Virus record (IMG/VR): IMGVR_UViG_3300028844_002207
Coordinates: 1-64,000 of that record
Origin: a virus
DNA length: 64,000 bases
Strand: one strand, 5' to 3'
The notes beneath the pieces were generated by a model. The model searched no databases and was not told where the DNA came from. It worked only from the letters and a program-made list of their open reading frames with translations. Positions 1-64,000 of the stretch are shown here, piece by piece (the stretch's first letter is position 1; every line of letters begins with the position of its first letter). Both the position numbers and the translations under genes were made by a program.

Positions 1-1
1 A

Positions 2-1087
2 CTTAATAGATCTGGTCTTAGTGCAGTAACAGTTGATCTTGACGGAAGATATGTTACAAGCTCAGGTGTTACTTCTATAGCTACTACAAACGGTATTACA
101 GGTGGTACAATAACCTCAACAGGTACAATTGAAGTAGATAGCACCGTAGTAAGAACTTCAGGCACACAATCAATAGGTGGTGTCAAAACATTTACAAGTA
201 ACACACAATTTAACGGTTATCTTAGAGGTGGTGGACAACAACTTGTATTAAATGCAGGTGAAGCATATTCTGTAGCAACAGGACAAACAAATGAATTTCT
301 TTATATAAATGCTGAATCAGGATTGCAGATAAACTCTTCTCCTGATAACTGGAATACTGGATGGGCAAATAGAAAAACAACAACAATAAATGACACAAGT
401 GGTAATTCTACTTTTGCCAATGATATAATAGTATCAGGTGGTGATATTACTCTTGGTGGTACAGGAAGAATACAAGGTGTAGACACAGTTTCATCTGGTA
501 CAGATGCAACAAGTAAAACATATGTAGATAATGCTATAAGCAATTATAGACCTCCAATGCCAGGTGCTCCTTCCAATGTATCAGCTTCAGTAGTTGGTCA
601 AACAATAGAAGTTATATTTGGTAAATCATCAACAAGTAGTATAGATTACTATCAAGTTTGGTCATCAGATGATGGTGCAGATTTTGGTATTATAGGTCAA
701 GTACCACAAGATGATTTTGCTAGTACAATGACTATTGTAGACACTACATTTAATACTAGTGGTACAATGTCATATAGAGTGTATGCTGTTAAAGAAGGTA
801 TATATTCAAGTCCTACTTTAGTAAGTCAAGCATATAGTTCAGGTGTACTGTCTGTGATCAATATGTCAGTAATACAGTTACCATCTGCATATTATGTTCA
901 ATATGATTTACCTTTATCAAGGTTTATAGACCATATAGAAATATATATGGACTCACAACCTACAAAAGCTGCATTATCAAGAAGTAATGCATTATTAGTT
1001 TATAGTGGAATGAATTCATCTTACATGCATAATGTAGGAGCAAGTAGAAATTTTCATCAGTTTTGGGTGGAAGTAATAACAACATAA
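2..1087 (+). CDS. Tail fibre / adhesin protein, 5' end outside window
   Basis: The reading frame is open from base 2 to the TAA at 1085-1087, so the gene is cut by the window edge; the first internal ATG (323) is not the start. The visible part is Ser/Thr/Gly-rich beta-type sequence typical of phage fibres, including a VDLDGRY module (about bases 29-49) and the phrase ATSKTYVDNAIS just before a linker (about 508-543), a common neck sequence in fibres. From about 553 there is a fibronectin type III-like domain (PGAPSNVSAS onward, with a YYQVW strand and a YRVYAV strand). It probably takes part in host-surface binding. The exact ligand and full length cannot be told. The next gene starts one base after its stop. 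Confidence 0.75.
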   Translation, partial: LNRSGLSAVTVDLDGRYVTSSGVTSIATTNGITGGTITSTGTIEVDSTVVRTSGTQSIGGVKTFTSNTQFNGYLRGGGQQLVLNAGEAYSVATGQTNEFLYINAESGLQINSSPDNWNTGWANRKTTTINDTSGNSTFANDIIVSGGDITLGGTGRIQGVDTVSSGTDATSKTYVDNAISNYRPPMPGAPSNVSASVVGQTIEVIFGKSSTSSIDYYQVWSSDDGADFGIIGQVPQDDFASTMTIVDTTFNTSGTMSYRVYAVKEGIYSSPTLVSQAYSSGVLSVINMSVIQLPSAYYVQYDLPLSRFIDHIEIYMDSQPTKAALSRSNALLVYSGMNSSYMHNVGASRNFHQFWVEVITT

Positions 1088-1088
1088 G

Positions 1089-1271
1089 ATGTCAGAAAGA
1101 GGAACTGAAACAACAGATGATAGACAGTACTGGTTAGACTGTCTAGCTGAATTTGAAGAAGCATTAGCTGAAGAGTTAAATATGGTAAACGTAGCTCCTG
1201 CAGGTTCTAATGATAGTATGATTAAAATGTTACAATTTGAAATACAAGAATGTTTAAAGCAACTAACGTAA
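1089..1271 (+). CDS. Small acidic hypothetical protein (60 aa)
   Basis: The ATG lies one base after the stop of the upstream fibre gene, and the 3' end overlaps the next gene by 22 bases, so it is sandwiched in a translationally compact unit. The product is acidic and mostly helical (WLDCLAEFEEALAEELN is a clear amphipathic segment), with a helix near the C-terminus ([14 protein letters not shown]). No family is recognised. The position between two fibre or adhesin genes suggests a virion assembly or fibre-attachment accessory, but that is inference. Its short length leaves some doubt that it is translated. Confidence 0.55.
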   Translation: MSERGTETTDDRQYWLDCLAEFEEALAEELNMVNVAPAGSNDSMIKMLQFEIQECLKQLT

Positions 1272-2995
1272 GTAAAAGTAATATAAAGTCCATTGTAGGG
1301 TGTGCCTCTAATAATTATAGTGGGCAAGTTGCTATTGTACCTGTAACTAAAAGAGGTATGAGTAATGTTACTGTGTCTTCAGGTGGTGGTGAATATGATG
1401 GTGGAGATAGACTTATCGGTTATACAACTGCTTATGAAATAGATGGTGACTTGCTTTTTACAGTAGGTTGGGGTGACGGGTTTGCAGTACGCAGACTTAA
1501 TGATGATGGCTCAATGACTAGGTTGTTTTTTGATTCTAATTTTCTATGGAGAGACTCAGGTAGTACATACAACCACATTCAATCTATTTGTATTGATAAA
1601 AAAAATAAGAAAGGTGTAGTTATGACTTATAATGTTAATGGCTATACTACATTTGACTACAGCGGTCTTATGAATGGAGGATCAACCTTTGTTAAAGACC
1701 CAAGACCAACACACAGTAATCCTCAAATATATATAGGATCACAAGATACTGGTGGAGGTTATGTAGAAAGCACAGGGTTATATTATGTAGGAGGCTTATG
1801 TGCAGCAGGAGAATGGGCATATGCATCTGACTATGATGCAAGACATTATAAAAGATGCATGCGTAGAAATATGAAGACTGGTGTTGAAGAAAGATTGTAT
1901 ATGGATGCAACAGCAGGAAACATAATGCTTGAAGGTTCAGCACCTGTAGATAGAAATGGATATAGAGGTTGGATTATGTATGATTCAATAAATGACAGAA
2001 TATTATATGCTTATTATCATAATGCAAATTTTTCTTTGATACTAGATGCATCAACAGCTAATCCTAAATCAGTTTATGTTGATATGGGTGATGCAGGACA
2101 AGGAGATGATGGATATGAACAAGGATGGTTTATACCTGATCCAATAAATGAACCAAATATATTTTGGGTTGGGGCAGCTGGTAGGCATAGTCTAGTTGAT
2201 GTAACACCGTGTTTTACTGGGACAAAAGTAACAGTTTTACAGATTACATATGAAGGTGGTACTAATCCTGGTAATAATTATGCTATTTTAATGAGGGCAG
2301 GCACAAAGTATCAAGATGTTCAAGGTGGTCAACCAACTGATAAGATGATTGGTCATCCTAATTTTATCCCTACTGCAGCAGATAGAGGTGGAGCTATGAT
2401 ACCAGGATTCTTAGATCCAGATAATAACAGGTATGTTGCATTACGTAGACATGATACAGTTGTTGAAGATACTACATCAGAAGGAAGGGGTAGATCTTAT
2501 AGAGCTGATTATGGCTGTAACATTACTAGAATGTATTCAACAAATGGTGAAGAATGGTGGATTCAGATGGGTTATGGATACGATGGGCATGGTTTTAGAA
2601 TTTGGGATGCAAAATATGCTAATCATTTTTTTCCTGATTGGGAAGTGGTATATGGTCCTTATACATTAGATAATTCTGCGTCTATTGATTTTATTTTTTG
2701 GAATAGAGTAGATTATTTTGTTCCTAATGGATGTACACTTAGTTACTATGTATCTAATGATGATGGAGTAACGTGGGAAATATATTCAGGAACAGATACG
2801 GGAGAGCATACATTTTCAAAACAAGGGGATAAGCTTTTAGTAAAAATATCTGCATCAGGTGATATATCTAAAAATGCATATAAGATGAGTGATACAGAAG
2901 ATTTTATACTGTTTGGAACTAAGTATGCAGCAGAAATGGATCCTGCAATTAAACAAAAAATGACTAAGTTTAAATTAAGAGGAAAAAAGAAATAA
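1250..2995 (+). CDS. Putative receptor-binding / tail protein with BNR Asp-box motifs
   Basis: This is a 581-residue protein rich in aromatic residues and glycine. It contains a clear Asp-box (BNR) motif, SNDDGVTW (bases 2752-2775), and a degenerate one, STNGEEWW, earlier. Such motifs sit in beta-propeller sialidase-like and glycan-binding folds. The C-terminus is strongly basic (KFKLRGKKK). The gene starts at an ATG overlapping the previous small gene by 22 bases and ends one base before the collagen-like fibre gene, so all are probably one transcript. A role in binding host surface glycans is inferred from the motif and neighbours; no catalytic residues of a sialidase were identified. Confidence 0.6.
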
Positions 2996-2996
2996 T

Positions 2997-5900
2997 ATGG
3001 CAACAATAACTGGCTCACAAAGATTATTATCTTTAGAAGGTAACACTGTAGATACTACTGTTTCTTTAGGGACAGGTGGTAGGTTGTTTGATCATTCAGG
3101 GTCTGCTGGTACTAAAGGTCAGATTCTTAGTACAACAGGTACAACTGTAGAATGGGTTGATGATAAAACAGGTACAAATAATTATGTATCAGGTATTAGC
3201 TTTAATACAACAAATGGAGTTTTAACATTGACACGTTCAGGTCTAGGAGATCTTACAGTAGATTTAGATGGTAGATATTTAACCTCTGCATCAAACTTTT
3301 ATCTTAATGGTATAACTAAATCAGGTAACACACTTACGTTTAGTGTTAGTGGTACTACAAATCAAACATATACATTTGGATCTAATGCGTTTAATAGTTC
3401 AACTATTTATGCTGAGCCAGGTATATTTAGTGGTGGAGGTACACCAACTTTAGCTTCCGGAGTAACTGGAGCAGAAGTAAGGTCATTAATTGGAGCTGGA
3501 ACAGGTTCAGGATCCATGAGCTCTTGGACAATAAAAGAAGGTAATGGTACTGAGTCAACTGCTGTTACTAACGGAGAGACTTTTACTATTGCTCAAGGTA
3601 CAGGTATTACATCTGAGATGACATCAACAAGTAGTGGTGGAACTATAACTATTACTAATACATTGCCGGATACTGGTAGACCTGCAATTTTATCTGATGG
3701 TACAAGTCCAACTTTAAATACAGGAATAAGTGCCTCAGAGGTAAGATCCCTTATAGGAGCAGGAACAGGAAATGGTAGTTCTAACTTAGTTATTGGTACA
3801 ACATCAACAACTGCAATGGCAGGTAACACTACAACTATCACTGCTCAACAAGCTACAGATATTGCAAATAACAATAAGAAAATAACAGATAGTGGAACAC
3901 CAGCAGTTTTATCTAATGGTACTACTCCTTCACTAAACTCAGGAATATCAGCTTCAGAAATGAGAAATCTTATTGGGGCAGGTACAGGTAATGGATCATC
4001 TAATTTAGTAATTGGAACTACCTCTACAACTGCAATGGCTGGTAATACAACAACTATTACAAGTGGTCAAGCATCAGATATTAGTAAAAATAATCTTAAG
4101 GTTAGTGATACTGGTGTGCCAGCAATACTTTCAAATGGAACTACTCCATCTCTTAATTCAGGAATTAGTGCTGCAGAAGTTAGAACATTAATTGGTGCAG
4201 GTACCAGCTCAAGTTCAGGTGTAACAAGTGTTGCAACTGGTAATGCTAATACACTAACTAAGAGTGGTACAACATCAGTAACGTTGACACCAAATACCGG
4301 TATTGTAACTTCTACTTCTACTAATTTAGCAACAGGTGCTCAGATATCAGCAGCCATTGATAAAGCTGTAACAGGAGTATTAAAATATATGGGAACATGG
4401 AATGCATCTGCTAATTTACCAGCACTGCAAACTGGAATAGGAAATGTAGGTGAATATTATATTGTATCTACAGCAGGTAATACAAATTTAGATGGTATTA
4501 CTGACTGGGCAGTAGGTGACTGGGCAGTATTTTCTGATCAAGCTACAGATGCTTGGCAGAAGATAGATAATACTCAAGTAGGTAATGTAACAGGTAGTGG
4601 TTCATCAGGTAGAGTAGCATATTGGAATGGCTCATCTAACATTACAAGTGATGCAGGATTAACATTTAATGGCAGTACAAATGCTTTAACTGTTAGTGGT
4701 GCGGTAACTTGGAGTGGTGGTAGTTCAGCAGAATCTAATTCTGCATATGATAATACTATTACAGGATTCTCTGATAGTGGATCTTCAACAAAGACTTTAA
4801 CATTAACACAAAGAGATGGTGGTACTTTAACAACATCTTTTAGTGTACCACAAGGAACAATGTCTTCATGGACTATTAAAGAAGGAAATGGAACAGAAAG
4901 TACAGCTGTTACAAATGGTGAAACATTAACAATAGCACAAGGTAGTGGTATACAATCAGAAATGACTTCTACAACTAGTGGAGGTACTATTACTATTACA
5001 AATACAGATAGAGGTTCTTCTCAAGATATATTTAAAAATGTAACTAATGGGATTGCTACTATTGTAGCTAAAGGTAACAATGATACTTTAACTATTTTAG
5101 GTTGTAAAGGAACAAATGTAGAAATTGATCCAGAAGCACAGACTGTATCTATATGTGCCGATAAGCAAACATTATCCGTAGTAGGACAAACACTTACTAT
5201 TAGTGATAGTAATTCTGTAACAATGCCAACTAATACAGGACCGCAGGGTCCTAAAGGTGATCAGGGTATACAAGGTATACAAGGAGTTACAGGTTCCGCT
5301 GGTGCCAAGGGAGATCAAGGTGATCAAGGTATTAGAGGTCTTACCGGAGCTGCAGGAGCTGCCGGTGCCAAAGGTGATACAGGAAGTCAAGGTATACAAG
5401 GGATACAAGGATTAACTGGAGCAGCTGGAGCAGCGGGAGCCAAAGGAGATACTGGAGATAGAGGTCTTCAAGGTATACAAGGAAATCCTGGTGCAGCAGG
5501 TGCTAAGGGAGATACTGGAGCTAGAGGAGCAACAGGATCTGCTGGTGCAGCCGGAGCAAAAGGGGACACAGGATCACAGGGTGCAAAGGGTGATACTGGA
5601 TCACAAGGTCCAGCAGGACCTAATGGCGGAACATACCATTATACTAATTCAGGTGATAATGCAAGTAAATATAGATTCTGGGGTACTTCAGCTACTTATG
5701 GTATAGGAATGGTGTCCGGTCAATCTTATGGTTATTTAAATGACTATGCTACAGTATTCCAAATGAATAATGATGCAGACCGTGGATGGGTTTGGAAATA
5801 TGAAGGTCAGGGAAATAATGATGGTGCTATGTCATTAACAACTTCCGGTAAATTAAAAGTTAAAGGAGTTGTTGACGCTGGTTCTGTGGCTATAGATGGT

Positions 5901-6503
5901 AATCAAGTAATTAATATTAAAGGTGATTGGGTTGGTAATCCCACAGGTTTAACAGGACCTAAAGGAGACACCGGTTCACAAGGTATTCAGGGTATTCAAG
6001 GTGCTACAGGATCTCAGGGTCCGGCTGGAGCTAAAGGAAATACGGGTTCTCAAGGACCTGCCGGAACTAATGGATCTGATGGAAATGACGGAGCACCGGG
6101 TGCAACAGGAGCCACTGGACCAAGGGGTGCAACTGGATTAACTGGAGCTACAGGAAGCCAAGGACCACAGGGACCACAAGGTGATAAAGGACCTACAGGT
6201 AGTCAAGGACCAACCGGATCAAGAGGACCTCAAGGTTTAACTGGTCCAACAGGGAGTCAAGGCCCGCAGGGAATACAAGGTCCTGCAGGTTCTAAAGGTA
6301 ATACGGGATCTACTGGTGCTACTGGTGCCACTGGACCACAGGGTCCTCCCGGTCAAGATGGTGGTGGTGATATTTATTTGAATGGAAAGTCAACAACAAT
6401 AAAATCACAAGAATTTTTTACAGAAGGTAAAACTGCATTCTTACGTATAACTTTTGAAGATGGAACCAGTACTTGTATATTATTAAGTAACTGTGAATTT
6501 TAA
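2997..6503 (+). CDS. Collagen-like tail fibre with internal repeats (1168 aa)
   Basis: The N-terminal half (about residues 1-740) is Ser/Thr/Gly-rich beta sequence with several internal repeats: a [16 protein letters not shown] unit present about four times and a [16 protein letters not shown] unit present twice. Two long Gly-X-Y tracts follow (about residues 748-878 and 984-1124), with typical GAKGDTG and GPQGPQG triplets, as in phage collagen-like proteins that form trimeric stalks. A non-collagen segment of about 105 residues ([10 protein letters not shown] onward) separates the tracts, and a short C-terminal cap ([10 protein letters not shown] to CILLSNCEF) could be the trimerisation foldon. 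It shares a VDLDGRY module with the partial fibre at the window start. Role: elongated host-recognition fibre, by inference. Confidence 0.85.
3438..4211 (+). repeat. Tandem in-frame repeat, [16 protein letters not shown] type, about four copies
   Basis: Copies begin near 3438, 3699, 3918 and 4137. The second and third also share the longer tail [22 protein letters not shown]; the first and fourth are shorter. The peptide is well conserved while many codons differ between copies, so this is an old protein repeat rather than a recent DNA duplication. Confidence 0.85.
3516..5006 (+). repeat. Dispersed pair of 49-codon repeats (3516-3662 and 4860-5006)
   Basis: Both copies begin [11 protein letters not shown] and are in the same frame of the collagen-like fibre. 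By direct comparison 45 of 49 residues are identical, but only 18 of 49 codons are, with 27 synonymous differences. See the matching finding. Confidence 0.9.
5238..6368 (+). repeat. Two collagen-type Gly-X-Y tracts (5238-5630 and 5946-6368)
   Basis: Each tract is an unbroken run of Gly-X-Y triplets rich in GAKGDTG, GIQGIQG and GPQGPQG units. Lys-Gly-Asp combinations are frequent and would allow interchain salt bridges in a triple helix without hydroxyproline. Codons vary between neighbouring triplets. A globular-looking segment of about 105 residues lies between the two tracts. Confidence 0.9.
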
Positions 6504-6523
6504 TAATTTATAAAACCATTATT

Positions 6524-6955
6524 ATGAAAAAGAAAAAAACAACTAAAAAGAAGGTAGTAGCTAAAAAGGTAGCTAAAAAGGTAATTAAAAAGGTAGAGGC
6601 ACCTGTAGTACAGGAGCAGCTATCTCAAAGGTTTTATTTTGATATAGAGTCTTTAGTGACAGATGGTAACTCTTTGATAAAAGAAATAATATTTACTTAT
6701 ACAGGTTCATTAGTTATACCTAAGTCATTAAAATCAACATATGAAAAGAAAAGTGTAACTGTACATGGATCATATATTGTAAAAGATACTGATGAAGGAG
6801 TTGTAACAACGCAAGATTATAAATCATTATCTAAAAATGATGTAAAAACATTCTTAGTAAAGTATTTACGTAATGACTATATAACAGGAATGCAGGATGT
6901 AATTAAGAAAGATTTACTACCTGAAACAAATTTAGTTGTTGATCTTCCTTGGTAG
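6524..6955 (+). CDS. Hypothetical protein with Lys-rich N-terminal tail (143 aa)
   Basis: The first 25 residues are almost only Lys, Ala, Val and Thr (KKKKTTKKK, AKKVAKKVIKK), a disordered basic tail like those of histone H1-type or nucleic-acid-binding proteins. The remainder (about residues 36-143) looks like a small beta/alpha domain with a strand-rich part (IIFTYTGSLVIPKS) and a helical part ending LPW. The stop is TAG, the only one among the clear genes of the window. It sits between the collagen fibre and a coiled-coil protein. No function is recognised; DNA or RNA binding through the tail is only a possibility. Confidence 0.65.
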   Translation: MKKKKTTKKKVVAKKVAKKVIKKVEAPVVQEQLSQRFYFDIESLVTDGNSLIKEIIFTYTGSLVIPKSLKSTYEKKSVTVHGSYIVKDTDEGVVTTQDYKSLSKNDVKTFLVKYLRNDYITGMQDVIKKDLLPETNLVVDLPW

Positions 6956-6978
6956 TTTCTAAAATATCATTATCTTTG
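6949..6978 (+). promoter_or_regulatory. Candidate Bacteroidetes-type promoter (TTG-N19-TATCTTTG)
   Basis: TTG at 6949-6951, 19 bases, then TATCTTTG at 6971-6978 matches the known Bacteroidetes housekeeping consensus (a -33 TTG box and a -7 TAnnTTTG box). It overlaps the end of the preceding gene and lies about 30 bases upstream of the ATG at 7010. This one looks recognisable by the host polymerase. Confidence 0.5.
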
Positions 6979-7009
6979 AAGAGTATACAAATTTTAAAAA
7001 CCAATTATA

Positions 7010-7270
7010 ATGGCAAAAGCAAAAAAGATTTCTAAAAAGGAATTAGAAGAAGTTAAAGATCTTCAAAATCAAATTAATACATTACTTATGAATATAGGTA
7101 ATGCTGAACTAGTTAAGAATCAATTAGTATCTAAACATTCAGAACTGCAAGCTGAATGGAAAACTGTAAGTGAATCATTAGAGACAAAATATGGTTCAGT
7201 TAATATTAGCCTTGAAGATGGTACTATATCTGATATTGAGAAAGAAGACACCCCTTTAGAAAAAGCTTAA
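7010..7270 (+). CDS. Small coiled-coil protein (86 aa)
   Basis: After a basic start (MAKAKKISKKELEE) the protein is predicted helical with heptad spacing of Leu/Ile/Val through about residue 60 (VKDLQNQINTLLMNI, LVKNQLVSKHSELQAEW). A short acidic C-terminal tail with a beta-like segment (YGSVNISLEDGTI) follows. Small coiled-coil proteins of this type are common in phage structural regions, but I cannot assign a role. A candidate host-type promoter lies directly upstream and another promoter-like element downstream, so it may be transcribed independently of the fibre operon. Confidence 0.65.
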   Translation: MAKAKKISKKELEEVKDLQNQINTLLMNIGNAELVKNQLVSKHSELQAEWKTVSESLETKYGSVNISLEDGTISDIEKEDTPLEKA

Positions 7271-7318
7271 ATTTTATTCTCATAACTGTTTACAAAATTT
7301 TTTAAAACTAGCATTAAC

Positions 7319-7350
7319 TTGTTTGGTTTTAAAAAATTTTGTATATTATA
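7319..7350 (+). promoter_or_regulatory. Candidate phage promoter, TTGTTT-N16-GTATATTATA family
   Basis: TTGTTT at 7319-7324 is followed by exactly 16 bases and then GTATATTATA at 7341-7350. The same arrangement occurs at 54223 and 58139, also in intergenic gaps before plus-strand genes. The 129-base gap 7271-7399 holds no ORF worth naming. The gene it would serve starts at 7400. Confidence 0.55.
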
Positions 7351-7399
7351 AATGTATAGTTTACAACAACGCAGTACATTATAGTAAAATAAAACATTT

Positions 7400-9634
7400 A
7401 TGATCCCAACGAACTCAAGCGGCACCACAAATGGATGTGATAATATATCTTCTAATTGTGTAATATGGCAAGGGCCAGATATTTCTTGTATAGACCTATG
7501 TAATGGTGACTCTATTAGTGAAGTTGTATTTAAACTTGCAACTAAGGTTTGTGACCTTTTAGAAAGTGGTGTAGATATGAACCCTAATCTTACTGGGTTA
7601 GATATTACTTGTTTAAATGTTAGAGGTGCTACGCCTACTCAACTTGTTCCTGTTTTACAGGCAATGGTTAATCAAATATGTTTAAATGCAGATAGTGGTA
7701 GTGGAAATGATAAATCTACTGCTTCTCTTCCTATAATGACATTACCTGCATGTATGCAGTATAATGATGCAAGCGGTAATCCAGTAACTCAACTTCCATT
7801 AGATCAATTTGCTACACTTATAGCAAATCAAGTATGTACTAATTTAGCAAGTATTAATACAATCAATTCAACATTAACAAGTTTAAATACAAGAATAGAT
7901 GTACTAGAAGCTTGTGTATTACCTTGTAGTGGTGCTGTTGTAGAAGCTCAAATTGTACCTACATGTATAAGTAATGTAGGGGTTTTAACTAATGTTTCAG
8001 TAGTTGTACTAGCATTAGAAAGTGCGTTTTGTGAATTAAGAAATGCAGTTGGATTTCCATCTGCTATAAATTCTGCAATTTCACAATCTGCAATAACAGG
8101 TTCATATACTCAGTTATCAAATAGTGATGCATCATATAGTGGTATAGTTGGATGGAATAATTCAGCTTCTACATTAGCTCAGTCTATGCAAAACGCATGG
8201 GTTGTGATTGATGATATGTATTCAGCTATTACAAGCATTCAAACAAATTGTTGTCCTGGAGGATGTGATGGAATTATATTCTCATATACTACTGCAAATA
8301 CTATCAGTGGTGGTACAGGTTTAATAACAGACGTAGTATTTAACTTTATAAACTCATCTATACCTAGTACATTTAATGATAGTGCAGGTTTTAGTAAAAT
8401 CACAATAGTTGATTCTAAAGGTGTTTCAACTCAGCAAATTGTTAGTGTATCATCATTACAGAATAATTCTACAGGTATAAGTGTAAATGTAGCATCATTA
8501 GATACTGCTACAGATCTAACTGCAACAGTTGAGTTTAGTGTTACAGATGGAAATGATACATGTGTTGAAACGCAATCTAGTTTAATAACAGGAATTATTC
8601 CTTGTCCATCTATGACTATAAGTAGTATAACACAGAATTCTTTTAATTTCCAATTTAATAATTTATTAGGAACTACAGCAACATACCTTATAGAAGTAAT
8701 TAATTCTTCTGGTACAGTTGTAGCTACAGATACTATAAACAACCCAGGATCTAGCGTAACAGGATCATTTTCAGGTTTAATACCACAAACAGTATATAAT
8801 ATTAGATTAACGGTATCTATAAGTGGAGGGTCAAATGTTTGTCCAAATATAGCAATTGAAACACTCACAGCAGATGCACCATGTAGTCAAGGTATGGATG
8901 TAGTATTCTTAGTAGATTATACAAGTAGTATGACATCTCAAATTCAAACAATACAATCAGGAGCGGCTAATTTAGTAAGTACAATAGATTCTTCATCAGG
9001 ATCAAATAATTATAGAATAGGTTTAACTACTGTAGATGAAACTAGTGGAGATCCAAATTATGGTACTTGTGCTGATTACACAGTTCTTCCAACAACACAA
9101 AGATTAGTTGTTGCTGGTTCTGCCGGAACTAATTTAATATATACTGCTTGGGAAATGTTTGCCAATGATAACGGAACTGCATTTACAACTCAGCTAAATA
9201 AATTAGCTGGAGGTGTAGATGGTACTTGTGTTAACATGGGATCAGGAGCAGGTGGAGCTGAACCAATGGATTTAGCACTACAACAAGTAGTTGGAGGTGC
9301 TGCATTTAATGGAGCATTTAGAAACAATGTTGCAAAATATGTTATACTAATTACAGATAATTTACCGGGAGGAGATGAAGATATAATGAATATGACAACA
9401 TACTCTAGAATCCTGTCATTGATAACAACATGTAATAATAATGGAATTAAAGTATTCTGTATGGGAGCAGGTGTTAATATGGATTGGGATAATGGTGGAA
9501 CAATAAGTCCAGCAGTATATCCTTGGAGAGAGCTTGCAACTGGAACAGGAGCTACGTATACTACGAGCACTGATCCAAGTACAATATCTAGTTTAATAAT
9601 ATCTGGTTGTGGAGGCAGTACTCCATTAACCTAA
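7400..9634 (+). CDS. Cys-rich virion protein with FN3-like and VWA domains (744 aa)
   Basis: The N-terminal 300 residues are Cys-rich (CDNISSNC, DLCNGD, NCCPGGC) and Ser/Thr-rich. An FN3-like region follows (about residues 405-490, ending in the YNIRLTV strand). The C-terminal part, from about residue 497, is a von Willebrand factor A domain: hydrophobic strand MDVVFLV, a metal-ion-dependent adhesion site D506-Y-T508-S-S510 (DxTxS in place of DxSxS), and a later LITDN strand with the expected Asp. VWA domains bind protein or glycan ligands through a metal ion. The protein follows a promoter-like element and is paired with a smaller Cys-rich/FN3 protein. An adhesin or tail-tip role is inferred. 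The Cys content suggests disulfides formed outside the cell or metal binding. Confidence 0.75.
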   Translation: MIPTNSSGTTNGCDNISSNCVIWQGPDISCIDLCNGDSISEVVFKLATKVCDLLESGVDMNPNLTGLDITCLNVRGATPTQLVPVLQAMVNQICLNADSGSGNDKSTASLPIMTLPACMQYNDASGNPVTQLPLDQFATLIANQVCTNLASINTINSTLTSLNTRIDVLEACVLPCSGAVVEAQIVPTCISNVGVLTNVSVVVLALESAFCELRNAVGFPSAINSAISQSAITGSYTQLSNSDASYSGIVGWNNSASTLAQSMQNAWVVIDDMYSAITSIQTNCCPGGCDGIIFSYTTANTISGGTGLITDVVFNFINSSIPSTFNDSAGFSKITIVDSKGVSTQQIVSVSSLQNNSTGISVNVASLDTATDLTATVEFSVTDGNDTCVETQSSLITGIIPCPSMTISSITQNSFNFQFNNLLGTTATYLIEVINSSGTVVATDTINNPGSSVTGSFSGLIPQTVYNIRLTVSISGGSNVCPNIAIETLTADAPCSQGMDVVFLVDYTSSMTSQIQTIQSGAANLVSTIDSSSGSNNYRIGLTTVDETSGDPNYGTCADYTVLPTTQRLVVAGSAGTNLIYTAWEMFANDNGTAFTTQLNKLAGGVDGTCVNMGSGAGGAEPMDLALQQVVGGAAFNGAFRNNVAKYVILITDNLPGGDEDIMNMTTYSRILSLITTCNNNGIKVFCMGAGVNMDWDNGGTISPAVYPWRELATGTGATYTTSTDPSTISSLIISGCGGSTPLT

Positions 9635-9660
9635 AATAAATAAAAATAAAAAAATAAACA

Positions 9661-10221
9661 ATGGCATGTAATTGTACAAAATGTAGTCAAAAATGTAGTT
9701 GTGCTGACACAGCAATAACTAATGCATGTACCTATACTGATTGTAGTACAGGTAGTGAAAGGTGTGATGATGTGCAGTGTGCTTCATGTGTAAGCTATTG
9801 TGGAACATCTTTTCAAATAGGTGATCCTGGTAGTAGAATAGTTATAACTTCTGGTGAAAGATTAGATTCTATTATACAAAAGTTTTCTATGATATTATCT
9901 AACGGCCTTGGGACATGTACTTCAAATGATGTACAACATGATCCATATAATGTTTATGCAGGTGCAGTAACAGGTAGTACTATTTCAGTTATATGGGATG
10001 GAATATGGAGTAACAGCACAGGTTTAAATGTATATGTTGATGAACAAATATCACCTGTAGGATGGACATTAGCTAATCCACTAGGACCTATTGTACCTAC
10101 AGTAAATAACTTTACTATAACAAATTTAACTGCTAGTACAGCATATAAAGTTAAAGTTGTAGATGCTGGTAACACAGGATGTAAACCAATTGAAATACTT
10201 ATTTCAACTCTGTCAGCATAA
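9661..10221 (+). CDS. Small Cys-rich protein with FN3-like C-terminal domain (186 aa)
   Basis: There are eleven cysteines within the first 47 residues (positions 3, 5, 8, 12, 14, 23, 28, 35, 40, 43, 47), spaced like a disulfide- or metal-stabilised knot. A linker with helix ERLDSIIQKFSMIL follows, and then a beta domain of about 80 residues resembling FN3 (SVIWDGIW, NLTASTAYKVKVVD). Its C-terminal domain resembles the FN3-like part of the preceding 744-aa protein, and both have Cys-rich N-termini, so the two may be related or interact. It is the last gene before a strong terminator. No family name is recognised. Confidence 0.65.
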   Translation: MACNCTKCSQKCSCADTAITNACTYTDCSTGSERCDDVQCASCVSYCGTSFQIGDPGSRIVITSGERLDSIIQKFSMILSNGLGTCTSNDVQHDPYNVYAGAVTGSTISVIWDGIWSNSTGLNVYVDEQISPVGWTLANPLGPIVPTVNNFTITNLTASTAYKVKVVDAGNTGCKPIEILISTLSA

Positions 10222-10270
10222 AAAAAACAACACGTGGTGGTTTGTTGGTTTTCTACTACAAACGTTGGAA

Positions 10271-10302
10271 GAGGCTGGATATATTCCAGTCTCTTTTTTT
10301 TT
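10271..10302 (+). terminator. Rho-independent terminator
   Basis: Stem GAGGCTGGA (10271-10279) pairs with TCCAGTCTC (10285-10293) with one G-U pair and a five-base loop, followed by a run of nine T. It ends the 7400-10221 unit. Confidence 0.85.
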
Positions 10303-10304
10303 CT

Positions 10305-10312
10305 TATCTTTA
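10305..10312 (+). promoter_or_regulatory. Possible -7 element (TATCTTTA) before the phosphoesterase gene
   Basis: TATCTTTA differs by one base from the Bacteroidetes TAnnTTTG box and lies 27 bases before the ATG at 10340, directly after a terminator. No convincing TTG is seen at the right distance, so support is weak. Confidence 0.3.
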
Positions 10313-10339
10313 CAATAAAAAAATCAAATTATTTAACTT

Positions 10340-11563
10340 ATGGATAATATAAAGCAAAAAGTTCTTGACAGTTTAAAATGGAAAAAGCACCCATCTTATT
10401 GTGCTGAAAAACTGAACATTACAGAAAAGCAATATAAGAAAGTAAAAAAAGAATTATTAGCAGAAAGAAAAAACAAAAGAAAGAAATCTATATTTTTTAG
10501 TAAAGCTGCAGACAATGCACAAATTGCAGAAGCAATTGATTTAGAAAATGGAACTGGGAAGTTATCTGGAACTTTTGATCATGAGCCTAAAAGTGCAGAA
10601 GAAATAATAATCTTACTAAAGATAGACACTGATAAATGGAAATTGTCTCAGTATTGGAATAAACAAATGGGTGATCACTGGAGAGTTTCAGCATTAGTAT
10701 CACAAATAAAAAATCCAGAAGAAAAACTATTTGAAGACTTACTAAAAAACTGGACTCCCAAAAAATACAAAATATCAAATATACCTTATAAAAATAAATT
10801 TACTGATGATCCACATTGTGCAGTAATATCTCTACAAGATATTCATTTTGGCAAAGAAGGTAATGATACCATAGATAAAGATTTTGAAGATACAGTTAAG
10901 AACTTAGTTAGTAGAGCAAATGCTATACATCACATAGAAACTATGTACTTTGTTGTAGGAGGTGATTTAATCAACATGGATACCTTCCAGGGCACAACTA
11001 CAAGCGGAACACTTTTAGACAACTGTATGAGCGCTACAGAGGCTTATGTACAAGCATTTGATGCAATGCATTGGGCTGTAACATATATTAAATCTTTTTG
11101 TGACAAATTAGTAGTAGTATATGTTCCGGGAAATCATGATAGACTTTCTTCTTATCATTTAGCTCATGCTCTCTCAAGATCAATAGACTGTGATAAGATA
11201 ACATGGGATGTAAAATATGAAGAAAGAAAGGTTCATGTATGGCATAATAACTTTAATGCATTTGAACATGGGGATAAGCGTAGCAAGAATAATCCTTTAA
11301 TATATGCATCAGAGTATCCAAAAGCTTGGGGTGACACAACAAACAGAACATTATTTAAAGGTCATATACATACAGACAGAAAGGTTGAATATATGACATC
11401 AAATGAAACAGCAGGTTTTATAGAAAAGACGTTACCTAGCCTGGGTAAAACAGATTACTATCATTATAGTAACAAATATGTAGGCAATAGACGTTCAGGT
11501 AAACTAGAAATACAACACCCTACAATGGGTAATATATGTGAATTAACTTATCAAGCATTGTAA
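10340..11563 (+). CDS. Calcineurin-like metallophosphoesterase (407 aa)
   Basis: All signature motifs of the binuclear-metal phosphoesterase superfamily are present in order: D167-I-H169 (DxH), G-G-D209, G-N265-H266-D267 (GNHD) and G-H342-I-H344 (GHxH). The N-terminal 160 residues are Lys-rich and start with a helix-turn-helix-like segment (WKKHPSYCAEKLNITEKQY), which could bind nucleic acid. The substrate cannot be read from the sequence; relatives cleave phosphodiesters of nucleotides, DNA or RNA, or phosphoproteins. It stands as its own transcription unit, with a terminator before and after, at the entrance of the tail-connector genes. Family assignment is secure; biological role open. Confidence 0.9.
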   Translation: MDNIKQKVLDSLKWKKHPSYCAEKLNITEKQYKKVKKELLAERKNKRKKSIFFSKAADNAQIAEAIDLENGTGKLSGTFDHEPKSAEEIIILLKIDTDKWKLSQYWNKQMGDHWRVSALVSQIKNPEEKLFEDLLKNWTPKKYKISNIPYKNKFTDDPHCAVISLQDIHFGKEGNDTIDKDFEDTVKNLVSRANAIHHIETMYFVVGGDLINMDTFQGTTTSGTLLDNCMSATEAYVQAFDAMHWAVTYIKSFCDKLVVVYVPGNHDRLSSYHLAHALSRSIDCDKITWDVKYEERKVHVWHNNFNAFEHGDKRSKNNPLIYASEYPKAWGDTTNRTLFKGHIHTDRKVEYMTSNETAGFIEKTLPSLGKTDYYHYSNKYVGNRRSGKLEIQHPTMGNICELTYQAL

Positions 11564-11601
11564 AGACCTCACATTAAATTTCTTTAAGTGGGGTTTTTTT
11601 T
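11564..11601 (+). terminator. Rho-independent terminator after phosphoesterase gene
   Basis: ACCTCAC (11566-11572) pairs with GTGGGGT (11588-11594) with one G-U pair, extended inside by TTAAA/TTTAA, and is followed by eight T in total. Confidence 0.8.
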
Positions 11602-11617
11602 GTAAATTATAAATATA
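11602..11617 (+). promoter_or_regulatory. Possible promoter element GTAAATTATAAATATA
   Basis: This resembles the GTATATTATA element found at 7341, 54245 and 58161 with one change in the core. It follows a terminator and lies about 20 bases before the ATG at 11623. The -33 position holds TTC instead of TTG, so it is weaker than the other members. Confidence 0.3.
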
Positions 11618-11622
11618 ACTGT

Positions 11623-12189
11623 ATGATCAACAATTTCAAAAAACCTGATTTGAAAGCTCCTAGATATAGAGAGAAAAGAATGGGGTTATTAAATGAAGAA
11701 ACAATCAAAGAGTTTAAAGACAAGAAACCTTTATACTCTGACATAGATAACGTTAAATTAAAAAAGATAATAAATATATATAATGTTAGACTTTGGAATG
11801 CTGTAGTAGAGAATAGAGATGGTGTAGAGTTGCCTGATTCATTAGGGTATCTATTTATTGGTACATGTCCTTCATCAAAATCAGTGAATACTAATTATGC
11901 TCTTTCAAATCAGTATGGTAAAGTCTTACAAAATAAAAACTGGGAAACAGATGGAAATTTAGGTAAAATATTTTATACAAATTACTCAACTAAATATAGA
12001 TTTAAAAATAGGGAGTTGTGGAGATTTGTAGCATGCAGAGATTTTAAAAGAACTGTTGCAAAAACTTACCCCATCAATTGGACCAAATATGTAGTAATGA
12101 AAAATAAATACAAGGTGGCTCATCTTTATGATGAAAACCCTGAAGAAACCATTAAAGCATTAAAGTATTATAATGAATTTGAAAAATAA
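11623..12189 (+). CDS. crAss-like conserved structural-module protein (188 aa)
   Basis: I recognise the overall sequence type (N-terminal KKPDLKAPRYREKR, central LGYLFIGTCPSSKS, C-terminal KRTVAKTYPINWTKYVV) as a protein conserved next to the ring or connector genes in crAss-like phages; this is from memory, not a search. It is basic, mixed alpha/beta and has no signal peptide. It begins the uninterrupted unit that continues through the connector and muzzle genes with 5-11 base gaps, so it is probably a head-tail or tail component, or an assembly factor. Enzyme motifs were not seen. Confidence 0.65.
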   Translation: MINNFKKPDLKAPRYREKRMGLLNEETIKEFKDKKPLYSDIDNVKLKKIINIYNVRLWNAVVENRDGVELPDSLGYLFIGTCPSSKSVNTNYALSNQYGKVLQNKNWETDGNLGKIFYTNYSTKYRFKNRELWRFVACRDFKRTVAKTYPINWTKYVVMKNKYKVAHLYDENPEETIKALKYYNEFEK

Positions 12190-12194
12190 AAAAC

Positions 12195-12869
12195 ATGGCA
12201 ACAATAGCAGACGTAGTATCAAGAATTAGAGGCCAAGTAAAAGCAGGAGTTCAAGATGCTTTTGTCACTGATAGATATATCTATAGCTTAATTGAAAAGT
12301 ATGCTCAGTTTTTAATGAGAAGGCAAGATTATGCAAATAAATTATTAAAATTTAATTCAGTATGGAAAACATTACCATATGTAGAATTAATTGAAGTAGA
12401 TAAAGTTGAAGCTCATTGTGCTGGAATACAAAGTGGTTGTACAATAAAACGTTCAAAACATAGATTACCTTCAATGTTTGAAGGTTACTGGGGTCCATTA
12501 ATACGTACCATTAGTTCAATAGATGGTTCACAAGAGCTGCAAGGAACCCAACCTGGTACATATACATCATTAACAAAAAGTACTTCTTTTAGATATAACA
12601 AAACATTATATTTTTGGTGGTTAGATGGTTACATCTACTGTCCAAACATTGCATGGGATGCAATTAAAGTAGAAGGTGTATTTGACTCAGATATAACTAA
12701 ATGGGATTGTGATACAGAAAATGATTGCACCCCTAGATATGAGCAAGAAATTTACATACCAGAAGCATTGTTTGCAGAAATAGAAAGCCAAGTTATTGCT
12801 ACTATGTCAGGTACATTACAAATACCATCTGAAGATTCAGATAACAAACGTAACATAGCAAGAACTTAA
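12195..12869 (+). CDS. Putative head-tail connector / ring protein (224 aa)
   Basis: The opening MATIADVVSRIRGQVK, a helix then a segment with QFLMRRQDYAN, and later the FWWLDGYIYCPN strand resemble crAss-like ring (adaptor, T7 gp11-like) proteins as I recall them. The position, just before another such protein and the large muzzle protein, fits the known order in Crassvirales. The A-rich leader AAAAATAAAAAAC precedes the ATG. It contains several cysteines (CAGIQSGC, CDTENDC). It should form a dodecameric ring under the portal if the assignment holds. Confidence 0.6.
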   Translation: MATIADVVSRIRGQVKAGVQDAFVTDRYIYSLIEKYAQFLMRRQDYANKLLKFNSVWKTLPYVELIEVDKVEAHCAGIQSGCTIKRSKHRLPSMFEGYWGPLIRTISSIDGSQELQGTQPGTYTSLTKSTSFRYNKTLYFWWLDGYIYCPNIAWDAIKVEGVFDSDITKWDCDTENDCTPRYEQEIYIPEALFAEIESQVIATMSGTLQIPSEDSDNKRNIART

Positions 12870-12880
12870 AAAATACAACA

Positions 12881-13795
12881 ATGGGGGTATCACAAAAATA
12901 TAGAACTTTTAGTCAATTGATGGAAGATGTTTCCATTGATTTTTCAACGTATGCACTTGAAGGATTAATTGAACCTGCTCAACTTATTAAAGTTGCAACA
13001 CGTGTAAATTATGATTTAGGGTTACGTATACATAGAACTAAAGAAGTTATTATAGATATAGAACATGGTAAAGGTCAATTACCTTTTGATTTTCAATATT
13101 TAAACTACGCATTTAGATGTGGATCATACACTGTAAATAGCACAATGCCATCAGGAACCCATGTTGAAACATTCAATGACGTACCATATGTTCCTGCTCC
13201 TGGTGATGTAGCACCATGTGAAGATGGAAAGGTATGTAAAGATGTATGTGTTGTTAAAACATGTAATGATAAAGATAGTTATCAATTAGTTCAGAGAATA
13301 GGGGGTGGTCAATTTAGAACATTTAATACTTGGACTGAATTAAGAATCAAAGACGTTAATGATAAAGTTTGTTACTGTCCTAGTCTAGGTGCACAAGCAG
13401 TAGATATAGCAGAAGTAAAAGATGGTTTTTTAATAACTACGTTTAATACAGGAAAAGTCTATTTAAGTTACCAAGGTGCTATGGAAAATGCAGAGGGTGA
13501 TTTATTAGTATTAGATCAACCATATTGCAATGAATATTATGAGTATGCAATAAAACAAAGAATATTAGAAAATATGGTTTGGAATGGTGAGAATGTATCT
13601 CAACAATTACAGCTAGTAGAAAGTAGACTAAGAGGAGCAAGAAATAACGCATTAGGTTTTGTTAATACACCAAACTTCCAAGAAATGAGAAAAGTTTGGA
13701 ATATGAACAGAAGAGCACAGTATCATAATTATTACAATATGTTTTTAAGTTATGCGCCTGCTAACCCTCAAGTAGTAACAGGACCAAAGAGATAA
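12881..13795 (+). CDS. Putative tail ring / tubular protein (304 aa)
   Basis: The N-terminal region (FSQLMEDVSIDF, then VATRVNYDLGLRIHRTKE and GKGQLPFDFQYLNYAF) matches the pattern of crAss-like ring proteins as I recall it. The middle holds a Cys-rich insertion (about residues 107-130: CEDGKVCKDVCVVKTC), and the C-terminus is helical and basic (RLRGARNNALGFVN, RKVWNMNRRAQYHNYY). It directly follows the other ring-type gene with an 11-base gap and precedes the muzzle gene by 6 bases. Function is inferred from family and order. Confidence 0.65.
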   Translation: MGVSQKYRTFSQLMEDVSIDFSTYALEGLIEPAQLIKVATRVNYDLGLRIHRTKEVIIDIEHGKGQLPFDFQYLNYAFRCGSYTVNSTMPSGTHVETFNDVPYVPAPGDVAPCEDGKVCKDVCVVKTCNDKDSYQLVQRIGGGQFRTFNTWTELRIKDVNDKVCYCPSLGAQAVDIAEVKDGFLITTFNTGKVYLSYQGAMENAEGDLLVLDQPYCNEYYEYAIKQRILENMVWNGENVSQQLQLVESRLRGARNNALGFVNTPNFQEMRKVWNMNRRAQYHNYYNMFLSYAPANPQVVTGPKR

Positions 13796-13801
13796 TATAT
13801 T

Positions 13802-16800
13802 ATGGCTAAAAAGGAAACACCTCCTCAACCACAGGGCAAAGGTTCATCATCAGTAAATATAAATACATTTACTAAAGGTATGAATAAAGATGTTGCTCCT
13901 TCATTTGAAGGTCAACAAGCATGGTGGCATGCAAGGAATGCAGCAAATAATTCTGAGGATGGAGATATAGGAATGATTGGCAATGAGCCATCAAACTTAT
14001 CATGTGGTGTTATTCCATATACAGTTATAGGTGCTATACATAGATATGGTGATGAGTGGATAGTTTTTTCAACTGATAATGTAAGTTCTGAAATAGGAAG
14101 GTTTGATGATAGTGAATGTAAGTACACTACATTAGTTAATGACCCGTGTTTAAATTTTACTAAAAAACATTTAATTACAGGTGCAGCAAAAGAAAATTTT
14201 GATTGTACTTGGGAAGTATATTGGGATGATGCAAACAATCCATCAAGAGCTTTAAATATAGATGATATACCCTGGAAAAAAGTTCAAATTACAGGTCCGG
14301 ATATTGATGGAGACCCGTGTGTTAGATATGAAATCATAGAACCTAAAAAATTAGATTGTCAAGAAATAAGATTAGCTCCACTAGTAGATACACCTTGTAT
14401 AGAATTAGATAAAGCAACAGACGGTGGTATGTTACGTAATGGAACGTATCAAGCATTTATTGCATATGTAGAGAATGAACAAAAAGTTACAGACTATATT
14501 GGTATATCTAATTTACAATCTTTATTTAGTCACCAAGGTTCAGATAGTTCTTTAAATATAAAAGTTTCTAATTTAGATCAAGATTATTATTATTATGAAT
14601 TAGTACTATTAATGAGAAACCAAGGCCAAACTCTAGCAAAGAGAATTGGTTTATATAGCACAGAACAATCAGACATTAATATTGATTTTATAGATCCAGC
14701 ATTACCTGCTATAGATTTAAAATTAATACCTCTTAGAAGTCCGGCTTATGAAAAGTCAGAGTCTATGTTTGTTGTAAATGATTGGTTAATAAGACAAGGA
14801 CCAACTGAACAATTTGATTTTAATTATCAACCTATTGCAAATCAAATCCAAACAAATTGGGTTATAAATTCTTTGTCTAGTAAGTATTACACATTAGGTG
14901 GAAACAAGTTAGGTTTCATGCGTGATGAGCAATATGCATTTTTTATTAGATGGATATATAATACAGGTGAAAGATCTTCTTCATATCATATACCCGGAAG
15001 GGCTCCAGAAAACTATAATGGTACTATGGAGAATGAAATTGTATTTGGAGATAATGTATTAAATACTGATGGAGAACCTTTATTTAAAGTATATAATACT
15101 GCAACTGCAACAAATTTAAATCTTAACGAACCTCAAGAAGATAATAGTTTAGTTATTGCAAGAGGTAAAATGGGCTATTGGGAATCAACAGAACTTTATC
15201 CATCTAACAGACCAGATATTTGGGGTAATCTATGTGGTAAACCTATAAGACATCACAAGATGCCTGATGAGTCAATAGGGGGTGCAAACTCTCCATTACA
15301 TATTAGTACTACTGATGGTGATAATATAAATTTAGTAGGTGTTGAATTTACTAATATTGGTAGACCTAAATATAATGACGGATCTTATATTGAAAATGTT
15401 GTAGGTTATGAAATACTAAGAGGGTCTAGACAAGGAGCAAGATCTATTTTGGCAAAAGGTATGTTTAAAAACATGCGTAAATATGATATACCAGATTCTG
15501 AAAATATACTAGGAAATTCACAAGGGTTGTATCCTAACTATCCTTATAACTCTTTGCAGCATGATGTATTTTTTCAAGATGGTACTAGAAATAAAACCAC
15601 AGAGAATTTTTGTGATCAAGGAGATTTTACAGGAAGTATAAATCATTATGAACCTTTAAAGGGATTTACAAAGGATGTGTTTTCTTTTCATGCTCCAGAT
15701 TTAATGTTTGCTAAACCATTTTTAAATGCATATGAAACTAAAATATATGGTAACATTCATGGCAAGTCTGCAGGCAGGTTTACTCCTTCAGAAGATCACC
15801 CACAATTTAAATTACTAAGACCTGCTGCTGCATCTCTTGCAGTAGTAATAGGAATTGGATATGCTCTTAATGCTGTTCAGGGTACTACAAACAAGAAAGC
15901 ATTACCGGTTCAAGGTTTGAATCCAGTATATGCACCATGGTTTGTTGGAGGTTTTACTAATGGTGGTACTGTAACAGGTGGATTTACTGCTGCCCCAGCA
16001 TCAATAGGTGCTTTAGCAATAGGTAATGCAATATGGGATATTTTATTAGATACACTATTAGATGACCTTGTAGATTTTGCAGATATATATGCAGGTGGAA
16101 TTGTTTCATCAACACAATTAAATATTCAGGGTGCAACTAACTTCGTAAAAACTGCAGTCCCTGGTACTCAAGGTGGTGGTATTGAAGAAGGAACAGTTTA
16201 TGATAAACCTGAAGCAGCAATGCCAAGTCTTCTAAGAGGAATCATTGGTGTATCAATGGCACAAAAGAATATTGCAATAGGTGGTGATGAAATCATTGAT
16301 TTATTTTATAACATGGTTAGTTTTTATGACTTTGTTTTAAAATATAACTCTACTGGATTCTTTAATAATTTTGCAAAAATTAATCAGAACGATATATTTA
16401 GAACAAAAAATAATGATTCTAATTATATAGGATCATCATTTCAAACTTTTGATGGTATTAAATATAAAATTAATAATTTATTTAGACCATCTACTGTAGC
16501 TGTTTCAACAGAAAAAGAATTAGCTATACCTACTACAGTTGATTATTCACGTTTTGCACTTGGTGGTTATGTAAGAACTGATGGTAGCGTTAATGATTTT
16601 CAAAATTCTTTAATTAAAGACTTTAGTAAAGCAGAAAGACAAACAAGTATATCTGCATTATACGGTGCTTTAAAGTTTAACTTTGATAATCAGTATGGTC
16701 AATTAGATGGTATAAAGCAAATACAAATGAGAGGTTGTGTTGAGTTATTAGATAATAACTTACCACCTGAAGCTTTATATACATCTAAACCAATCTTTAG

Positions 16801-19800
16801 TGGAGATGTGTCAATTAATAGATATACTGAAAAATGTATAATGCCTATTTTTACAAACTTCTTAAAAGGGCAACCCAACGGTCATGCATTTGATTATAGT
16901 TTATATGTAAACATACCTTATCCAAGATTTTGGTTAAACTCAACTAAGTTTGACATAAGTAATATGGCACGTGAAGTTGCAACATTAGGTTTAGCTTCAG
17001 GGTCATGGGAAGATGCTTTACCAACAAATCAATTTTATTTAGATAGAGGATCTGGAAACTGTCAAAGCACAAATCTTTTTGGAAGTCTGTTTGGAGGTTC
17101 AGGTGGAGGTGGAAATTTAAATCCTGCTTTTCAAATGAAAAGGGCATATATGTATACTCATATAAATGGGATTAATGAATTCTTTGTAGAGTCAGAAGTT
17201 AATTTAGCATATAGAGATTGGGAAGATTCACCAGATAAAAGATTCTATGACGCTTATGAGTATAATGACTTAGGTGTACTATTTCATGCTGATAATATTA
17301 AAGCAGATAACTTTTATAAGTATGATGATTCATTGTCTGGATCAAAGTTTCCAACTCAAATGACTTCATTTGGTCAGGTGCAACCTAGGGATTATGACCC
17401 ATATGTTTCTGAGACATGTTTTGTTAGTTATCCAAAAAGATTAATTTATTCATTACAAGCACAGGAAGAATCAAAAAGAGATTACTGGAGAGTGTTTTTA
17501 AATAATAACTATAAAGATTTTAAAAATGAAGTAAGTGTTATTAAACCTATAAATAAGAATGGAGCATTAATATTCTTCCCTTATTTATCTCCTCAAATGT
17601 TTCAAGGTCTTGATACATTAAAGACTCAACTAGACACAAAGCTTACTATAGGTGACGGAGGTTTATTTAGTCAACCGTTCCAAAATGTTGCAAATGCAGA
17701 TTTGTCAAATGAGTATGGATCATGTGAAAGTTTAAGAGGTGTTATTAATACACCATTAGGATTATTTTTTATATCTCAACAACAAGGTAAAATATTTCAA
17801 TATGCTGGTAAAGGTATGGACCCTATATCTAATAATGGAATGAAATGGTGGTTTAACAAATACTTACCTTCTAGATTTATAAAACAATTTCCAAGTTCAG
17901 AAAATACACAATGGACAGATAATCCTGTAGCAGGAGTAGGATGTCAAGTAATGTATGATTCAGTAGATGATATAGTCTACTTTATGAAAAAAGATTATCA
18001 ATTGAAGCCTGACTACATAGGTCAAGCAACATTTGTTGATAGACCGTTTAAACCTGTAGAAATAAGAGGAGAGGCAAGAGTACCAGTAAGTATTGATATT
18101 GGTGATCCAGTATATTTTGATGATTGCTCATGGACAGTGTCTTATGATCCAAAGTCTAAAGCATGGATATCTTTTCATGACTGGCATCCTGAGTTAGCTT
18201 TACCTAGTATAAATCATTTCTTTACAACTAAGACAGTAACTACTACAATACCACAATGTCCTCCGGGATATAATTTTAATTCTACTACTGGATTATGTGA
18301 GATAGGGATTAATGAATCAATACCTGCTGAAGTAACTATAGAAAACATTGCAGCTACAATAGGAGGTGGTCCTGTAAATTGTTTAGTTGATGTAGTAATA
18401 TCAATGGATGTATCTGGTAGTACTAATCAGTTTGGTAGAAGAGCGGCTCAACAAACTTGGTTGACTGCATTTTTAAATGATCCACAAATACAAACATTTA
18501 TGTCCAACAGTCAAATGCAAATTGGATTTGATGTATGGGATGGTGCAGCACGTGTTTATACTATGCCGGGAGGTGTAACAATGAGTCATACAATAACAGA
18601 AGCGCAAGCTACTGCTTGGTATAATGCAAACTGGACTGGTGGCTCAACTAATGTACTTTTAGGATTACAGACTGGTAATGGCATACTAACTAATCCAGCT
18701 AATTCAACATTAGGTGATAGAACATCACAACCTAATTATAGAGCTATACAGATTCTTATTACAGATACAACTAGTGCACCAGGTAATAATGTTGGTCAAA
18801 CTTTTACATCTGTTGGTGCAGGTACTGCTCCAGCATATCAATTTGTTTATGCAATGTATTGTGGTGCAACTTCTTCAATACCACCAACTCCGGGTGTATT
18901 GAATGATATATCTATGTCAAATGGGCCAGTAAATGTTGATCCATTTCAATTTGGTATTAATGCATCTGACCCAACAACTTTTCAAAGTGTAGCAACAGCA
19001 ATTGCAGGAGCTGTATGTGGTACTGATTTTACTTGTGATTGTCCAGCAGGATATACTAAAGTATTTTTAGATCCGGTTACTTCTACTTATACTGCAACAT
19101 CTGGTGCATGTGATGACGTAACTCCTCCAATATGTAGAAAGGTAACTTGTGAATGTCCAACATCAACAGTTCCAGGATCAACAACAACTCAATCAGGAAC
19201 ATGTCCAGATACAGCTCCTGGTATATTTATTATTGGAGATCCAACTTGGATAGATCCAACACCATTAATATGTAATTATTTCTATTTTGATTCTGTAACA
19301 CCTAATTATAATGTAGGAGGATTTTGGAGACACAATGTAAGATGTGATTCATTTGTAAATTATTATGGTGAAGACTATCCTTGGGAAATAGATTTAATAT
19401 CTAATACAGGTCAATCTGTTAATACAGTAAGAAGTTTTGAATATCAATTAGAAACTTATGTATATAAAGGAGACCCACAATATAATATGTGTGGTGGAGA
19501 TAAATGGGAAGATTTAGATTTTAACTTTGATGCTTCTATTATTTATAATAATGATCAAACATCAGGTTTACTATTATTAAATCCACAACCAGTTAATAGT
19601 CCTTGGACAAACTTAGACTTTCCAACTTTACAATTTAATGGTATACAAATACTAGTTTCTAAAGTAGAACACAAATTTAGATTTAATCAATTTTGGGATG
19701 TAACTAATGACAGAGGAGAATTCACAAATGCAGAGCAGCCTATATTTGATACATCATGTAATGGTTATGTAAGACCATTAAATTACATTAACATTAATTA

Positions 19801-19933
19801 TGCAAAGAGTGCTACTCAACGTAAGAAGTTTAGACATTATTCTAATAATGTTATTTTACGTAGAAATGTATCTGGAAACAGAAAGATGTTATTGAGATTA
19901 AATAATACTAAACTTTTACTATCACAAAGATAA
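13802..19933 (+). CDS. Large crAss-like tail (muzzle-type) protein with inserted VWA domain (2043 aa)
   Basis: The N-terminal third (FTKGMNKDVAPSFEG, then DGDIGMIGNEPSNLSC, DEWIVFSTDN, CTWEVYWDD) is characteristic of the very large crAss-like tail protein called the muzzle in the phicrAss001 virion, as I recall it. The C-terminal region (HNVRCDSFVNYYGEDYPWE, RSFEYQLETYVYK) belongs to the same family. Between them (about residues 1482-1812) lies an insertion: an EGF-like Cys-rich phrase (CPPGYNF), a VWA domain with a perfect metal site D1536-V-S1538-G-S1540, then more Cys-rich phrases (CDCPAGY, CECPTS). The protein should form the distal tail that gates cargo. The stop TAA overlaps the next ATG by one base (TAATG), so the two genes are translationally linked. 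Confidence 0.8.
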   Translation: MAKKETPPQPQGKGSSSVNINTFTKGMNKDVAPSFEGQQAWWHARNAANNSEDGDIGMIGNEPSNLSCGVIPYTVIGAIHRYGDEWIVFSTDNVSSEIGRFDDSECKYTTLVNDPCLNFTKKHLITGAAKENFDCTWEVYWDDANNPSRALNIDDIPWKKVQITGPDIDGDPCVRYEIIEPKKLDCQEIRLAPLVDTPCIELDKATDGGMLRNGTYQAFIAYVENEQKVTDYIGISNLQSLFSHQGSDSSLNIKVSNLDQDYYYYELVLLMRNQGQTLAKRIGLYSTEQSDINIDFIDPALPAIDLKLIPLRSPAYEKSESMFVVNDWLIRQGPTEQFDFNYQPIANQIQTNWVINSLSSKYYTLGGNKLGFMRDEQYAFFIRWIYNTGERSSSYHIPGRAPENYNGTMENEIVFGDNVLNTDGEPLFKVYNTATATNLNLNEPQEDNSLVIARGKMGYWESTELYPSNRPDIWGNLCGKPIRHHKMPDESIGGANSPLHISTTDGDNINLVGVEFTNIGRPKYNDGSYIENVVGYEILRGSRQGARSILAKGMFKNMRKYDIPDSENILGNSQGLYPNYPYNSLQHDVFFQDGTRNKTTENFCDQGDFTGSINHYEPLKGFTKDVFSFHAPDLMFAKPFLNAYETKIYGNIHGKSAGRFTPSEDHPQFKLLRPAAASLAVVIGIGYALNAVQGTTNKKALPVQGLNPVYAPWFVGGFTNGGTVTGGFTAAPASIGALAIGNAIWDILLDTLLDDLVDFADIYAGGIVSSTQLNIQGATNFVKTAVPGTQGGGIEEGTVYDKPEAAMPSLLRGIIGVSMAQKNIAIGGDEIIDLFYNMVSFYDFVLKYNSTGFFNNFAKINQNDIFRTKNNDSNYIGSSFQTFDGIKYKINNLFRPSTVAVSTEKELAIPTTVDYSRFALGGYVRTDGSVNDFQNSLIKDFSKAERQTSISALYGALKFNFDNQYGQLDGIKQIQMRGCVELLDNNLPPEALYTSKPIFSGDVSINRYTEKCIMPIFTNFLKGQPNGHAFDYSLYVNIPYPRFWLNSTKFDISNMAREVATLGLASGSWEDALPTNQFYLDRGSGNCQSTNLFGSLFGGSGGGGNLNPAFQMKRAYMYTHINGINEFFVESEVNLAYRDWEDSPDKRFYDAYEYNDLGVLFHADNIKADNFYKYDDSLSGSKFPTQMTSFGQVQPRDYDPYVSETCFVSYPKRLIYSLQAQEESKRDYWRVFLNNNYKDFKNEVSVIKPINKNGALIFFPYLSPQMFQGLDTLKTQLDTKLTIGDGGLFSQPFQNVANADLSNEYGSCESLRGVINTPLGLFFISQQQGKIFQYAGKGMDPISNNGMKWWFNKYLPSRFIKQFPSSENTQWTDNPVAGVGCQVMYDSVDDIVYFMKKDYQLKPDYIGQATFVDRPFKPVEIRGEARVPVSIDIGDPVYFDDCSWTVSYDPKSKAWISFHDWHPELALPSINHFFTTKTVTTTIPQCPPGYNFNSTTGLCEIGINESIPAEVTIENIAATIGGGPVNCLVDVVISMDVSGSTNQFGRRAAQQTWLTAFLNDPQIQTFMSNSQMQIGFDVWDGAARVYTMPGGVTMSHTITEAQATAWYNANWTGGSTNVLLGLQTGNGILTNPANSTLGDRTSQPNYRAIQILITDTTSAPGNNVGQTFTSVGAGTAPAYQFVYAMYCGATSSIPPTPGVLNDISMSNGPVNVDPFQFGINASDPTTFQSVATAIAGAVCGTDFTCDCPAGYTKVFLDPVTSTYTATSGACDDVTPPICRKVTCECPTSTVPGSTTTQSGTCPDTAPGIFIIGDPTWIDPTPLICNYFYFDSVTPNYNVGGFWRHNVRCDSFVNYYGEDYPWEIDLISNTGQSVNTVRSFEYQLETYVYKGDPQYNMCGGDKWEDLDFNFDASIIYNNDQTSGLLLLNPQPVNSPWTNLDFPTLQFNGIQILVSKVEHKFRFNQFWDVTNDRGEFTNAEQPIFDTSCNGYVRPLNYININYAKSATQRKKFRHYSNNVILRRNVSGNRKMLLRLNNTKLLLSQR

Positions 19934-22900
19934 TGGCACGTAAAAAAAGCATAGGACTACCGGGAGGACCAAATGAATATCTTCAAGATATAACACAATA
20001 TATATCTGTAGATGGTTATAAACGTACTAGCTCTGATAAAACCAATCCGGTTAATATCATTGAGTCAGGTTCAATAACAATGGAGGATGTAGATTTTCCT
20101 GTTATGGGAACAGATAATCTAGGTAATAGTCAGATAATGATGCCTGGTAATAACTATCAGTTTCCAGGAGATAGTGTGTTAGAAGTACCTATGGCACAGA
20201 CAGGTTATGAAGTTCCAAAAAGAAATGGTGTTAGGGACAATGAGGATGGTTCTGTGTCCACACATCTTATGGCAACTGAAACTTTAGATGGTAAAAATTG
20301 GTTTTCTTTTCCTACATTATTTCAAGATGAAGATGGTACTTGGGTTGACATGTCTGAACAAGCAAAAATAGACTGGAAGCCTGTATATGAAGAAGCTAAA
20401 AGAAGAGGTGAGATTATAGACTTTGGAAAAGATAAAGAACGTGCATTAAAGTTTGGTAAAGGTTCTTGGAAACCTAAAATGAAACTTGGTGGTGGTTTAT
20501 TAGATAAAACCATGGAATGCAATAGTTGTGGTTGGAAATGGAAAGCTGCAGATGGTGGAGCTGATGTCTCTACATGTCACAAGTGTGGTGGTAGTGCATT
20601 ACCAAAAGCTCAAAATGCAGGTGAGGACATAGGAGTAAAAATTGATGATGATGTTGTTAAAAATTCATTTCAAAGTCAGTGGTTAGATTCACCAATGTAT
20701 AAGGAAATCTTAGCAAATGAAGTTGGCCCAAATGATGACGCTGACTTTATAACTTTTGGTAGAAAATCTAATTTAGAAAATATAAATCTTGAGCTTGAAG
20801 ATGGTGTAAAAGAAGGAAATGAGGGAACAGCTGCAGTATCATATAATAATAATGGAAAGATTAAATTTTATGAACCAGCACAAGCTGGTTTGGATCAAGA
20901 TCATGTTCATGTAAATACTGCTGAACATGAAATAGGTCATAGTAGTGATAGAGTAGGGCCCGACACACGGGCTAAATATATGGTAAATTTATCTTTAAAG
21001 GATAAAGCAGCTTTAGCAAATTTTACTGGTTCAATGACATCACCTTTTGTTAGTTTAGCAAATGCAGGATATAATTTTTTAACTGACCAACCATTAAATG
21101 ATTTACAAAGAAGAGGTATGCAGATTACAAAAAATCTGGGTACAGATAGGCTTATACCTGAAAAAACTGTTAAAAGATTTAATGATGAAAGACTTAATAT
21201 AGAGGGTTATGATGATAATGGAGTTCCTATAATAAATAATTATGATGAAGCATACTATGAGAAATATGATGATAAAGGTAATCCTATAGTAAAGTTTAAC
21301 AGGGATGGGACTATACAAGAAGGATCTATAGGTATTTCTAAAGATAGTTGGGCTGATTATGTGTCTGAACCAACAGAAGCTAGAACTAGATTAAATACAA
21401 TTAGATCAGCAGCACAAGATTTAGGTATATATGATCCTTTTACGGAAAAGTTAACTCCAGAAAAATATCAAGAATTAAAATCTAGAGTGAAAGATTTAGA
21501 TAGAGGAGAAGATAGTGGTTATAATCCTTTATTACAGTTGCAAGATATATATAGTGATGATGAAATATTTGATATGCTTAATACTGTATCAGATGCATCT
21601 AAAGATTCTAAATCAAGGTATGCACAAAAAGGCGGTGCAATTCCAAAAGCACAAACAGGTAATAGAGGTAATAATACATTAGATGAGGCAGTCATTCCTG
21701 TTTTAGAAGGAGCAGCTGAAAAGGCAGATGAATTTTCTACATGGCTAGGTAAACAAACTAAGGATTTAATGAGTCCAGATCTTGATATAGAAACTAGATT
21801 AAAAATGTTTGAACAAGTAAGACCTGTTTCTTATCCGGGGTTTGGAAGTATTGTTAATGAAGGATTTGGATTAATAGGTGATGCATTAGGTTTAACAGAT
21901 CCTGAATCTCCTTCACTTGATAAAGACGGGGATCTTGATTTTTCTGAAGAGGCATGGGCACGTGCATTAAAAATTCCAACTAAGGATAAGTATATAAAAC
22001 AGCAAACAGAATACAAACCAACTACGGCTAAAGATAGTGATGTTCAGTACTATAAAATATCTGATGAGATATTTGATAAAGAAGGTTTCTTATTGGATTT
22101 CCAAGACATGGCTATTGGTGAGAAACAAACAGTAGATGGTTTATTACCATATATGAAAGAAGCTTATTTTGAGGCAACTGGACAAAGCGGTAGTAAGTTT
22201 ATGGATACAGATCCACTTCAAAACTTTCAGGTACAGGTTGGTTATGATAAAGAAAGAGATCAGAAGTATCTTTCTATGTATGATAAATATGATTTTAACA
22301 GCATAGCAAATGCAGGTATAAAGCCATATGAATTTTATGATAGGATTTACATACCTAAAGATTCTGATAAAAAAGAAAAAACAAAAAATAAGGTAGACTC
22401 AAATCTTTTATACAAGCAAGCTTTTGTTGAATCTAATCTAGATCCAAAAGCCAAAAGCAATAAAGGATATATGGGTCTTGGTCAAATAGGAGATAGCCTT
22501 ATAACAGATTATAAAAAAGCAAATAAGGTAGATGAAATAGATCCTTATGACCCTGAACAAAATTATAAAGTTCAAGAGTGGTCAATGAATGAATTATACA
22601 ACTCTTCATTTATTAATAAAGAAAATCAAGATGATGATGTAAGATTAATTAAAACTTTAGCTGCATATAACTGGGGCAGAGGCAATACATTAGACTTATT
22701 AAATGAATTAAAAGAAGAGGGTGAAGATATATACAATGATGTAAAATGGGTATCTAGACTTCCACAGGAAACTCAAGATTACATTGATATGATTCTGTAT
22801 GATAAAAATACAGAAGGCAGACCTAATGTACAGGAGAACTTTTTAAAGACAACTACTGATGAAGCTTATGACTATTATAAGCAGTTATATAATTATAAAG

Positions 22901-25233
22901 ATATAAATGACCAAGATAGTCTTCCGGTAAAACAATATGCAGGTCCCATTAGACAAGAAGAAGCAGAAGAAGAACAAAGTTTTTATCTTCCTGAAATGTG
23001 GCAACAAGATAATTATGTACAGGAACCAGTTACTCCTTATATGGGTCCTTTTAGACAAGCTGAGGAAAAGCCTAAACAAGAAGATGATAATCTGACAACT
23101 TATACAATTAAGTCAGGAGATAACCTGACAAGAATAGCAGAACAATTTGGTACTTCTGTAGATGAAATTGCAAAGTTAAATAATATTGATAACCCTAGTC
23201 AAATAGATATCAATCAAGAATTAAAATTACCTAAGTCTAAAACTAAATTTCTTAATTATGATATTAAGTCAGGAGATACATTAGGTAGGATAGCAACAAG
23301 ATTTGGTGTTCCTCTTAGAAAAATTGTAGAAGCTAATAGTTCAATTAAAAACATTAATGAAATTTTTGCTGGTCAAGATATTGTTATACCTCAATCTAAT
23401 TATGAGGAAGTAGAAGAAATTGAAGAAACATGGCAGGACGTTGATTTATTAGATGAAGACAGAAAGAATATTAATGATTCAGCTGATGAGGATATAATAA
23501 AGAAAGCTCAAATGGTTAATGATCCTAATGGTCATTATGTTATAGTAAATAAAAAAACAAAGAGATTAGAAGTTTGGAGAGGTGGAAAGTCAATATTAGA
23601 CTTTGAAGTTCTTACAGGTGCTAATAAAGGTGATGCTTTGACTGTAACAAAGATGTGGGATTTTAACCAAGATGGTAAGATAACAGATGAAGATAAAAGA
23701 AATGGTAAATGGATTCCTAACTGGAGTGCTGGAAACAAAAACACTGGTGCAGGTAAGTATTATATAAAAGAAAGTTATGCTGACTCACCAGATAAATATG
23801 GTGGTAAGGGAGTTCCTTCATTTAATTTATTTACAGATGGTACTGACATAGATGTAGCTACTGCTATTCATGGCCCTACTTCTGGTAGAAAAGGTTTATT
23901 TGATGATGGAAATGTTGAAAACAATAGAGCAAGTAATGGTTGTATAAATGGTCAATGTACTGATTTACAAGCATTGTATGATCTAGGAATGCCTGCAGGT
24001 ACAGCGGTATATGTATTACCAGAAGATGATGGTAATAATTTTCAATGGGTTGATGGACAAGCTGTATTAAAAATGTCAGAGGATAATAGAGAAAAATATA
24101 CTTCTAATTATATAGATTCTAAAGGTAAAGAGCAAACTCAACAAGGATCTAATTATTCAGTAAATACATTAAACTACCAACCTATACGTCCAGTGTTTGA
24201 TCAACAATCTTTTGAAGAGGAAGTATATAATGAAACGGGTACTCTAAAGTCCATTGGTAATTTTTTTACTTCAGACTCCTCAGATAAAGAAGAACAAGAA
24301 AACTCAACTAAACCATTTATAAATTCTTTAGTAAATAACAAAAAGAAAATAATGGTAGAGGCAGGTATACCTAGTGATGTATATAATGATATTGCTAGAA
24401 TTGCTTTTGGTATTTATGGTAATGAATCTAATTTTGGTGATACACACAGTGCTGGTGGAAACTTTACAAGAGGTGTTACAAAATTTGTAGCTGATCAAAA
24501 TAGAAAAGGTGACTTACCAATAGTTGGCTCAACTGATCTTTTACCTAAAGTTACTTCTTCACCTGATGTATTTAAAAAATATGATGGTTATAAAATAGAT
24601 ACATTAGATGGATTAACATCTCTTTCTCCTTTAATAGCTCTTGCTGTAAAAGATAGTTTGAAGACTGATCTTCCTGTTTATGAAAAAAGTGCAAAAGAAG
24701 ATTATAACAGTGTTGGTTTAACTCAACTTAGATGGGATAATATAATAAAGGAAGATAAGAATTTACCAAAGGACAAAAAACAAATAAATATATTAAAGAA
24801 GTTTGGTATAACATCTAATAAAGATTTATTAGATCCTGAAAAAGCAGCTATAGCAACTGTATTAAGATTAGCATTCTTAGCTAATAATAGAAAGGGTGTA
24901 GATAGAAATGATTTATTTAACACACTTCCTAAACACTGGGGAGGATCAAGTAAGGATGGTGGTAAAACATATACAGATAACGTTAAAAAACATGCTAAGT
25001 ATTTAAAATTTCAACAAAAAGGAAAGTATATGCCAAACTATGCAGTAGGAGGAGAGAAAAAACAAATACAAATGTATAAAGATTATATAGATGGTGTCTA
25101 TAATGGAACTGACAATGAGAGTAAAGCTAAAAGTTTATATGATAAATTAAATAGAAAGCATTATAAAGATGCAAAAGAGTTGGGTAATATGTCACCACCT
25201 AACTATATTTTGACTCATCTTTATCAAGCTTAA
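19933..25233 (+). CDS. Multi-domain virion cell-wall enzyme: Zn ribbon, zincin, two lytic transglycosylase-like, LysM x2, YkuD (1766 aa)
   Basis: Domains in order: a phage segment with GVRDNEDGSVSTHLMAT (about residues 95-180); a zinc ribbon C196-x2-C199 and C215-x2-C218; a zincin-type site H332-E-I-G-H336; a lytic transglycosylase-like domain with E833-S-N and GYMGLGQI; two LysM domains (about 1056-1101 and 1108-1155) binding peptidoglycan; an L,D-transpeptidase (YkuD)-like domain (about 1197-1360) with H1313-G and S-N-G-C1337-I; and a second transglycosylase-like region (E1498-S-N, VGLTQL). Phage lytic transglycosylases cut glycan strands during genome entry. EF-hand-like loops occur at D663 and D1243. 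It lies between the muzzle protein and the cargo proteins, so it is probably ejected or sited at the tail. Catalytic activity of each part is inferred from motifs. Confidence 0.85.
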   Translation: MARKKSIGLPGGPNEYLQDITQYISVDGYKRTSSDKTNPVNIIESGSITMEDVDFPVMGTDNLGNSQIMMPGNNYQFPGDSVLEVPMAQTGYEVPKRNGVRDNEDGSVSTHLMATETLDGKNWFSFPTLFQDEDGTWVDMSEQAKIDWKPVYEEAKRRGEIIDFGKDKERALKFGKGSWKPKMKLGGGLLDKTMECNSCGWKWKAADGGADVSTCHKCGGSALPKAQNAGEDIGVKIDDDVVKNSFQSQWLDSPMYKEILANEVGPNDDADFITFGRKSNLENINLELEDGVKEGNEGTAAVSYNNNGKIKFYEPAQAGLDQDHVHVNTAEHEIGHSSDRVGPDTRAKYMVNLSLKDKAALANFTGSMTSPFVSLANAGYNFLTDQPLNDLQRRGMQITKNLGTDRLIPEKTVKRFNDERLNIEGYDDNGVPIINNYDEAYYEKYDDKGNPIVKFNRDGTIQEGSIGISKDSWADYVSEPTEARTRLNTIRSAAQDLGIYDPFTEKLTPEKYQELKSRVKDLDRGEDSGYNPLLQLQDIYSDDEIFDMLNTVSDASKDSKSRYAQKGGAIPKAQTGNRGNNTLDEAVIPVLEGAAEKADEFSTWLGKQTKDLMSPDLDIETRLKMFEQVRPVSYPGFGSIVNEGFGLIGDALGLTDPESPSLDKDGDLDFSEEAWARALKIPTKDKYIKQQTEYKPTTAKDSDVQYYKISDEIFDKEGFLLDFQDMAIGEKQTVDGLLPYMKEAYFEATGQSGSKFMDTDPLQNFQVQVGYDKERDQKYLSMYDKYDFNSIANAGIKPYEFYDRIYIPKDSDKKEKTKNKVDSNLLYKQAFVESNLDPKAKSNKGYMGLGQIGDSLITDYKKANKVDEIDPYDPEQNYKVQEWSMNELYNSSFINKENQDDDVRLIKTLAAYNWGRGNTLDLLNELKEEGEDIYNDVKWVSRLPQETQDYIDMILYDKNTEGRPNVQENFLKTTTDEAYDYYKQLYNYKDINDQDSLPVKQYAGPIRQEEAEEEQSFYLPEMWQQDNYVQEPVTPYMGPFRQAEEKPKQEDDNLTTYTIKSGDNLTRIAEQFGTSVDEIAKLNNIDNPSQIDINQELKLPKSKTKFLNYDIKSGDTLGRIATRFGVPLRKIVEANSSIKNINEIFAGQDIVIPQSNYEEVEEIEETWQDVDLLDEDRKNINDSADEDIIKKAQMVNDPNGHYVIVNKKTKRLEVWRGGKSILDFEVLTGANKGDALTVTKMWDFNQDGKITDEDKRNGKWIPNWSAGNKNTGAGKYYIKESYADSPDKYGGKGVPSFNLFTDGTDIDVATAIHGPTSGRKGLFDDGNVENNRASNGCINGQCTDLQALYDLGMPAGTAVYVLPEDDGNNFQWVDGQAVLKMSEDNREKYTSNYIDSKGKEQTQQGSNYSVNTLNYQPIRPVFDQQSFEEEVYNETGTLKSIGNFFTSDSSDKEEQENSTKPFINSLVNNKKKIMVEAGIPSDVYNDIARIAFGIYGNESNFGDTHSAGGNFTRGVTKFVADQNRKGDLPIVGSTDLLPKVTSSPDVFKKYDGYKIDTLDGLTSLSPLIALAVKDSLKTDLPVYEKSAKEDYNSVGLTQLRWDNIIKEDKNLPKDKKQINILKKFGITSNKDLLDPEKAAIATVLRLAFLANNRKGVDRNDLFNTLPKHWGGSSKDGGKTYTDNVKKHAKYLKFQQKGKYMPNYAVGGEKKQIQMYKDYIDGVYNGTDNESKAKSLYDKLNRKHYKDAKELGNMSPPNYILTHLYQA

Positions 25234-25243
25234 ACCCTAAAGA

Positions 25244-25280
25244 TTAGTGAATCTCCTTAATTATTTGTATATTAATAATA
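25244..25280 (+). promoter_or_regulatory. Possible promoter element before the cargo gene
   Basis: TTA at 25244-25246 and GTATATTAATAATA at 25267-25280 form a near match to the TTG-N19-GTATATTA family seen at 7319, 54223 and 58139. The gap 25234-25293 is one of the few inside the cargo block. The -33 box is imperfect. Confidence 0.35.
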
Positions 25281-25293
25281 TAATATTATCAAC

Positions 25294-28041
25294 GTGGATT
25301 TAAACAAAAAAAGTGTAAAACAACAAGGAGGATCAATGATTCCTCAACAACCTGGTCTGCAGCAACAACCTCAAGTTGATCCGCAAGTTATGCAGATAAG
25401 TGAAATGTTTACTGCAGCTGTTCAAGAAGGTCAGCAACCTCAAGAAGTATTGATGGGTTTAATGCAGCAAGAAGTTGATCAAAATATTATAGGTCAAGCT
25501 CTTATGCAGTTGGGTTATGAAGAAGAAGCAATTATAAGTTTGTTTGAAGATGTACAAAAACTACAACAACCACAAGAACCTAGTCCACAGCAAATTACAA
25601 ATAATCCACAACAACTAGCAAGAGCAGAAGAAATACAACAAGAAGCTCCTGGTATGGATATGAATATAACATCTATTGATCAGGCTAAATCTGGTATAGA
25701 AATTAAACCAGAAAACAAGGGTAAGTTTACAAGATGGGCTAAAGCAAGAGGTATGTCAGTATCTGAAGCTTATAACAAAGTTATGAGCAATACAGATAAC
25801 TATCCTGCTTCAGTAGTTAAGATGGCTAACTTTGCAAAGAATGCAGCTGGATGGAAAAAAGAAGAGGGTGGTGAATTTGAACCACACTTTATGTATAAAG
25901 GTGATAGAAAGATTAGAGCTAGAGATATGGCTACTCATCTTAGACTTAAAGAAGCAGGTTATAATCATGATGCACCTAAAGCAGCAGACGGAGTAGAAAC
26001 AGGAGCAGTAGTAACATCTGAAGAGGGTACAGATAATACAAAAATGATGTCTGATTTTTTAAATGCTTCTAAAAGTGAGGACGCAGTTAAAACTAAAAAT
26101 AAAGGTTTAATAAGTAATCTAGAAGATGAAGGTATACTTGAGCCAGGACCAATGTATATTAATCCTGCTATTTTTAATGATGCAGAATTTAATTTAGGAA
26201 AAGCTGCAAACGTGGCTTTAACTGCATATGAAGATATGTTTAGTGGTAAGGATAAAGATGGTGATGGTGTAAAGGATGGTAGCTTTAGAGACTGGCGTGG
26301 TAAGCATATTAATAACAAAATGCAAAAGATGGCTAATGCCACTTATGACGTTAAGTTTGATACAAGTGATGAAAATAAAAATGCTGCAGCAACATGGTTT
26401 AAACAATTTCAAGTTGAAAATCCAGAACTAACTCAACAGAAAGATGCATTAGGAAATATTATAAAAACAGAAGCAGATAAAGTACTAGATGATATAAATG
26501 CCCCAAGTGCCGTAAAAAAAGTATCTGATGATTTGCTAGAAAAGTGGCAAAGTGGATCAGCAGAAACAAAAGCATATATTGAATCTATATTAAAAAGGAA
26601 AGGACAAGAAATACCAACTGAATATAAAGTAGATCCAATGTCAGCTGGCGGTAAAGACCCAGGTGCTACTAGTAAAGATCCACAAGAAGTAGATTTAGAT
26701 CCTAGCTTTGATATGAAATTACCAGAGTCTATTGAAAATAATGATCCTGGGTTTGATCAGTTTATACCAAAAGACTATGATGGTCCTTTAGATCCAGGGT
26801 TTAATAAAGGCGTTCCTAATTTTTCTGACTATCAACAAATGTTAGTTAAGTATGGAGCTGAAATACCTAATATGCAAATGGCAGGTCCAGTAGCAAATCA
26901 AATGCTTTCTTTTCAAGAATGGGTTGCGCAAGATCCTGTTACAAGAGGTGTTGCTAATGGTCCACAATTGTATCAAGAATATGTAGCTGGGTTTAATAAT
27001 CCTTTTAACCCAACTCCACCAGTAGCTCAAACAAATGATGTGCCTGCACAAAGATCAGCAGCAGATTTATTTACAGATATAAAGGGTCCTGAAGTTGATG
27101 CAAACTATGGTGGTGTAGGTGGATTTTTAGATAGAGCTTTAAATAGTACAGTTGCCACAGCATTTGGTGATTTATCAAACTTTGCTGTTGGTGCAGCAGA
27201 TGTTGCTAATGATTGGTTTGATGAAAGAAATAAAAAGAAAGCACAAGAAGAATTAAGAGGTGATTTAGTTGCAGATAATATATATGGAACTAAGACAGAT
27301 GCCTTTAATAAAAGAGGTACGTTTGATATTAATTCTGGTTTGATGGGTAGTGAAGGTGACGCAACAACAGGATTATATATGAGTAAAGAAGGTGGTGGTG
27401 TAAACAACCCTGGCTTCAAAGCATTACCTCCAGAAGCACAGCATAACATACTTAGTAATATGGCATATGGTGGAGCTAAAGGAGAAGAAGCATATTTAGC
27501 AAATAGGGATAGAGTTATTAAAAGAGAGTTATCTAAGTATCAAGATAAAGGTGAAACTAGGAAAGAGAGAAAAAATAGAATCAAAAACTATGATCATGAA
27601 TATCTAGATGAATATATAGAATTATTTAAAAATAAAAACAAAAGTGATGTTACAGCTATAAAAGATATTATGTCTCAAATGGGAGTTACTCAAAATGATA
27701 CATTATTTGTGGGAAATAGTAATAGCGTAAGCGGTGCCAAGATGTTTCCTCAGTTTAAATTACAGCAATATTTAGCATCACAAATTGATCCTGAAGCATA
27801 TAATGCAGGTGAACAGGTTAATGTAAATCATAAAAATAAAGCTCCTTATTATACTTCAGACCCGGATCCAGAAGATGGTAAATCATATAGCTTTAAAAAT
27901 AAAACCTATTATGATGATAGTGATGGGTATCTTCATTTGATTAAATCAAAAAAACAAAATGGAGGTGAACAAACTGTAGAAGTTGATTCAAGAATGTTAG
28001 CAAAACTAATTGCAGCTGGAGCTGACATAGAAAAATTATAA
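25294..28041 (+). CDS. Putative virion cargo protein, Gln-rich (915 aa)
   Basis: The frame opens with GTG at 25294 (next in-frame ATG is 25336); no better upstream start was seen. Residues 1-120 are Gln/Pro-rich and helical (QQPGLQQQPQVDPQ, QLGYEEEAIISLFEDV). A domain at about residues 143-197 (KGKFTRWAKARGMSVSEAY, VVKMANFAKNAAGWK) is a unit I recall in large proteins of crAss-like and other phages. An EF-hand-like loop D320-K-D-G-D-G lies further on. Short Gly-Gly tags (KQQGGSM, KEEGGEF, KQNGGEQ) punctuate the chain. No catalytic site was found. Its place between the cell-wall enzyme and the RNA polymerase giant suggests an internal protein ejected with the DNA. Confidence 0.65.
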   Translation: MDLNKKSVKQQGGSMIPQQPGLQQQPQVDPQVMQISEMFTAAVQEGQQPQEVLMGLMQQEVDQNIIGQALMQLGYEEEAIISLFEDVQKLQQPQEPSPQQITNNPQQLARAEEIQQEAPGMDMNITSIDQAKSGIEIKPENKGKFTRWAKARGMSVSEAYNKVMSNTDNYPASVVKMANFAKNAAGWKKEEGGEFEPHFMYKGDRKIRARDMATHLRLKEAGYNHDAPKAADGVETGAVVTSEEGTDNTKMMSDFLNASKSEDAVKTKNKGLISNLEDEGILEPGPMYINPAIFNDAEFNLGKAANVALTAYEDMFSGKDKDGDGVKDGSFRDWRGKHINNKMQKMANATYDVKFDTSDENKNAAATWFKQFQVENPELTQQKDALGNIIKTEADKVLDDINAPSAVKKVSDDLLEKWQSGSAETKAYIESILKRKGQEIPTEYKVDPMSAGGKDPGATSKDPQEVDLDPSFDMKLPESIENNDPGFDQFIPKDYDGPLDPGFNKGVPNFSDYQQMLVKYGAEIPNMQMAGPVANQMLSFQEWVAQDPVTRGVANGPQLYQEYVAGFNNPFNPTPPVAQTNDVPAQRSAADLFTDIKGPEVDANYGGVGGFLDRALNSTVATAFGDLSNFAVGAADVANDWFDERNKKKAQEELRGDLVADNIYGTKTDAFNKRGTFDINSGLMGSEGDATTGLYMSKEGGGVNNPGFKALPPEAQHNILSNMAYGGAKGEEAYLANRDRVIKRELSKYQDKGETRKERKNRIKNYDHEYLDEYIELFKNKNKSDVTAIKDIMSQMGVTQNDTLFVGNSNSVSGAKMFPQFKLQQYLASQIDPEAYNAGEQVNVNHKNKAPYYTSDPDPEDGKSYSFKNKTYYDDSDGYLHLIKSKKQNGGEQTVEVDSRMLAKLIAAGADIEKL

Positions 28042-28043
28042 TT

Positions 28044-30995
28044 ATGGCAAAAATTAAAATAAACAAATTACCACAAGGTTTTAGCATCCGTAATGGAAAG
28101 GTTGTTGAAGATGCAATGTCTATGGAACATGGTGGTATGGTAACAGGTGATCAATCTGACTACGGTTTGGTTACAACTCCACAAGCATATTATGGTAATA
28201 CTAATTTTAATAATTCACGTGATGAATCTGTTAGATATAGTTTATCAAGTGTACCCAGAGAAGATGCTAATTTAGAAGCAGAGGGTGGAGAAACAGTTTT
28301 AACTGATTTAAATGATGACGGTACATTTGGTCTGTATGACATACAAGGACCAAGACACGGTAGTGGAGGTGTACCAATGTTTTTGCCAGAACAATCTTTT
28401 GTTTTTTCTGACACAAGAAAACTTAAGTTTACAAAAGATGAAATGAGTGAGTTTGGAGTAGGTGGAAGTAAAAAAACACCTGCTAAAATTTCTAAGAAGT
28501 TTGGGTTACAAGAGTATTATGGTGAATTAGATTCACAGTATGCAGATAAAATATCAGCTACAAGTGCAGAGCTTATGTTGAAGAAAAACATGAATGACTT
28601 ATCAAAGCTTGCTTTTGTACAAGAAGCCAAAAAGGATTTTTCTGATGGTGTACCTTTAGCATCTCATCCATATTTAGTTTCTATAGGTGAAGACCCTATT
28701 GAGTTTACAGCTAAAGTAGAAGAGATATCAAGGAAAGAAGCAGAAGCTAAAGCTTTAGCAGCATTACCTATTGAGCAACAGCAACAAATAATGATGATGC
28801 AACAAATGATGGCTCAACAAGAACAGCAAGAAGGTATGCAACAACAGATGCCTCAGCAAGGAATGCCAGCACCTATGGAAGCATTTATGCCTCAACCAGG
28901 AGAGCCAGGGTTAGCAATGGAAAATAATGCTATGATGGGATCTATGGCACAGTATGGAACTGAGCTTGGAGACTTTTTAGTTAAAGCTGGTTATGGTAAA
29001 GAATTAGAAAGCTATCAAAGGAAAGGAGAAACTGCAAGAGATTACTATGAAAGAAAAAAAATTGGGTATCCTAAGAACATGAAAGATGCTACTTGGAATG
29101 GTAAAGCATGGTATCTAGAAGATGGTTCTGATCCAATACCCAAATCAGAATTAAGAAGACAAGCTCTTATTGCAATTCAAAGTGGTCAAGTGCCAGATGC
29201 ATATAGACTCATGGAAGAAACTACTGAGACAACTACTGAGACAGAAACAGATGCTCTAACAACAGATAAAACTACAACTGCAACTGACAAACAAGTAGAA
29301 ACTGTGGTTAATACTAATGGTGCTAAAAATCCTTATGCTGCTGGAAGTGAAAAAGCTAAACAGTATGATAAGTATATAGCAGATGGATATTCTCCTACAA
29401 TAGTAAAGAAAGACGGTAAAAATAAAATATCTTTTGTTAGAGGGCCTATTGATGGTAGAACTATGAAAGAGGCTACTGAAGTTCAGGTGTTTGATCAAAA
29501 TAAAATATCTGGGGCTGGTGGTTTATCTGATACTTATACTCCTGAAATAAGAACTCAACAAGAGTTAAATAATGATCCAGATGTAGGTGACGTAGCAACT
29601 TTTATAAGTGGTAAGTTTTCTGGTAATAAATTGCCTGATACTCAGTCTAAAAATACAGATGGCTTTGGATATGGTTCAGATATGTTTTCTAGTAAAGAAT
29701 CAGAAGAAGATTTTTATTACAGAAATCAGGCTGTTATAGATGCTTTAAAAGCAGATGGTATAGACTTCAAGTTTAATATGAAAATGAGTGATCCAAACTA
29801 TGATGCAAACTGGAGAGGATTCCAAAATAAATATGAAGAAAAAAGAAAAGCATACTTTGATAAAAAAGGTGTTCAGTACATACCTTATTTCTTTACCGAT
29901 GAAGTATTGGAGGAAAGACTTAAAAATGATCCTGATACTTATGATAAAGATGGTGATGGCAAGTTAGATGATGAATGGAATAAAAGAAGGTTTGATGGTA
30001 AGAGAGGTGGTTATACTGTAAATGCACCTGGGTTTGATATGGACTATCAACCTGGTGATGAGCAGTTTATGGATTTACCAGATGATCCAGAAGAAAAGAA
30101 AAAAACACCACCAGTTAAACCTGACCCAGAAAAAGAGTGGTGGAAACAAGATGTTAATAACATACTTGCATTAAATGCTATTGATGATGAATTGTTCCTG
30201 CCTTGGGCTCCTCAACTAGAAGATCAAAAAATTGATTATGTATTAGATGATTATACAGGAAGAGTCAATGCAAATTTAGCAGCACAAAACACTATGGCAA
30301 ATGCATTAGGTGCATATGGACCACAGGCAATTGCACGTAGTAATATTCAAGGTAAAACTTTAGATGCTAATGCTAAAGCTATAAATCAAGTTAACCAGAA
30401 CAATGTTAGAACTATGAATCAAGTTGCAACAATGCAACCACAACTAGATATGAAAGTTGACATGGCTAACAATGCAACAAACAAACAATTATATGATGAT
30501 ACCACTGTAGCATTACAGAATGCTCAGAATTTTAAAAATTGGAAAACTGGTAGATATAATGATTTATATAATGCTGGTATAACAAACGCAGCCAATACAT
30601 ATAATATGAACCAGTTGTATGATTATTATAATGTTAACCCTTTAAAAGGTGGTGATGTTGAATTTGGTCCTAATGGTAAAAGATTGTTGAAAGATTCTCA
30701 AGGAGATCAAACTCAAGCAAATATAGAAAAGTGGCAAAGATTACAGGAGCTTGTTGGTAAAGATGATAAGGGTGTTCAAAGAGAAGTTACAAAAGATATG
30801 TGGGAAAGGATATATGGTCCTGACTCAAATACTACTAATACAAGATCAAATGCACAACAAGAGCTAATCAATCAAGGTGCACCTGTAGGTTATGATGCAG
30901 CAAGAGGAATGTTGAATCAATCACAAAAAGGAAAAGAAATAAAAAGACTATCAAAGTGGGCAGTGCCGTTTTACAGTGGTAAGATGGGAATGTAA
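28044..30995 (+). CDS. Putative virion cargo protein with GGETVLTD/GSGGVPMFLP module (983 aa)
   Basis: It starts two bases after the preceding stop. Residues about 40-125 form a module I recall from crAss-like and other Bacteroidetes phage proteins: DYGLVTTPQAYYG, then NLEAEGGETVLTD, GPRHGSGGVPMFLP and QSFVFSDT. It includes an EF-hand-like loop D88-L-N-D-D-G. A Met/Gln-rich low-complexity stretch covers about residues 243-300, followed by a Thr/Glu-rich linker (EETTETTTETETD). A second EF-hand-like loop, D634-K-D-G-D-G, lies in the latter half, and the last 250 residues are Asn/Gln-rich and helical. No enzyme motif was found. It is probably an internal or ejected virion protein. Confidence 0.65.
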   Translation: MAKIKINKLPQGFSIRNGKVVEDAMSMEHGGMVTGDQSDYGLVTTPQAYYGNTNFNNSRDESVRYSLSSVPREDANLEAEGGETVLTDLNDDGTFGLYDIQGPRHGSGGVPMFLPEQSFVFSDTRKLKFTKDEMSEFGVGGSKKTPAKISKKFGLQEYYGELDSQYADKISATSAELMLKKNMNDLSKLAFVQEAKKDFSDGVPLASHPYLVSIGEDPIEFTAKVEEISRKEAEAKALAALPIEQQQQIMMMQQMMAQQEQQEGMQQQMPQQGMPAPMEAFMPQPGEPGLAMENNAMMGSMAQYGTELGDFLVKAGYGKELESYQRKGETARDYYERKKIGYPKNMKDATWNGKAWYLEDGSDPIPKSELRRQALIAIQSGQVPDAYRLMEETTETTTETETDALTTDKTTTATDKQVETVVNTNGAKNPYAAGSEKAKQYDKYIADGYSPTIVKKDGKNKISFVRGPIDGRTMKEATEVQVFDQNKISGAGGLSDTYTPEIRTQQELNNDPDVGDVATFISGKFSGNKLPDTQSKNTDGFGYGSDMFSSKESEEDFYYRNQAVIDALKADGIDFKFNMKMSDPNYDANWRGFQNKYEEKRKAYFDKKGVQYIPYFFTDEVLEERLKNDPDTYDKDGDGKLDDEWNKRRFDGKRGGYTVNAPGFDMDYQPGDEQFMDLPDDPEEKKKTPPVKPDPEKEWWKQDVNNILALNAIDDELFLPWAPQLEDQKIDYVLDDYTGRVNANLAAQNTMANALGAYGPQAIARSNIQGKTLDANAKAINQVNQNNVRTMNQVATMQPQLDMKVDMANNATNKQLYDDTTVALQNAQNFKNWKTGRYNDLYNAGITNAANTYNMNQLYDYYNVNPLKGGDVEFGPNGKRLLKDSQGDQTQANIEKWQRLQELVGKDDKGVQREVTKDMWERIYGPDSNTTNTRSNAQQELINQGAPVGYDAARGMLNQSQKGKEIKRLSKWAVPFYSGKMGM

Positions 30996-31008
30996 ACCTA
31001 AAGGGTTT
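30994..31008 (+). terminator. Weak hairpin, possible attenuator
   Basis: AAACC and GGTTT pair around a five-base loop right at the stop of the upstream gene. No T-run follows, so termination would be inefficient at best. Downstream bases 31020-31045 are AT-rich (TTTGTAAACTTATATAATTATA) and could hold a weak promoter for the gene at 31055. Confidence 0.25.
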
Positions 31009-31054
31009 ATACAAAACACTTTGTAAACTTATATAATTATATTAATTTTACATT

Positions 31055-34000
31055 ATGGCAACATACGTTAAAGGAGCAGATACTTACTTACCAGACATTA
31101 AACCGTTTACACCGGATTATAAATTTCTGTCTGCCGTTCTACAAACTAGAACGGATAAGTATGATGCCAATTATAAAGCTACAAATGACTTATACAATAA
31201 AGTTGTTTATGCTGACTTATCAAGAGAGGATACTAAAGCGAGAAGAGATCAGTACGCTGAACAAATAGCTCCACAAATAGAACAAATATCAGGATTAGAT
31301 TTATCACTAGCTTCTAATGTAGATGCAGCTAAAGGTGTGTTTGCACCATTCTATGATGATGATATTACTGTCAAAGATATGGTCTTTACCTCAAGGTTTA
31401 GAGACCAATCTCAAAGAGCACAGAACTTATTAAACTCTCCTGACCAAACAGTACAAGAAAAATATTGGGATGTTGGTGTAAGAGGTATGCAATACAAAAT
31501 GGATGAATTTATTAATTCTGATCCAGATCAAGCATTAGGCATGGCTCTTCCTGATTATGTACCAAAAGCTAACTTATTTAAAATGAGTCAGCAAATGTTG
31601 GCTAACATGGATCCCCCATTAAAAATGAAGATGGATAGATTTGCCAAGCAACCAAATCCAAACTTTAATAAGAATTTACCAGAGTCACGTGAGAACAGAA
31701 AAGAAATAACTAATACTGATTGGATTATTACTGAACAAAATGGTTCTTTAGTTACTGGTGCAGCGTTACAACAAATAAGAAACACACTATTAGATAATCC
31801 ATCTGTACAGAAATCTTATCAAATGGAGGCTTATGTTTCAGGAATGGACTGGGCCACTCAAGCTGTTGAAAGTGGAGCTGCTGCATCTCTTAGTAATGGT
31901 CAAGAACTATGGGCTTCAGAAACCATCAAAAGAATTGAAGAAAGAAATATAGCAGAATTAAATAATGATGTTGAAACTTTACGTAAGTTAGAGACTTCTG
32001 CAGTAACATGGTCTAATTATAAAGGTCAAAATGGTCTTGTTCCTGGTAGTGAACTAGATAAATTAAATCAAGAACAACTATCTGATATTGAAAAATATAA
32101 ATTAGATATAGAAGCAAAAAAACAAATTGCTCAAGAAGTAAGTAGACCTACTCCAACAAATAAAAATCTGATTAATAAAGCATATAATTTATATATGCAA
32201 AGTAATATTATGTCAGATATGAAAGAATCCGCACAGGCTTGGAGTGCTAGAGATTACATTTATGAAATGAATCCAAATCAGTTTGCTGTTGATGAAAAGA
32301 AGTCTATGTGGAATATGGCTGAAATTAGAGCACGTGCAGCTAATCAACTTAATCTTGCAGCATATAATGCAAACAGAAGAGATGCTAATACAATGTTGGA
32401 TAAAGGTTATCAATATGATGCTGAGGGTAATCTTGTTCCATTACCTTGGGCTGAGGGTATGGGTGTCAATGGTGGTGGTGCCGCTAATGATTTATTTAGT
32501 GCATTAAGTAGTCCTGAATTTAGTATAAGTGATGATAATACAACAACATTTGCGGTGGATGAAGATGGAGAGCCAACAGCAAATTCAGATATTATTGGTG
32601 ATACACAAAAAGCTTATGCTGAACATGTACAAAGCGTTGGTAAAGATGAGATAAATGCATTATTAGGAACTGCTACACAACCCGGTATGCTACAATTAAT
32701 GAATCCAAAGGGGAACACGGCAGATGAAAATCAAACATATACTATAAATATTCCTGGTAGAGGAGAAGTAAATGGATCTATTGAGGACCTAAGACGTATG
32801 TTATCTGCTACTGTAAATAATGATGGTACAGGAGGATTAAAGTATTTAGATGGTATAACAGAACTTTATAATACTAATAAAGATAATTTTGTTAATACTA
32901 GACAACAAACAAAAGATGATATAAGAATAACTCAGGGTGATGATGCAGACATGTCTACTAGGTATGATGGATTATATAATAGAATGGTTGGGCCAAATGG
33001 AATTGAAACAAAGAGAAAGGCAGGTGATGTTTTTATAAGTAAGGCATATGAAGTTTATAATGAAGCCTTTGAAAATAATGATATTCTAAAAGCAACTACA
33101 ACAGGATCAACTTCTAATAAAAACATAGGGGGTATGCTTGAAGCAGGTATGCCAGGTAAGTTTGATCAGAACGGTATACCATATACAAAAGAAGAACATT
33201 TTCAAGAAGCTTTAAGAAGACTTAACGCTGGTGAATTAACTAATACTGATCAAGACTGGACAGTAGATGGTAGAGCCAATAAAGATTACAGGGTAACAGA
33301 AACGATGGGTAATTGGGATATGAATAAGGTTAGAGCAGCTTTTAATAGCAGCACACCTTTATTTTATGTAGATAGTCCAGATCAAGATGGAACAATGTTC
33401 ACAACTGAAGATACTGGTATACCTGCAGTACAAGCAATAAGAGGTGCTAGACCTATAGATATACCTAAACAAGCAAACAGAATTTCAAAGAGTGAACTTA
33501 GAGAAGAAGCAGGGAAAGTTTATGATGCTTTAACTACAAATTTAAATGCAGCTCTAACAGATAGAATGGATGCAGGTACTAATTCTGCTACATTTGAATC
33601 AATTAAGTTTGGTATTGATGGTGGCTATGCTGATGTAACAAATAATATTACTTTTGAATATGGATTTAATCCATTAGCTCCAGATTCAGATGCTTATAAT
33701 GAAGTAAAAAGCATGGCGCTTCAGATAGGTTCATTAAAGAAATCAGGTACACCGTATGGTATTGGTATAGGTAACTTAACTAATGAAGACCAGTTGGTGC
33801 AGAAAGATCCATTAGCAATGAAGGTATTTAATCTTTTAATGAAAGATGCACAAACCTGGGTTGGTAATCCTAAGAGATCCAACTCAGCTGCAATAGCACC
33901 TATATTTGATCTTGCATATAAATCAGTTTATGATATTGCTTCTAAAGGAGATAAAACTCATGCTGGTTTTGAAATAAGTAATATGGCAGAGTGGTTAGCA

Positions 34001-34522
34001 TCAAAAGTAAAAGGATCTTCAGCAGATGTTGCAAAACAGTTTGGTGCATTAACTACAGATGATATTGCTAGATTAAAAGGATTAGGAGAAAACAATGATG
34101 GTACAGGTATATTTATAGTATTTCCACAGTCAGATGATATAAACATTAAAGCAAGAAAGAATGATTATTTTTCTTCAACAGAAATAGATATTCTTGGTGG
34201 TGACAATAGTAGTTACGCTGAATACACAGTTCCTAATGATAATGGTATAACACCTACAGCTACATATAGAATTGCAAAAAATGGTACAGGTGATTATGAT
34301 TTAATAACAGAAATCAATAGGTATAACCCTTACCCAACAGACAAAGATCTACAAGCTAATTGGAGTGAGTATACAACATCAACAAATACTCATAAAATGG
34401 ATTTCTCACAAGGCTTGCCAGGAATTGATTTGCAAGTAAATCAAGTACAACAAACACTAGAAGAAATTAGAAGAAACAATCAGGCTCTTAGAAAAAAGGA
34501 TCAGGCAATACAAGGTAAATAA
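31055..34522 (+). CDS. Putative virion cargo protein, helical (1155 aa)
   Basis: The N-terminal region (FTPDYKFLSAVLQTRTDKYD, KVVYADLSREDTKARRDQYA, then SLASNVDAAKGVFAPFYDDD) is of a type I recall in the cargo block of crAss-like phages. The first 450 residues and the last 40 are strongly helical; the last 25 form a likely coiled coil (VQQTLEEIRRNNQALRKK). No catalytic motif, signal peptide or membrane segment is clear. It lies 14 bases upstream of the RNA polymerase giant with no terminator between, so they are co-expressed. A packaged protein ejected with the genome is the most likely role. Confidence 0.65.
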   Translation: MATYVKGADTYLPDIKPFTPDYKFLSAVLQTRTDKYDANYKATNDLYNKVVYADLSREDTKARRDQYAEQIAPQIEQISGLDLSLASNVDAAKGVFAPFYDDDITVKDMVFTSRFRDQSQRAQNLLNSPDQTVQEKYWDVGVRGMQYKMDEFINSDPDQALGMALPDYVPKANLFKMSQQMLANMDPPLKMKMDRFAKQPNPNFNKNLPESRENRKEITNTDWIITEQNGSLVTGAALQQIRNTLLDNPSVQKSYQMEAYVSGMDWATQAVESGAAASLSNGQELWASETIKRIEERNIAELNNDVETLRKLETSAVTWSNYKGQNGLVPGSELDKLNQEQLSDIEKYKLDIEAKKQIAQEVSRPTPTNKNLINKAYNLYMQSNIMSDMKESAQAWSARDYIYEMNPNQFAVDEKKSMWNMAEIRARAANQLNLAAYNANRRDANTMLDKGYQYDAEGNLVPLPWAEGMGVNGGGAANDLFSALSSPEFSISDDNTTTFAVDEDGEPTANSDIIGDTQKAYAEHVQSVGKDEINALLGTATQPGMLQLMNPKGNTADENQTYTINIPGRGEVNGSIEDLRRMLSATVNNDGTGGLKYLDGITELYNTNKDNFVNTRQQTKDDIRITQGDDADMSTRYDGLYNRMVGPNGIETKRKAGDVFISKAYEVYNEAFENNDILKATTTGSTSNKNIGGMLEAGMPGKFDQNGIPYTKEEHFQEALRRLNAGELTNTDQDWTVDGRANKDYRVTETMGNWDMNKVRAAFNSSTPLFYVDSPDQDGTMFTTEDTGIPAVQAIRGARPIDIPKQANRISKSELREEAGKVYDALTTNLNAALTDRMDAGTNSATFESIKFGIDGGYADVTNNITFEYGFNPLAPDSDAYNEVKSMALQIGSLKKSGTPYGIGIGNLTNEDQLVQKDPLAMKVFNLLMKDAQTWVGNPKRSNSAAIAPIFDLAYKSVYDIASKGDKTHAGFEISNMAEWLASKVKGSSADVAKQFGALTTDDIARLKGLGENNDGTGIFIVFPQSDDINIKARKNDYFSSTEIDILGGDNSSYAEYTVPNDNGITPTATYRIAKNGTGDYDLITEINRYNPYPTDKDLQANWSEYTTSTNTHKMDFSQGLPGIDLQVNQVQQTLEEIRRNNQALRKKDQAIQGK

Positions 34523-34536
34523 TAAATCAAAAGTAG

Positions 34537-37500
34537 ATGGAAAACGAATCTAATAAGCCATTAGCGCAAGAGATTAAGAATCAAGAAAGACCTGCCCCAA
34601 GTATAATACCTGAAGGGCAGTTCCGCTTTGAGCCAATTGCAGAAATGTTTGACTCTCCAGAGGAAAACTTTAATGACTATCTATTAAGTAGTGATTTAGC
34701 AGCTGATGATGTTTCAGGTGTAAATGAATACAAAGCTGAAATAGATAAGTATGGTATAGGAGCTATGGCCTCATTAGGAGTAGCTGTACCTAGTTTTGCA
34801 TCTGATACATATAACCCAAGATCTCAAGATCAACCTGCAGATAATGATTTTTCCCTGATTCAAAAAGCATTAACTTTAGAAAAAAAACCAATTTCAGAAA
34901 CTAGAATGGCTCCTATATTTTCAGGAATGAGACAGGGTCAATTTGAGAGATATTATAATCATCCTGAGTTTGATAAGTTAGGATTTTCTCCATACTCTAA
35001 TATGGAGAATTATTATAATGCAAATTCTACTATATGGGATGATATGACTAGAATGAGAGGTCAATGGATGTCTCTTGCTGGTACAGGATTAAATTCTGTA
35101 TATGGATCTTTGTTTAGTGGTGGAGATTATCTTGCTCCTGATTTTGAAGCTGCAACTGAGTTTGAAGACACTATGGGTATTTCATCATCTACAAGAGGTG
35201 GTGGCCTTGCTTTCTTCAATAATTTAGCAGCTAACTCTGCATATACATTTGGTATACTAAGTTCTATTGCTATTGAAGAGATTATACTTGCTGGTGCATC
35301 AGGATTATCAGGAGGAGCTTTAGCTGCACCTGCAGCTGTAAAGACTGCTTCAAATATTGGTAAAGGTGGGAAAGCTTTATATAGTTTTACTAAGCTATTT
35401 GATAGAACAAGAAAGATACTACAAAAAGCAAAAGAACTTGAGACAGCAAGAGATTTTTATAATGCTGCTGTTACAGGTGGAAAAATGACTCTTAATACAT
35501 TAGGTAAAGGCTTTACACCAAATACTCTGAAGGCATTCCAAAATATGAAGACAGCACAAAATGCTGGACAAAACATGACCAACCTAGCTAAAATGGGTAC
35601 TGGCTTTGGAGGTTTCTATAGAGATCTTAGAGCAGTAAACTTAGCAATGGCTGAAAGTAAGCTGGAGTCAGGGATGGTATATAATAAAGTTATGAAGCAA
35701 GGTCTTACAGATGCTAATAATTTTAGTGGAGGTCAAGGTATTACTGATAATAGAGATGTTAGTGCTGCAGCTAATCAAGCAGCATTCAAAACTATGTTAG
35801 GTAATGCACCTCTTATATATGCTAGTAACTGGTTTGTTATTGGTAATGCAATGGGTGGTTTTCAAAGAGGTATACAAAGATCTCTTGGTGCTACGTTTCA
35901 AAAGGGGATTAATAAAAACATTGTTAATACCGCAGGTAAAAAAGTTGTAAATGCTGCAGGTGAAGTTATCAAAAGCCCATTCAAGTATATAGGTGGTGGA
36001 TTTAAAAATACTGTAGCAAAAGTTAAAGCCGGTGGATTTAAAGGACTTGCTGGTAGTGGGGGTATAGCAATGCTTGATTACTTTGCTGCTAATGTTGCAG
36101 AAGGTATACAAGAGATTGGTCAAGAAGCTATCTCAGCTGCAACTGTAGGATACTATACAGAAATATTAAATAACCCTGCGCAAGGGGGAGAAGCTCTTAA
36201 GAATCAAATGATACTATCAGCAATGGGTGATCAGTTTTCATCACAAGGAGCAGGTGTATTCTTATCTGGTTTTTTAATGGGTGGTTTAGTAAGTGGTCCT
36301 CAAAAATTATTCTTTCAAGGTGTTCCTTCTATATATAATTATGGTTTGCAGGAAGCTGGAATTGGTTTAGCAAGTAAGTCTCAGAAAGAAGCATATACTG
36401 AGTATAAGACTAATAGAGAAACAATGATTAATAAAGTTGTTGAGTCTTATAACAAATCATGGGATTCACAAGCTATAGATCCATCTAGTTTATTTGACTT
36501 AAACAGATTGAACTTTATGGTTCAAAAAGAAGCTGCTGAGAATATGAGGAGTGCTCTTGACATGTTTAATTTTGTTGACAATGCAGATAGATCAAAGTTC
36601 CAACAATATTATACAATGTTTGCAGGTAATGGTTCACAGCATTTTAAAGATCAGTTAAAAGGATTTTTAGAATTAAGTGATGTAGAATTAGCTCAGGCAT
36701 TTCCTGGAGTATCTAATAAAGATAAGAAGGATGGTAAGTTAAGAGAACGTATTAATAATATGCTTGTAGGTATTGATAAGATGGAAGAGTCTTATAATCA
36801 AAACAAGGACAAATTTAAAAACCCATTTAACAAAAACAAGTTTAATCCTAAGACACAGCAAAGAGAATACATTAAGGAAATGCTTAATGAAGAAGCATAT
36901 GAACATGTACGTTATTTATACATGTTTACAAATGATGGATTTACTAGAGCATTAGAAAGAGCAGATAGTATCTATAATAAATTACAATCTGATCCTTTGT
37001 TTGATAAAATGTCTGCAAATGATGTAACTAATCTGCTTGATGAGAAATCAATTCAGAATGAGATAGACATGCTTAACCTTGAAGTGATTGCAACTGAAGG
37101 TGCAACTGAAGGTATTGGGGAATCTAACAAAACCAAAAGAGAAAAAATTAAAAGATTAAAAGCTATTCAAAAGATCATTTCTGATCCACAAAATAGATTT
37201 AAGAATGGAACCTTTAAAAGAAACAAACTTTTAAAAGGAAAGCTTAGAAATGAGTTTAGAAACTATATAAGATTTATGGCATCTTCTGCTGGTTCATTTG
37301 CGGATGAAGCAAAAATTGATGCTGCCTTAGAACAAATTGTTGACTACGGTGCATTAAAAGGAAGAGCACGTGTATATGATAAAGCTATTCAGTACATGCA
37401 AAATCCAGAAAAGTTTTCTGAGATTCAACAAAGACAGTATGAAGTAAACAAAGAGATATATAATCAACGTGCTAAGATAACAGAAGAAATGTTAAAGCAG

Positions 37501-40500
37501 TATGTAGATATAGTTGAGGCAAATGAACTAATAAATCAGTTAGGTAAGTTGGGTGTTTATCCAGCAATAGCACAAACAGAAATGTTTTTGAAGACTGGTA
37601 ATGCAGCTTTCTTGACAGATTTTTATGATGATAATGGTAAAATACAACCTGAAATTCATACAGTAGCATTTGGTCAAGTCCAAAGATTGTTAACTACATA
37701 TAAAGAAACTAGAGCAGACAATACTAAAGAGGATGATGCACCACAAACCGAAGAAGAAATTGCAATTGAAGAAACTGAAGAAACAAGATCTGCACTTGAT
37801 GTACTTTTAGAAAAGGCAGGTATAGATATAAAAATTGATGTAAGCACTAATAGTCCTTTATTAGTTAAGGCATTGGAGAGAGCCTATAAAAATTATAGAG
37901 CTAAGCAAGCAAGATTAGGCTTACCTATTTTAGATAGTACTGCGTGGATGAGTTCTGCTGAAGCAGTTAACATTAGAAATGTTGTTAATGCAATTAAAAA
38001 AGTATGGGCATCAGGAAAATCAGAGGTAGGAGTAGAAGGCACACTAGAATTTAATAATCCTCTTGGAACAGATGTAATAAAAGAAGATGTAGGATTAGAA
38101 GAGTTTTTACTGGACCCTGAAGTATTAATTAATAATCCAGTTATAACATCTATATTAAACCAATCAGGAGTTGATATGGCTGATGTAGTTGAGATTGCAG
38201 ATGTAAAGTTAAAAAAAGGTCAAGCTCTAGAAAACACACCACAAAGAAAATTCTATAAAGGCGGTGTTACTGCAGATATATATAAAATATCTGTAGTAGA
38301 TAATCAGACTGGAGAAATTGTAAAGATGTACAAGTTTTTAGATAAAAAAGGCAATGAACTTTCAGATGATATTATTGAGTTTTTAGATACCAACTTTAAA
38401 TCTGTTCAAGGAGTTTTCTTAGCAGACCAAGGTAAAATAGCTAAGAATGCTTTAGATGCACTAAATGCAAACCTTGTAGATTCATCAACTACTTTTGATT
38501 TTGATGGAGTAACAGGATTAACATATGGTCAAGTTATATATAAAGACGGTGTAAAATATATTGTTGTTCAAGATCCACGCTTTTCTAAAAAGTATGGTGC
38601 AAACCAAAAACTTAAAGTAATCAAAGAGTCTGATAACACAGGACCTTTTGCAGAAAGAAAGTTTTTGTATATACCGCAAGGAGAATTTAAAGGTAGATTT
38701 ACTTTAGAAGAAACTACATTTAATTTAATTCCAGATACGGTAACAAAAATTCAAACTAATGATTTGACTACCCTTTACCCTCATGTTAATTACACTGAAG
38801 GTGGTTCATCATCTGATAATGCCAAAGCAAGAGAAAGATATAATGCTATTCTTAGTATGTTATCTCCAGAAGAAATAGCCGGTTTACAGTTGGTTGTATC
38901 TCTTGATTCAAGAGGAGGAACTAATACTGGATCTTACACTGCTAAAAATAGAGAAGGTAAAGTATATAAAGAAGCTAATCCATTAATAGATAGATTAGTA
39001 AGTAAGTACGTTGTTGGTATACGTATAGCTAATCCTGCATTACGAGAAACTATTAATGCAAAGTTAGCTGAGATGGGTATTGAACCATCTAATAGTCCGG
39101 AAGGAGTATTTGCTTATTTAAATAATGAATCATTTTTAATTAGAGATCAACGTACTGGCTCCCCTATAGATCCAAGATCTATGACTGCGGAACAAGCAAG
39201 CAATGTTATTCTAGCAAAAAAAGGTTTAAATAAAGAACAAAAAGCAGAAGCTCTTGAACAAGTACATAGAGCATTTGCATTGAATGCATTAGTTGTTCAA
39301 ACATTTGATAATTTAAATGTGGGAGATGAGGTTGTTTACTTTATGGCAGACTCAAAAGATATACCTTTTAGTATAAACTTAAATCTTAAAGGAGGAAGAG
39401 TTGCATATGCTAAAGCAAGAGAAAGAGTATATCCTCTACCAATGGATGCGTTGTTATATGATACTGCAGATGAAGCGGGTAACTTATTTATTTTTGATTT
39501 AAAATATGATAAAGAAACTGGTGAAAGAACTTATGACTTTACTACAAATTTAAAAGGTAAAGAAAGAGATGCTTTGGAAGATGCAATTGAAACACAATTA
39601 AAAAAACAAAATCAATGGGATAATCTATTGGATGCTGGTAAAGGCACAGATAGATATCTTGCTATGGTAAGATTGCCAAATGGAACATATGCAAAAGTAA
39701 ATTTAAAACCGGTTGAATATACTAATACTGAATTAGAAGAACTATATGTAGATGTAGTTGAGGCAGCTAAAAGAATAGGTGCTATTAAGGATTCAGAAAA
39801 AAGCATGGAGGAAGCTGCAAAGTATAATCAAGAATTATCAGAAAGATTATTTTTAAGTAGCAGACCTGGTAACTTGATTGAACTTAATGTGGGTCCTGAT
39901 GGGTCTATCTTTATTTCTTTAGATAATAAAGGCAGTAAAACAAGCATGAACGTTGGTTTAAAGCCTGAAGAAGTTAATGCAAAAGATCTATCAGCTAAAG
40001 ATGTAATTCAAACTTTACTTACAAATTATAATACTGATCCGGCTGTAGAAAAATTAAGTGCAGATTTAAAAAATAAAAACTTCAGAAAGTCTTTTGCTCA
40101 AGGTGTTGCACCTCAAGAAATATATGATAATAGTACTACAGAGGTATTACCAGAAGTAGTACAAAATCAAACAATAGAAGTTTCAGCTGAGTCAGATGCT
40201 ATACAACTATCACGTGATATAGCGTACATACCTAATGCAACTAGAAGTGATGAGATAGAGTTGAAATCAGCAATGGGTAGAGAAAGACCTACAGCTGAAG
40301 AAGCTGATGAGTCTGTATCTGATATGGAAGATGCTGAATTTGAAGAAATGGTTGACAGAGTTGATAGTAATAACTTTGGAGACTATCAAAAAAATCTTGA
40401 TCATATTGTAAATGCAATACTGAGAGGTATTGAGCTAAGTCCACGTGAACAAGAGTTAATGAAAAATGATGTCTTCCGTCAATCAGTTACTTATGCTGTT

Positions 40501-43500
40501 GCAGTTCAAGGAGGACCTGGTGCATTGGCTATTGAAAAGCCTACAGGAAAAACAAAACTTGAAACTATTAAAGATGAACTAATAGCTCTAAAAGAAAAGT
40601 TAGAAGAAGGTCTAACTACTAAAAAAGATAAAGTAAAAGCTATTAGAGGAAGTAAAGAGTATCAAGATCTATTAGCTAAAAGAAAAAAATTAGAGCGTGG
40701 TGCTAACAAATTAGTACAAGCTACATCAGAGACTGAACGTGTAGAAGACTATAATGAATTTTTAGATTGGGCAAGTGAAAACCTGCCGGATATAATTGGT
40801 GTAGAGGATTTAATAGTTCTTGCTGATAATGGTGTTTCTAACGGATATGAAAGAGTAGGTGCATTTGTTTTGAATTTAGATAGGATAGCTAATGGTGTAG
40901 ATGTAAGCGGTATTATATATACAAGTCCACTTAGCCCATACAAGTATCATGAAGCGTTTCACAGTATTTTTAGAACTGTTCTTACCCAAGAACAAATTAA
41001 TAAATATAGAAGCATTGCAAAAGCAGAAGTAAAAGCAAAGTACGGATCTAAATATAAGAGTGAATTACAAAGATTTAGAAATTCAGCTGAGCAATATCAG
41101 GAAATGACTGATGTTGAATTAGAAAATGAATTTGCTGAAGAATATTTAGCGGATGAGTTTGAGGCATTTAAAAAGAACCCAAGATCTTCTAAAACTAATA
41201 CTGAGATAAAATCATTCTTTACTAAGTTAATAGAATGGATTAAAGGTGTTTTCTCTAAGTACTCTTCTGTAGAGTTACTTACATTATATGAAAACATAGA
41301 TGCTGGTAAATTTAAAAATGCACCTGTACAACTTAATGAATTTACTCAATTAGAAGACTCATTAGGTGGGTCATTAAGTATTGCTAATGCATTAGTGAGA
41401 TATGATACAGCTTCTAAAGTAGTTGATGCAGGTGAGCCATCAGGTGAATTATATGTTGACTCAGATGTAATAGACCCTTTGATTAGATCAATGGCGGGTA
41501 TGTTTATAACAAGAGTAAATGAACTTTCATTAACTGAAAAGTCATATAACCCTACTGAAATATATAATGAATTAGAAGCAGACTTTATGACAATGCTTGA
41601 TCCGGAAGGAGAAGCTAATAAAGGGTTTTCTGGTGCCAAAAAACTATATCTTGAACAGATAGATATGGCATTTATTAATTACCCAGAAGATATTAAAAAA
41701 GAAGTTTTTGGTTTGGTTAATGTTATTTCTGATATGGATCAGGCTAATCAATTAAAAATAGAAAACGTTGAGGAAACATCAGGTGTAAGAAGTACAAGTG
41801 ATTTTAATAAAGACGCAGCTGAGATAGGTGGTTTTAATTCTTTGTCATATAAAGTTAGATCTTATATAGCAACTACAACTATGGTTGACACTGACTTTTT
41901 TGGAAAGACAGAGTTAACGGAGGGAGAACCTTTAATAGTACCGGTTAAGTTTCTAGAGGCATACACTACTATATTAAAATCAGTTTCAAATGAAAGTGAT
42001 CCTGTGGTTATGCTTAAAAGAATGTATTCATATTCTAGATTAAACCCACAAGGTAAAGCAGTTGTAGATAAATTATTTAATGATACTGGTTTAACAATAG
42101 AAGCATTAACTTCTACTGAACCTTTCAGAGATGTTAAAGATGGTTCTTTACTGATATCAATATTAAAAGGGTTTGAAAACTATAAGGTTGATTATATATT
42201 TAATGAGAGAGATTCAAATGGAAACTTATTAATATATACTGCCTCTGAGCGTGATGATATTAATGCTCAACTAGATGAATGGGCCCAAGCATACATAACA
42301 AAAAAGAAACTTGCTACAGCTAATCCAAACAGAGTAAAAGACTTTCTAAGATTAACAAAGGATATGAAGGAAGCTATGACATCATATCCAGAAGATACAT
42401 CTATGGTATATCAAATGTCAAGAGAGTTTTCTCAAAAGATGTTTGACCTAATAGGTATTAGATTAAGTCCTAATTATATTGCTTATAGTATTGCTAAAAG
42501 TAAAACTGAAGAAGATTTAAAAAATAGCCCTGAGCTAAAAGCATTAGCTGATGGATATACAGAGGATGGCATTACAAACAGTTTGCTAGATCAACTATAT
42601 GATGGGTTGAATAAAAAAGCTGATCTGTTCTCTACTAAAGAAGATGGTATGGCATCAAGACTTACTAAATTAAGTCTTTCTAATGCTGCATTTGATGAAT
42701 CTATTGGTTCATCTACATTTATAAATCCAAATGGTGATATAGTATATGCACATCAATTGCCTACATATCATTTAAAGAGTGTTGCTGCATTAAATAACAA
42801 ATCAAAAATTGATGAGTTAAGCAATGATGAGTTTTTATCAAATAATTATTTGCTTAAAAATGAAGCTTTTTTAAATCTATCTAATACAAATAGACTTAAG
42901 GTAATAAGAGTTGCTGGTAGTAAAATTAAAGAGCAGATTTCTAATAGTGCAGCTGATCAAGCAAGTGAAGATATATTAAATGAATCTGTATCAAAGAATA
43001 AATCAACTCAAAGCTTTGGGGAATTTACCCCACAAGAGTTTGCAATAGCCCTAATAAATAATTATGTATCAAACTTTAACAGAAGAACAGGTAAGGTTGA
43101 AACTGTAATTGGTCAAGGAGCACAAGAAATTGCTATAGCTCCAGTATTTTTAAGAGTAATGGAAGCAGCAAATACAGGAGACCTTGTTCCTTTACCTGTA
43201 ATAAAAGCAGTGACAAACGTTAATGGTAATGTTGTTCTTACGCCTCAAGCTATAAATGTATTTATAGATAGCATAGAAGCTGAGTTTGATAGAATAAGCA
43301 GAGAAACATTAGCATTTGAAACTGAGCCGGGTAATATTGAAGGGTTTAATAATGAAAAAAGTGATAGGGCTGATAAAGGAAGAGCTTTTAAATTTACTAA
43401 TAACGGTCTACTACTTTCTGAAACAACTAAGCAAGCATTGCTAAAAGTAGTTTTAGACAAAGCTAAACTGGGTGAAACTGTTTCATTTAAACAAGCTGTT

Positions 43501-46500
43501 TCATTGGCTGTTGGAGTAACTAATTCATCTATAAGATCTGAAGTTAATAGTAGCTTAGAAGATAGTTTCAAAGACTTTAATGATGTAATTACATCTTTGA
43601 AAGCAAAAGATAATTTATCTACTCAAGTATTACAAGGGTTGACTATTGCATCAGGTGTTTCAAGATCTGCTGTTGAATTATCACAACTTAAACTAAATCT
43701 TACTGATGATGCTGCATATAACTTAAAGCAAATATTTTTTAATAATTATATTAACTCTAAGTCAATAAATGATTTATTACTTGGTGACCAAGCTGTTTCT
43801 TTAAAAGATATGGTTGATAAGGTTAAAAGAGCCAAGCTACAAAATGCAGCATACTATAGTGCATATAGCCAAGTCACTGATCCAAGTAAAGGGATAACAC
43901 ATGCTAGTACTAACTTTGATTTGTATCCATTCCAGGATCCAACAGCAAAGTCTGATTTTACAGGAAATGATATTGATTTAGCTGATGCACAAGTTTATAT
44001 TACTTCTAAAGGTATACGCTATTCAACATTTGCATTTGGAAGGTTAAGTCCTGCAATGGCAAGCATGTTAAATGATATTGATATGGGTCAAACCATTAAT
44101 GCAGACAGAGCATGGGGATCTCAAAATGACTCAATTAATTTAGCAAAAAAACAAGACTTTATAAACTCTAAGAAGTTTGTATACATGGATGGTAAGACAG
44201 CTTTAAAAATGTCTGTTACTGTATTAACTAAAGAGTATACATCTAATAGAAATAAAGAAACCGGTATATGGGAAGCCAAACCTAATATGCAGCAGCTTCA
44301 TTATTTGCGTGAACAAATGGAAGCTAATGAAGAAGCAAATCAAAACTTTGCTATGGCGGCACCAGTTTCAGCAATAAAAATGTTGAAGCAAGGTATAAAC
44401 CCACTTGAGTCAGGTGTATTTGATACAACACAAAATTTAACATCTATAAATTTAGATACTTCATATCTAGGTCTTCAGGTTGTTAACCCATCTAATAAGC
44501 TTATAGTAACTGATATGAATCAGATCAAAGAGCTTATAACTGGTGAACAAGATGGTTCTACAGAAATATTTATAGAAGGAAGCCCTGAACTTAAAACAGT
44601 TGGTGATGTCAGAGACGCATACAATAATGCAGTTGGACAAAGGGTAATCCTAAAGTATAAGAATAAAAGGAACTTAATATTTAGTTTTGACACAGCTCTT
44701 GATGAGTTTGAAATATCTAAACAAAAAGGTGCCATAACGCCTAACCTTGCTGCATTTTTATTAGAAGCACAAAAAGGATTGATGGCATCAGGAGCAGCAT
44801 CAAACTTACTTGAATTTTTTGCTGTTGAAGATGGAGTTCAAAAGTATAATTTAAATAGTCCAATTACAGCTAAGAAGTTTGAACAAATGTTCTTAACATA
44901 CTTCAGTAAAGGTACAATAAGAGAAAAGGTGCCTGGAACATCAGTTGCTTTATTATCTTCATTTGGTCATAAAATTTATAGACGTGTCTATGAAATGGAA
45001 AATGGTATGCCAAGTAGGTCTGAAGTAGTAAGAGAAAGTTCTTATGCTGGAGAAAGCCTAGAAGATATAAATAACCTTGTTGATGGTAAGCATGACGGAG
45101 TTCTTGTTCTAGATGTACTTAGAACTGGGGTGATGGAATATAAAAACAATGATGTTAAAAATGGTGAGCCAACAGGAGTAAGATATAGTGAAACTATTAT
45201 GCCTCCTATGTCTAGAGATGTAATGGAACTTATTCAAGAAAATAAGGATGCTCTTATACCAGATGTGATAGCCAAAATGTTTGGAGTACGTATACCTACA
45301 CAAGATAAACACTCTGCTGTAAATATTAGAATTGTTGATTTTATGCCTGTGTATTATGGTTCTACAGCTATATTTCCTAAAGAACTTGTAGAAATATCAG
45401 GAGCAGATTTTGATATTGATAAGGTTTATGCATTAATGAAAGAATACTACTTAGATAGTAATAAAAACTTTAAAGCTTACGGAGACGGGAATAGTTATTT
45501 TGAGTATGTGAAATACATGAACTTAAAATCATCTGAACCAAATAACATATTTAGTACAGCATCTTCATTATATAAAGATAAAACACTTGCCATAAGAAGA
45601 GATAACGCTTTAAGTGCCGCAGAACAGACTAGGGTTACTGATGATCAAGGTGTAAATAGGATTAATGAAGAAGCTCTTAGAGCAATGTTGATATTGGGTT
45701 TACCTGTTACTCAGGCACAATTCAAATCATACGTTAAAAAACACGGGTCACCAAACGAAGCAGTATTAAACAATAATATTTTAGACTATAGATATACTCT
45801 AGCTGGTAATACTGGTGTAACTGGTGAATCATTAAAGTCTATTGATCAAGATAACGGAGAACGCAAGTCAGATTTACCTGTAGCTTATCAAGCAGCTGAC
45901 TTAAAAATGCTAGAAGAATTATTTAATGAGCTTTCTAACCTTGAGGGTGTGGAATTATTTGCAAGTAGAAAGGATTCTGATGTAGATATTGACACACTTC
46001 ATGGTATGATAAAAGCTTTTGAAGCAAATAAAGGTGCTGCAATTGGAGCTATTGTTAAGCCTAATTTAGCATTGAGTTTACTACGTGAGTATAATATTAA
46101 ATTAGATAGACCTATTAAATTTAATGGTAATACATATGATGGCTTTACTAAGGACAAAATAAACGGAGATAGAATACAAGATATTATTTCTACTCTAGTT
46201 ACAATGGAGACTGATAATGCAAAAGAACGTTTAATAGCAAAATTTGGTCTTAATATAAAAGCTGTTGGGCTTGTTGGTAATATGGTATCTTTAGGGGTTC
46301 CTTTAAGAACGGCAATTCTTTTAATAAATTCAGCTGAAGTAAGAGATCTTTATGATCAAGCATTAAACAAAGATGATCAATTTGATGCTGGCTTTAATAA
46401 ATTATTAGCAAACCGTATAAACGCAGTAGCTGCATTAGCTCAAAAACAAAAAGAAAAGACCGGTAATAAAGCTCCATTTGTAAAACTAACTGATGAATTT

Positions 46501-48387
46501 TTAGAATCAGCAGTAGACAGTACAGAAGATTTAACACCTAATGAAAGACTGCAAATATTATTTTTACTTGATAGATTTAATAAGGTTGCAGATTTTACAG
46601 TTAAGATAAATAAAATAACAAGTCTTACACAAGGTTTACCAAGCTCTATACCAGAGATGAAAGATGATATTGAAACCATCACTTCTTTGTTTGATAAAGA
46701 TGCACCTATGGATGTTAGACCTATATATGGAAAGAGTAGTAAGACTTGGCAAAGTAAGTACTTACAGATATTTGGTCAAATACATAATGATCTTTTACCT
46801 AACACTATTCTAACTATGAGTCAAGACTTCAATGATATTTTGAAGCCTACTTATAAAGAAATGAATACTGACTCTAAAGGGTTTGATAATAAAACAAAAA
46901 ATGGTGTTGAACAAGACTTGTTATCTTACTTAACAATAAAGTCATATCAACATCTTCTTAATAATAGTTCTGGTAATTCTTCTGTAGAGAATACTTTGCT
47001 CTATCCAAATGTTGTAGGTGTCACAAACTTATCATTGATAAAAACAATTGAGGACTTACAATTTAAAAGAGCCAAAGAAGGTGCAGAACCTAATTATTTC
47101 TTAGATAATTTTATAGGTACACAGTATGCTGGGACTGATGGTAATAATACAGGGTTAAATATTGTAAAGGCAGATACATGGAGAAGATTAAATAAAGCTA
47201 ATAAAATTGATTTGCAAACATCATTTGCAAAACTATATGGTTCACTTGACACAAGGGCAGTAGCAGAAGATATTCTACACTACATGATGGTTAAAGATGG
47301 ATTGCAACTTAAGTACGGAAGTCTTATGAGTGCAATGAGTCCTTTTATCATGAATAAATATCTTAAGAATGTTGGTGCTGTAGAGAGTGCACTTAAAGGA
47401 CAAGTAGAATTTGAAAGTGTCTTTGGTATATCTAAGGAAGATGTAATGAAAGAATTTAAATATGGATACTTACAATCTAATATTGTTGGTCCATTGCTCC
47501 GCACGTATGAAGCTAGTAATTTAGATGATGGTGTTAAATTTGATCCTATTTCTACACCTAATACACTTACTATTACAACTGAAAGTTTTGATCATGTGAA
47601 TGCAAAAGAATTTGTAAGAGTCAAAACAGAAATACAAGGTAAAGATACTTATAAATTGTTTAGACTGCTTGCAAAAGATGACGCTAGCTCTAAAGTTACT
47701 GAATACTCTCAGGTCTCATCAATGGGATCTAACCAGCAGTTTGGTGGTGGGTTTGTTGGAGGACCAAGATTAACTTATGAGCAAGCAAGAAAAGTTGGAA
47801 GAGGGACTACACAAAATAGTTTACCTGAAGAAAGAGCAGCAGATCCAATTTTAGATACTGAACTTTCACCAGATGAATTTGCTCCACTTGTTGAGTATCC
47901 AGTTGACACTAATCAAGGTGCTATACAAGACGTTAATGAAGTACTGAACTCTGAGTCAGCAATAGTAAATCAAACTACAGACTCTGTAACAGTTAAAGCG
48001 GATGTAGATGCACCAGAAACAAATATAGCTGACATGGCACAAATAATGGCTGAGTTGTCTAAGAACTCAGATAGTCTTATCTTTGATGAAACGGGTAATG
48101 CTATTATAGAAGACACCGATATGAGCATTCCGGAAGCCACTGAACTTGAGCAACAAGAACAAGAACAATTAGAACTTGATCTTTTTGCTTCAGAAGAAAT
48201 TTCAGAAGCTTCAAGCTTAGTAGAATGGTGGGATGCAAATGTAGAAGGTAATAGTGTTGCTTTAGAAAAGCTTTCTGGAGAAAATATAAAAACACTTGAC
48301 GATGCAATAGCTTTATATGGTGATTTATTTTCACAAACAGAACAAGGAGAACAAGATATAATTGAAAGACTTAAATGTCTTATATAA
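34537..48387 (+). CDS. Giant virion RNA polymerase-bearing protein with zincin domain (4616 aa)
   Basis: The polymerase signature is clear. R3585-I-P-T-Q, then NIRIVDFMPVYYG, then G-A-D3624-F-D3626-I-D3628 reproduces the order of cellular beta-prime (RAPTLHR ... P ... NADFDGD), with the crAss-like variant DFDID whose three Asp bind the catalytic Mg. A crAss-like phage polymerase of this class (phi14:2 gp66) is packaged in the virion and transcribes early genes. Earlier, H2138-E-A-F-H2142 with E2201/E2202 forms an intact zincin metalloprotease site, followed by the amphipathic segment FFTKLIEWIKGVF. The N-terminal 700 residues hold Gly/Ala-rich hydrophobic segments (GILSSIAIEEIILAG, FLSGFLMGGLV), perhaps membrane-active during ejection. 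The C-terminus is acidic and Gln-rich. Other regions are unassigned. The frame is continuous over 13.8 kb. Confidence 0.85.
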   Translation: MENESNKPLAQEIKNQERPAPSIIPEGQFRFEPIAEMFDSPEENFNDYLLSSDLAADDVSGVNEYKAEIDKYGIGAMASLGVAVPSFASDTYNPRSQDQPADNDFSLIQKALTLEKKPISETRMAPIFSGMRQGQFERYYNHPEFDKLGFSPYSNMENYYNANSTIWDDMTRMRGQWMSLAGTGLNSVYGSLFSGGDYLAPDFEAATEFEDTMGISSSTRGGGLAFFNNLAANSAYTFGILSSIAIEEIILAGASGLSGGALAAPAAVKTASNIGKGGKALYSFTKLFDRTRKILQKAKELETARDFYNAAVTGGKMTLNTLGKGFTPNTLKAFQNMKTAQNAGQNMTNLAKMGTGFGGFYRDLRAVNLAMAESKLESGMVYNKVMKQGLTDANNFSGGQGITDNRDVSAAANQAAFKTMLGNAPLIYASNWFVIGNAMGGFQRGIQRSLGATFQKGINKNIVNTAGKKVVNAAGEVIKSPFKYIGGGFKNTVAKVKAGGFKGLAGSGGIAMLDYFAANVAEGIQEIGQEAISAATVGYYTEILNNPAQGGEALKNQMILSAMGDQFSSQGAGVFLSGFLMGGLVSGPQKLFFQGVPSIYNYGLQEAGIGLASKSQKEAYTEYKTNRETMINKVVESYNKSWDSQAIDPSSLFDLNRLNFMVQKEAAENMRSALDMFNFVDNADRSKFQQYYTMFAGNGSQHFKDQLKGFLELSDVELAQAFPGVSNKDKKDGKLRERINNMLVGIDKMEESYNQNKDKFKNPFNKNKFNPKTQQREYIKEMLNEEAYEHVRYLYMFTNDGFTRALERADSIYNKLQSDPLFDKMSANDVTNLLDEKSIQNEIDMLNLEVIATEGATEGIGESNKTKREKIKRLKAIQKIISDPQNRFKNGTFKRNKLLKGKLRNEFRNYIRFMASSAGSFADEAKIDAALEQIVDYGALKGRARVYDKAIQYMQNPEKFSEIQQRQYEVNKEIYNQRAKITEEMLKQYVDIVEANELINQLGKLGVYPAIAQTEMFLKTGNAAFLTDFYDDNGKIQPEIHTVAFGQVQRLLTTYKETRADNTKEDDAPQTEEEIAIEETEETRSALDVLLEKAGIDIKIDVSTNSPLLVKALERAYKNYRAKQARLGLPILDSTAWMSSAEAVNIRNVVNAIKKVWASGKSEVGVEGTLEFNNPLGTDVIKEDVGLEEFLLDPEVLINNPVITSILNQSGVDMADVVEIADVKLKKGQALENTPQRKFYKGGVTADIYKISVVDNQTGEIVKMYKFLDKKGNELSDDIIEFLDTNFKSVQGVFLADQGKIAKNALDALNANLVDSSTTFDFDGVTGLTYGQVIYKDGVKYIVVQDPRFSKKYGANQKLKVIKESDNTGPFAERKFLYIPQGEFKGRFTLEETTFNLIPDTVTKIQTNDLTTLYPHVNYTEGGSSSDNAKARERYNAILSMLSPEEIAGLQLVVSLDSRGGTNTGSYTAKNREGKVYKEANPLIDRLVSKYVVGIRIANPALRETINAKLAEMGIEPSNSPEGVFAYLNNESFLIRDQRTGSPIDPRSMTAEQASNVILAKKGLNKEQKAEALEQVHRAFALNALVVQTFDNLNVGDEVVYFMADSKDIPFSINLNLKGGRVAYAKARERVYPLPMDALLYDTADEAGNLFIFDLKYDKETGERTYDFTTNLKGKERDALEDAIETQLKKQNQWDNLLDAGKGTDRYLAMVRLPNGTYAKVNLKPVEYTNTELEELYVDVVEAAKRIGAIKDSEKSMEEAAKYNQELSERLFLSSRPGNLIELNVGPDGSIFISLDNKGSKTSMNVGLKPEEVNAKDLSAKDVIQTLLTNYNTDPAVEKLSADLKNKNFRKSFAQGVAPQEIYDNSTTEVLPEVVQNQTIEVSAESDAIQLSRDIAYIPNATRSDEIELKSAMGRERPTAEEADESVSDMEDAEFEEMVDRVDSNNFGDYQKNLDHIVNAILRGIELSPREQELMKNDVFRQSVTYAVAVQGGPGALAIEKPTGKTKLETIKDELIALKEKLEEGLTTKKDKVKAIRGSKEYQDLLAKRKKLERGANKLVQATSETERVEDYNEFLDWASENLPDIIGVEDLIVLADNGVSNGYERVGAFVLNLDRIANGVDVSGIIYTSPLSPYKYHEAFHSIFRTVLTQEQINKYRSIAKAEVKAKYGSKYKSELQRFRNSAEQYQEMTDVELENEFAEEYLADEFEAFKKNPRSSKTNTEIKSFFTKLIEWIKGVFSKYSSVELLTLYENIDAGKFKNAPVQLNEFTQLEDSLGGSLSIANALVRYDTASKVVDAGEPSGELYVDSDVIDPLIRSMAGMFITRVNELSLTEKSYNPTEIYNELEADFMTMLDPEGEANKGFSGAKKLYLEQIDMAFINYPEDIKKEVFGLVNVISDMDQANQLKIENVEETSGVRSTSDFNKDAAEIGGFNSLSYKVRSYIATTTMVDTDFFGKTELTEGEPLIVPVKFLEAYTTILKSVSNESDPVVMLKRMYSYSRLNPQGKAVVDKLFNDTGLTIEALTSTEPFRDVKDGSLLISILKGFENYKVDYIFNERDSNGNLLIYTASERDDINAQLDEWAQAYITKKKLATANPNRVKDFLRLTKDMKEAMTSYPEDTSMVYQMSREFSQKMFDLIGIRLSPNYIAYSIAKSKTEEDLKNSPELKALADGYTEDGITNSLLDQLYDGLNKKADLFSTKEDGMASRLTKLSLSNAAFDESIGSSTFINPNGDIVYAHQLPTYHLKSVAALNNKSKIDELSNDEFLSNNYLLKNEAFLNLSNTNRLKVIRVAGSKIKEQISNSAADQASEDILNESVSKNKSTQSFGEFTPQEFAIALINNYVSNFNRRTGKVETVIGQGAQEIAIAPVFLRVMEAANTGDLVPLPVIKAVTNVNGNVVLTPQAINVFIDSIEAEFDRISRETLAFETEPGNIEGFNNEKSDRADKGRAFKFTNNGLLLSETTKQALLKVVLDKAKLGETVSFKQAVSLAVGVTNSSIRSEVNSSLEDSFKDFNDVITSLKAKDNLSTQVLQGLTIASGVSRSAVELSQLKLNLTDDAAYNLKQIFFNNYINSKSINDLLLGDQAVSLKDMVDKVKRAKLQNAAYYSAYSQVTDPSKGITHASTNFDLYPFQDPTAKSDFTGNDIDLADAQVYITSKGIRYSTFAFGRLSPAMASMLNDIDMGQTINADRAWGSQNDSINLAKKQDFINSKKFVYMDGKTALKMSVTVLTKEYTSNRNKETGIWEAKPNMQQLHYLREQMEANEEANQNFAMAAPVSAIKMLKQGINPLESGVFDTTQNLTSINLDTSYLGLQVVNPSNKLIVTDMNQIKELITGEQDGSTEIFIEGSPELKTVGDVRDAYNNAVGQRVILKYKNKRNLIFSFDTALDEFEISKQKGAITPNLAAFLLEAQKGLMASGAASNLLEFFAVEDGVQKYNLNSPITAKKFEQMFLTYFSKGTIREKVPGTSVALLSSFGHKIYRRVYEMENGMPSRSEVVRESSYAGESLEDINNLVDGKHDGVLVLDVLRTGVMEYKNNDVKNGEPTGVRYSETIMPPMSRDVMELIQENKDALIPDVIAKMFGVRIPTQDKHSAVNIRIVDFMPVYYGSTAIFPKELVEISGADFDIDKVYALMKEYYLDSNKNFKAYGDGNSYFEYVKYMNLKSSEPNNIFSTASSLYKDKTLAIRRDNALSAAEQTRVTDDQGVNRINEEALRAMLILGLPVTQAQFKSYVKKHGSPNEAVLNNNILDYRYTLAGNTGVTGESLKSIDQDNGERKSDLPVAYQAADLKMLEELFNELSNLEGVELFASRKDSDVDIDTLHGMIKAFEANKGAAIGAIVKPNLALSLLREYNIKLDRPIKFNGNTYDGFTKDKINGDRIQDIISTLVTMETDNAKERLIAKFGLNIKAVGLVGNMVSLGVPLRTAILLINSAEVRDLYDQALNKDDQFDAGFNKLLANRINAVAALAQKQKEKTGNKAPFVKLTDEFLESAVDSTEDLTPNERLQILFLLDRFNKVADFTVKINKITSLTQGLPSSIPEMKDDIETITSLFDKDAPMDVRPIYGKSSKTWQSKYLQIFGQIHNDLLPNTILTMSQDFNDILKPTYKEMNTDSKGFDNKTKNGVEQDLLSYLTIKSYQHLLNNSSGNSSVENTLLYPNVVGVTNLSLIKTIEDLQFKRAKEGAEPNYFLDNFIGTQYAGTDGNNTGLNIVKADTWRRLNKANKIDLQTSFAKLYGSLDTRAVAEDILHYMMVKDGLQLKYGSLMSAMSPFIMNKYLKNVGAVESALKGQVEFESVFGISKEDVMKEFKYGYLQSNIVGPLLRTYEASNLDDGVKFDPISTPNTLTITTESFDHVNAKEFVRVKTEIQGKDTYKLFRLLAKDDASSKVTEYSQVSSMGSNQQFGGGFVGGPRLTYEQARKVGRGTTQNSLPEERAADPILDTELSPDEFAPLVEYPVDTNQGAIQDVNEVLNSESAIVNQTTDSVTVKADVDAPETNIADMAQIMAELSKNSDSLIFDETGNAIIEDTDMSIPEATELEQQEQEQLELDLFASEEISEASSLVEWWDANVEGNSVALEKLSGENIKTLDDAIALYGDLFSQTEQGEQDIIERLKCLI

Positions 48388-48402
48388 TTAAAGAATAATC
48401 AA

Positions 48403-51400
48403 ATGGCTAAATGTTATAATAGAAATGATCCGGGATACCAAGCATTAAAGGATGAATATGGTTCTGATATCAAAACGTCTAAAGTTATTAATGACTGGCA
48501 ACGTGTTAATGATTCTGATGTGTTTCCTAGTGTTGCCCAAGCTCAGACAATGGTTAGGGATCAAAACATTGCATTTTCACTAAAGACTCAAGCTTTTGGT
48601 AAAAGTGTTCTTGACAATTTAAGAAGAGAAAGAATAGGAAGTAATTTAGCTGGTCAGTTTTTAATTAATAATTCTAATCCTAATACTCAATCATATGATG
48701 AAGCCTTTTTAGAAAGTAATCTAAAAAGATTTTACAGGTATTTAGACATTAATAATATACCAAGAGAATCCTTCTCTGTAACAAGAACACCAAAGAGTTA
48801 TAGAATAGAAGCTAATAATGATATATTTTCAGCCAGAGATATACTAGAAAAATCAAGGTCTTGGGATACTAACAGATCTAGAGCTGTAGTCATGCATCTT
48901 AAGAGAATGTTTCCGCAGGTACAAGTTAAAATGTTGTCTGTTGCTCAAGCTAAAGTAATGTATGAATCATTACCAAAAACTAAAACCAACAATGTTGCTT
49001 TCAATGAAGTAAATTCTTTTTATATGGATGGTGTAGCTTATCTAATAAAAGGTAGAGTTACAGATGAAATAGCTATTGAAGAAATGCTGCATCCTTTTAT
49101 AGATGCAATAAAGATGGATAATGAAGAACTGTTTAATTCACTACTTGATGAAGCAGTTAAGAATTTTCCTGAGTTAACCGCACAAATTGAAGATGCTTAC
49201 AATAGCAGTACAAGAAATTTCAGTGATACTGAAAGAGATCTTGAAATTGTAACGCAAGCATTATCAAGACACTTCAAAAAAGAATATGAAACTACACCAA
49301 CAAAAGGCTTCTTAGCAAAAGTTAAAGAGGTTATTGAATGGTTTAAAGGTGTAATAGAAAACTTAAACAAATACATTACTGGAAGAGAACTTCCGGTATC
49401 AGCTATTAAGCCAGGTACAACACTTAGTGATGTAGCTAAATTACTTAATACAGAAGGTATACAGTTTAAATTAGAAAAAAGAGTAGATGGTAAACTTAGA
49501 TATAGTTTATCTCCAGCTAAAGAAATACAAATTAAAGATGCATTAGAAAGAGCTAATGATACACAGAAGCCTATTATAATGCAGTTGTTTAATGTAGCAC
49601 AGAGTGAGAACTCAGGTATAGTTGACTCTCTCTCAGCATCAGTAAAGGATGCAGCTGAAGGAGATTCTATTGTCACACTTAATAAAGAAGACCATACATA
49701 TATAAACTCTAATGATTCTGAAAAAGTATATACATCAGTAACTACAGCAATAAAAGGAAAGCTTTCAAAAGATAAACAAATTGCCCATCAAATAAATTTA
49801 GACATTGGTAATGAAGTAGATACATTGTTAGATGGTGTTATTGCAAATCTTTCTTTTGAAGATTCATATGCTGCATTAGAAACAAATAATATATCTAAAG
49901 AGGCAGCCAAAGACACATATGATACTTTAGGTAGCATTATGGATAGTCTAAAAATGAAAGGAGCAATTGTTTTATCTCAAGTTGTTTTGTTTGATGAAGC
50001 ATCTAAGATGGCAGGTACAGCAGATGTCTTTATTATAGATCAACATGGTAGAGTTAATATCATGGATCTTAAGACTACAAAGAATGAACTGAGTAAAGAG
50101 GTTCCACTTAATGATAAAAAAGGAAAACGTTTAGGAAATCAGTATAAAGAGAGATTCTATGCTTTAGAAAATGATAGTGTTTTAAAACAGCAAGGGTTAT
50201 CTACTGAACTTTCTACAGAACAACAGCATAATTTACAGGTAAATGTTTATAGAAGAATGGCAGAAAACATGGGGTACGAAGTATCTTATGATGAATGGGC
50301 AGCATCTACAATACATTTTAAAGTAGGTATAGAAGGCACGGGAGTTGATCAAGTATTTGATGGTTCAATAAACTTTGATAGATGGGTTCCTCATCCAATA
50401 AGCCAAAACCTTAATTTAGTTGATGCACTTGTACCAGAAGCAATAACTTCTTATCAAAAAAGTAAGTTAGAACAAGAACAGGAAGGATCATATAATAAAA
50501 TATGGAATGGTAAAGACCAAGTAGATGAAACTACTGAAGCAGATAAAAATGCAGCAGAAAATTATGATGAATATAATGCAGCCGCAGGTTTATTAGATAC
50601 ATATCAAAAAGCTCTTATTGAAAAAAGAGATATGATTCCTATGTTGAAGTCCAATATATATATGGAATCAACAAAAGAGAATGAGATTGATCAAATATCT
50701 AAAACAATAGCATATATAAATTTAGCTATGGCTGGAGGTGTGAAAGGTCAATCCACAGCTTTATCTGAAGTACTATTAGATGCATTATCACAAGTAAAAG
50801 ATTTTAGAAATTACATTGATGATCCTAAAAATATAAACTCCCCAGAGTATGTTTCTTATGTATTGAACTTTGATAAGTATATGAAGACATTTGAAGGTTT
50901 GTTTATACTTAATGATTTGAAAGGATTAAACAAATCTCAAAAGAATCTAATCCTATCATTACAACAACAATTTAATTTACTTAGTGGTGCTGGTACTGAC
51001 ACAGGAGGAATAGTAGGTACTGCATTAAAAGATTATGTGAAAGAAATGGTTAGGTTGAAATCAAGCAATGATTTTGGAGGGAAGGACAGTTTGTTTACTG
51101 AAAAAGATCTAGAGCTTTTAATGGAAAAAGCTGCAGATATAAGTGATACAGAATATCAAACCAAGGATTTAGCTACTTCTCCTGACATCTTGTTGGCAAC
51201 AATGGATAAGATAAGAAAAGCGCAAAATCAAAAATTACTTGATTTGGTTGCTCAAAGGGAAACAGTTATTAGAGCAGCAGGTCAAAAGCTTGCTAAACTA
51301 TCACCTGAACTAAAACTTGATAAGCTTTATGATTTCATGTTGGAGTTTGATGCAGACGGTACATTTAATGGTAGATATGTAACAAAAGTAGGTGAGCAAT

Positions 51401-54186
51401 ACTGGGCTATACAAAATTCTCTTAGAAGTGAATTATATGACAATGAAGGTACACCTTATCAGTATAGACCTGTATATGATTTAGAAAAAGCAAGTGCAGA
51501 GGATATAGAATATAATAAAGATTTAGCTGCCAAGAAAAAAGCATATGGAGACTTCTATATGGCTGAGGAAAAAAGAGATGATGGATCACTGCGTCCTTCA
51601 GGGCAATATCATAAATATACACAAAAGTTTATAGATATAAGAAACCAATATGAAGTATGGAGACCAGGTGCTGAAAGTAATACTAGAGGAAGCTGGGAAA
51701 AGAAAAAGAATGTTTCAGATGGAGAGTATGCTGCTTATGTTGCAAGATACTATGAGCCAATAGAATATACTAGAGCAGTAAGAGTAAAAGGTGTAGCAAC
51801 AGGACAGATTATAGAAGACCGTCAAGATATGATGGTTCCAAAAGTAGAGTTTAGAGAAATACTTCTTACTACACTTGACGGACGTAATATGGCAAATCCA
51901 AAGTATGATGCTATAATGTCTGGTACTGATGCCAAGTCTGTTGCTCAAAGAGAGTTCTATAACTTATACGTAGATATGTATGAGAAAGACTTATTAAAGA
52001 AAATTCCAATTGGTCAAGCATCAAACATGCTTGGTAGAGTACCATTAGTACAGAATAAATTAATGTCTGAAGTAAAAGACAATGGAACATTGTTTACTAA
52101 GTTGTACGCTAGTATGTCAGAGAGTAGAGCATGGAATATGTTTCAACAAACTTCTACTCAAAAAAATGTTATACTAGATAATGAAGGTTATATCATTGAT
52201 CAGATGCCTATCTACTATACAGGTAGACCTAAGCTTGATTCTGATATGGCTGATTTGCAAAAAGAGATTGATCTCTTGCAATCAAAGTATAAAAAGAATG
52301 AAATCCAAGATCAGAGATACAAGAAGGAAATAGCTGTATTAAATGGTAAAATGGTAAGGTTAAGAGCTACACCAAGTAGAGGTCAAGTTAGTACAGATAT
52401 GGCATCTAGTTTACTTAAGTTTAGTGCTATGGCCCAAAACTATGAAACAATGGGTGCTGTAGATGACACGTTAAAGGCTTTTGTAAAAGTTATAGAGCAA
52501 AGAACGTATACTCCAGCTCCAGGCATGAGATTAAATTTAACAGCAAAAATAAAAGATAAGGTTGTTGAAAATCTAGGGACTAAAGCAAATACAAGTACAC
52601 AAGAAAAAAATGTAGTACGTAGAGCTAAGAAGTTTATGTCTATGATTCATTATGATAATGAAAACATTACAAAGGGTACTGTAGATAAAATTGCAGATGG
52701 TCTTATTCAACTATCATCTTTATCATATGTAGCATTTAATCCATTTGGTAACTTTAATAACTACTTAATTGGTAGAATAAATAATAATATTGAGTCCATT
52801 GGTGGAAGATTTTACAGCCAAAAATCATTTAAAAGAGCAACTTGGGAATTTAATAAAAGAGCTATCCCAGGATTAGTTCAAAGAACGGCACATGGTGGTG
52901 CAGAAGATTTACTTGACGTAGTAACATTAGGGATTATACCAGGTTTAGCTAAAGCAGACTATAATAAAAAAATGCCTAATAGTAAGTATGAGGGATTTGT
53001 TGACATGTTTAGAATGATGGATAGTATGTCTGACATACGTGAACAAAGTAGAGCTACTGATGATGGTAAGAGTTGGTTTGATAGAGCAACTGAATGGGGT
53101 TATATAATGCAAGATGCTGCGGAATATAATTCACAAACTAAAGTGGGTATGGCCATACTTATGGATACTATGCTTAAGAATAGCAAAACAGGAGAACAAT
53201 TATCATTTTATGATGCATTTGAATATGATGCAACAACACATGGTAATAAAATTAAAGAAGGTTTTGATACAGTAATTAGAAGGAATGGTCAAGAATCAAC
53301 TTATACTGATGAGGTTAGATATGAAATCAGAAATGAGATAAGAGAAGTCAATAAACAAATTCATGGTAACTACGCTAAGGAAGATAGAATTGTATTGCAA
53401 TCTCATACATTAGGTGCTTTAGCTATTCAATTTAAAAAGTGGTTAGCTCCAGCAATTAGAGCAAGATACCAGAGAGAATACTTTGATCAAAATTTAGGAT
53501 GGATGGAAGGTAGATATAGATCTGCTTTATCATTCTTAAATTTTGCAAGAAAAGAATTAGCCCAAGGTAATATGAACTTTAGAACAATGGGTAAAGAATA
53601 TCTTGATCAACAAGTTCAAGAATACACAACCCAAAAGTTTGGTGAGCAAGGTGCTAGAGACTATGGTCAAGGTGGTAACATAGATCAAAGGGCTAAGAAT
53701 AGGTTGTTTGGCTTCTATAGAAGTATGGGTGATTTAGGTATTATGTTTAGTGTCATGTTTATTTCTTTACTGTTTGATGATATACTATCCGGAGATGATG
53801 ATGATAGTGATACTGAAAAGAGATTTAAGAATTTAACAAGGTATCAAGCAGATAGAGTTTATAAAGAGCTTGTATTATTTATGCCTTCTTTTGCAGGATT
53901 TGAGCAAGTTGAACAAATGTTTAACTCTCCAATTGCTGCATCAAGATCAGTTAGTGAAATGTCTGAGTTTTTTGAGATGTTGTTTATTGGAGGTTTCAAA
54001 CATTCAATGGCAAAAGTAACTGGAAATGAAGAAGCTTTTTATGCCAACTCTAATTATGTATATCAAAGAGGTAACAGAAAAGGAGAATTAAAATTATATA
54101 AAAACTTTAAAGATGTGTTTCCAATAGTATATTCTATTCAAAAATGGGATTCTTATCTTAAGAATGCTGATTTCTATATTAAATAA
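48403..54186 (+). CDS. Giant virion protein with degenerate zincin and PD-(D/E)XK nuclease domain (1927 aa)
   Basis: Residues about 195-345 resemble the zincin region of the preceding giant, but the site reads E226-E227-M-L-H230, so the first zinc-ligand His is lost; the following amphipathic segment (KEVIEWFKGVI) is kept. At about 440-640 lies a RecB/Cas4-like nuclease: G-N-E-V-D near the start, G538-T-A-D541, D555-L-K557, and the Q612-V-N-V-Y616 (QxxxY) motif, which together fit PD-(D/E)XK exonucleases. The C-terminal 450 residues, ending SIQKWDSYLKNADFYIK, are of a type I recall at the end of crAss-like giant proteins, with hydrophobic stretches (LSSLSYVAF, GIMFSVMFISLLF). It probably enters the cell with the polymerase and acts on nucleic acid; the target is unknown. 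Confidence 0.75.
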   Translation: MAKCYNRNDPGYQALKDEYGSDIKTSKVINDWQRVNDSDVFPSVAQAQTMVRDQNIAFSLKTQAFGKSVLDNLRRERIGSNLAGQFLINNSNPNTQSYDEAFLESNLKRFYRYLDINNIPRESFSVTRTPKSYRIEANNDIFSARDILEKSRSWDTNRSRAVVMHLKRMFPQVQVKMLSVAQAKVMYESLPKTKTNNVAFNEVNSFYMDGVAYLIKGRVTDEIAIEEMLHPFIDAIKMDNEELFNSLLDEAVKNFPELTAQIEDAYNSSTRNFSDTERDLEIVTQALSRHFKKEYETTPTKGFLAKVKEVIEWFKGVIENLNKYITGRELPVSAIKPGTTLSDVAKLLNTEGIQFKLEKRVDGKLRYSLSPAKEIQIKDALERANDTQKPIIMQLFNVAQSENSGIVDSLSASVKDAAEGDSIVTLNKEDHTYINSNDSEKVYTSVTTAIKGKLSKDKQIAHQINLDIGNEVDTLLDGVIANLSFEDSYAALETNNISKEAAKDTYDTLGSIMDSLKMKGAIVLSQVVLFDEASKMAGTADVFIIDQHGRVNIMDLKTTKNELSKEVPLNDKKGKRLGNQYKERFYALENDSVLKQQGLSTELSTEQQHNLQVNVYRRMAENMGYEVSYDEWAASTIHFKVGIEGTGVDQVFDGSINFDRWVPHPISQNLNLVDALVPEAITSYQKSKLEQEQEGSYNKIWNGKDQVDETTEADKNAAENYDEYNAAAGLLDTYQKALIEKRDMIPMLKSNIYMESTKENEIDQISKTIAYINLAMAGGVKGQSTALSEVLLDALSQVKDFRNYIDDPKNINSPEYVSYVLNFDKYMKTFEGLFILNDLKGLNKSQKNLILSLQQQFNLLSGAGTDTGGIVGTALKDYVKEMVRLKSSNDFGGKDSLFTEKDLELLMEKAADISDTEYQTKDLATSPDILLATMDKIRKAQNQKLLDLVAQRETVIRAAGQKLAKLSPELKLDKLYDFMLEFDADGTFNGRYVTKVGEQYWAIQNSLRSELYDNEGTPYQYRPVYDLEKASAEDIEYNKDLAAKKKAYGDFYMAEEKRDDGSLRPSGQYHKYTQKFIDIRNQYEVWRPGAESNTRGSWEKKKNVSDGEYAAYVARYYEPIEYTRAVRVKGVATGQIIEDRQDMMVPKVEFREILLTTLDGRNMANPKYDAIMSGTDAKSVAQREFYNLYVDMYEKDLLKKIPIGQASNMLGRVPLVQNKLMSEVKDNGTLFTKLYASMSESRAWNMFQQTSTQKNVILDNEGYIIDQMPIYYTGRPKLDSDMADLQKEIDLLQSKYKKNEIQDQRYKKEIAVLNGKMVRLRATPSRGQVSTDMASSLLKFSAMAQNYETMGAVDDTLKAFVKVIEQRTYTPAPGMRLNLTAKIKDKVVENLGTKANTSTQEKNVVRRAKKFMSMIHYDNENITKGTVDKIADGLIQLSSLSYVAFNPFGNFNNYLIGRINNNIESIGGRFYSQKSFKRATWEFNKRAIPGLVQRTAHGGAEDLLDVVTLGIIPGLAKADYNKKMPNSKYEGFVDMFRMMDSMSDIREQSRATDDGKSWFDRATEWGYIMQDAAEYNSQTKVGMAILMDTMLKNSKTGEQLSFYDAFEYDATTHGNKIKEGFDTVIRRNGQESTYTDEVRYEIRNEIREVNKQIHGNYAKEDRIVLQSHTLGALAIQFKKWLAPAIRARYQREYFDQNLGWMEGRYRSALSFLNFARKELAQGNMNFRTMGKEYLDQQVQEYTTQKFGEQGARDYGQGGNIDQRAKNRLFGFYRSMGDLGIMFSVMFISLLFDDILSGDDDDSDTEKRFKNLTRYQADRVYKELVLFMPSFAGFEQVEQMFNSPIAASRSVSEMSEFFEMLFIGGFKHSMAKVTGNEEAFYANSNYVYQRGNRKGELKLYKNFKDVFPIVYSIQKWDSYLKNADFYIK

Positions 54187-54197
54187 AATATTGAGTT

Positions 54198-54217
54198 TCC
54201 CTGATAATACCTAGGGA
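54198..54217 (+). terminator. Possible weak terminator after the giant-protein operon
   Basis: TCCCT (54198-54202) and AGGGA (54213-54217) could pair around a ten-base loop, followed by TTTGTTT. The stem is short, so this is weak. Confidence 0.3.
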
Positions 54218-54222
54218 TTTGT

Positions 54223-54254
54223 TTGATATGTACACCAAAAAAGTGTATATTATT
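54223..54254 (+). promoter_or_regulatory. Candidate phage promoter TTGATA-N16-GTATATTATT
   Basis: TTGATA at 54223-54228, exactly 16 bases, then GTATATTATTATATA from 54245, the same layout as at 7319 and 58139. It lies about 30 bases before the ATG of the lipoprotein gene and would drive the lysis genes. Confidence 0.55.
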
Positions 54255-54285
54255 ATATAGGATATAAAGACATTTGAGAATAACT

Positions 54286-54687
54286 ATGAAAAATATATTG
54301 ACAGTATTAGCAGTAATAATCCTAACGTTCTCATCTTGTGGTACATATAATATATCTACAAGCTATAAGATTAAAAGTATTTTAACTATAACAGAAAAAG
54401 GTGACACTCTTGCGGTGCCTGTTAGAGACTTTAAGTTTAGAATTCTTGATAATAGAATAAGAGAATTTATAAACCGTGATCATTATAGATATCAATACAG
54501 AGGAAACTGGCAGAACTGGAATTGGAATTATCACAGTGTTCCAAATGTTAATGTTAGACAAACATACAGTCCACCTGTAATGCATACAAGACTAGTAACA
54601 ACACCAATAATTAAACCAGTAAAGCCAATTAATGTTGTTACTCCTATAAGAGTACAAAAGAAAATTAAATTTAACAATGACAACTAA
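54286..54687 (+). CDS. Putative lipoprotein, candidate outer spanin (133 aa)
   Basis: I choose the ATG at 54286; a TTG twelve bases upstream is less likely because the ATG gives a textbook lipoprotein signal: MKN, a hydrophobic core ILTVLAVIILTF, then SSC-G with the lipidated Cys at about residue 18. The mature part is polar, aromatic-rich (YRGNWQNWNWNYH) and ends in a Pro-rich basic stretch (IIKPVKPINVVTPIRVQKK). A short lipoprotein with a Pro-rich segment next to a holin fits an outer-membrane spanin that helps disrupt the outer membrane at lysis. The match is by features, not by recognised family. It overlaps the holin gene by 11 bases. Confidence 0.6.
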   Translation: MKNILTVLAVIILTFSSCGTYNISTSYKIKSILTITEKGDTLAVPVRDFKFRILDNRIREFINRDHYRYQYRGNWQNWNWNYHSVPNVNVRQTYSPPVMHTRLVTTPIIKPVKPINVVTPIRVQKKIKFNNDN

Positions 54688-55090
54688 ACTACTTATAGTG
54701 AGCATAACAGCATTCTGCACGTACTTATGTACGTACTTTTTTGATTTATCAATGGAAAACATGGAACAGTACCTGGCGGTTTGTTCAGTATTATGGTTAG
54801 ATGGCATTTTTGGAGTTTGGGCTGGCTGTAAAAGAGAAGGGTTTAAAACATATAAGGCATTAAGAATTACTAGAAACACTTTTGTTTGGATAGCTATCCT
54901 CACAGTTATACTTATGGTAGAAAAAGGTTTTTCAGGTACAAGCTGGTTATCTGAGGTAGTTGTAGTACCCTTTATGATACTACAACTTATAAGCGCTTTA
55001 AAGAATGCTTCTATGGCAGGCTTAATTAAAACAGAAGAACTTAATAAAGTTCTAGATAGAATTGACAACCATAAAGGATTAAGAAAATAA
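54677..55090 (+). CDS. Holin, phage lysis holin 4 / TcdE-like (137 aa)
   Basis: There are four hydrophobic segments (LLIVSITAFCTYLCTYFF; YLAVCSVLWLDGIFGVWAG; TFVWIAILTVILMV; VVVVPFMILQLISAL) separated by short charged loops, and a charged helical tail (IKTEELNKVLDRIDNH). The phrase LWLDGIFGVWAG-x-KREGFKTYKALR, with Asp and Gly in the membrane segment followed by a basic loop, is typical of this holin family as I recall it. Holins open the inner membrane at the end of infection. It overlaps the lipoprotein gene by 11 bases, forming a lysis pair. It converges with the minus-strand operon: the two stops are nine bases apart. Confidence 0.75.
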   Translation: MTTKLLIVSITAFCTYLCTYFFDLSMENMEQYLAVCSVLWLDGIFGVWAGCKREGFKTYKALRITRNTFVWIAILTVILMVEKGFSGTSWLSEVVVVPFMILQLISALKNASMAGLIKTEELNKVLDRIDNHKGLRK

Positions 55091-55099
55091 ACTTTAGTC

Positions 55100-55363
55100 T
55101 TATCCTGCCATTGTTCTAATAAGATGAACTGTCCAAGCAATTAATCCATTAACGTTTAAAGCAACAAGATTCCATTGTTTACGTGATGATGTTTGTATAA
55201 CTACACATATAAAACCCAGTATAAATAATCCCGGATGTAGTGTCCATTGACCAGCTATCAAAAAGCCTGCACCCATATAACCTATACGGGATGCAACCTT
55301 TTGATATGATGTAAGCTTATTTGTATAAGCTAATAATTTAAGTATTCTTTTTTTAACCTTCAC
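55100..55363 (-). CDS. Small membrane protein, last gene of nrd operon (87 aa)
   Basis: A basic N-terminus (MKVKKRILKLLAYTNKL) is followed by hydrophobic segments YMGAGFLIAGQW, HPGLFILGFICVVIQ and WNLVALNVNGLIAWTVHLI, giving two or three membrane helices. Its start overlaps the end of nrdA by 11 bases, so it is co-translated with the reductase genes. No family is recognised. The context hints at a metabolic accessory such as transport, but a holin-like or other lysis role cannot be excluded because it also borders the lysis pair on the opposite strand. Confidence 0.6.
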   Translation of the reverse strand: MKVKKRILKLLAYTNKLTSYQKVASRIGYMGAGFLIAGQWTLHPGLFILGFICVVIQTSSRKQWNLVALNVNGLIAWTVHLIRTMAG

Positions 55364-56978
55364 AACTTGAGCATTCTAAAATGTTACGTGCAAAATCTTG
55401 AGCACTGCTTTTACTAAACTGGTAGTACAAAGTTTTTACACCTTCTTCCCAGGCATACATGTATAATTTATTTATATCTTTAGCTGAGACAGATGGATCT
55501 ATCATTAAGTTTAATGACTGTGATTGATCAATATACTTTTGTCTTTGTGCTGCTTGCAAAACAATCTCTTTTGGAGATATCTCTACAAATGATTTAAATA
55601 CTTCTTTGGTAGGAAAATCTAAGTGTTGCACGCTACCATCTTTCTTTAAGATAGACTTCCAAGTCTTGTCTGTATTTAGACCATACTTCTCAAGCTCCTC
55701 TTCTAAAAACGGGTTCTTGTAAATAGTTTTAGACTTAGCAAGATCCTTAATAAAGTAGTTAGACTTAATAGGCTCTATACCCATAGACACAGCACCATGT
55801 ATAAATGAACTAGACTTAGTAGGAGCAATGGCCATAAGAGTAGTGTTAGCATATCCTTCTCTAAGAGATGTATATCCATACTCATTATGTAATTCTCTAG
55901 AAGCAATCTCACTTCTATCTTTGAGAGTTCTAAATATTTCACTGTTCAAACCTTTAGCTTGTAGTGAGTCAAACTCAAGAAGCTTAGACTGAAACAATGA
56001 GTGGTAACCCAACACACCAAGACCAATAGCTCTGTGCTTCTCAGCAAAGTTAAATGCTCTCTTCATGCCTGGCATGGTTTCAGACTTAATAATGAATTCA
56101 TCCATTACTGCATTTAAGAAATATACATATGTTTCAATTGCGTCAGTCTCTTTTATAAGGTCCCAGTGTAATAAGTTGATAGAACCAAGGCAACATACAA
56201 AAGAGTTATAACTATCAGTGGGAAGCTGGATCTCTGAACATAGATTAGACGCTGTGATTTCCATCCCAAGCTCTTTGTAAGGTGAGTTGTTATTAGAGTT
56301 ATCTTTAAACATAATATACGGAAATCCAAATTCACTTCTGTTTTGAATAATCTTAGCCCATACCTTACGCTTGCTTTTATCTCCTTCTTTCATTTCAGTC
56401 ATCCATTGATCAGTAACTGTAACACCATACTGCAAATTTTGTATAGGGTTACCCTCTGTGCCAATATCCAAGAACTCTAAGATGTCCGCATGCTCAACTG
56501 GTAGGTATACTGCACAAGCACCACGTCTAGCCTCAGACTGCTTGCATACATCTACTACAGTATCATAAATCTTAGCATAGTGCACTGGGCCATCAGCAAA
56601 GCCGCCTGTAGATATTTCAGTTCCTCTTGCTCTAATGTTGCCAATAAAAGCACTTGTGCCTCCCCCATATTTACTCATCATTCCAATTTCACGGCCAGCA
56701 TTTAATATGCTATCTAAGTTATCATCAACGTTAGATCCATAACAACTTATAGGTAAACCTTTTTGTTTACCAAAATTAATCCATACAGGAGTAGACAAAG
56801 AGTAAAAACCTCTTGCCATGTAGTCCTCAAACTTTTCTGCAAAGCCTTTTATATTCAAATACTTTTCTGCTTTTATAGCAATGTCTTTGATTCTTTGTTC
56901 AGGGCTTTCAGATATATACCCTCTTGATAAAAATGTGCGGCTGTCTTCATTCAGCCAGTAGTATTTATTATATTCCAT
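55353..56978 (-). CDS. nrdA: Class I ribonucleotide reductase, large (alpha) subunit, short form
   Basis: This enzyme reduces ribonucleotides to deoxyribonucleotides. Catalytic residues of class I alpha subunits are visible: the redox pair C79 (SCYG) and C262 (VCCLGS), N245-x-C247-x-E249 (NLCSEI) with the thiyl-radical Cys, Y518-Y519 (LYYQF) for radical transfer, and the C-terminal shuttle pair C536-S-S-C539. At 541 residues it is shorter than typical NrdA or NrdE. It has no N-terminal ATP-cone, starting straight with the core. The phrase TMPGMKRA also fits the family. It lies 12 bases downstream of nrdB on the same strand and overlaps the small membrane-protein gene. No intron or homing endonuclease interrupts it. 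Confidence 0.95.
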   Translation of the reverse strand: MEYNKYYWLNEDSRTFLSRGYISESPEQRIKDIAIKAEKYLNIKGFAEKFEDYMARGFYSLSTPVWINFGKQKGLPISCYGSNVDDNLDSILNAGREIGMMSKYGGGTSAFIGNIRARGTEISTGGFADGPVHYAKIYDTVVDVCKQSEARRGACAVYLPVEHADILEFLDIGTEGNPIQNLQYGVTVTDQWMTEMKEGDKSKRKVWAKIIQNRSEFGFPYIMFKDNSNNNSPYKELGMEITASNLCSEIQLPTDSYNSFVCCLGSINLLHWDLIKETDAIETYVYFLNAVMDEFIIKSETMPGMKRAFNFAEKHRAIGLGVLGYHSLFQSKLLEFDSLQAKGLNSEIFRTLKDRSEIASRELHNEYGYTSLREGYANTTLMAIAPTKSSSFIHGAVSMGIEPIKSNYFIKDLAKSKTIYKNPFLEEELEKYGLNTDKTWKSILKKDGSVQHLDFPTKEVFKSFVEISPKEIVLQAAQRQKYIDQSQSLNLMIDPSVSAKDINKLYMYAWEEGVKTLYYQFSKSSAQDFARNILECSSCEG

Positions 56979-56990
56979 TGGTTTTTGTTT

Positions 56991-57971
56991 TTAAAATAAA
57001 TCATCAACTGTGATGCTTTTGCTTTTTTTATTGTAGTCAACACTCTTCTTGTAAAAGAAGTCTCCTTCTTTAGTGCCTGTTATCTCTATATCAAACCATT
57101 CTACTGATTTTAAAAGTTCTTGGTTGACTTCAAAGATTGGTTTCATACCTATCTTTTCTAGAGAGTTGTTAAATCTGTTTTTTATAAAGTGATAGATGGT
57201 TTGTTTTGGTAAGAACTCAAGCTCTCCTTGTTCAAAAATCCAATCTAGTATACCACACTCTGCTCTATATGCTTTTCTACATGCAGAATAAATGAGTTCT
57301 TCAAACTCTTCATCAAACCACTCCGGGTTTTCTTTCTTAATTATATTAATAAGTTCAGCACCAAAGTTGCCGTGTATCTCTTCTTCTTTACTAGTAGCTT
57401 CAACAACATTAGATATACCTTTAAGTACATTCTTTTCTTTGTTAAAGCTCATCATAATTAAAAACTGACTAAATAGACTTACGTGTTCTATAAATAAAGA
57501 AAATAGTAATACAGACTTAGTATACATTTTATTGTCTCTAGAACGTGTACCATCTAAGTACTTCTTTAGGTACTTAAGTCTACCTTCTATTGCAGGCACT
57601 TCAACTACTGATTGAAATTCTTTTTCTAATCCTAGTATTCTAAGCAGCCTGGCGTAGGCATCTTTATGTCTTACTTCTGACTCAGCAAAAGTAAAGCCTA
57701 CATCACCTACTTCTGTAATAGGCATGCGCTTATAAAGATCTCCCCAAAAAGTTTTTACATTAACTTCTATCTGAGCAATAGCAAGCATTGTCTTTTTAAT
57801 AACATCTTTTTCTTCATTTGATATAGTGACTTTAAAGTCTTGTATGTCTTCTGTAAAATTAAATTCTGTATCAATCCAGTAGGAATGTCTAATGGCATCC
57901 TTGTATGCTAATAGTTGTGGATACTCATACGGTAGTATATTTACTCTGGGTTTAAAGATGTTTTTGTTCAT
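56991..57971 (-). CDS. nrdB: Class I ribonucleotide reductase, small (beta) radical subunit
   Basis: This ferritin-like subunit generates the radical for NrdA. All di-metal ligands can be placed: D42 (TEDIQDF), E99 and H102 (SEVRHKDAY), E162 (FIEHVSLF), and E197 with H200 (EEEIH). A Tyr, Y106, sits at the position of the radical tyrosine (E+7), so it is a Tyr-radical type rather than a Phe variant. The length (326 residues) is normal for a beta subunit without an ATP-cone; some Bacteroidetes enzymes carry the cone on this subunit, but this one does not. It is the first gene of the minus-strand operon, preceded by a leader with a terminator-like hairpin. Confidence 0.95.
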   Translation of the reverse strand: MNKNIFKPRVNILPYEYPQLLAYKDAIRHSYWIDTEFNFTEDIQDFKVTISNEEKDVIKKTMLAIAQIEVNVKTFWGDLYKRMPITEVGDVGFTFAESEVRHKDAYARLLRILGLEKEFQSVVEVPAIEGRLKYLKKYLDGTRSRDNKMYTKSVLLFSLFIEHVSLFSQFLIMMSFNKEKNVLKGISNVVEATSKEEEIHGNFGAELINIIKKENPEWFDEEFEELIYSACRKAYRAECGILDWIFEQGELEFLPKQTIYHFIKNRFNNSLEKIGMKPIFEVNQELLKSVEWFDIEITGTKEGDFFYKKSVDYNKKSKSITVDDLF

Positions 57972-57990
57972 AAGGTTATTTATTAAGGAT

Positions 57991-58026
57991 TAAAAAGCCT
58001 CATTTCCTACAGGAGAAAATGAAGCT
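57991..58026 (-). terminator. Terminator-like hairpin in the nrdB leader (possible attenuator)
   Basis: Read on the minus strand, AGCTTCATTT (from 58026) pairs with AAATGAGGCT (to 57996) with one mismatch, with further pairing of TCCT and AGGA inside, and is followed at once by TTTTTA. It lies between nrdB and its upstream neighbour on the other strand, so the only minus-strand transcript it can stop is the nrd leader itself. It could be a transcription attenuator; activity is unproven. Confidence 0.45.
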
Positions 58027-58051
58027 ACTAGATATATTTAATTTACTAAAT

Positions 58052-58142
58052 ACAACTGAGATATAAAAGAGAACCAATGTTTATTATTTATATATATCAG
58101 TAAGCAATGCGAAGATAATATTTATATGTCTCAATCAGTTGT
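58052..58142. repeat. Gapped inverted repeat between divergent nrdB and 58196 units
   Basis: ACAACTGA-GA-TATAAA at 58052-58067 is mirrored by TTTATATGTCTCAATCAGTTGT at 58121-58142. Read outward on either strand, each arm gives TTTATAT, CTCA and then CAGTTGT. On the right arm the TTG is the -33 box of the promoter at 58139. The arms may be operators for the divergent promoters. Confidence 0.5.
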
Positions 58143-58170
58143 TTAAGTCTGACAAAATTTGTATATTATT
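58139..58170 (+). promoter_or_regulatory. Candidate phage promoter TTGTTT-N16-GTATATTATT
   Basis: TTGTTT at 58139-58144, exactly 16 bases, then GTATATTATTAATATAG from 58161. The upstream box is identical to the element at 7319, and both end with AAAATTT or AAATTTT before GTATATT. It lies in the 224-base gap between divergent genes and would drive the operon beginning at 58196. Confidence 0.6.
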
Positions 58171-58195
58171 AATATAGTACTTTAAAAACATAAAT

Positions 58196-58456
58196 ATGTT
58201 TAAGAAAATTATACACGTTATTTGGACTTATAGTTTACAAGACTATTGGATAGCTATATGGTCAAGAACAACAATAGATGAAAAAGCAAAATCTACATTA
58301 GTAGAAATTGTAAAACGCTATAAACTTACAGCAGATGAATTAGCTGATGTAGGTAGAGCAATAAAAGAGGTTGGTAATCAACTAGGGCATGTTCCTAAAG
58401 CTGTTGTAGGTAAAACTAGAAAAAGGGCTCCTAAAAAAAGACCAGTAAAAAAATGA
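58196..58456 (+). CDS. Small basic hypothetical protein (86 aa)
   Basis: The N-terminus is aromatic and hydrophobic (FKKIIHVIWTYSLQDYWIAIWS), the middle is an amphipathic helix (KSTLVEIVKRYKLTADELADVGRAIKEV), and the last 17 residues are Lys/Arg/Pro-rich (KTRKRAPKKRPVKK), probably a nucleic-acid-binding or disordered tail. It is the first gene after the promoter at 58139, and its TGA overlaps the next ATG (ATGA). No family is recognised. Confidence 0.65.
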   Translation: MFKKIIHVIWTYSLQDYWIAIWSRTTIDEKAKSTLVEIVKRYKLTADELADVGRAIKEVGNQLGHVPKAVVGKTRKRAPKKRPVKK

Positions 58457-58554
58457 GACAAATTTGTTTATTAATTCAGTGGGTTTCAAGAGGTAAGGTT
58501 TGTTTAGGACACTGCCGTCAAGGACTATGTAATAAAACCAAAAGTAAAATATAA
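58453..58554 (+). CDS. Very small Cys-containing ORF (33 aa)
   Basis: The ATG overlaps the TGA of the preceding gene (ATGA), and the TAA overlaps the ATG of the next ORF (TAATG), so it links two genes without any gap. The peptide is basic with four cysteines (positions 5, 17, 21 and 26; CLGHCRQGLC in the middle). The stop-start overlaps on both sides are the main support for translation. No function can be named. Confidence 0.45.
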   Translation: MRQICLLIQWVSRGKVCLGHCRQGLCNKTKSKI

Positions 58555-58700
58555 TGGGAGATTGGCAATTAGAAATAGCATTTCATTGGCCACATAACAG
58601 ATTAGCATTAGGATGGGAGTTTATACAACCAGATGCTGAGTTTAATTATGCAACAATGAAAGTATACTTGTTCTTTGTAACGTTTACATTGGATATTTAA
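58554..58700 (+). CDS. Small hypothetical protein (48 aa)
   Basis: The frame runs from the ATG at 58554 to the TAA at 58698-58700, coupled to the previous ORF by a one-base overlap. The peptide has a compact amphipathic pattern (FHWPHNRLALGWEFIQP, then MKVYLFFVTFTLDI), rich in Trp and Phe. Small phage proteins with an LGWE phrase and a hydrophobic C-terminal strand are familiar to me, but I cannot give a family name or function. Confidence 0.5.
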   Translation: MGDWQLEIAFHWPHNRLALGWEFIQPDAEFNYATMKVYLFFVTFTLDI

Positions 58701-58711
58701 ATTTAATTAAA

Positions 58712-58930
58712 ATGGCAAAAAATAGACCATGTTTACCAAAGCAGAAGTTATCAAGGCAAAAAAGTAAAATGCTTATGAGAACTGGTGGTGAACTAGAAGA
58801 CATGATGCAAGGCTCTTACACAGAAAAAATGCGTAAGGGAGGTGATGCAGAAAGAATTGTACAGGATAAATCCGGCAAAGATAAAAAACAAAAATATAAA
58901 ATGGGTGGATGGACCTATGATGGCAAATAA
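58712..58930 (+). CDS. Small basic protein with Gly-Gly tags (72 aa)
   Basis: It is highly charged and probably disordered, with three short Gly-Gly tags: MRTGGELED, MRKGGDAER and YKMGGWTYDG. Similar tags punctuate the large cargo proteins of the same phage and the 60-aa protein at 60422. It begins MAKNRPCLPKQK and has no hydrophobic segment. It sits between the small ORFs and a fibre gene, so a virion-associated role is likely but unproven. Confidence 0.6.
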   Translation: MAKNRPCLPKQKLSRQKSKMLMRTGGELEDMMQGSYTEKMRKGGDAERIVQDKSGKDKKQKYKMGGWTYDGK

Positions 58931-58933
58931 GAT

Positions 58934-59932
58934 ATGAATATTTTAACTGACATATTAAGTTTAATTAGACAAGGCAAGTATTCTAAAGTTGCTGAAAAAG
59001 ATGATGTCTTAGTACTAGGTAAATGGAATGAAACTCCAGACATGACTGGTGTAGCATCTCCCATCCCTTATAAAGCGGTTAAGCTTATTAAGATTAGTGA
59101 CTTTAAGATAGAAGGTAAGGGATGTACTAATGAAAATACACCAGTTGTAGCTAAAGGAGATACAGCTACAGTTTATCAAAAAACTGTTAATGATCCTGAT
59201 ACAGGTGAATGTACAGTATATTTCCGTACACTTAAATCATTAAGTTCTAATTTAACTTTAAATTTATCTTCAGATGATGACTATGTAGAAATCACAACAG
59301 AAGGTGAACCAAATACTGCAGAAAATATAGGAGGAGGTTTTGGTTTATATAAAGATAAAGTTGGTGAATCACTGAGATTTAAATCTATAGTGGCAGGTTC
59401 TAATATAAATATAAGTGATGATGGTAGTTCATTAGTTATTAATGCAACAGGTGGTGGTGATCAAACATCTGCAATTAATATAGGTGGAGGCCAAGAAGTT
59501 TTTGAAAGTGAAGTGGGTGATCAATTGAGGTTTAGAACTTTAATTGGTGGTGGTGATATAGATGTTCAAACAAAAGGAGATACAATAAGTATTTCAAACT
59601 TTACAACAATACCAAAAATATATAGAGCATTGTTGACCCAAGCTGGTGATAGTGCTCCAGTAATAACTGTTTTAGAAAATACAACAGATTTTACATTAAG
59701 TGTAAGTAGAGATGGTGTAGGAACATATCAATTTGATTTTTCCAGTGATCTGGCTGACATAGATAAAGCAGTAATAAATATATCACAAACAGGTAAGTCA
59801 AGCCCACATCTATTTAATATAAATAGTACAAGTAGTGCTGACTTTTCTTTACAAACGTATTTTGGTGCAACAAATGTACTACAAGATAGTCAATTGCTTA
59901 GAACACCTTTGGAGATATTAGTATACCCTTAA
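58934..59932 (+). CDS. Fibre protein with two internal repeat units (332 aa)
   Basis: A short amphipathic N-terminal helix (MNILTDILSLIRQGKYSK) is followed by beta-rich sequence. It contains a unit present twice, ENIGGGFGLYKDKVGESLRFKS and its partner INIGGGQEVFESEVGDQLRF, each followed by a GSNINIS or GGDIDVQ strand, a common phage-fibre pattern. The C-terminal domain (VLENTTDFTLSVSRDGVGTY onward, ending EILVYP) matches the C-terminal domain of the 918-aa fibre at 61202, and the N-terminal helices are also alike. It is probably a head or tail fibre; the shared ends suggest the same attachment site or the same trimerisation cap. Confidence 0.7.
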   Translation: MNILTDILSLIRQGKYSKVAEKDDVLVLGKWNETPDMTGVASPIPYKAVKLIKISDFKIEGKGCTNENTPVVAKGDTATVYQKTVNDPDTGECTVYFRTLKSLSSNLTLNLSSDDDYVEITTEGEPNTAENIGGGFGLYKDKVGESLRFKSIVAGSNINISDDGSSLVINATGGGDQTSAINIGGGQEVFESEVGDQLRFRTLIGGGDIDVQTKGDTISISNFTTIPKIYRALLTQAGDSAPVITVLENTTDFTLSVSRDGVGTYQFDFSSDLADIDKAVINISQTGKSSPHLFNINSTSSADFSLQTYFGATNVLQDSQLLRTPLEILVYP

Positions 59933-59941
59933 ATTAAAAAA

Positions 59942-60409
59942 ATGAGTGATAAAAAACCTAAAAAGAAGTTTAAAGATACCAAAGTAGGACAGTTCCTTAC
60001 AAAGAAGGTCCCTAGTATACTTGGTCTTGCCGGGGAGTTGCTTCCTGATGCAGGTGTTTTAGGTATGGTTAAATCTTTAATACAAAAAGAGGAAACATTA
60101 TCACCAGTTGATAAAGAGCATGCATTAAAACTGCTTGAACAAGATATGGTTGAAATGCAAGAGGTTAGCAAGCGTTGGGTCAGTGACATGAGCTCTGATT
60201 CTTGGCTAAGTAAAAACACTAGACCAATGACTTTGATATTTTTAACTATATCAATGGTAATATTTATGTTATTGGACAGTACTGACATTGACTTTAAAGT
60301 AGATTCAGTATGGGTAGACTTATTAAAGTCATTATTAATAACAGTTTATGTAGCTTACTTTGGTTCAAGGGGAGCTGAGAAATTTAAATCAATTAGTAAT
60401 AAAAATTAA
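59942..60409 (+). CDS. Holin of the 3TM (GTA-type) family (155 aa)
   Basis: The N-terminus is basic (KPKKKFKDTKVGQFLTKKV), with a helix GLAGELLPDAGVLGMVKSLI and an acidic amphipathic region. A W-x3-M-x-SDSWLSKNTRP phrase then leads into membrane segments MTLIFLTISMVIFMLL and VDLLKSLLITVYVAYFGSRG. The SK-N-TRP turn before the first membrane helix is typical of the 3TM holin family (GTA holin) as I recall it. This is the second holin-like gene in the window, unrelated in sequence to that at 54677 and about 5 kb away on the same strand. It may be a true second holin, an antiholin or a pinholin. Confidence 0.75.
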   Translation: MSDKKPKKKFKDTKVGQFLTKKVPSILGLAGELLPDAGVLGMVKSLIQKEETLSPVDKEHALKLLEQDMVEMQEVSKRWVSDMSSDSWLSKNTRPMTLIFLTISMVIFMLLDSTDIDFKVDSVWVDLLKSLLITVYVAYFGSRGAEKFKSISNKN

Positions 60410-60421
60410 AAATTAAGAATT

Positions 60422-60604
60422 ATGAAAAATGAAAAATACACATATGGTGGTGGATTTACAAAAGGTGCTGGTGATGGAGACATAACTCCAGGTAAAGCAG
60501 GAATGGAATCAATGGCTAAAAGTGGAGGACTAAAAGGTTTTATGTCTGGCGGGTCAGTGATAGACTATAAAATGTATGGTGGAACAAAATCTAAAAAGAA
60601 GTAA
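60422..60604 (+). CDS. Small Gly/Lys-rich protein with Gly-Gly tags (60 aa)
   Basis: The product is almost entirely Gly, Lys, Met and Ser, with tags YGGGFTKG, KSGGLKGFMSGGS and MYGGTKSKKK. It is low-complexity and probably disordered. Its tag pattern resembles that of the 72-aa protein at 58712 and the tags inside the cargo proteins. It is tightly packed between the 3TM holin and the next small gene (2-base gap). No function is known. Confidence 0.55.
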   Translation: MKNEKYTYGGGFTKGAGDGDITPGKAGMESMAKSGGLKGFMSGGSVIDYKMYGGTKSKKK

Positions 60605-60606
60605 TC

Positions 60607-60840
60607 ATGGCAAAAAAGATATCATTCCCTATGCAGGGAGCTAACTATAAAAGAGCTACAACTAATGGTGTTTATAATCCTACGGCTATTCCTCAAGCAA
60701 TACAAAATGCTAAGAATAAAAAGGCTGTAGAAGCAAGAATTAGAATGGCTAAAAAAACAAACTTAAATCCACCACAAAAGTCTACTAGAGCAGCAGAACC
60801 TGTTCAATCAGAAGCTTTTAAAAATGGATATTGTAAATAA
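60607..60840 (+). CDS. Small basic hypothetical protein (77 aa)
   Basis: The product is basic and mostly polar (MAKKISFPMQGANYKRA, then a helix KKAVEARIRMAKKTN) with a C-terminal AFKNGYCK. No membrane segment, signal or known motif was found. It is located two bases after the Gly-rich gene and six bases before the probable decoration protein, in the same operon, so it is probably a minor virion or assembly protein. Confidence 0.55.
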   Translation: MAKKISFPMQGANYKRATTNGVYNPTAIPQAIQNAKNKKAVEARIRMAKKTNLNPPQKSTRAAEPVQSEAFKNGYCK

Positions 60841-60846
60841 TTAATT

Positions 60847-61191
60847 ATGGCAACATTAATTGCACAAAGAATATTGCAGGAGGGTTTAAAGCCCACAACA
60901 ACAACACCTGCAGCAGCAGGTGATAAATTAGCTAATACAGGAACAGAATTCTTTCATTTAGAAAATGATAGTGCTGTATCAGTAACTGCTACTGTAATAC
61001 CAGTGGTAACAACAGTAATAGATCCTTCATTAGGAACATTAGTTAAGGAAAACGCTGTAATAACTTTGACAGCTGGGCAAGAAGGTTTTTTAGGACCTTT
61101 TGAAGTTGATGCATTTAATGATGCTGATGGAAATATAACAATAACATGCACAGTACAAGCAGGCGTTAAACTATCTGCACTGTACTTATAA
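60847..61191 (+). CDS. Probable head decoration / small virion structural protein (114 aa)
   Basis: After MATLIAQRILQEGLKPTTTTPAAAGDKLANTG the protein is a beta-sandwich-like chain with alternating strands (SVTATVIPVVTTV, AVITLTAGQEGFLGPF, ITITCTVQAGVKLSALYL). Small proteins of this make-up (a TxTxPAAAGD-type start, an FFHLENDS-like strand, FLGPF before the final strand) are common virion surface or head proteins in marine phages, from memory. It is abundant-protein-like in its lack of charge clusters. It precedes the long fibre gene by 10 bases. Confidence 0.6.
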   Translation: MATLIAQRILQEGLKPTTTTPAAAGDKLANTGTEFFHLENDSAVSVTATVIPVVTTVIDPSLGTLVKENAVITLTAGQEGFLGPFEVDAFNDADGNITITCTVQAGVKLSALYL

Positions 61192-61201
61192 AAAAAACAA
61201 A

Positions 61202-63958
61202 ATGAGCGTATTTATACAAGAGGTTTTAAACCTACTGCAAAGAAACAAAGACAAGAAAACTCTTAATCTACAGACAGATTGGTTTGAGTTTGGTAAAAAG
61301 AGAAACAGTACATTAAATACTGGAACTTCTTATGCACCAAGGATGGAACCTTTTGTTATAAAGGGTCAAGATTTAGTATGTGAAATAACTAAAGGGTTAA
61401 CTAGAACTATAGATGGATCAGGAGAAATAGGATTTGTTCCTGTTTATACTGAGACAGATGGAGTATGTGAACTAAAAGCATTAAAAGATAGTATCATAAC
61501 TCAAGATGCCGGTAACACAACAATTAGTGTAAATGGTAATCTCTTTGTTAAAGCAGACTCAACATTAGCAGGTAATGTTAGTTTAGGTACTTCAGACCCA
61601 TTAAATAAGATATGGTTAGCATCAAAAGTTTTAGATTTTAATCAAACAGAAGGGACACCTAGTCAGATCCTTGTTGCACTACCTGATGGCACTGTAGGTT
61701 GGAAAGATAATGAAGCAAGCGGTTGTAAATGGATTGTAGGAGGAGAAGGTGGATTTAATGTTGATTGTGATGGTACAGTATTTTTTATTGGTGGTGATAA
61801 AATCACAACAATTGCCAATAGTTCTGATTCTATAACATTTAACCATGATAAACTTACTACTACCTATATCAATAACAATCTTGATCCAGGTTTTGGAGAT
61901 TCTTTTGATGCTGTTTCAGTTATAAAAGTAGATAATTGGGGTCATGTAGATGAAATTACTACACAAAAAATTACTTTACCTGCAGAAACTACTTATGATT
62001 TAACAGGTGAAGTATCTGGTACAGATGATTTTGCAATAGGATTAGCAGGATCAGATGGAACATTAGACAAAGTCCTATTAAAAGCAGGTACTAATATTAC
62101 ACTTACTGATGATGGATCAAATGGTGTAACAATTACTGCAACTGGAGGATCATCTTCACCAGTAATGACATCTACAGTTACCGGAACAGGTAAATTGTGG
62201 AGTGATGTTGTACAAGCACAACCAGCAGCTGCTGTATCAGATGTAGATCAAAGAACTTATGGTGTGCAATTCAATGATGCATCACAACTTGTTGTTAATG
62301 TACCATGGGTTGAAGGATCAGGTTCTGTAGTAGTTGGTAATCCGGGCAATCCTACAGTAGACTTAACTTCTATAAGTATAGATGGTACTGTTTACGGTAT
62401 TGCATCAGGAGGTGGAGGAACTGTAACCAGTGTTGGTTTAGCAGCTCCCTCAGCATTTACTGTAACTAATAGTCCTGTAACAAGTAATGGAACATTAACT
62501 CTTGCAGGTGCAGGAGCAACAACAGACTATATAGATGGAACAGGTGCTTTACAAGCTTTTCCTTCTATTCCAACAAACATAGTTGAAACTGTAGACACAC
62601 AAAATGGTACATATATTGATATGACACCAACAGGTGCTGTAGATGGTGATGTTGTTGTAACAGCAGAATTATCAGCAGTTGATGGTACAGATACTTCAGG
62701 TAAATTCTTAAGTAAAGATAATGTATGGTCAGCAATTCCAGGAGGAAATCCAGGAACTGTAACTACTGTTTCAACTGAAGTAACTCCTGTTGTAGCAAAT
62801 TCAATTGACTTTACTGTAGCTGATCCAACAACAACACCTAAATTAACTATAGATTTTAAAGGGGTAGCTGGACAGTATATAAATGGAGAAGGTGAATTAA
62901 CAACATTCCCTACTCAAGAAGATGTGAAATTTAAATATGATGCAGCAGATACTCAAGCAGGATATTGGAGTGAAAAAGTAACAATAGGTTCAGGTTTATC
63001 AGGTTCAGTTGATACAGATGTAAATGGTGTTAAAACATTAACTATAAGTGCTCTATCATTCAGTACAGTAAATAGTATTAAGGTTGGTAATACTACAGAG
63101 TCAGGAGCGTTTGAGTTTGTTGGTCCCGGTGTTAGCATGGTATCAGGTAACCCTAGTGTTATAACTTTTGCAAGTGTACTATCATTAGCAGCAACAACAG
63201 CAGGTGATGCATTAGATGTTGCAGTAACAAATGATAGCAGTAATACAGGAGACAGTACTTTAGACTTTACATGGGCAGGATCTGCATCTGAGTATATAAA
63301 CGGCCAGGGTAATTTAATTACATTCCCATCAATACCAACAGAATATACAAGCTGGAACTTAGTTGGAGATTTAGGAAGTTCACAAACAATAGAAACAAAT
63401 AATACTGTACTAATAGCAGGAGGTGTTGGTTTAACATCAACAGCATCTGCAACAGATACATTAACTATTGATTTAGATGATACAGCAGTAACGCCAGGTG
63501 CATATACTAGTGCAGACATAACGGTTGATCAACAAGGTAGAATTACTGCAGTTGCTAATGGTACTGGTGGTGGTTCTTTACCTTATAAGACGTTTGTTGC
63601 ATCATGGACTCATCCAAAAGGTAGCCCAATAACACTAAACATACTTGAAAATACAACATCTTGTGAGGTTACTTGTACATTAGCAAAGAATGGTCAGTAT
63701 AATTTTTCCTTTCATGCACCGGGTGATCCGGCAACCGCTTGTGAAGATGTACGTGTAGGTATGGATGTATGGTGTCTAGTAGGTGGTAGATCAGTAATAA
63801 CAGAAGGAGTTAATCCTGCAGAATTATACTTTAGACAAAGTCCTGTTACTATAGGTCCTGTAATTGTTGAAATTGATTTCTTAGAGGAAGATAATACACC
63901 AAGTACTAAAGGTCTACTTCAAGGTAACATTGAAGTTAGATTTTACCCTAAAGAATAA
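61202..63958 (+). CDS. Long fibre protein (918 aa)
   Basis: It starts with an amphipathic helix (FIQEVLNLLQRNKDKK) similar to that of the 332-aa fibre upstream. The body is beta-rich with motifs widespread in phage fibres: GTVTSVG, three versions of a Y-I-(D/N)-G-x-G-x-L-x-x-FP unit (YIDGTGALQAFP, YINGEGELTTFP, YINGQGNLITFP), and TPGAYTSADITVDQQGRITA near the C-terminal third. The C-terminal domain (ILENTTSCEVTCTLAKNGQY to EVRFYPKE) is related to that of the 332-aa fibre. It probably forms a trimeric host-binding fibre. It is the last gene of the operon, followed directly by a strong terminator. Confidence 0.8.
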   Translation: MSVFIQEVLNLLQRNKDKKTLNLQTDWFEFGKKRNSTLNTGTSYAPRMEPFVIKGQDLVCEITKGLTRTIDGSGEIGFVPVYTETDGVCELKALKDSIITQDAGNTTISVNGNLFVKADSTLAGNVSLGTSDPLNKIWLASKVLDFNQTEGTPSQILVALPDGTVGWKDNEASGCKWIVGGEGGFNVDCDGTVFFIGGDKITTIANSSDSITFNHDKLTTTYINNNLDPGFGDSFDAVSVIKVDNWGHVDEITTQKITLPAETTYDLTGEVSGTDDFAIGLAGSDGTLDKVLLKAGTNITLTDDGSNGVTITATGGSSSPVMTSTVTGTGKLWSDVVQAQPAAAVSDVDQRTYGVQFNDASQLVVNVPWVEGSGSVVVGNPGNPTVDLTSISIDGTVYGIASGGGGTVTSVGLAAPSAFTVTNSPVTSNGTLTLAGAGATTDYIDGTGALQAFPSIPTNIVETVDTQNGTYIDMTPTGAVDGDVVVTAELSAVDGTDTSGKFLSKDNVWSAIPGGNPGTVTTVSTEVTPVVANSIDFTVADPTTTPKLTIDFKGVAGQYINGEGELTTFPTQEDVKFKYDAADTQAGYWSEKVTIGSGLSGSVDTDVNGVKTLTISALSFSTVNSIKVGNTTESGAFEFVGPGVSMVSGNPSVITFASVLSLAATTAGDALDVAVTNDSSNTGDSTLDFTWAGSASEYINGQGNLITFPSIPTEYTSWNLVGDLGSSQTIETNNTVLIAGGVGLTSTASATDTLTIDLDDTAVTPGAYTSADITVDQQGRITAVANGTGGGSLPYKTFVASWTHPKGSPITLNILENTTSCEVTCTLAKNGQYNFSFHAPGDPATACEDVRVGMDVWCLVGGRSVITEGVNPAELYFRQSPVTIGPVIVEIDFLEEDNTPSTKGLLQGNIEVRFYPKE

Positions 63959-63977
63959 ACATAGCATTTTAAAATAG

Positions 63978-64000
63978 AGCCCGGTTTATTCCGGGCTTTA
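63978..64000 (+). terminator. Rho-independent terminator (cut by window end)
   Basis: AGCCCGG (63978-63984) pairs perfectly with CCGGGCT (63991-63997) around a six-base loop, followed by TTA where the window ends. It is GC-rich against an AT-rich background. Confidence 0.85.

Follow-up and report, generated by a model that had tools for sequence, protein, structure and literature searches.

Cysteines at the split gene boundaries of a zincin-RNA polymerase block in Crassvirales and related viruses

The window (the whole stretch of DNA analysed, 64,000 nucleotides, positions 1 to 64,000 of IMG/VR record IMGVR_UViG_3300028844_002207) is part of a 90.6-kb virus record. It encodes tail proteins, a 1766-aa protein, three proteins of 915, 983 and 1155 aa, a giant protein and a 1927-aa protein. 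The zincin side of the giant protein is designated A, its polymerase side B, and the downstream protein C. The features concerned are the following.

25294..34522, + strand: three more proteins, probably cargo, of 915, 983 and 1155 aa, with no cysteine
34537..48387, + strand: fused protein A-B, 4616 aa; A is gp47-like and zincin-bearing, B is a virion RNA polymerase like gp50 and phi14:2 gp66
40948..40962, + strand: HEAFH zinc-binding site, residues 2138-2142
41137..41142, + strand: residues 2201-2202, a pair of Glu invariant in relatives that may supply the third zinc ligand
43774..47346, + strand: RNA polymerase core, residues 3080-4270, whose predicted structure matches 6VR4
45289..45300, + strand: RIPT motif, residues 3585-3588
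45400..45420, + strand: GADFDID catalytic motif, residues 3622-3628
48376..48378, + strand: TGT codon of Cys4614, third residue from the C terminus and sole cysteine of the 4616-aa protein
48403..54186, + strand: protein C, 1927 aa, like crAss001 gp49 and phi14:2 gp076
48412..48414, + strand: TGT codon of Cys4, sole cysteine of protein C and proposed partner of Cys4614
49078..49098, + strand: EEMLHPF, degenerate zincin-like motif of protein C, first His changed to Glu in all relatives
50014..50082, + strand: PD-(D/E)xK nuclease-like motif of protein C, recognized by eye

The original prediction of a 4616-aa ORF carrying both HEAFH and a beta-prime-type GADFDID motif is confirmed, both being read in one ORF in which HEAFH is the sole HExxH. 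The motifs stand above chance, the catalytic residues of both being invariant in up to 39 non-redundant sequences. H2138, E2139, H2142, E2201 and E2202 are unchanged in 38 of 38 non-redundant relatives, which upholds the proposed intact site and downstream Glu pair ahead of the polymerase motif; the site reads HEAFH in 37 relatives and is of the HESFH type in the rest. D3624, D3626, D3628, R3585 and P3587 are invariant in 39 non-redundant relatives, and position 3588 is S or T. Both motifs lie within one ORF in every uninterrupted relative among the fetched loci (4374-5202 aa). The A-B fusion is kept in about 88 environmental relatives, and at least 290 IMG/VR stretches encode relatives of the polymerase core. 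The split ORFs of L028 and L065 were attributed to frame errors, their near relatives being intact. A domain with an IYVFGDN-like motif is inserted near the C terminus of the giant protein in L004 and L018-L025 (after window residue 4321-4441). An intein was considered for the longer relatives and, for L004, rejected, its extra stretch being a C-terminal insert after residue 4441 with no intein marks seen. The premise that known crAss-like virion polymerases are far shorter is incomplete: it holds for phi14:2 (2180 aa), but crAssphage gp44 has 4070 aa and the Suoliviridae ORFs 4464-5801 aa. According to a review, virion polymerases reach about 6000 aa (PMC10136315).

Searches of Pfam, PHROGs and, with the single sequence, PDB gave no match for the giant protein. 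The AlphaFold2 model of residues 3080-4270 has a pLDDT of 81 and a pTM of 0.81. A structure search with this model returned 6VR4, the phi14:2 virion polymerase, first (E 9.9e-27, probability 1.00, TM 0.61 over the query), followed by P23-45 gp96 and QDE-1. The profile of the same residues matches 6VR4 by sequence (E 6e-12), with GADFDID aligned to its DFDIDK, and also matches crAss001 gp50, crAssphage gp44 and phi14:2 gp077. The beta-prime-like polymerase core proposed earlier is borne out by these structure and profile matches, and the expected fold is present in the predicted structure, with 6VR4 as its best match. By profile and predicted model, the polymerase identity of B is confirmed. 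The phi14:2 homologue was found in virions by mass spectrometry, as were crAss001 gp47, gp50 and gp49 (PMC10172136). By analogy with these packaged homologues, the window protein is probably a virion protein.

The zincin region is homologous to the end of crAss001 gp47 (profile, E 4e-14). In the predicted model HEAFH lies on a confident helix and the Glu pair on a later one. The model of this region is weak (pLDDT 59) and, used as a query, gave no PDB match at E < 0.001; the best sequence match, the zincin 6FPC, is likewise weak (E 0.14). The protease activity of the region is putative. The A-B join is placed near residue 2320, since crAss001 gp47 ends about 184 residues after its HEAFH. The profile of protein C matches crAss001 gp49, the end of crAssphage gp44 and phi14:2 gp076. 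The zincin-like site of protein C is inactivated (EE-x-LH) in all 88 relatives; its intact counterparts are HEIMH in phi14:2 gp076 and HEFMH in Lbo-JY46. The PD-(D/E)xK-like motif is degraded in some relatives, e.g., L087 and L097; a PD-(D/E)xK domain has been reported for crAss transcription proteins (PMC7886860).

The same three parts are partitioned differently among related phages. The window has A-B and C, crAssphage has A and B-C, while phi14:2 and crAss001 keep A, B and C apart. The phi14:2 polymerase (gp66 of the literature, gp077 of KC821624; PDB 6VR4) has the same two-barrel single-chain core with DFDID and is colinear with window B in sequence and structure; it differs in its length of 2180 aa, in being separate from A and C and in having cysteines only at residues 3 and 2179. 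In crAssphage, the neighbouring gp45 (RNAP associated protein fused with a zincin protease) and gp44 (RNAP catalytic subunit fused with an unknown subunit) present the same parts in the same order, but the zincin and polymerase are split, B and C are fused, and the cysteine pair lies at the A/B boundary. In crAss001, gp47, gp50 and gp49 are the homologues of A, B and C, but they are encoded by three genes on two strands and have two cysteine pairs. The fusions of Suoliviridae (cr50_1 with 4774 aa, cr52_1, cr130_1, cr4_1 and cr1_1) show the same partition into A-B and then C, an HEAFH-to-DFDID spacing of 1489 in cr50_1 against 1486 in the window, and cysteines at the A-B end and the C start as in the window. 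They differ in belonging to gut phages, some of which read TAG as an amino acid, and have been annotated as hypothetical protein, DNA helicase, DprA-like or nuclear-pore-like. The zincin-polymerase fusion of the window is thus conserved but already known in kind, because Suoliviridae have this partition. Outside these phages, Thermus phage P23-45 gp96 is likewise a two-barrel polymerase within a giant virion protein (PMC10770324), but it is fused to the tape measure protein.

The giant protein contains one cysteine in 4616 aa, whereas 52 would be expected if it had the cysteine content of the replication genes in the record (1.13%); the other genes of the record average about 1%. Exactly one cysteine, among the last five residues, is present in 87 of 88 giant-protein relatives, and the 88th is a frameshift whose tail, IKKCYLK*, carries the cysteine. 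All 88 C proteins likewise have a single cysteine, at residue 3-4. These lone cysteines at the facing ends of the two proteins prompted the prediction that a split boundary can be recognized by cysteines at the adjoining termini.

This prediction holds across the relatives. A/B and B/C splits are flanked by cysteine on both sides, and fused boundaries are without both. Twenty named genomes were compared, comprising Intestiviridae, Crevaviridae, Steigviridae, Suoliviridae, phi17:2, Fpv3, cyanophage Lbo-JY46 and the window. Of 52 boundary termini, 51 have a cysteine among the nine residues nearest the end, against none of 40 free chain ends and one of 48 termini of upstream cargo proteins. The cleanest case is phi14:2, in which the sole cysteine of gp078 is its last residue, that of gp076 is residue 3, and gp077 has just two, at 3 and 2179. 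The C-terminal cysteine of crAss001 gp50 lies 9 residues from the end. One N-terminal cysteine of cr110_1 falls at residue 17 of the annotated start, and an internal MSC start fits.

A test set of eighty loci was found with the phi14:2 polymerase, and its ORFs were classed by length and motif position only, with the termini unused. Where B stands alone, an N-terminal cysteine is present in 34/34 and a C-terminal one in 32/34, both misses being broken ORFs. Fused A-B proteins have it at the C terminus (8/8) and never at the N terminus (0/8); B-C proteins show the reverse (N-terminal 3/3, C-terminal 0/3). The complete A-B-C fusions have none at either end (0/4 and 0/4); these proteins of 5220-5639 aa are free of cysteine throughout. 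The classes did not take in nine ORFs that fell outside the length limits and were later treated as B alone; eight of them have both cysteines and one (L199) is broken. The upstream neighbour ends in cysteine in all 38 loci with the A/B split and in none of the 10 with the fusion. The cysteine total is mostly 2(k-1), where k is the number of proteins per chain, i.e., four, two or none; with the broken L183 and L188 left out, this was the case, within the test-set group, in 19 of 22 sets of three proteins, 9 of 10 with two and 4 of 4 with one.

On a tree of 80 cores the A/B state changes 8 times and the B/C state 4 times, numbers that are approximate because the tree comes from a short search and has some long branches. 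The cysteines follow the split or fused state in 80/80 at each boundary, three broken ORFs being left out and an N-terminal limit of 18 residues being used for the named genomes because of cr110_1. Independent pairs on the tree are concordant in 7/7 (A/B) and 4/4 (B/C) cases. The rule also holds with A on the opposite strand from B and C (crAss001, DAC15, cr85 and cr106), and the use of cysteine codons follows that of the genome. On both grounds a nucleotide signal coupling the genes at their joins was rejected. The rule is highly regular, includes the window locus and is apparently new, no description of it having been found in the literature searched, which did not include the phi14:2 polymerase paper.

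Cysteines on both sides of the breaks, none at free or fused ends and the purging of the others are what interchain disulfides would lead one to expect. The favoured explanation, to which we assign a probability of roughly 0.6, is that A, B and C form one linear chain in the virion, joined by disulfides at the gene breaks and released in the host. Such a chain would have about 6000 residues. Each gene break would be bridged by the C-terminal cysteine of the upstream protein and a cysteine at residue 3-7 of the next, the remaining cysteines having been purged to avoid mispairing. The window has one remaining boundary and hence one pair, so that Cys4614 of A-B would bond with Cys4 of C. Ejection from the head would be ordered, with the chain partly unfolded; the reducing host cytoplasm would then free the parts and B would transcribe the early genes. 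Interchain disulfides are established in crAss001 virions for tail and portal-vertex proteins (PMC10172136). Virions are assembled in a reducing cytoplasm, so the bond would form late or need catalysis. Against the disulfide, gut phages of anaerobes keep some internal cysteines while the terminal ones are still present. Internal cysteines are almost absent in phages of aerobic waters, whereas gut phages have several (up to 34 per chain); this difference is consistent with an oxidation hazard, although lineage is a confounding factor.

Other readings of the cysteines have to be weighed against the disulfide. A shared metal ion bound by the paired terminal cysteines, giving a non-covalent link of consecutive proteins, would account for the pairing at split boundaries and its loss on fusion equally well. 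Each side offers a single cysteine, no conserved His or second cysteine is seen in the printed termini, and the depletion of other cysteines fits thiol chemistry better, so a metal clasp seems unlikely. About the same low credence is given to end tags read by a packaging or ejection factor with no link between the proteins. Tags would explain a cysteine at every split end of the block, but they never occur on the first end of A or the last end of C (0/40), and other cargo proteins are as a rule without them (1/48). Absence from the free ends and, mostly, from other cargo makes the cysteine a property of internal boundaries. The N4 virion polymerase, likewise a giant ejected polymerase, is a single chain of the T7 type, and we know of no terminal-cysteine rule for it. 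N4-like virion polymerases are devoid of cysteine (in LUZ7 and LIT1/PEV2), which has been linked to passage through the periplasm and disulfide formation there (PMC3715699). Mere avoidance of cysteine in ejected proteins, with the termini tolerating it, would agree with this and with the cysteine-free cargo of 915, 983 and 1155 aa. It does not explain why the cysteines are always present at split boundaries and always missing from fused ones (80/80 each) and, already contradicted by this pattern, is very improbable.

A polyprotein cut by its own protease, as the original prediction had it, is disfavoured. In such a scheme the zincin would sever A from B at their join in the 4616-aa protein, ahead of packaging or in its course, and HEAFH with its Glu pair is indeed intact, invariant and close to the point at which relatives have a gene boundary. 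However, HExxH is absent from all four complete A-B-C fusions, where a polyprotease would be most needed. The parts are separate genes in many relatives, some genomes with unfused A and B also have an intact zincin, and the zincin site changes its place: it lies in A in 7/7 A-B fusions with both parts seen and in C in 20/24 three-gene sets. Moreover, the separate parts bear paired terminal cysteines as if to be rejoined. Self-processing of this kind is thus quite improbable and cleavage at the joins before packaging is unlikely, but the zincin may act after ejection, with cleavage following delivery into the host. A cysteine switch on the zincin was also rejected, as gp078 and gp077 of phi14:2 have terminal cysteines without any HExxH.

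The rule bears on the way in which such phages deliver a bulky polymerase of several parts from the capsid, through a narrow tail, to the cytoplasm as a working enzyme. It leads to a direct, testable claim on how this transcription machine is held together: it tells which proteins form one chain and in what order, and offers a chemical switch by which the parts could be held together outside and released inside the host. It also explains the wide variation of gene boundaries in the block between families and serves as a sequence-based criterion by which the parts can be located and put in order in genomes that lack annotation. For Crassvirales and their relatives in general, the early-transcription machine is on balance probably carried as a reversible polyprotein: disulfides would connect the terminal cysteines of separately made parts, the linked chain would be ejected whole and the reducing host cytoplasm would free its members. 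If this is true, gene fusion and the cysteine pair are interchangeable means to the same join.

TerL and portal proteins homologous to those of Crassvirales (23-27% identity) were found in 16/16 long relatives; none were seen in the window record itself. This distant homology points to a deep lineage. The major capsid protein was found in 2 of the 16. The portal of the clade (L135) is closest, at 32%, to that of the Leptolyngbya cyanophage Lbo-JY46 (PP438436), which is not filed in Crassvirales. The large proteins of Lbo-JY46 obey the cysteine rule, and no DFDxD polymerase was found in those examined. Fpv3 gp30 (L145:23913-25709) and Lbo_385 (L141:39334-41358) are upstream cargo proteins starting with MKKKC. 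The 1766-aa virion-side protein of the window (19933-25233) has SLT transglycosylase, LysM and YkuD L,D-transpeptidase domains. In crAssphage (L031 24471-25738), thioredoxin and truncated thioredoxin genes lie just past the polymerase gene; TRX is present there in Rudgehvirus too, and a link to disulfide handling is possible. Relatives L116-L119 come from contigs that are assigned to MAGs of Pseudomonadales, Campylobacteraceae and Sphingomonadaceae and are probably phage contigs binned with these. A GroEL chaperonin (PHROG E 7e-179) is encoded at L126:1908-3536 and is perhaps relevant to the folding of giant proteins.
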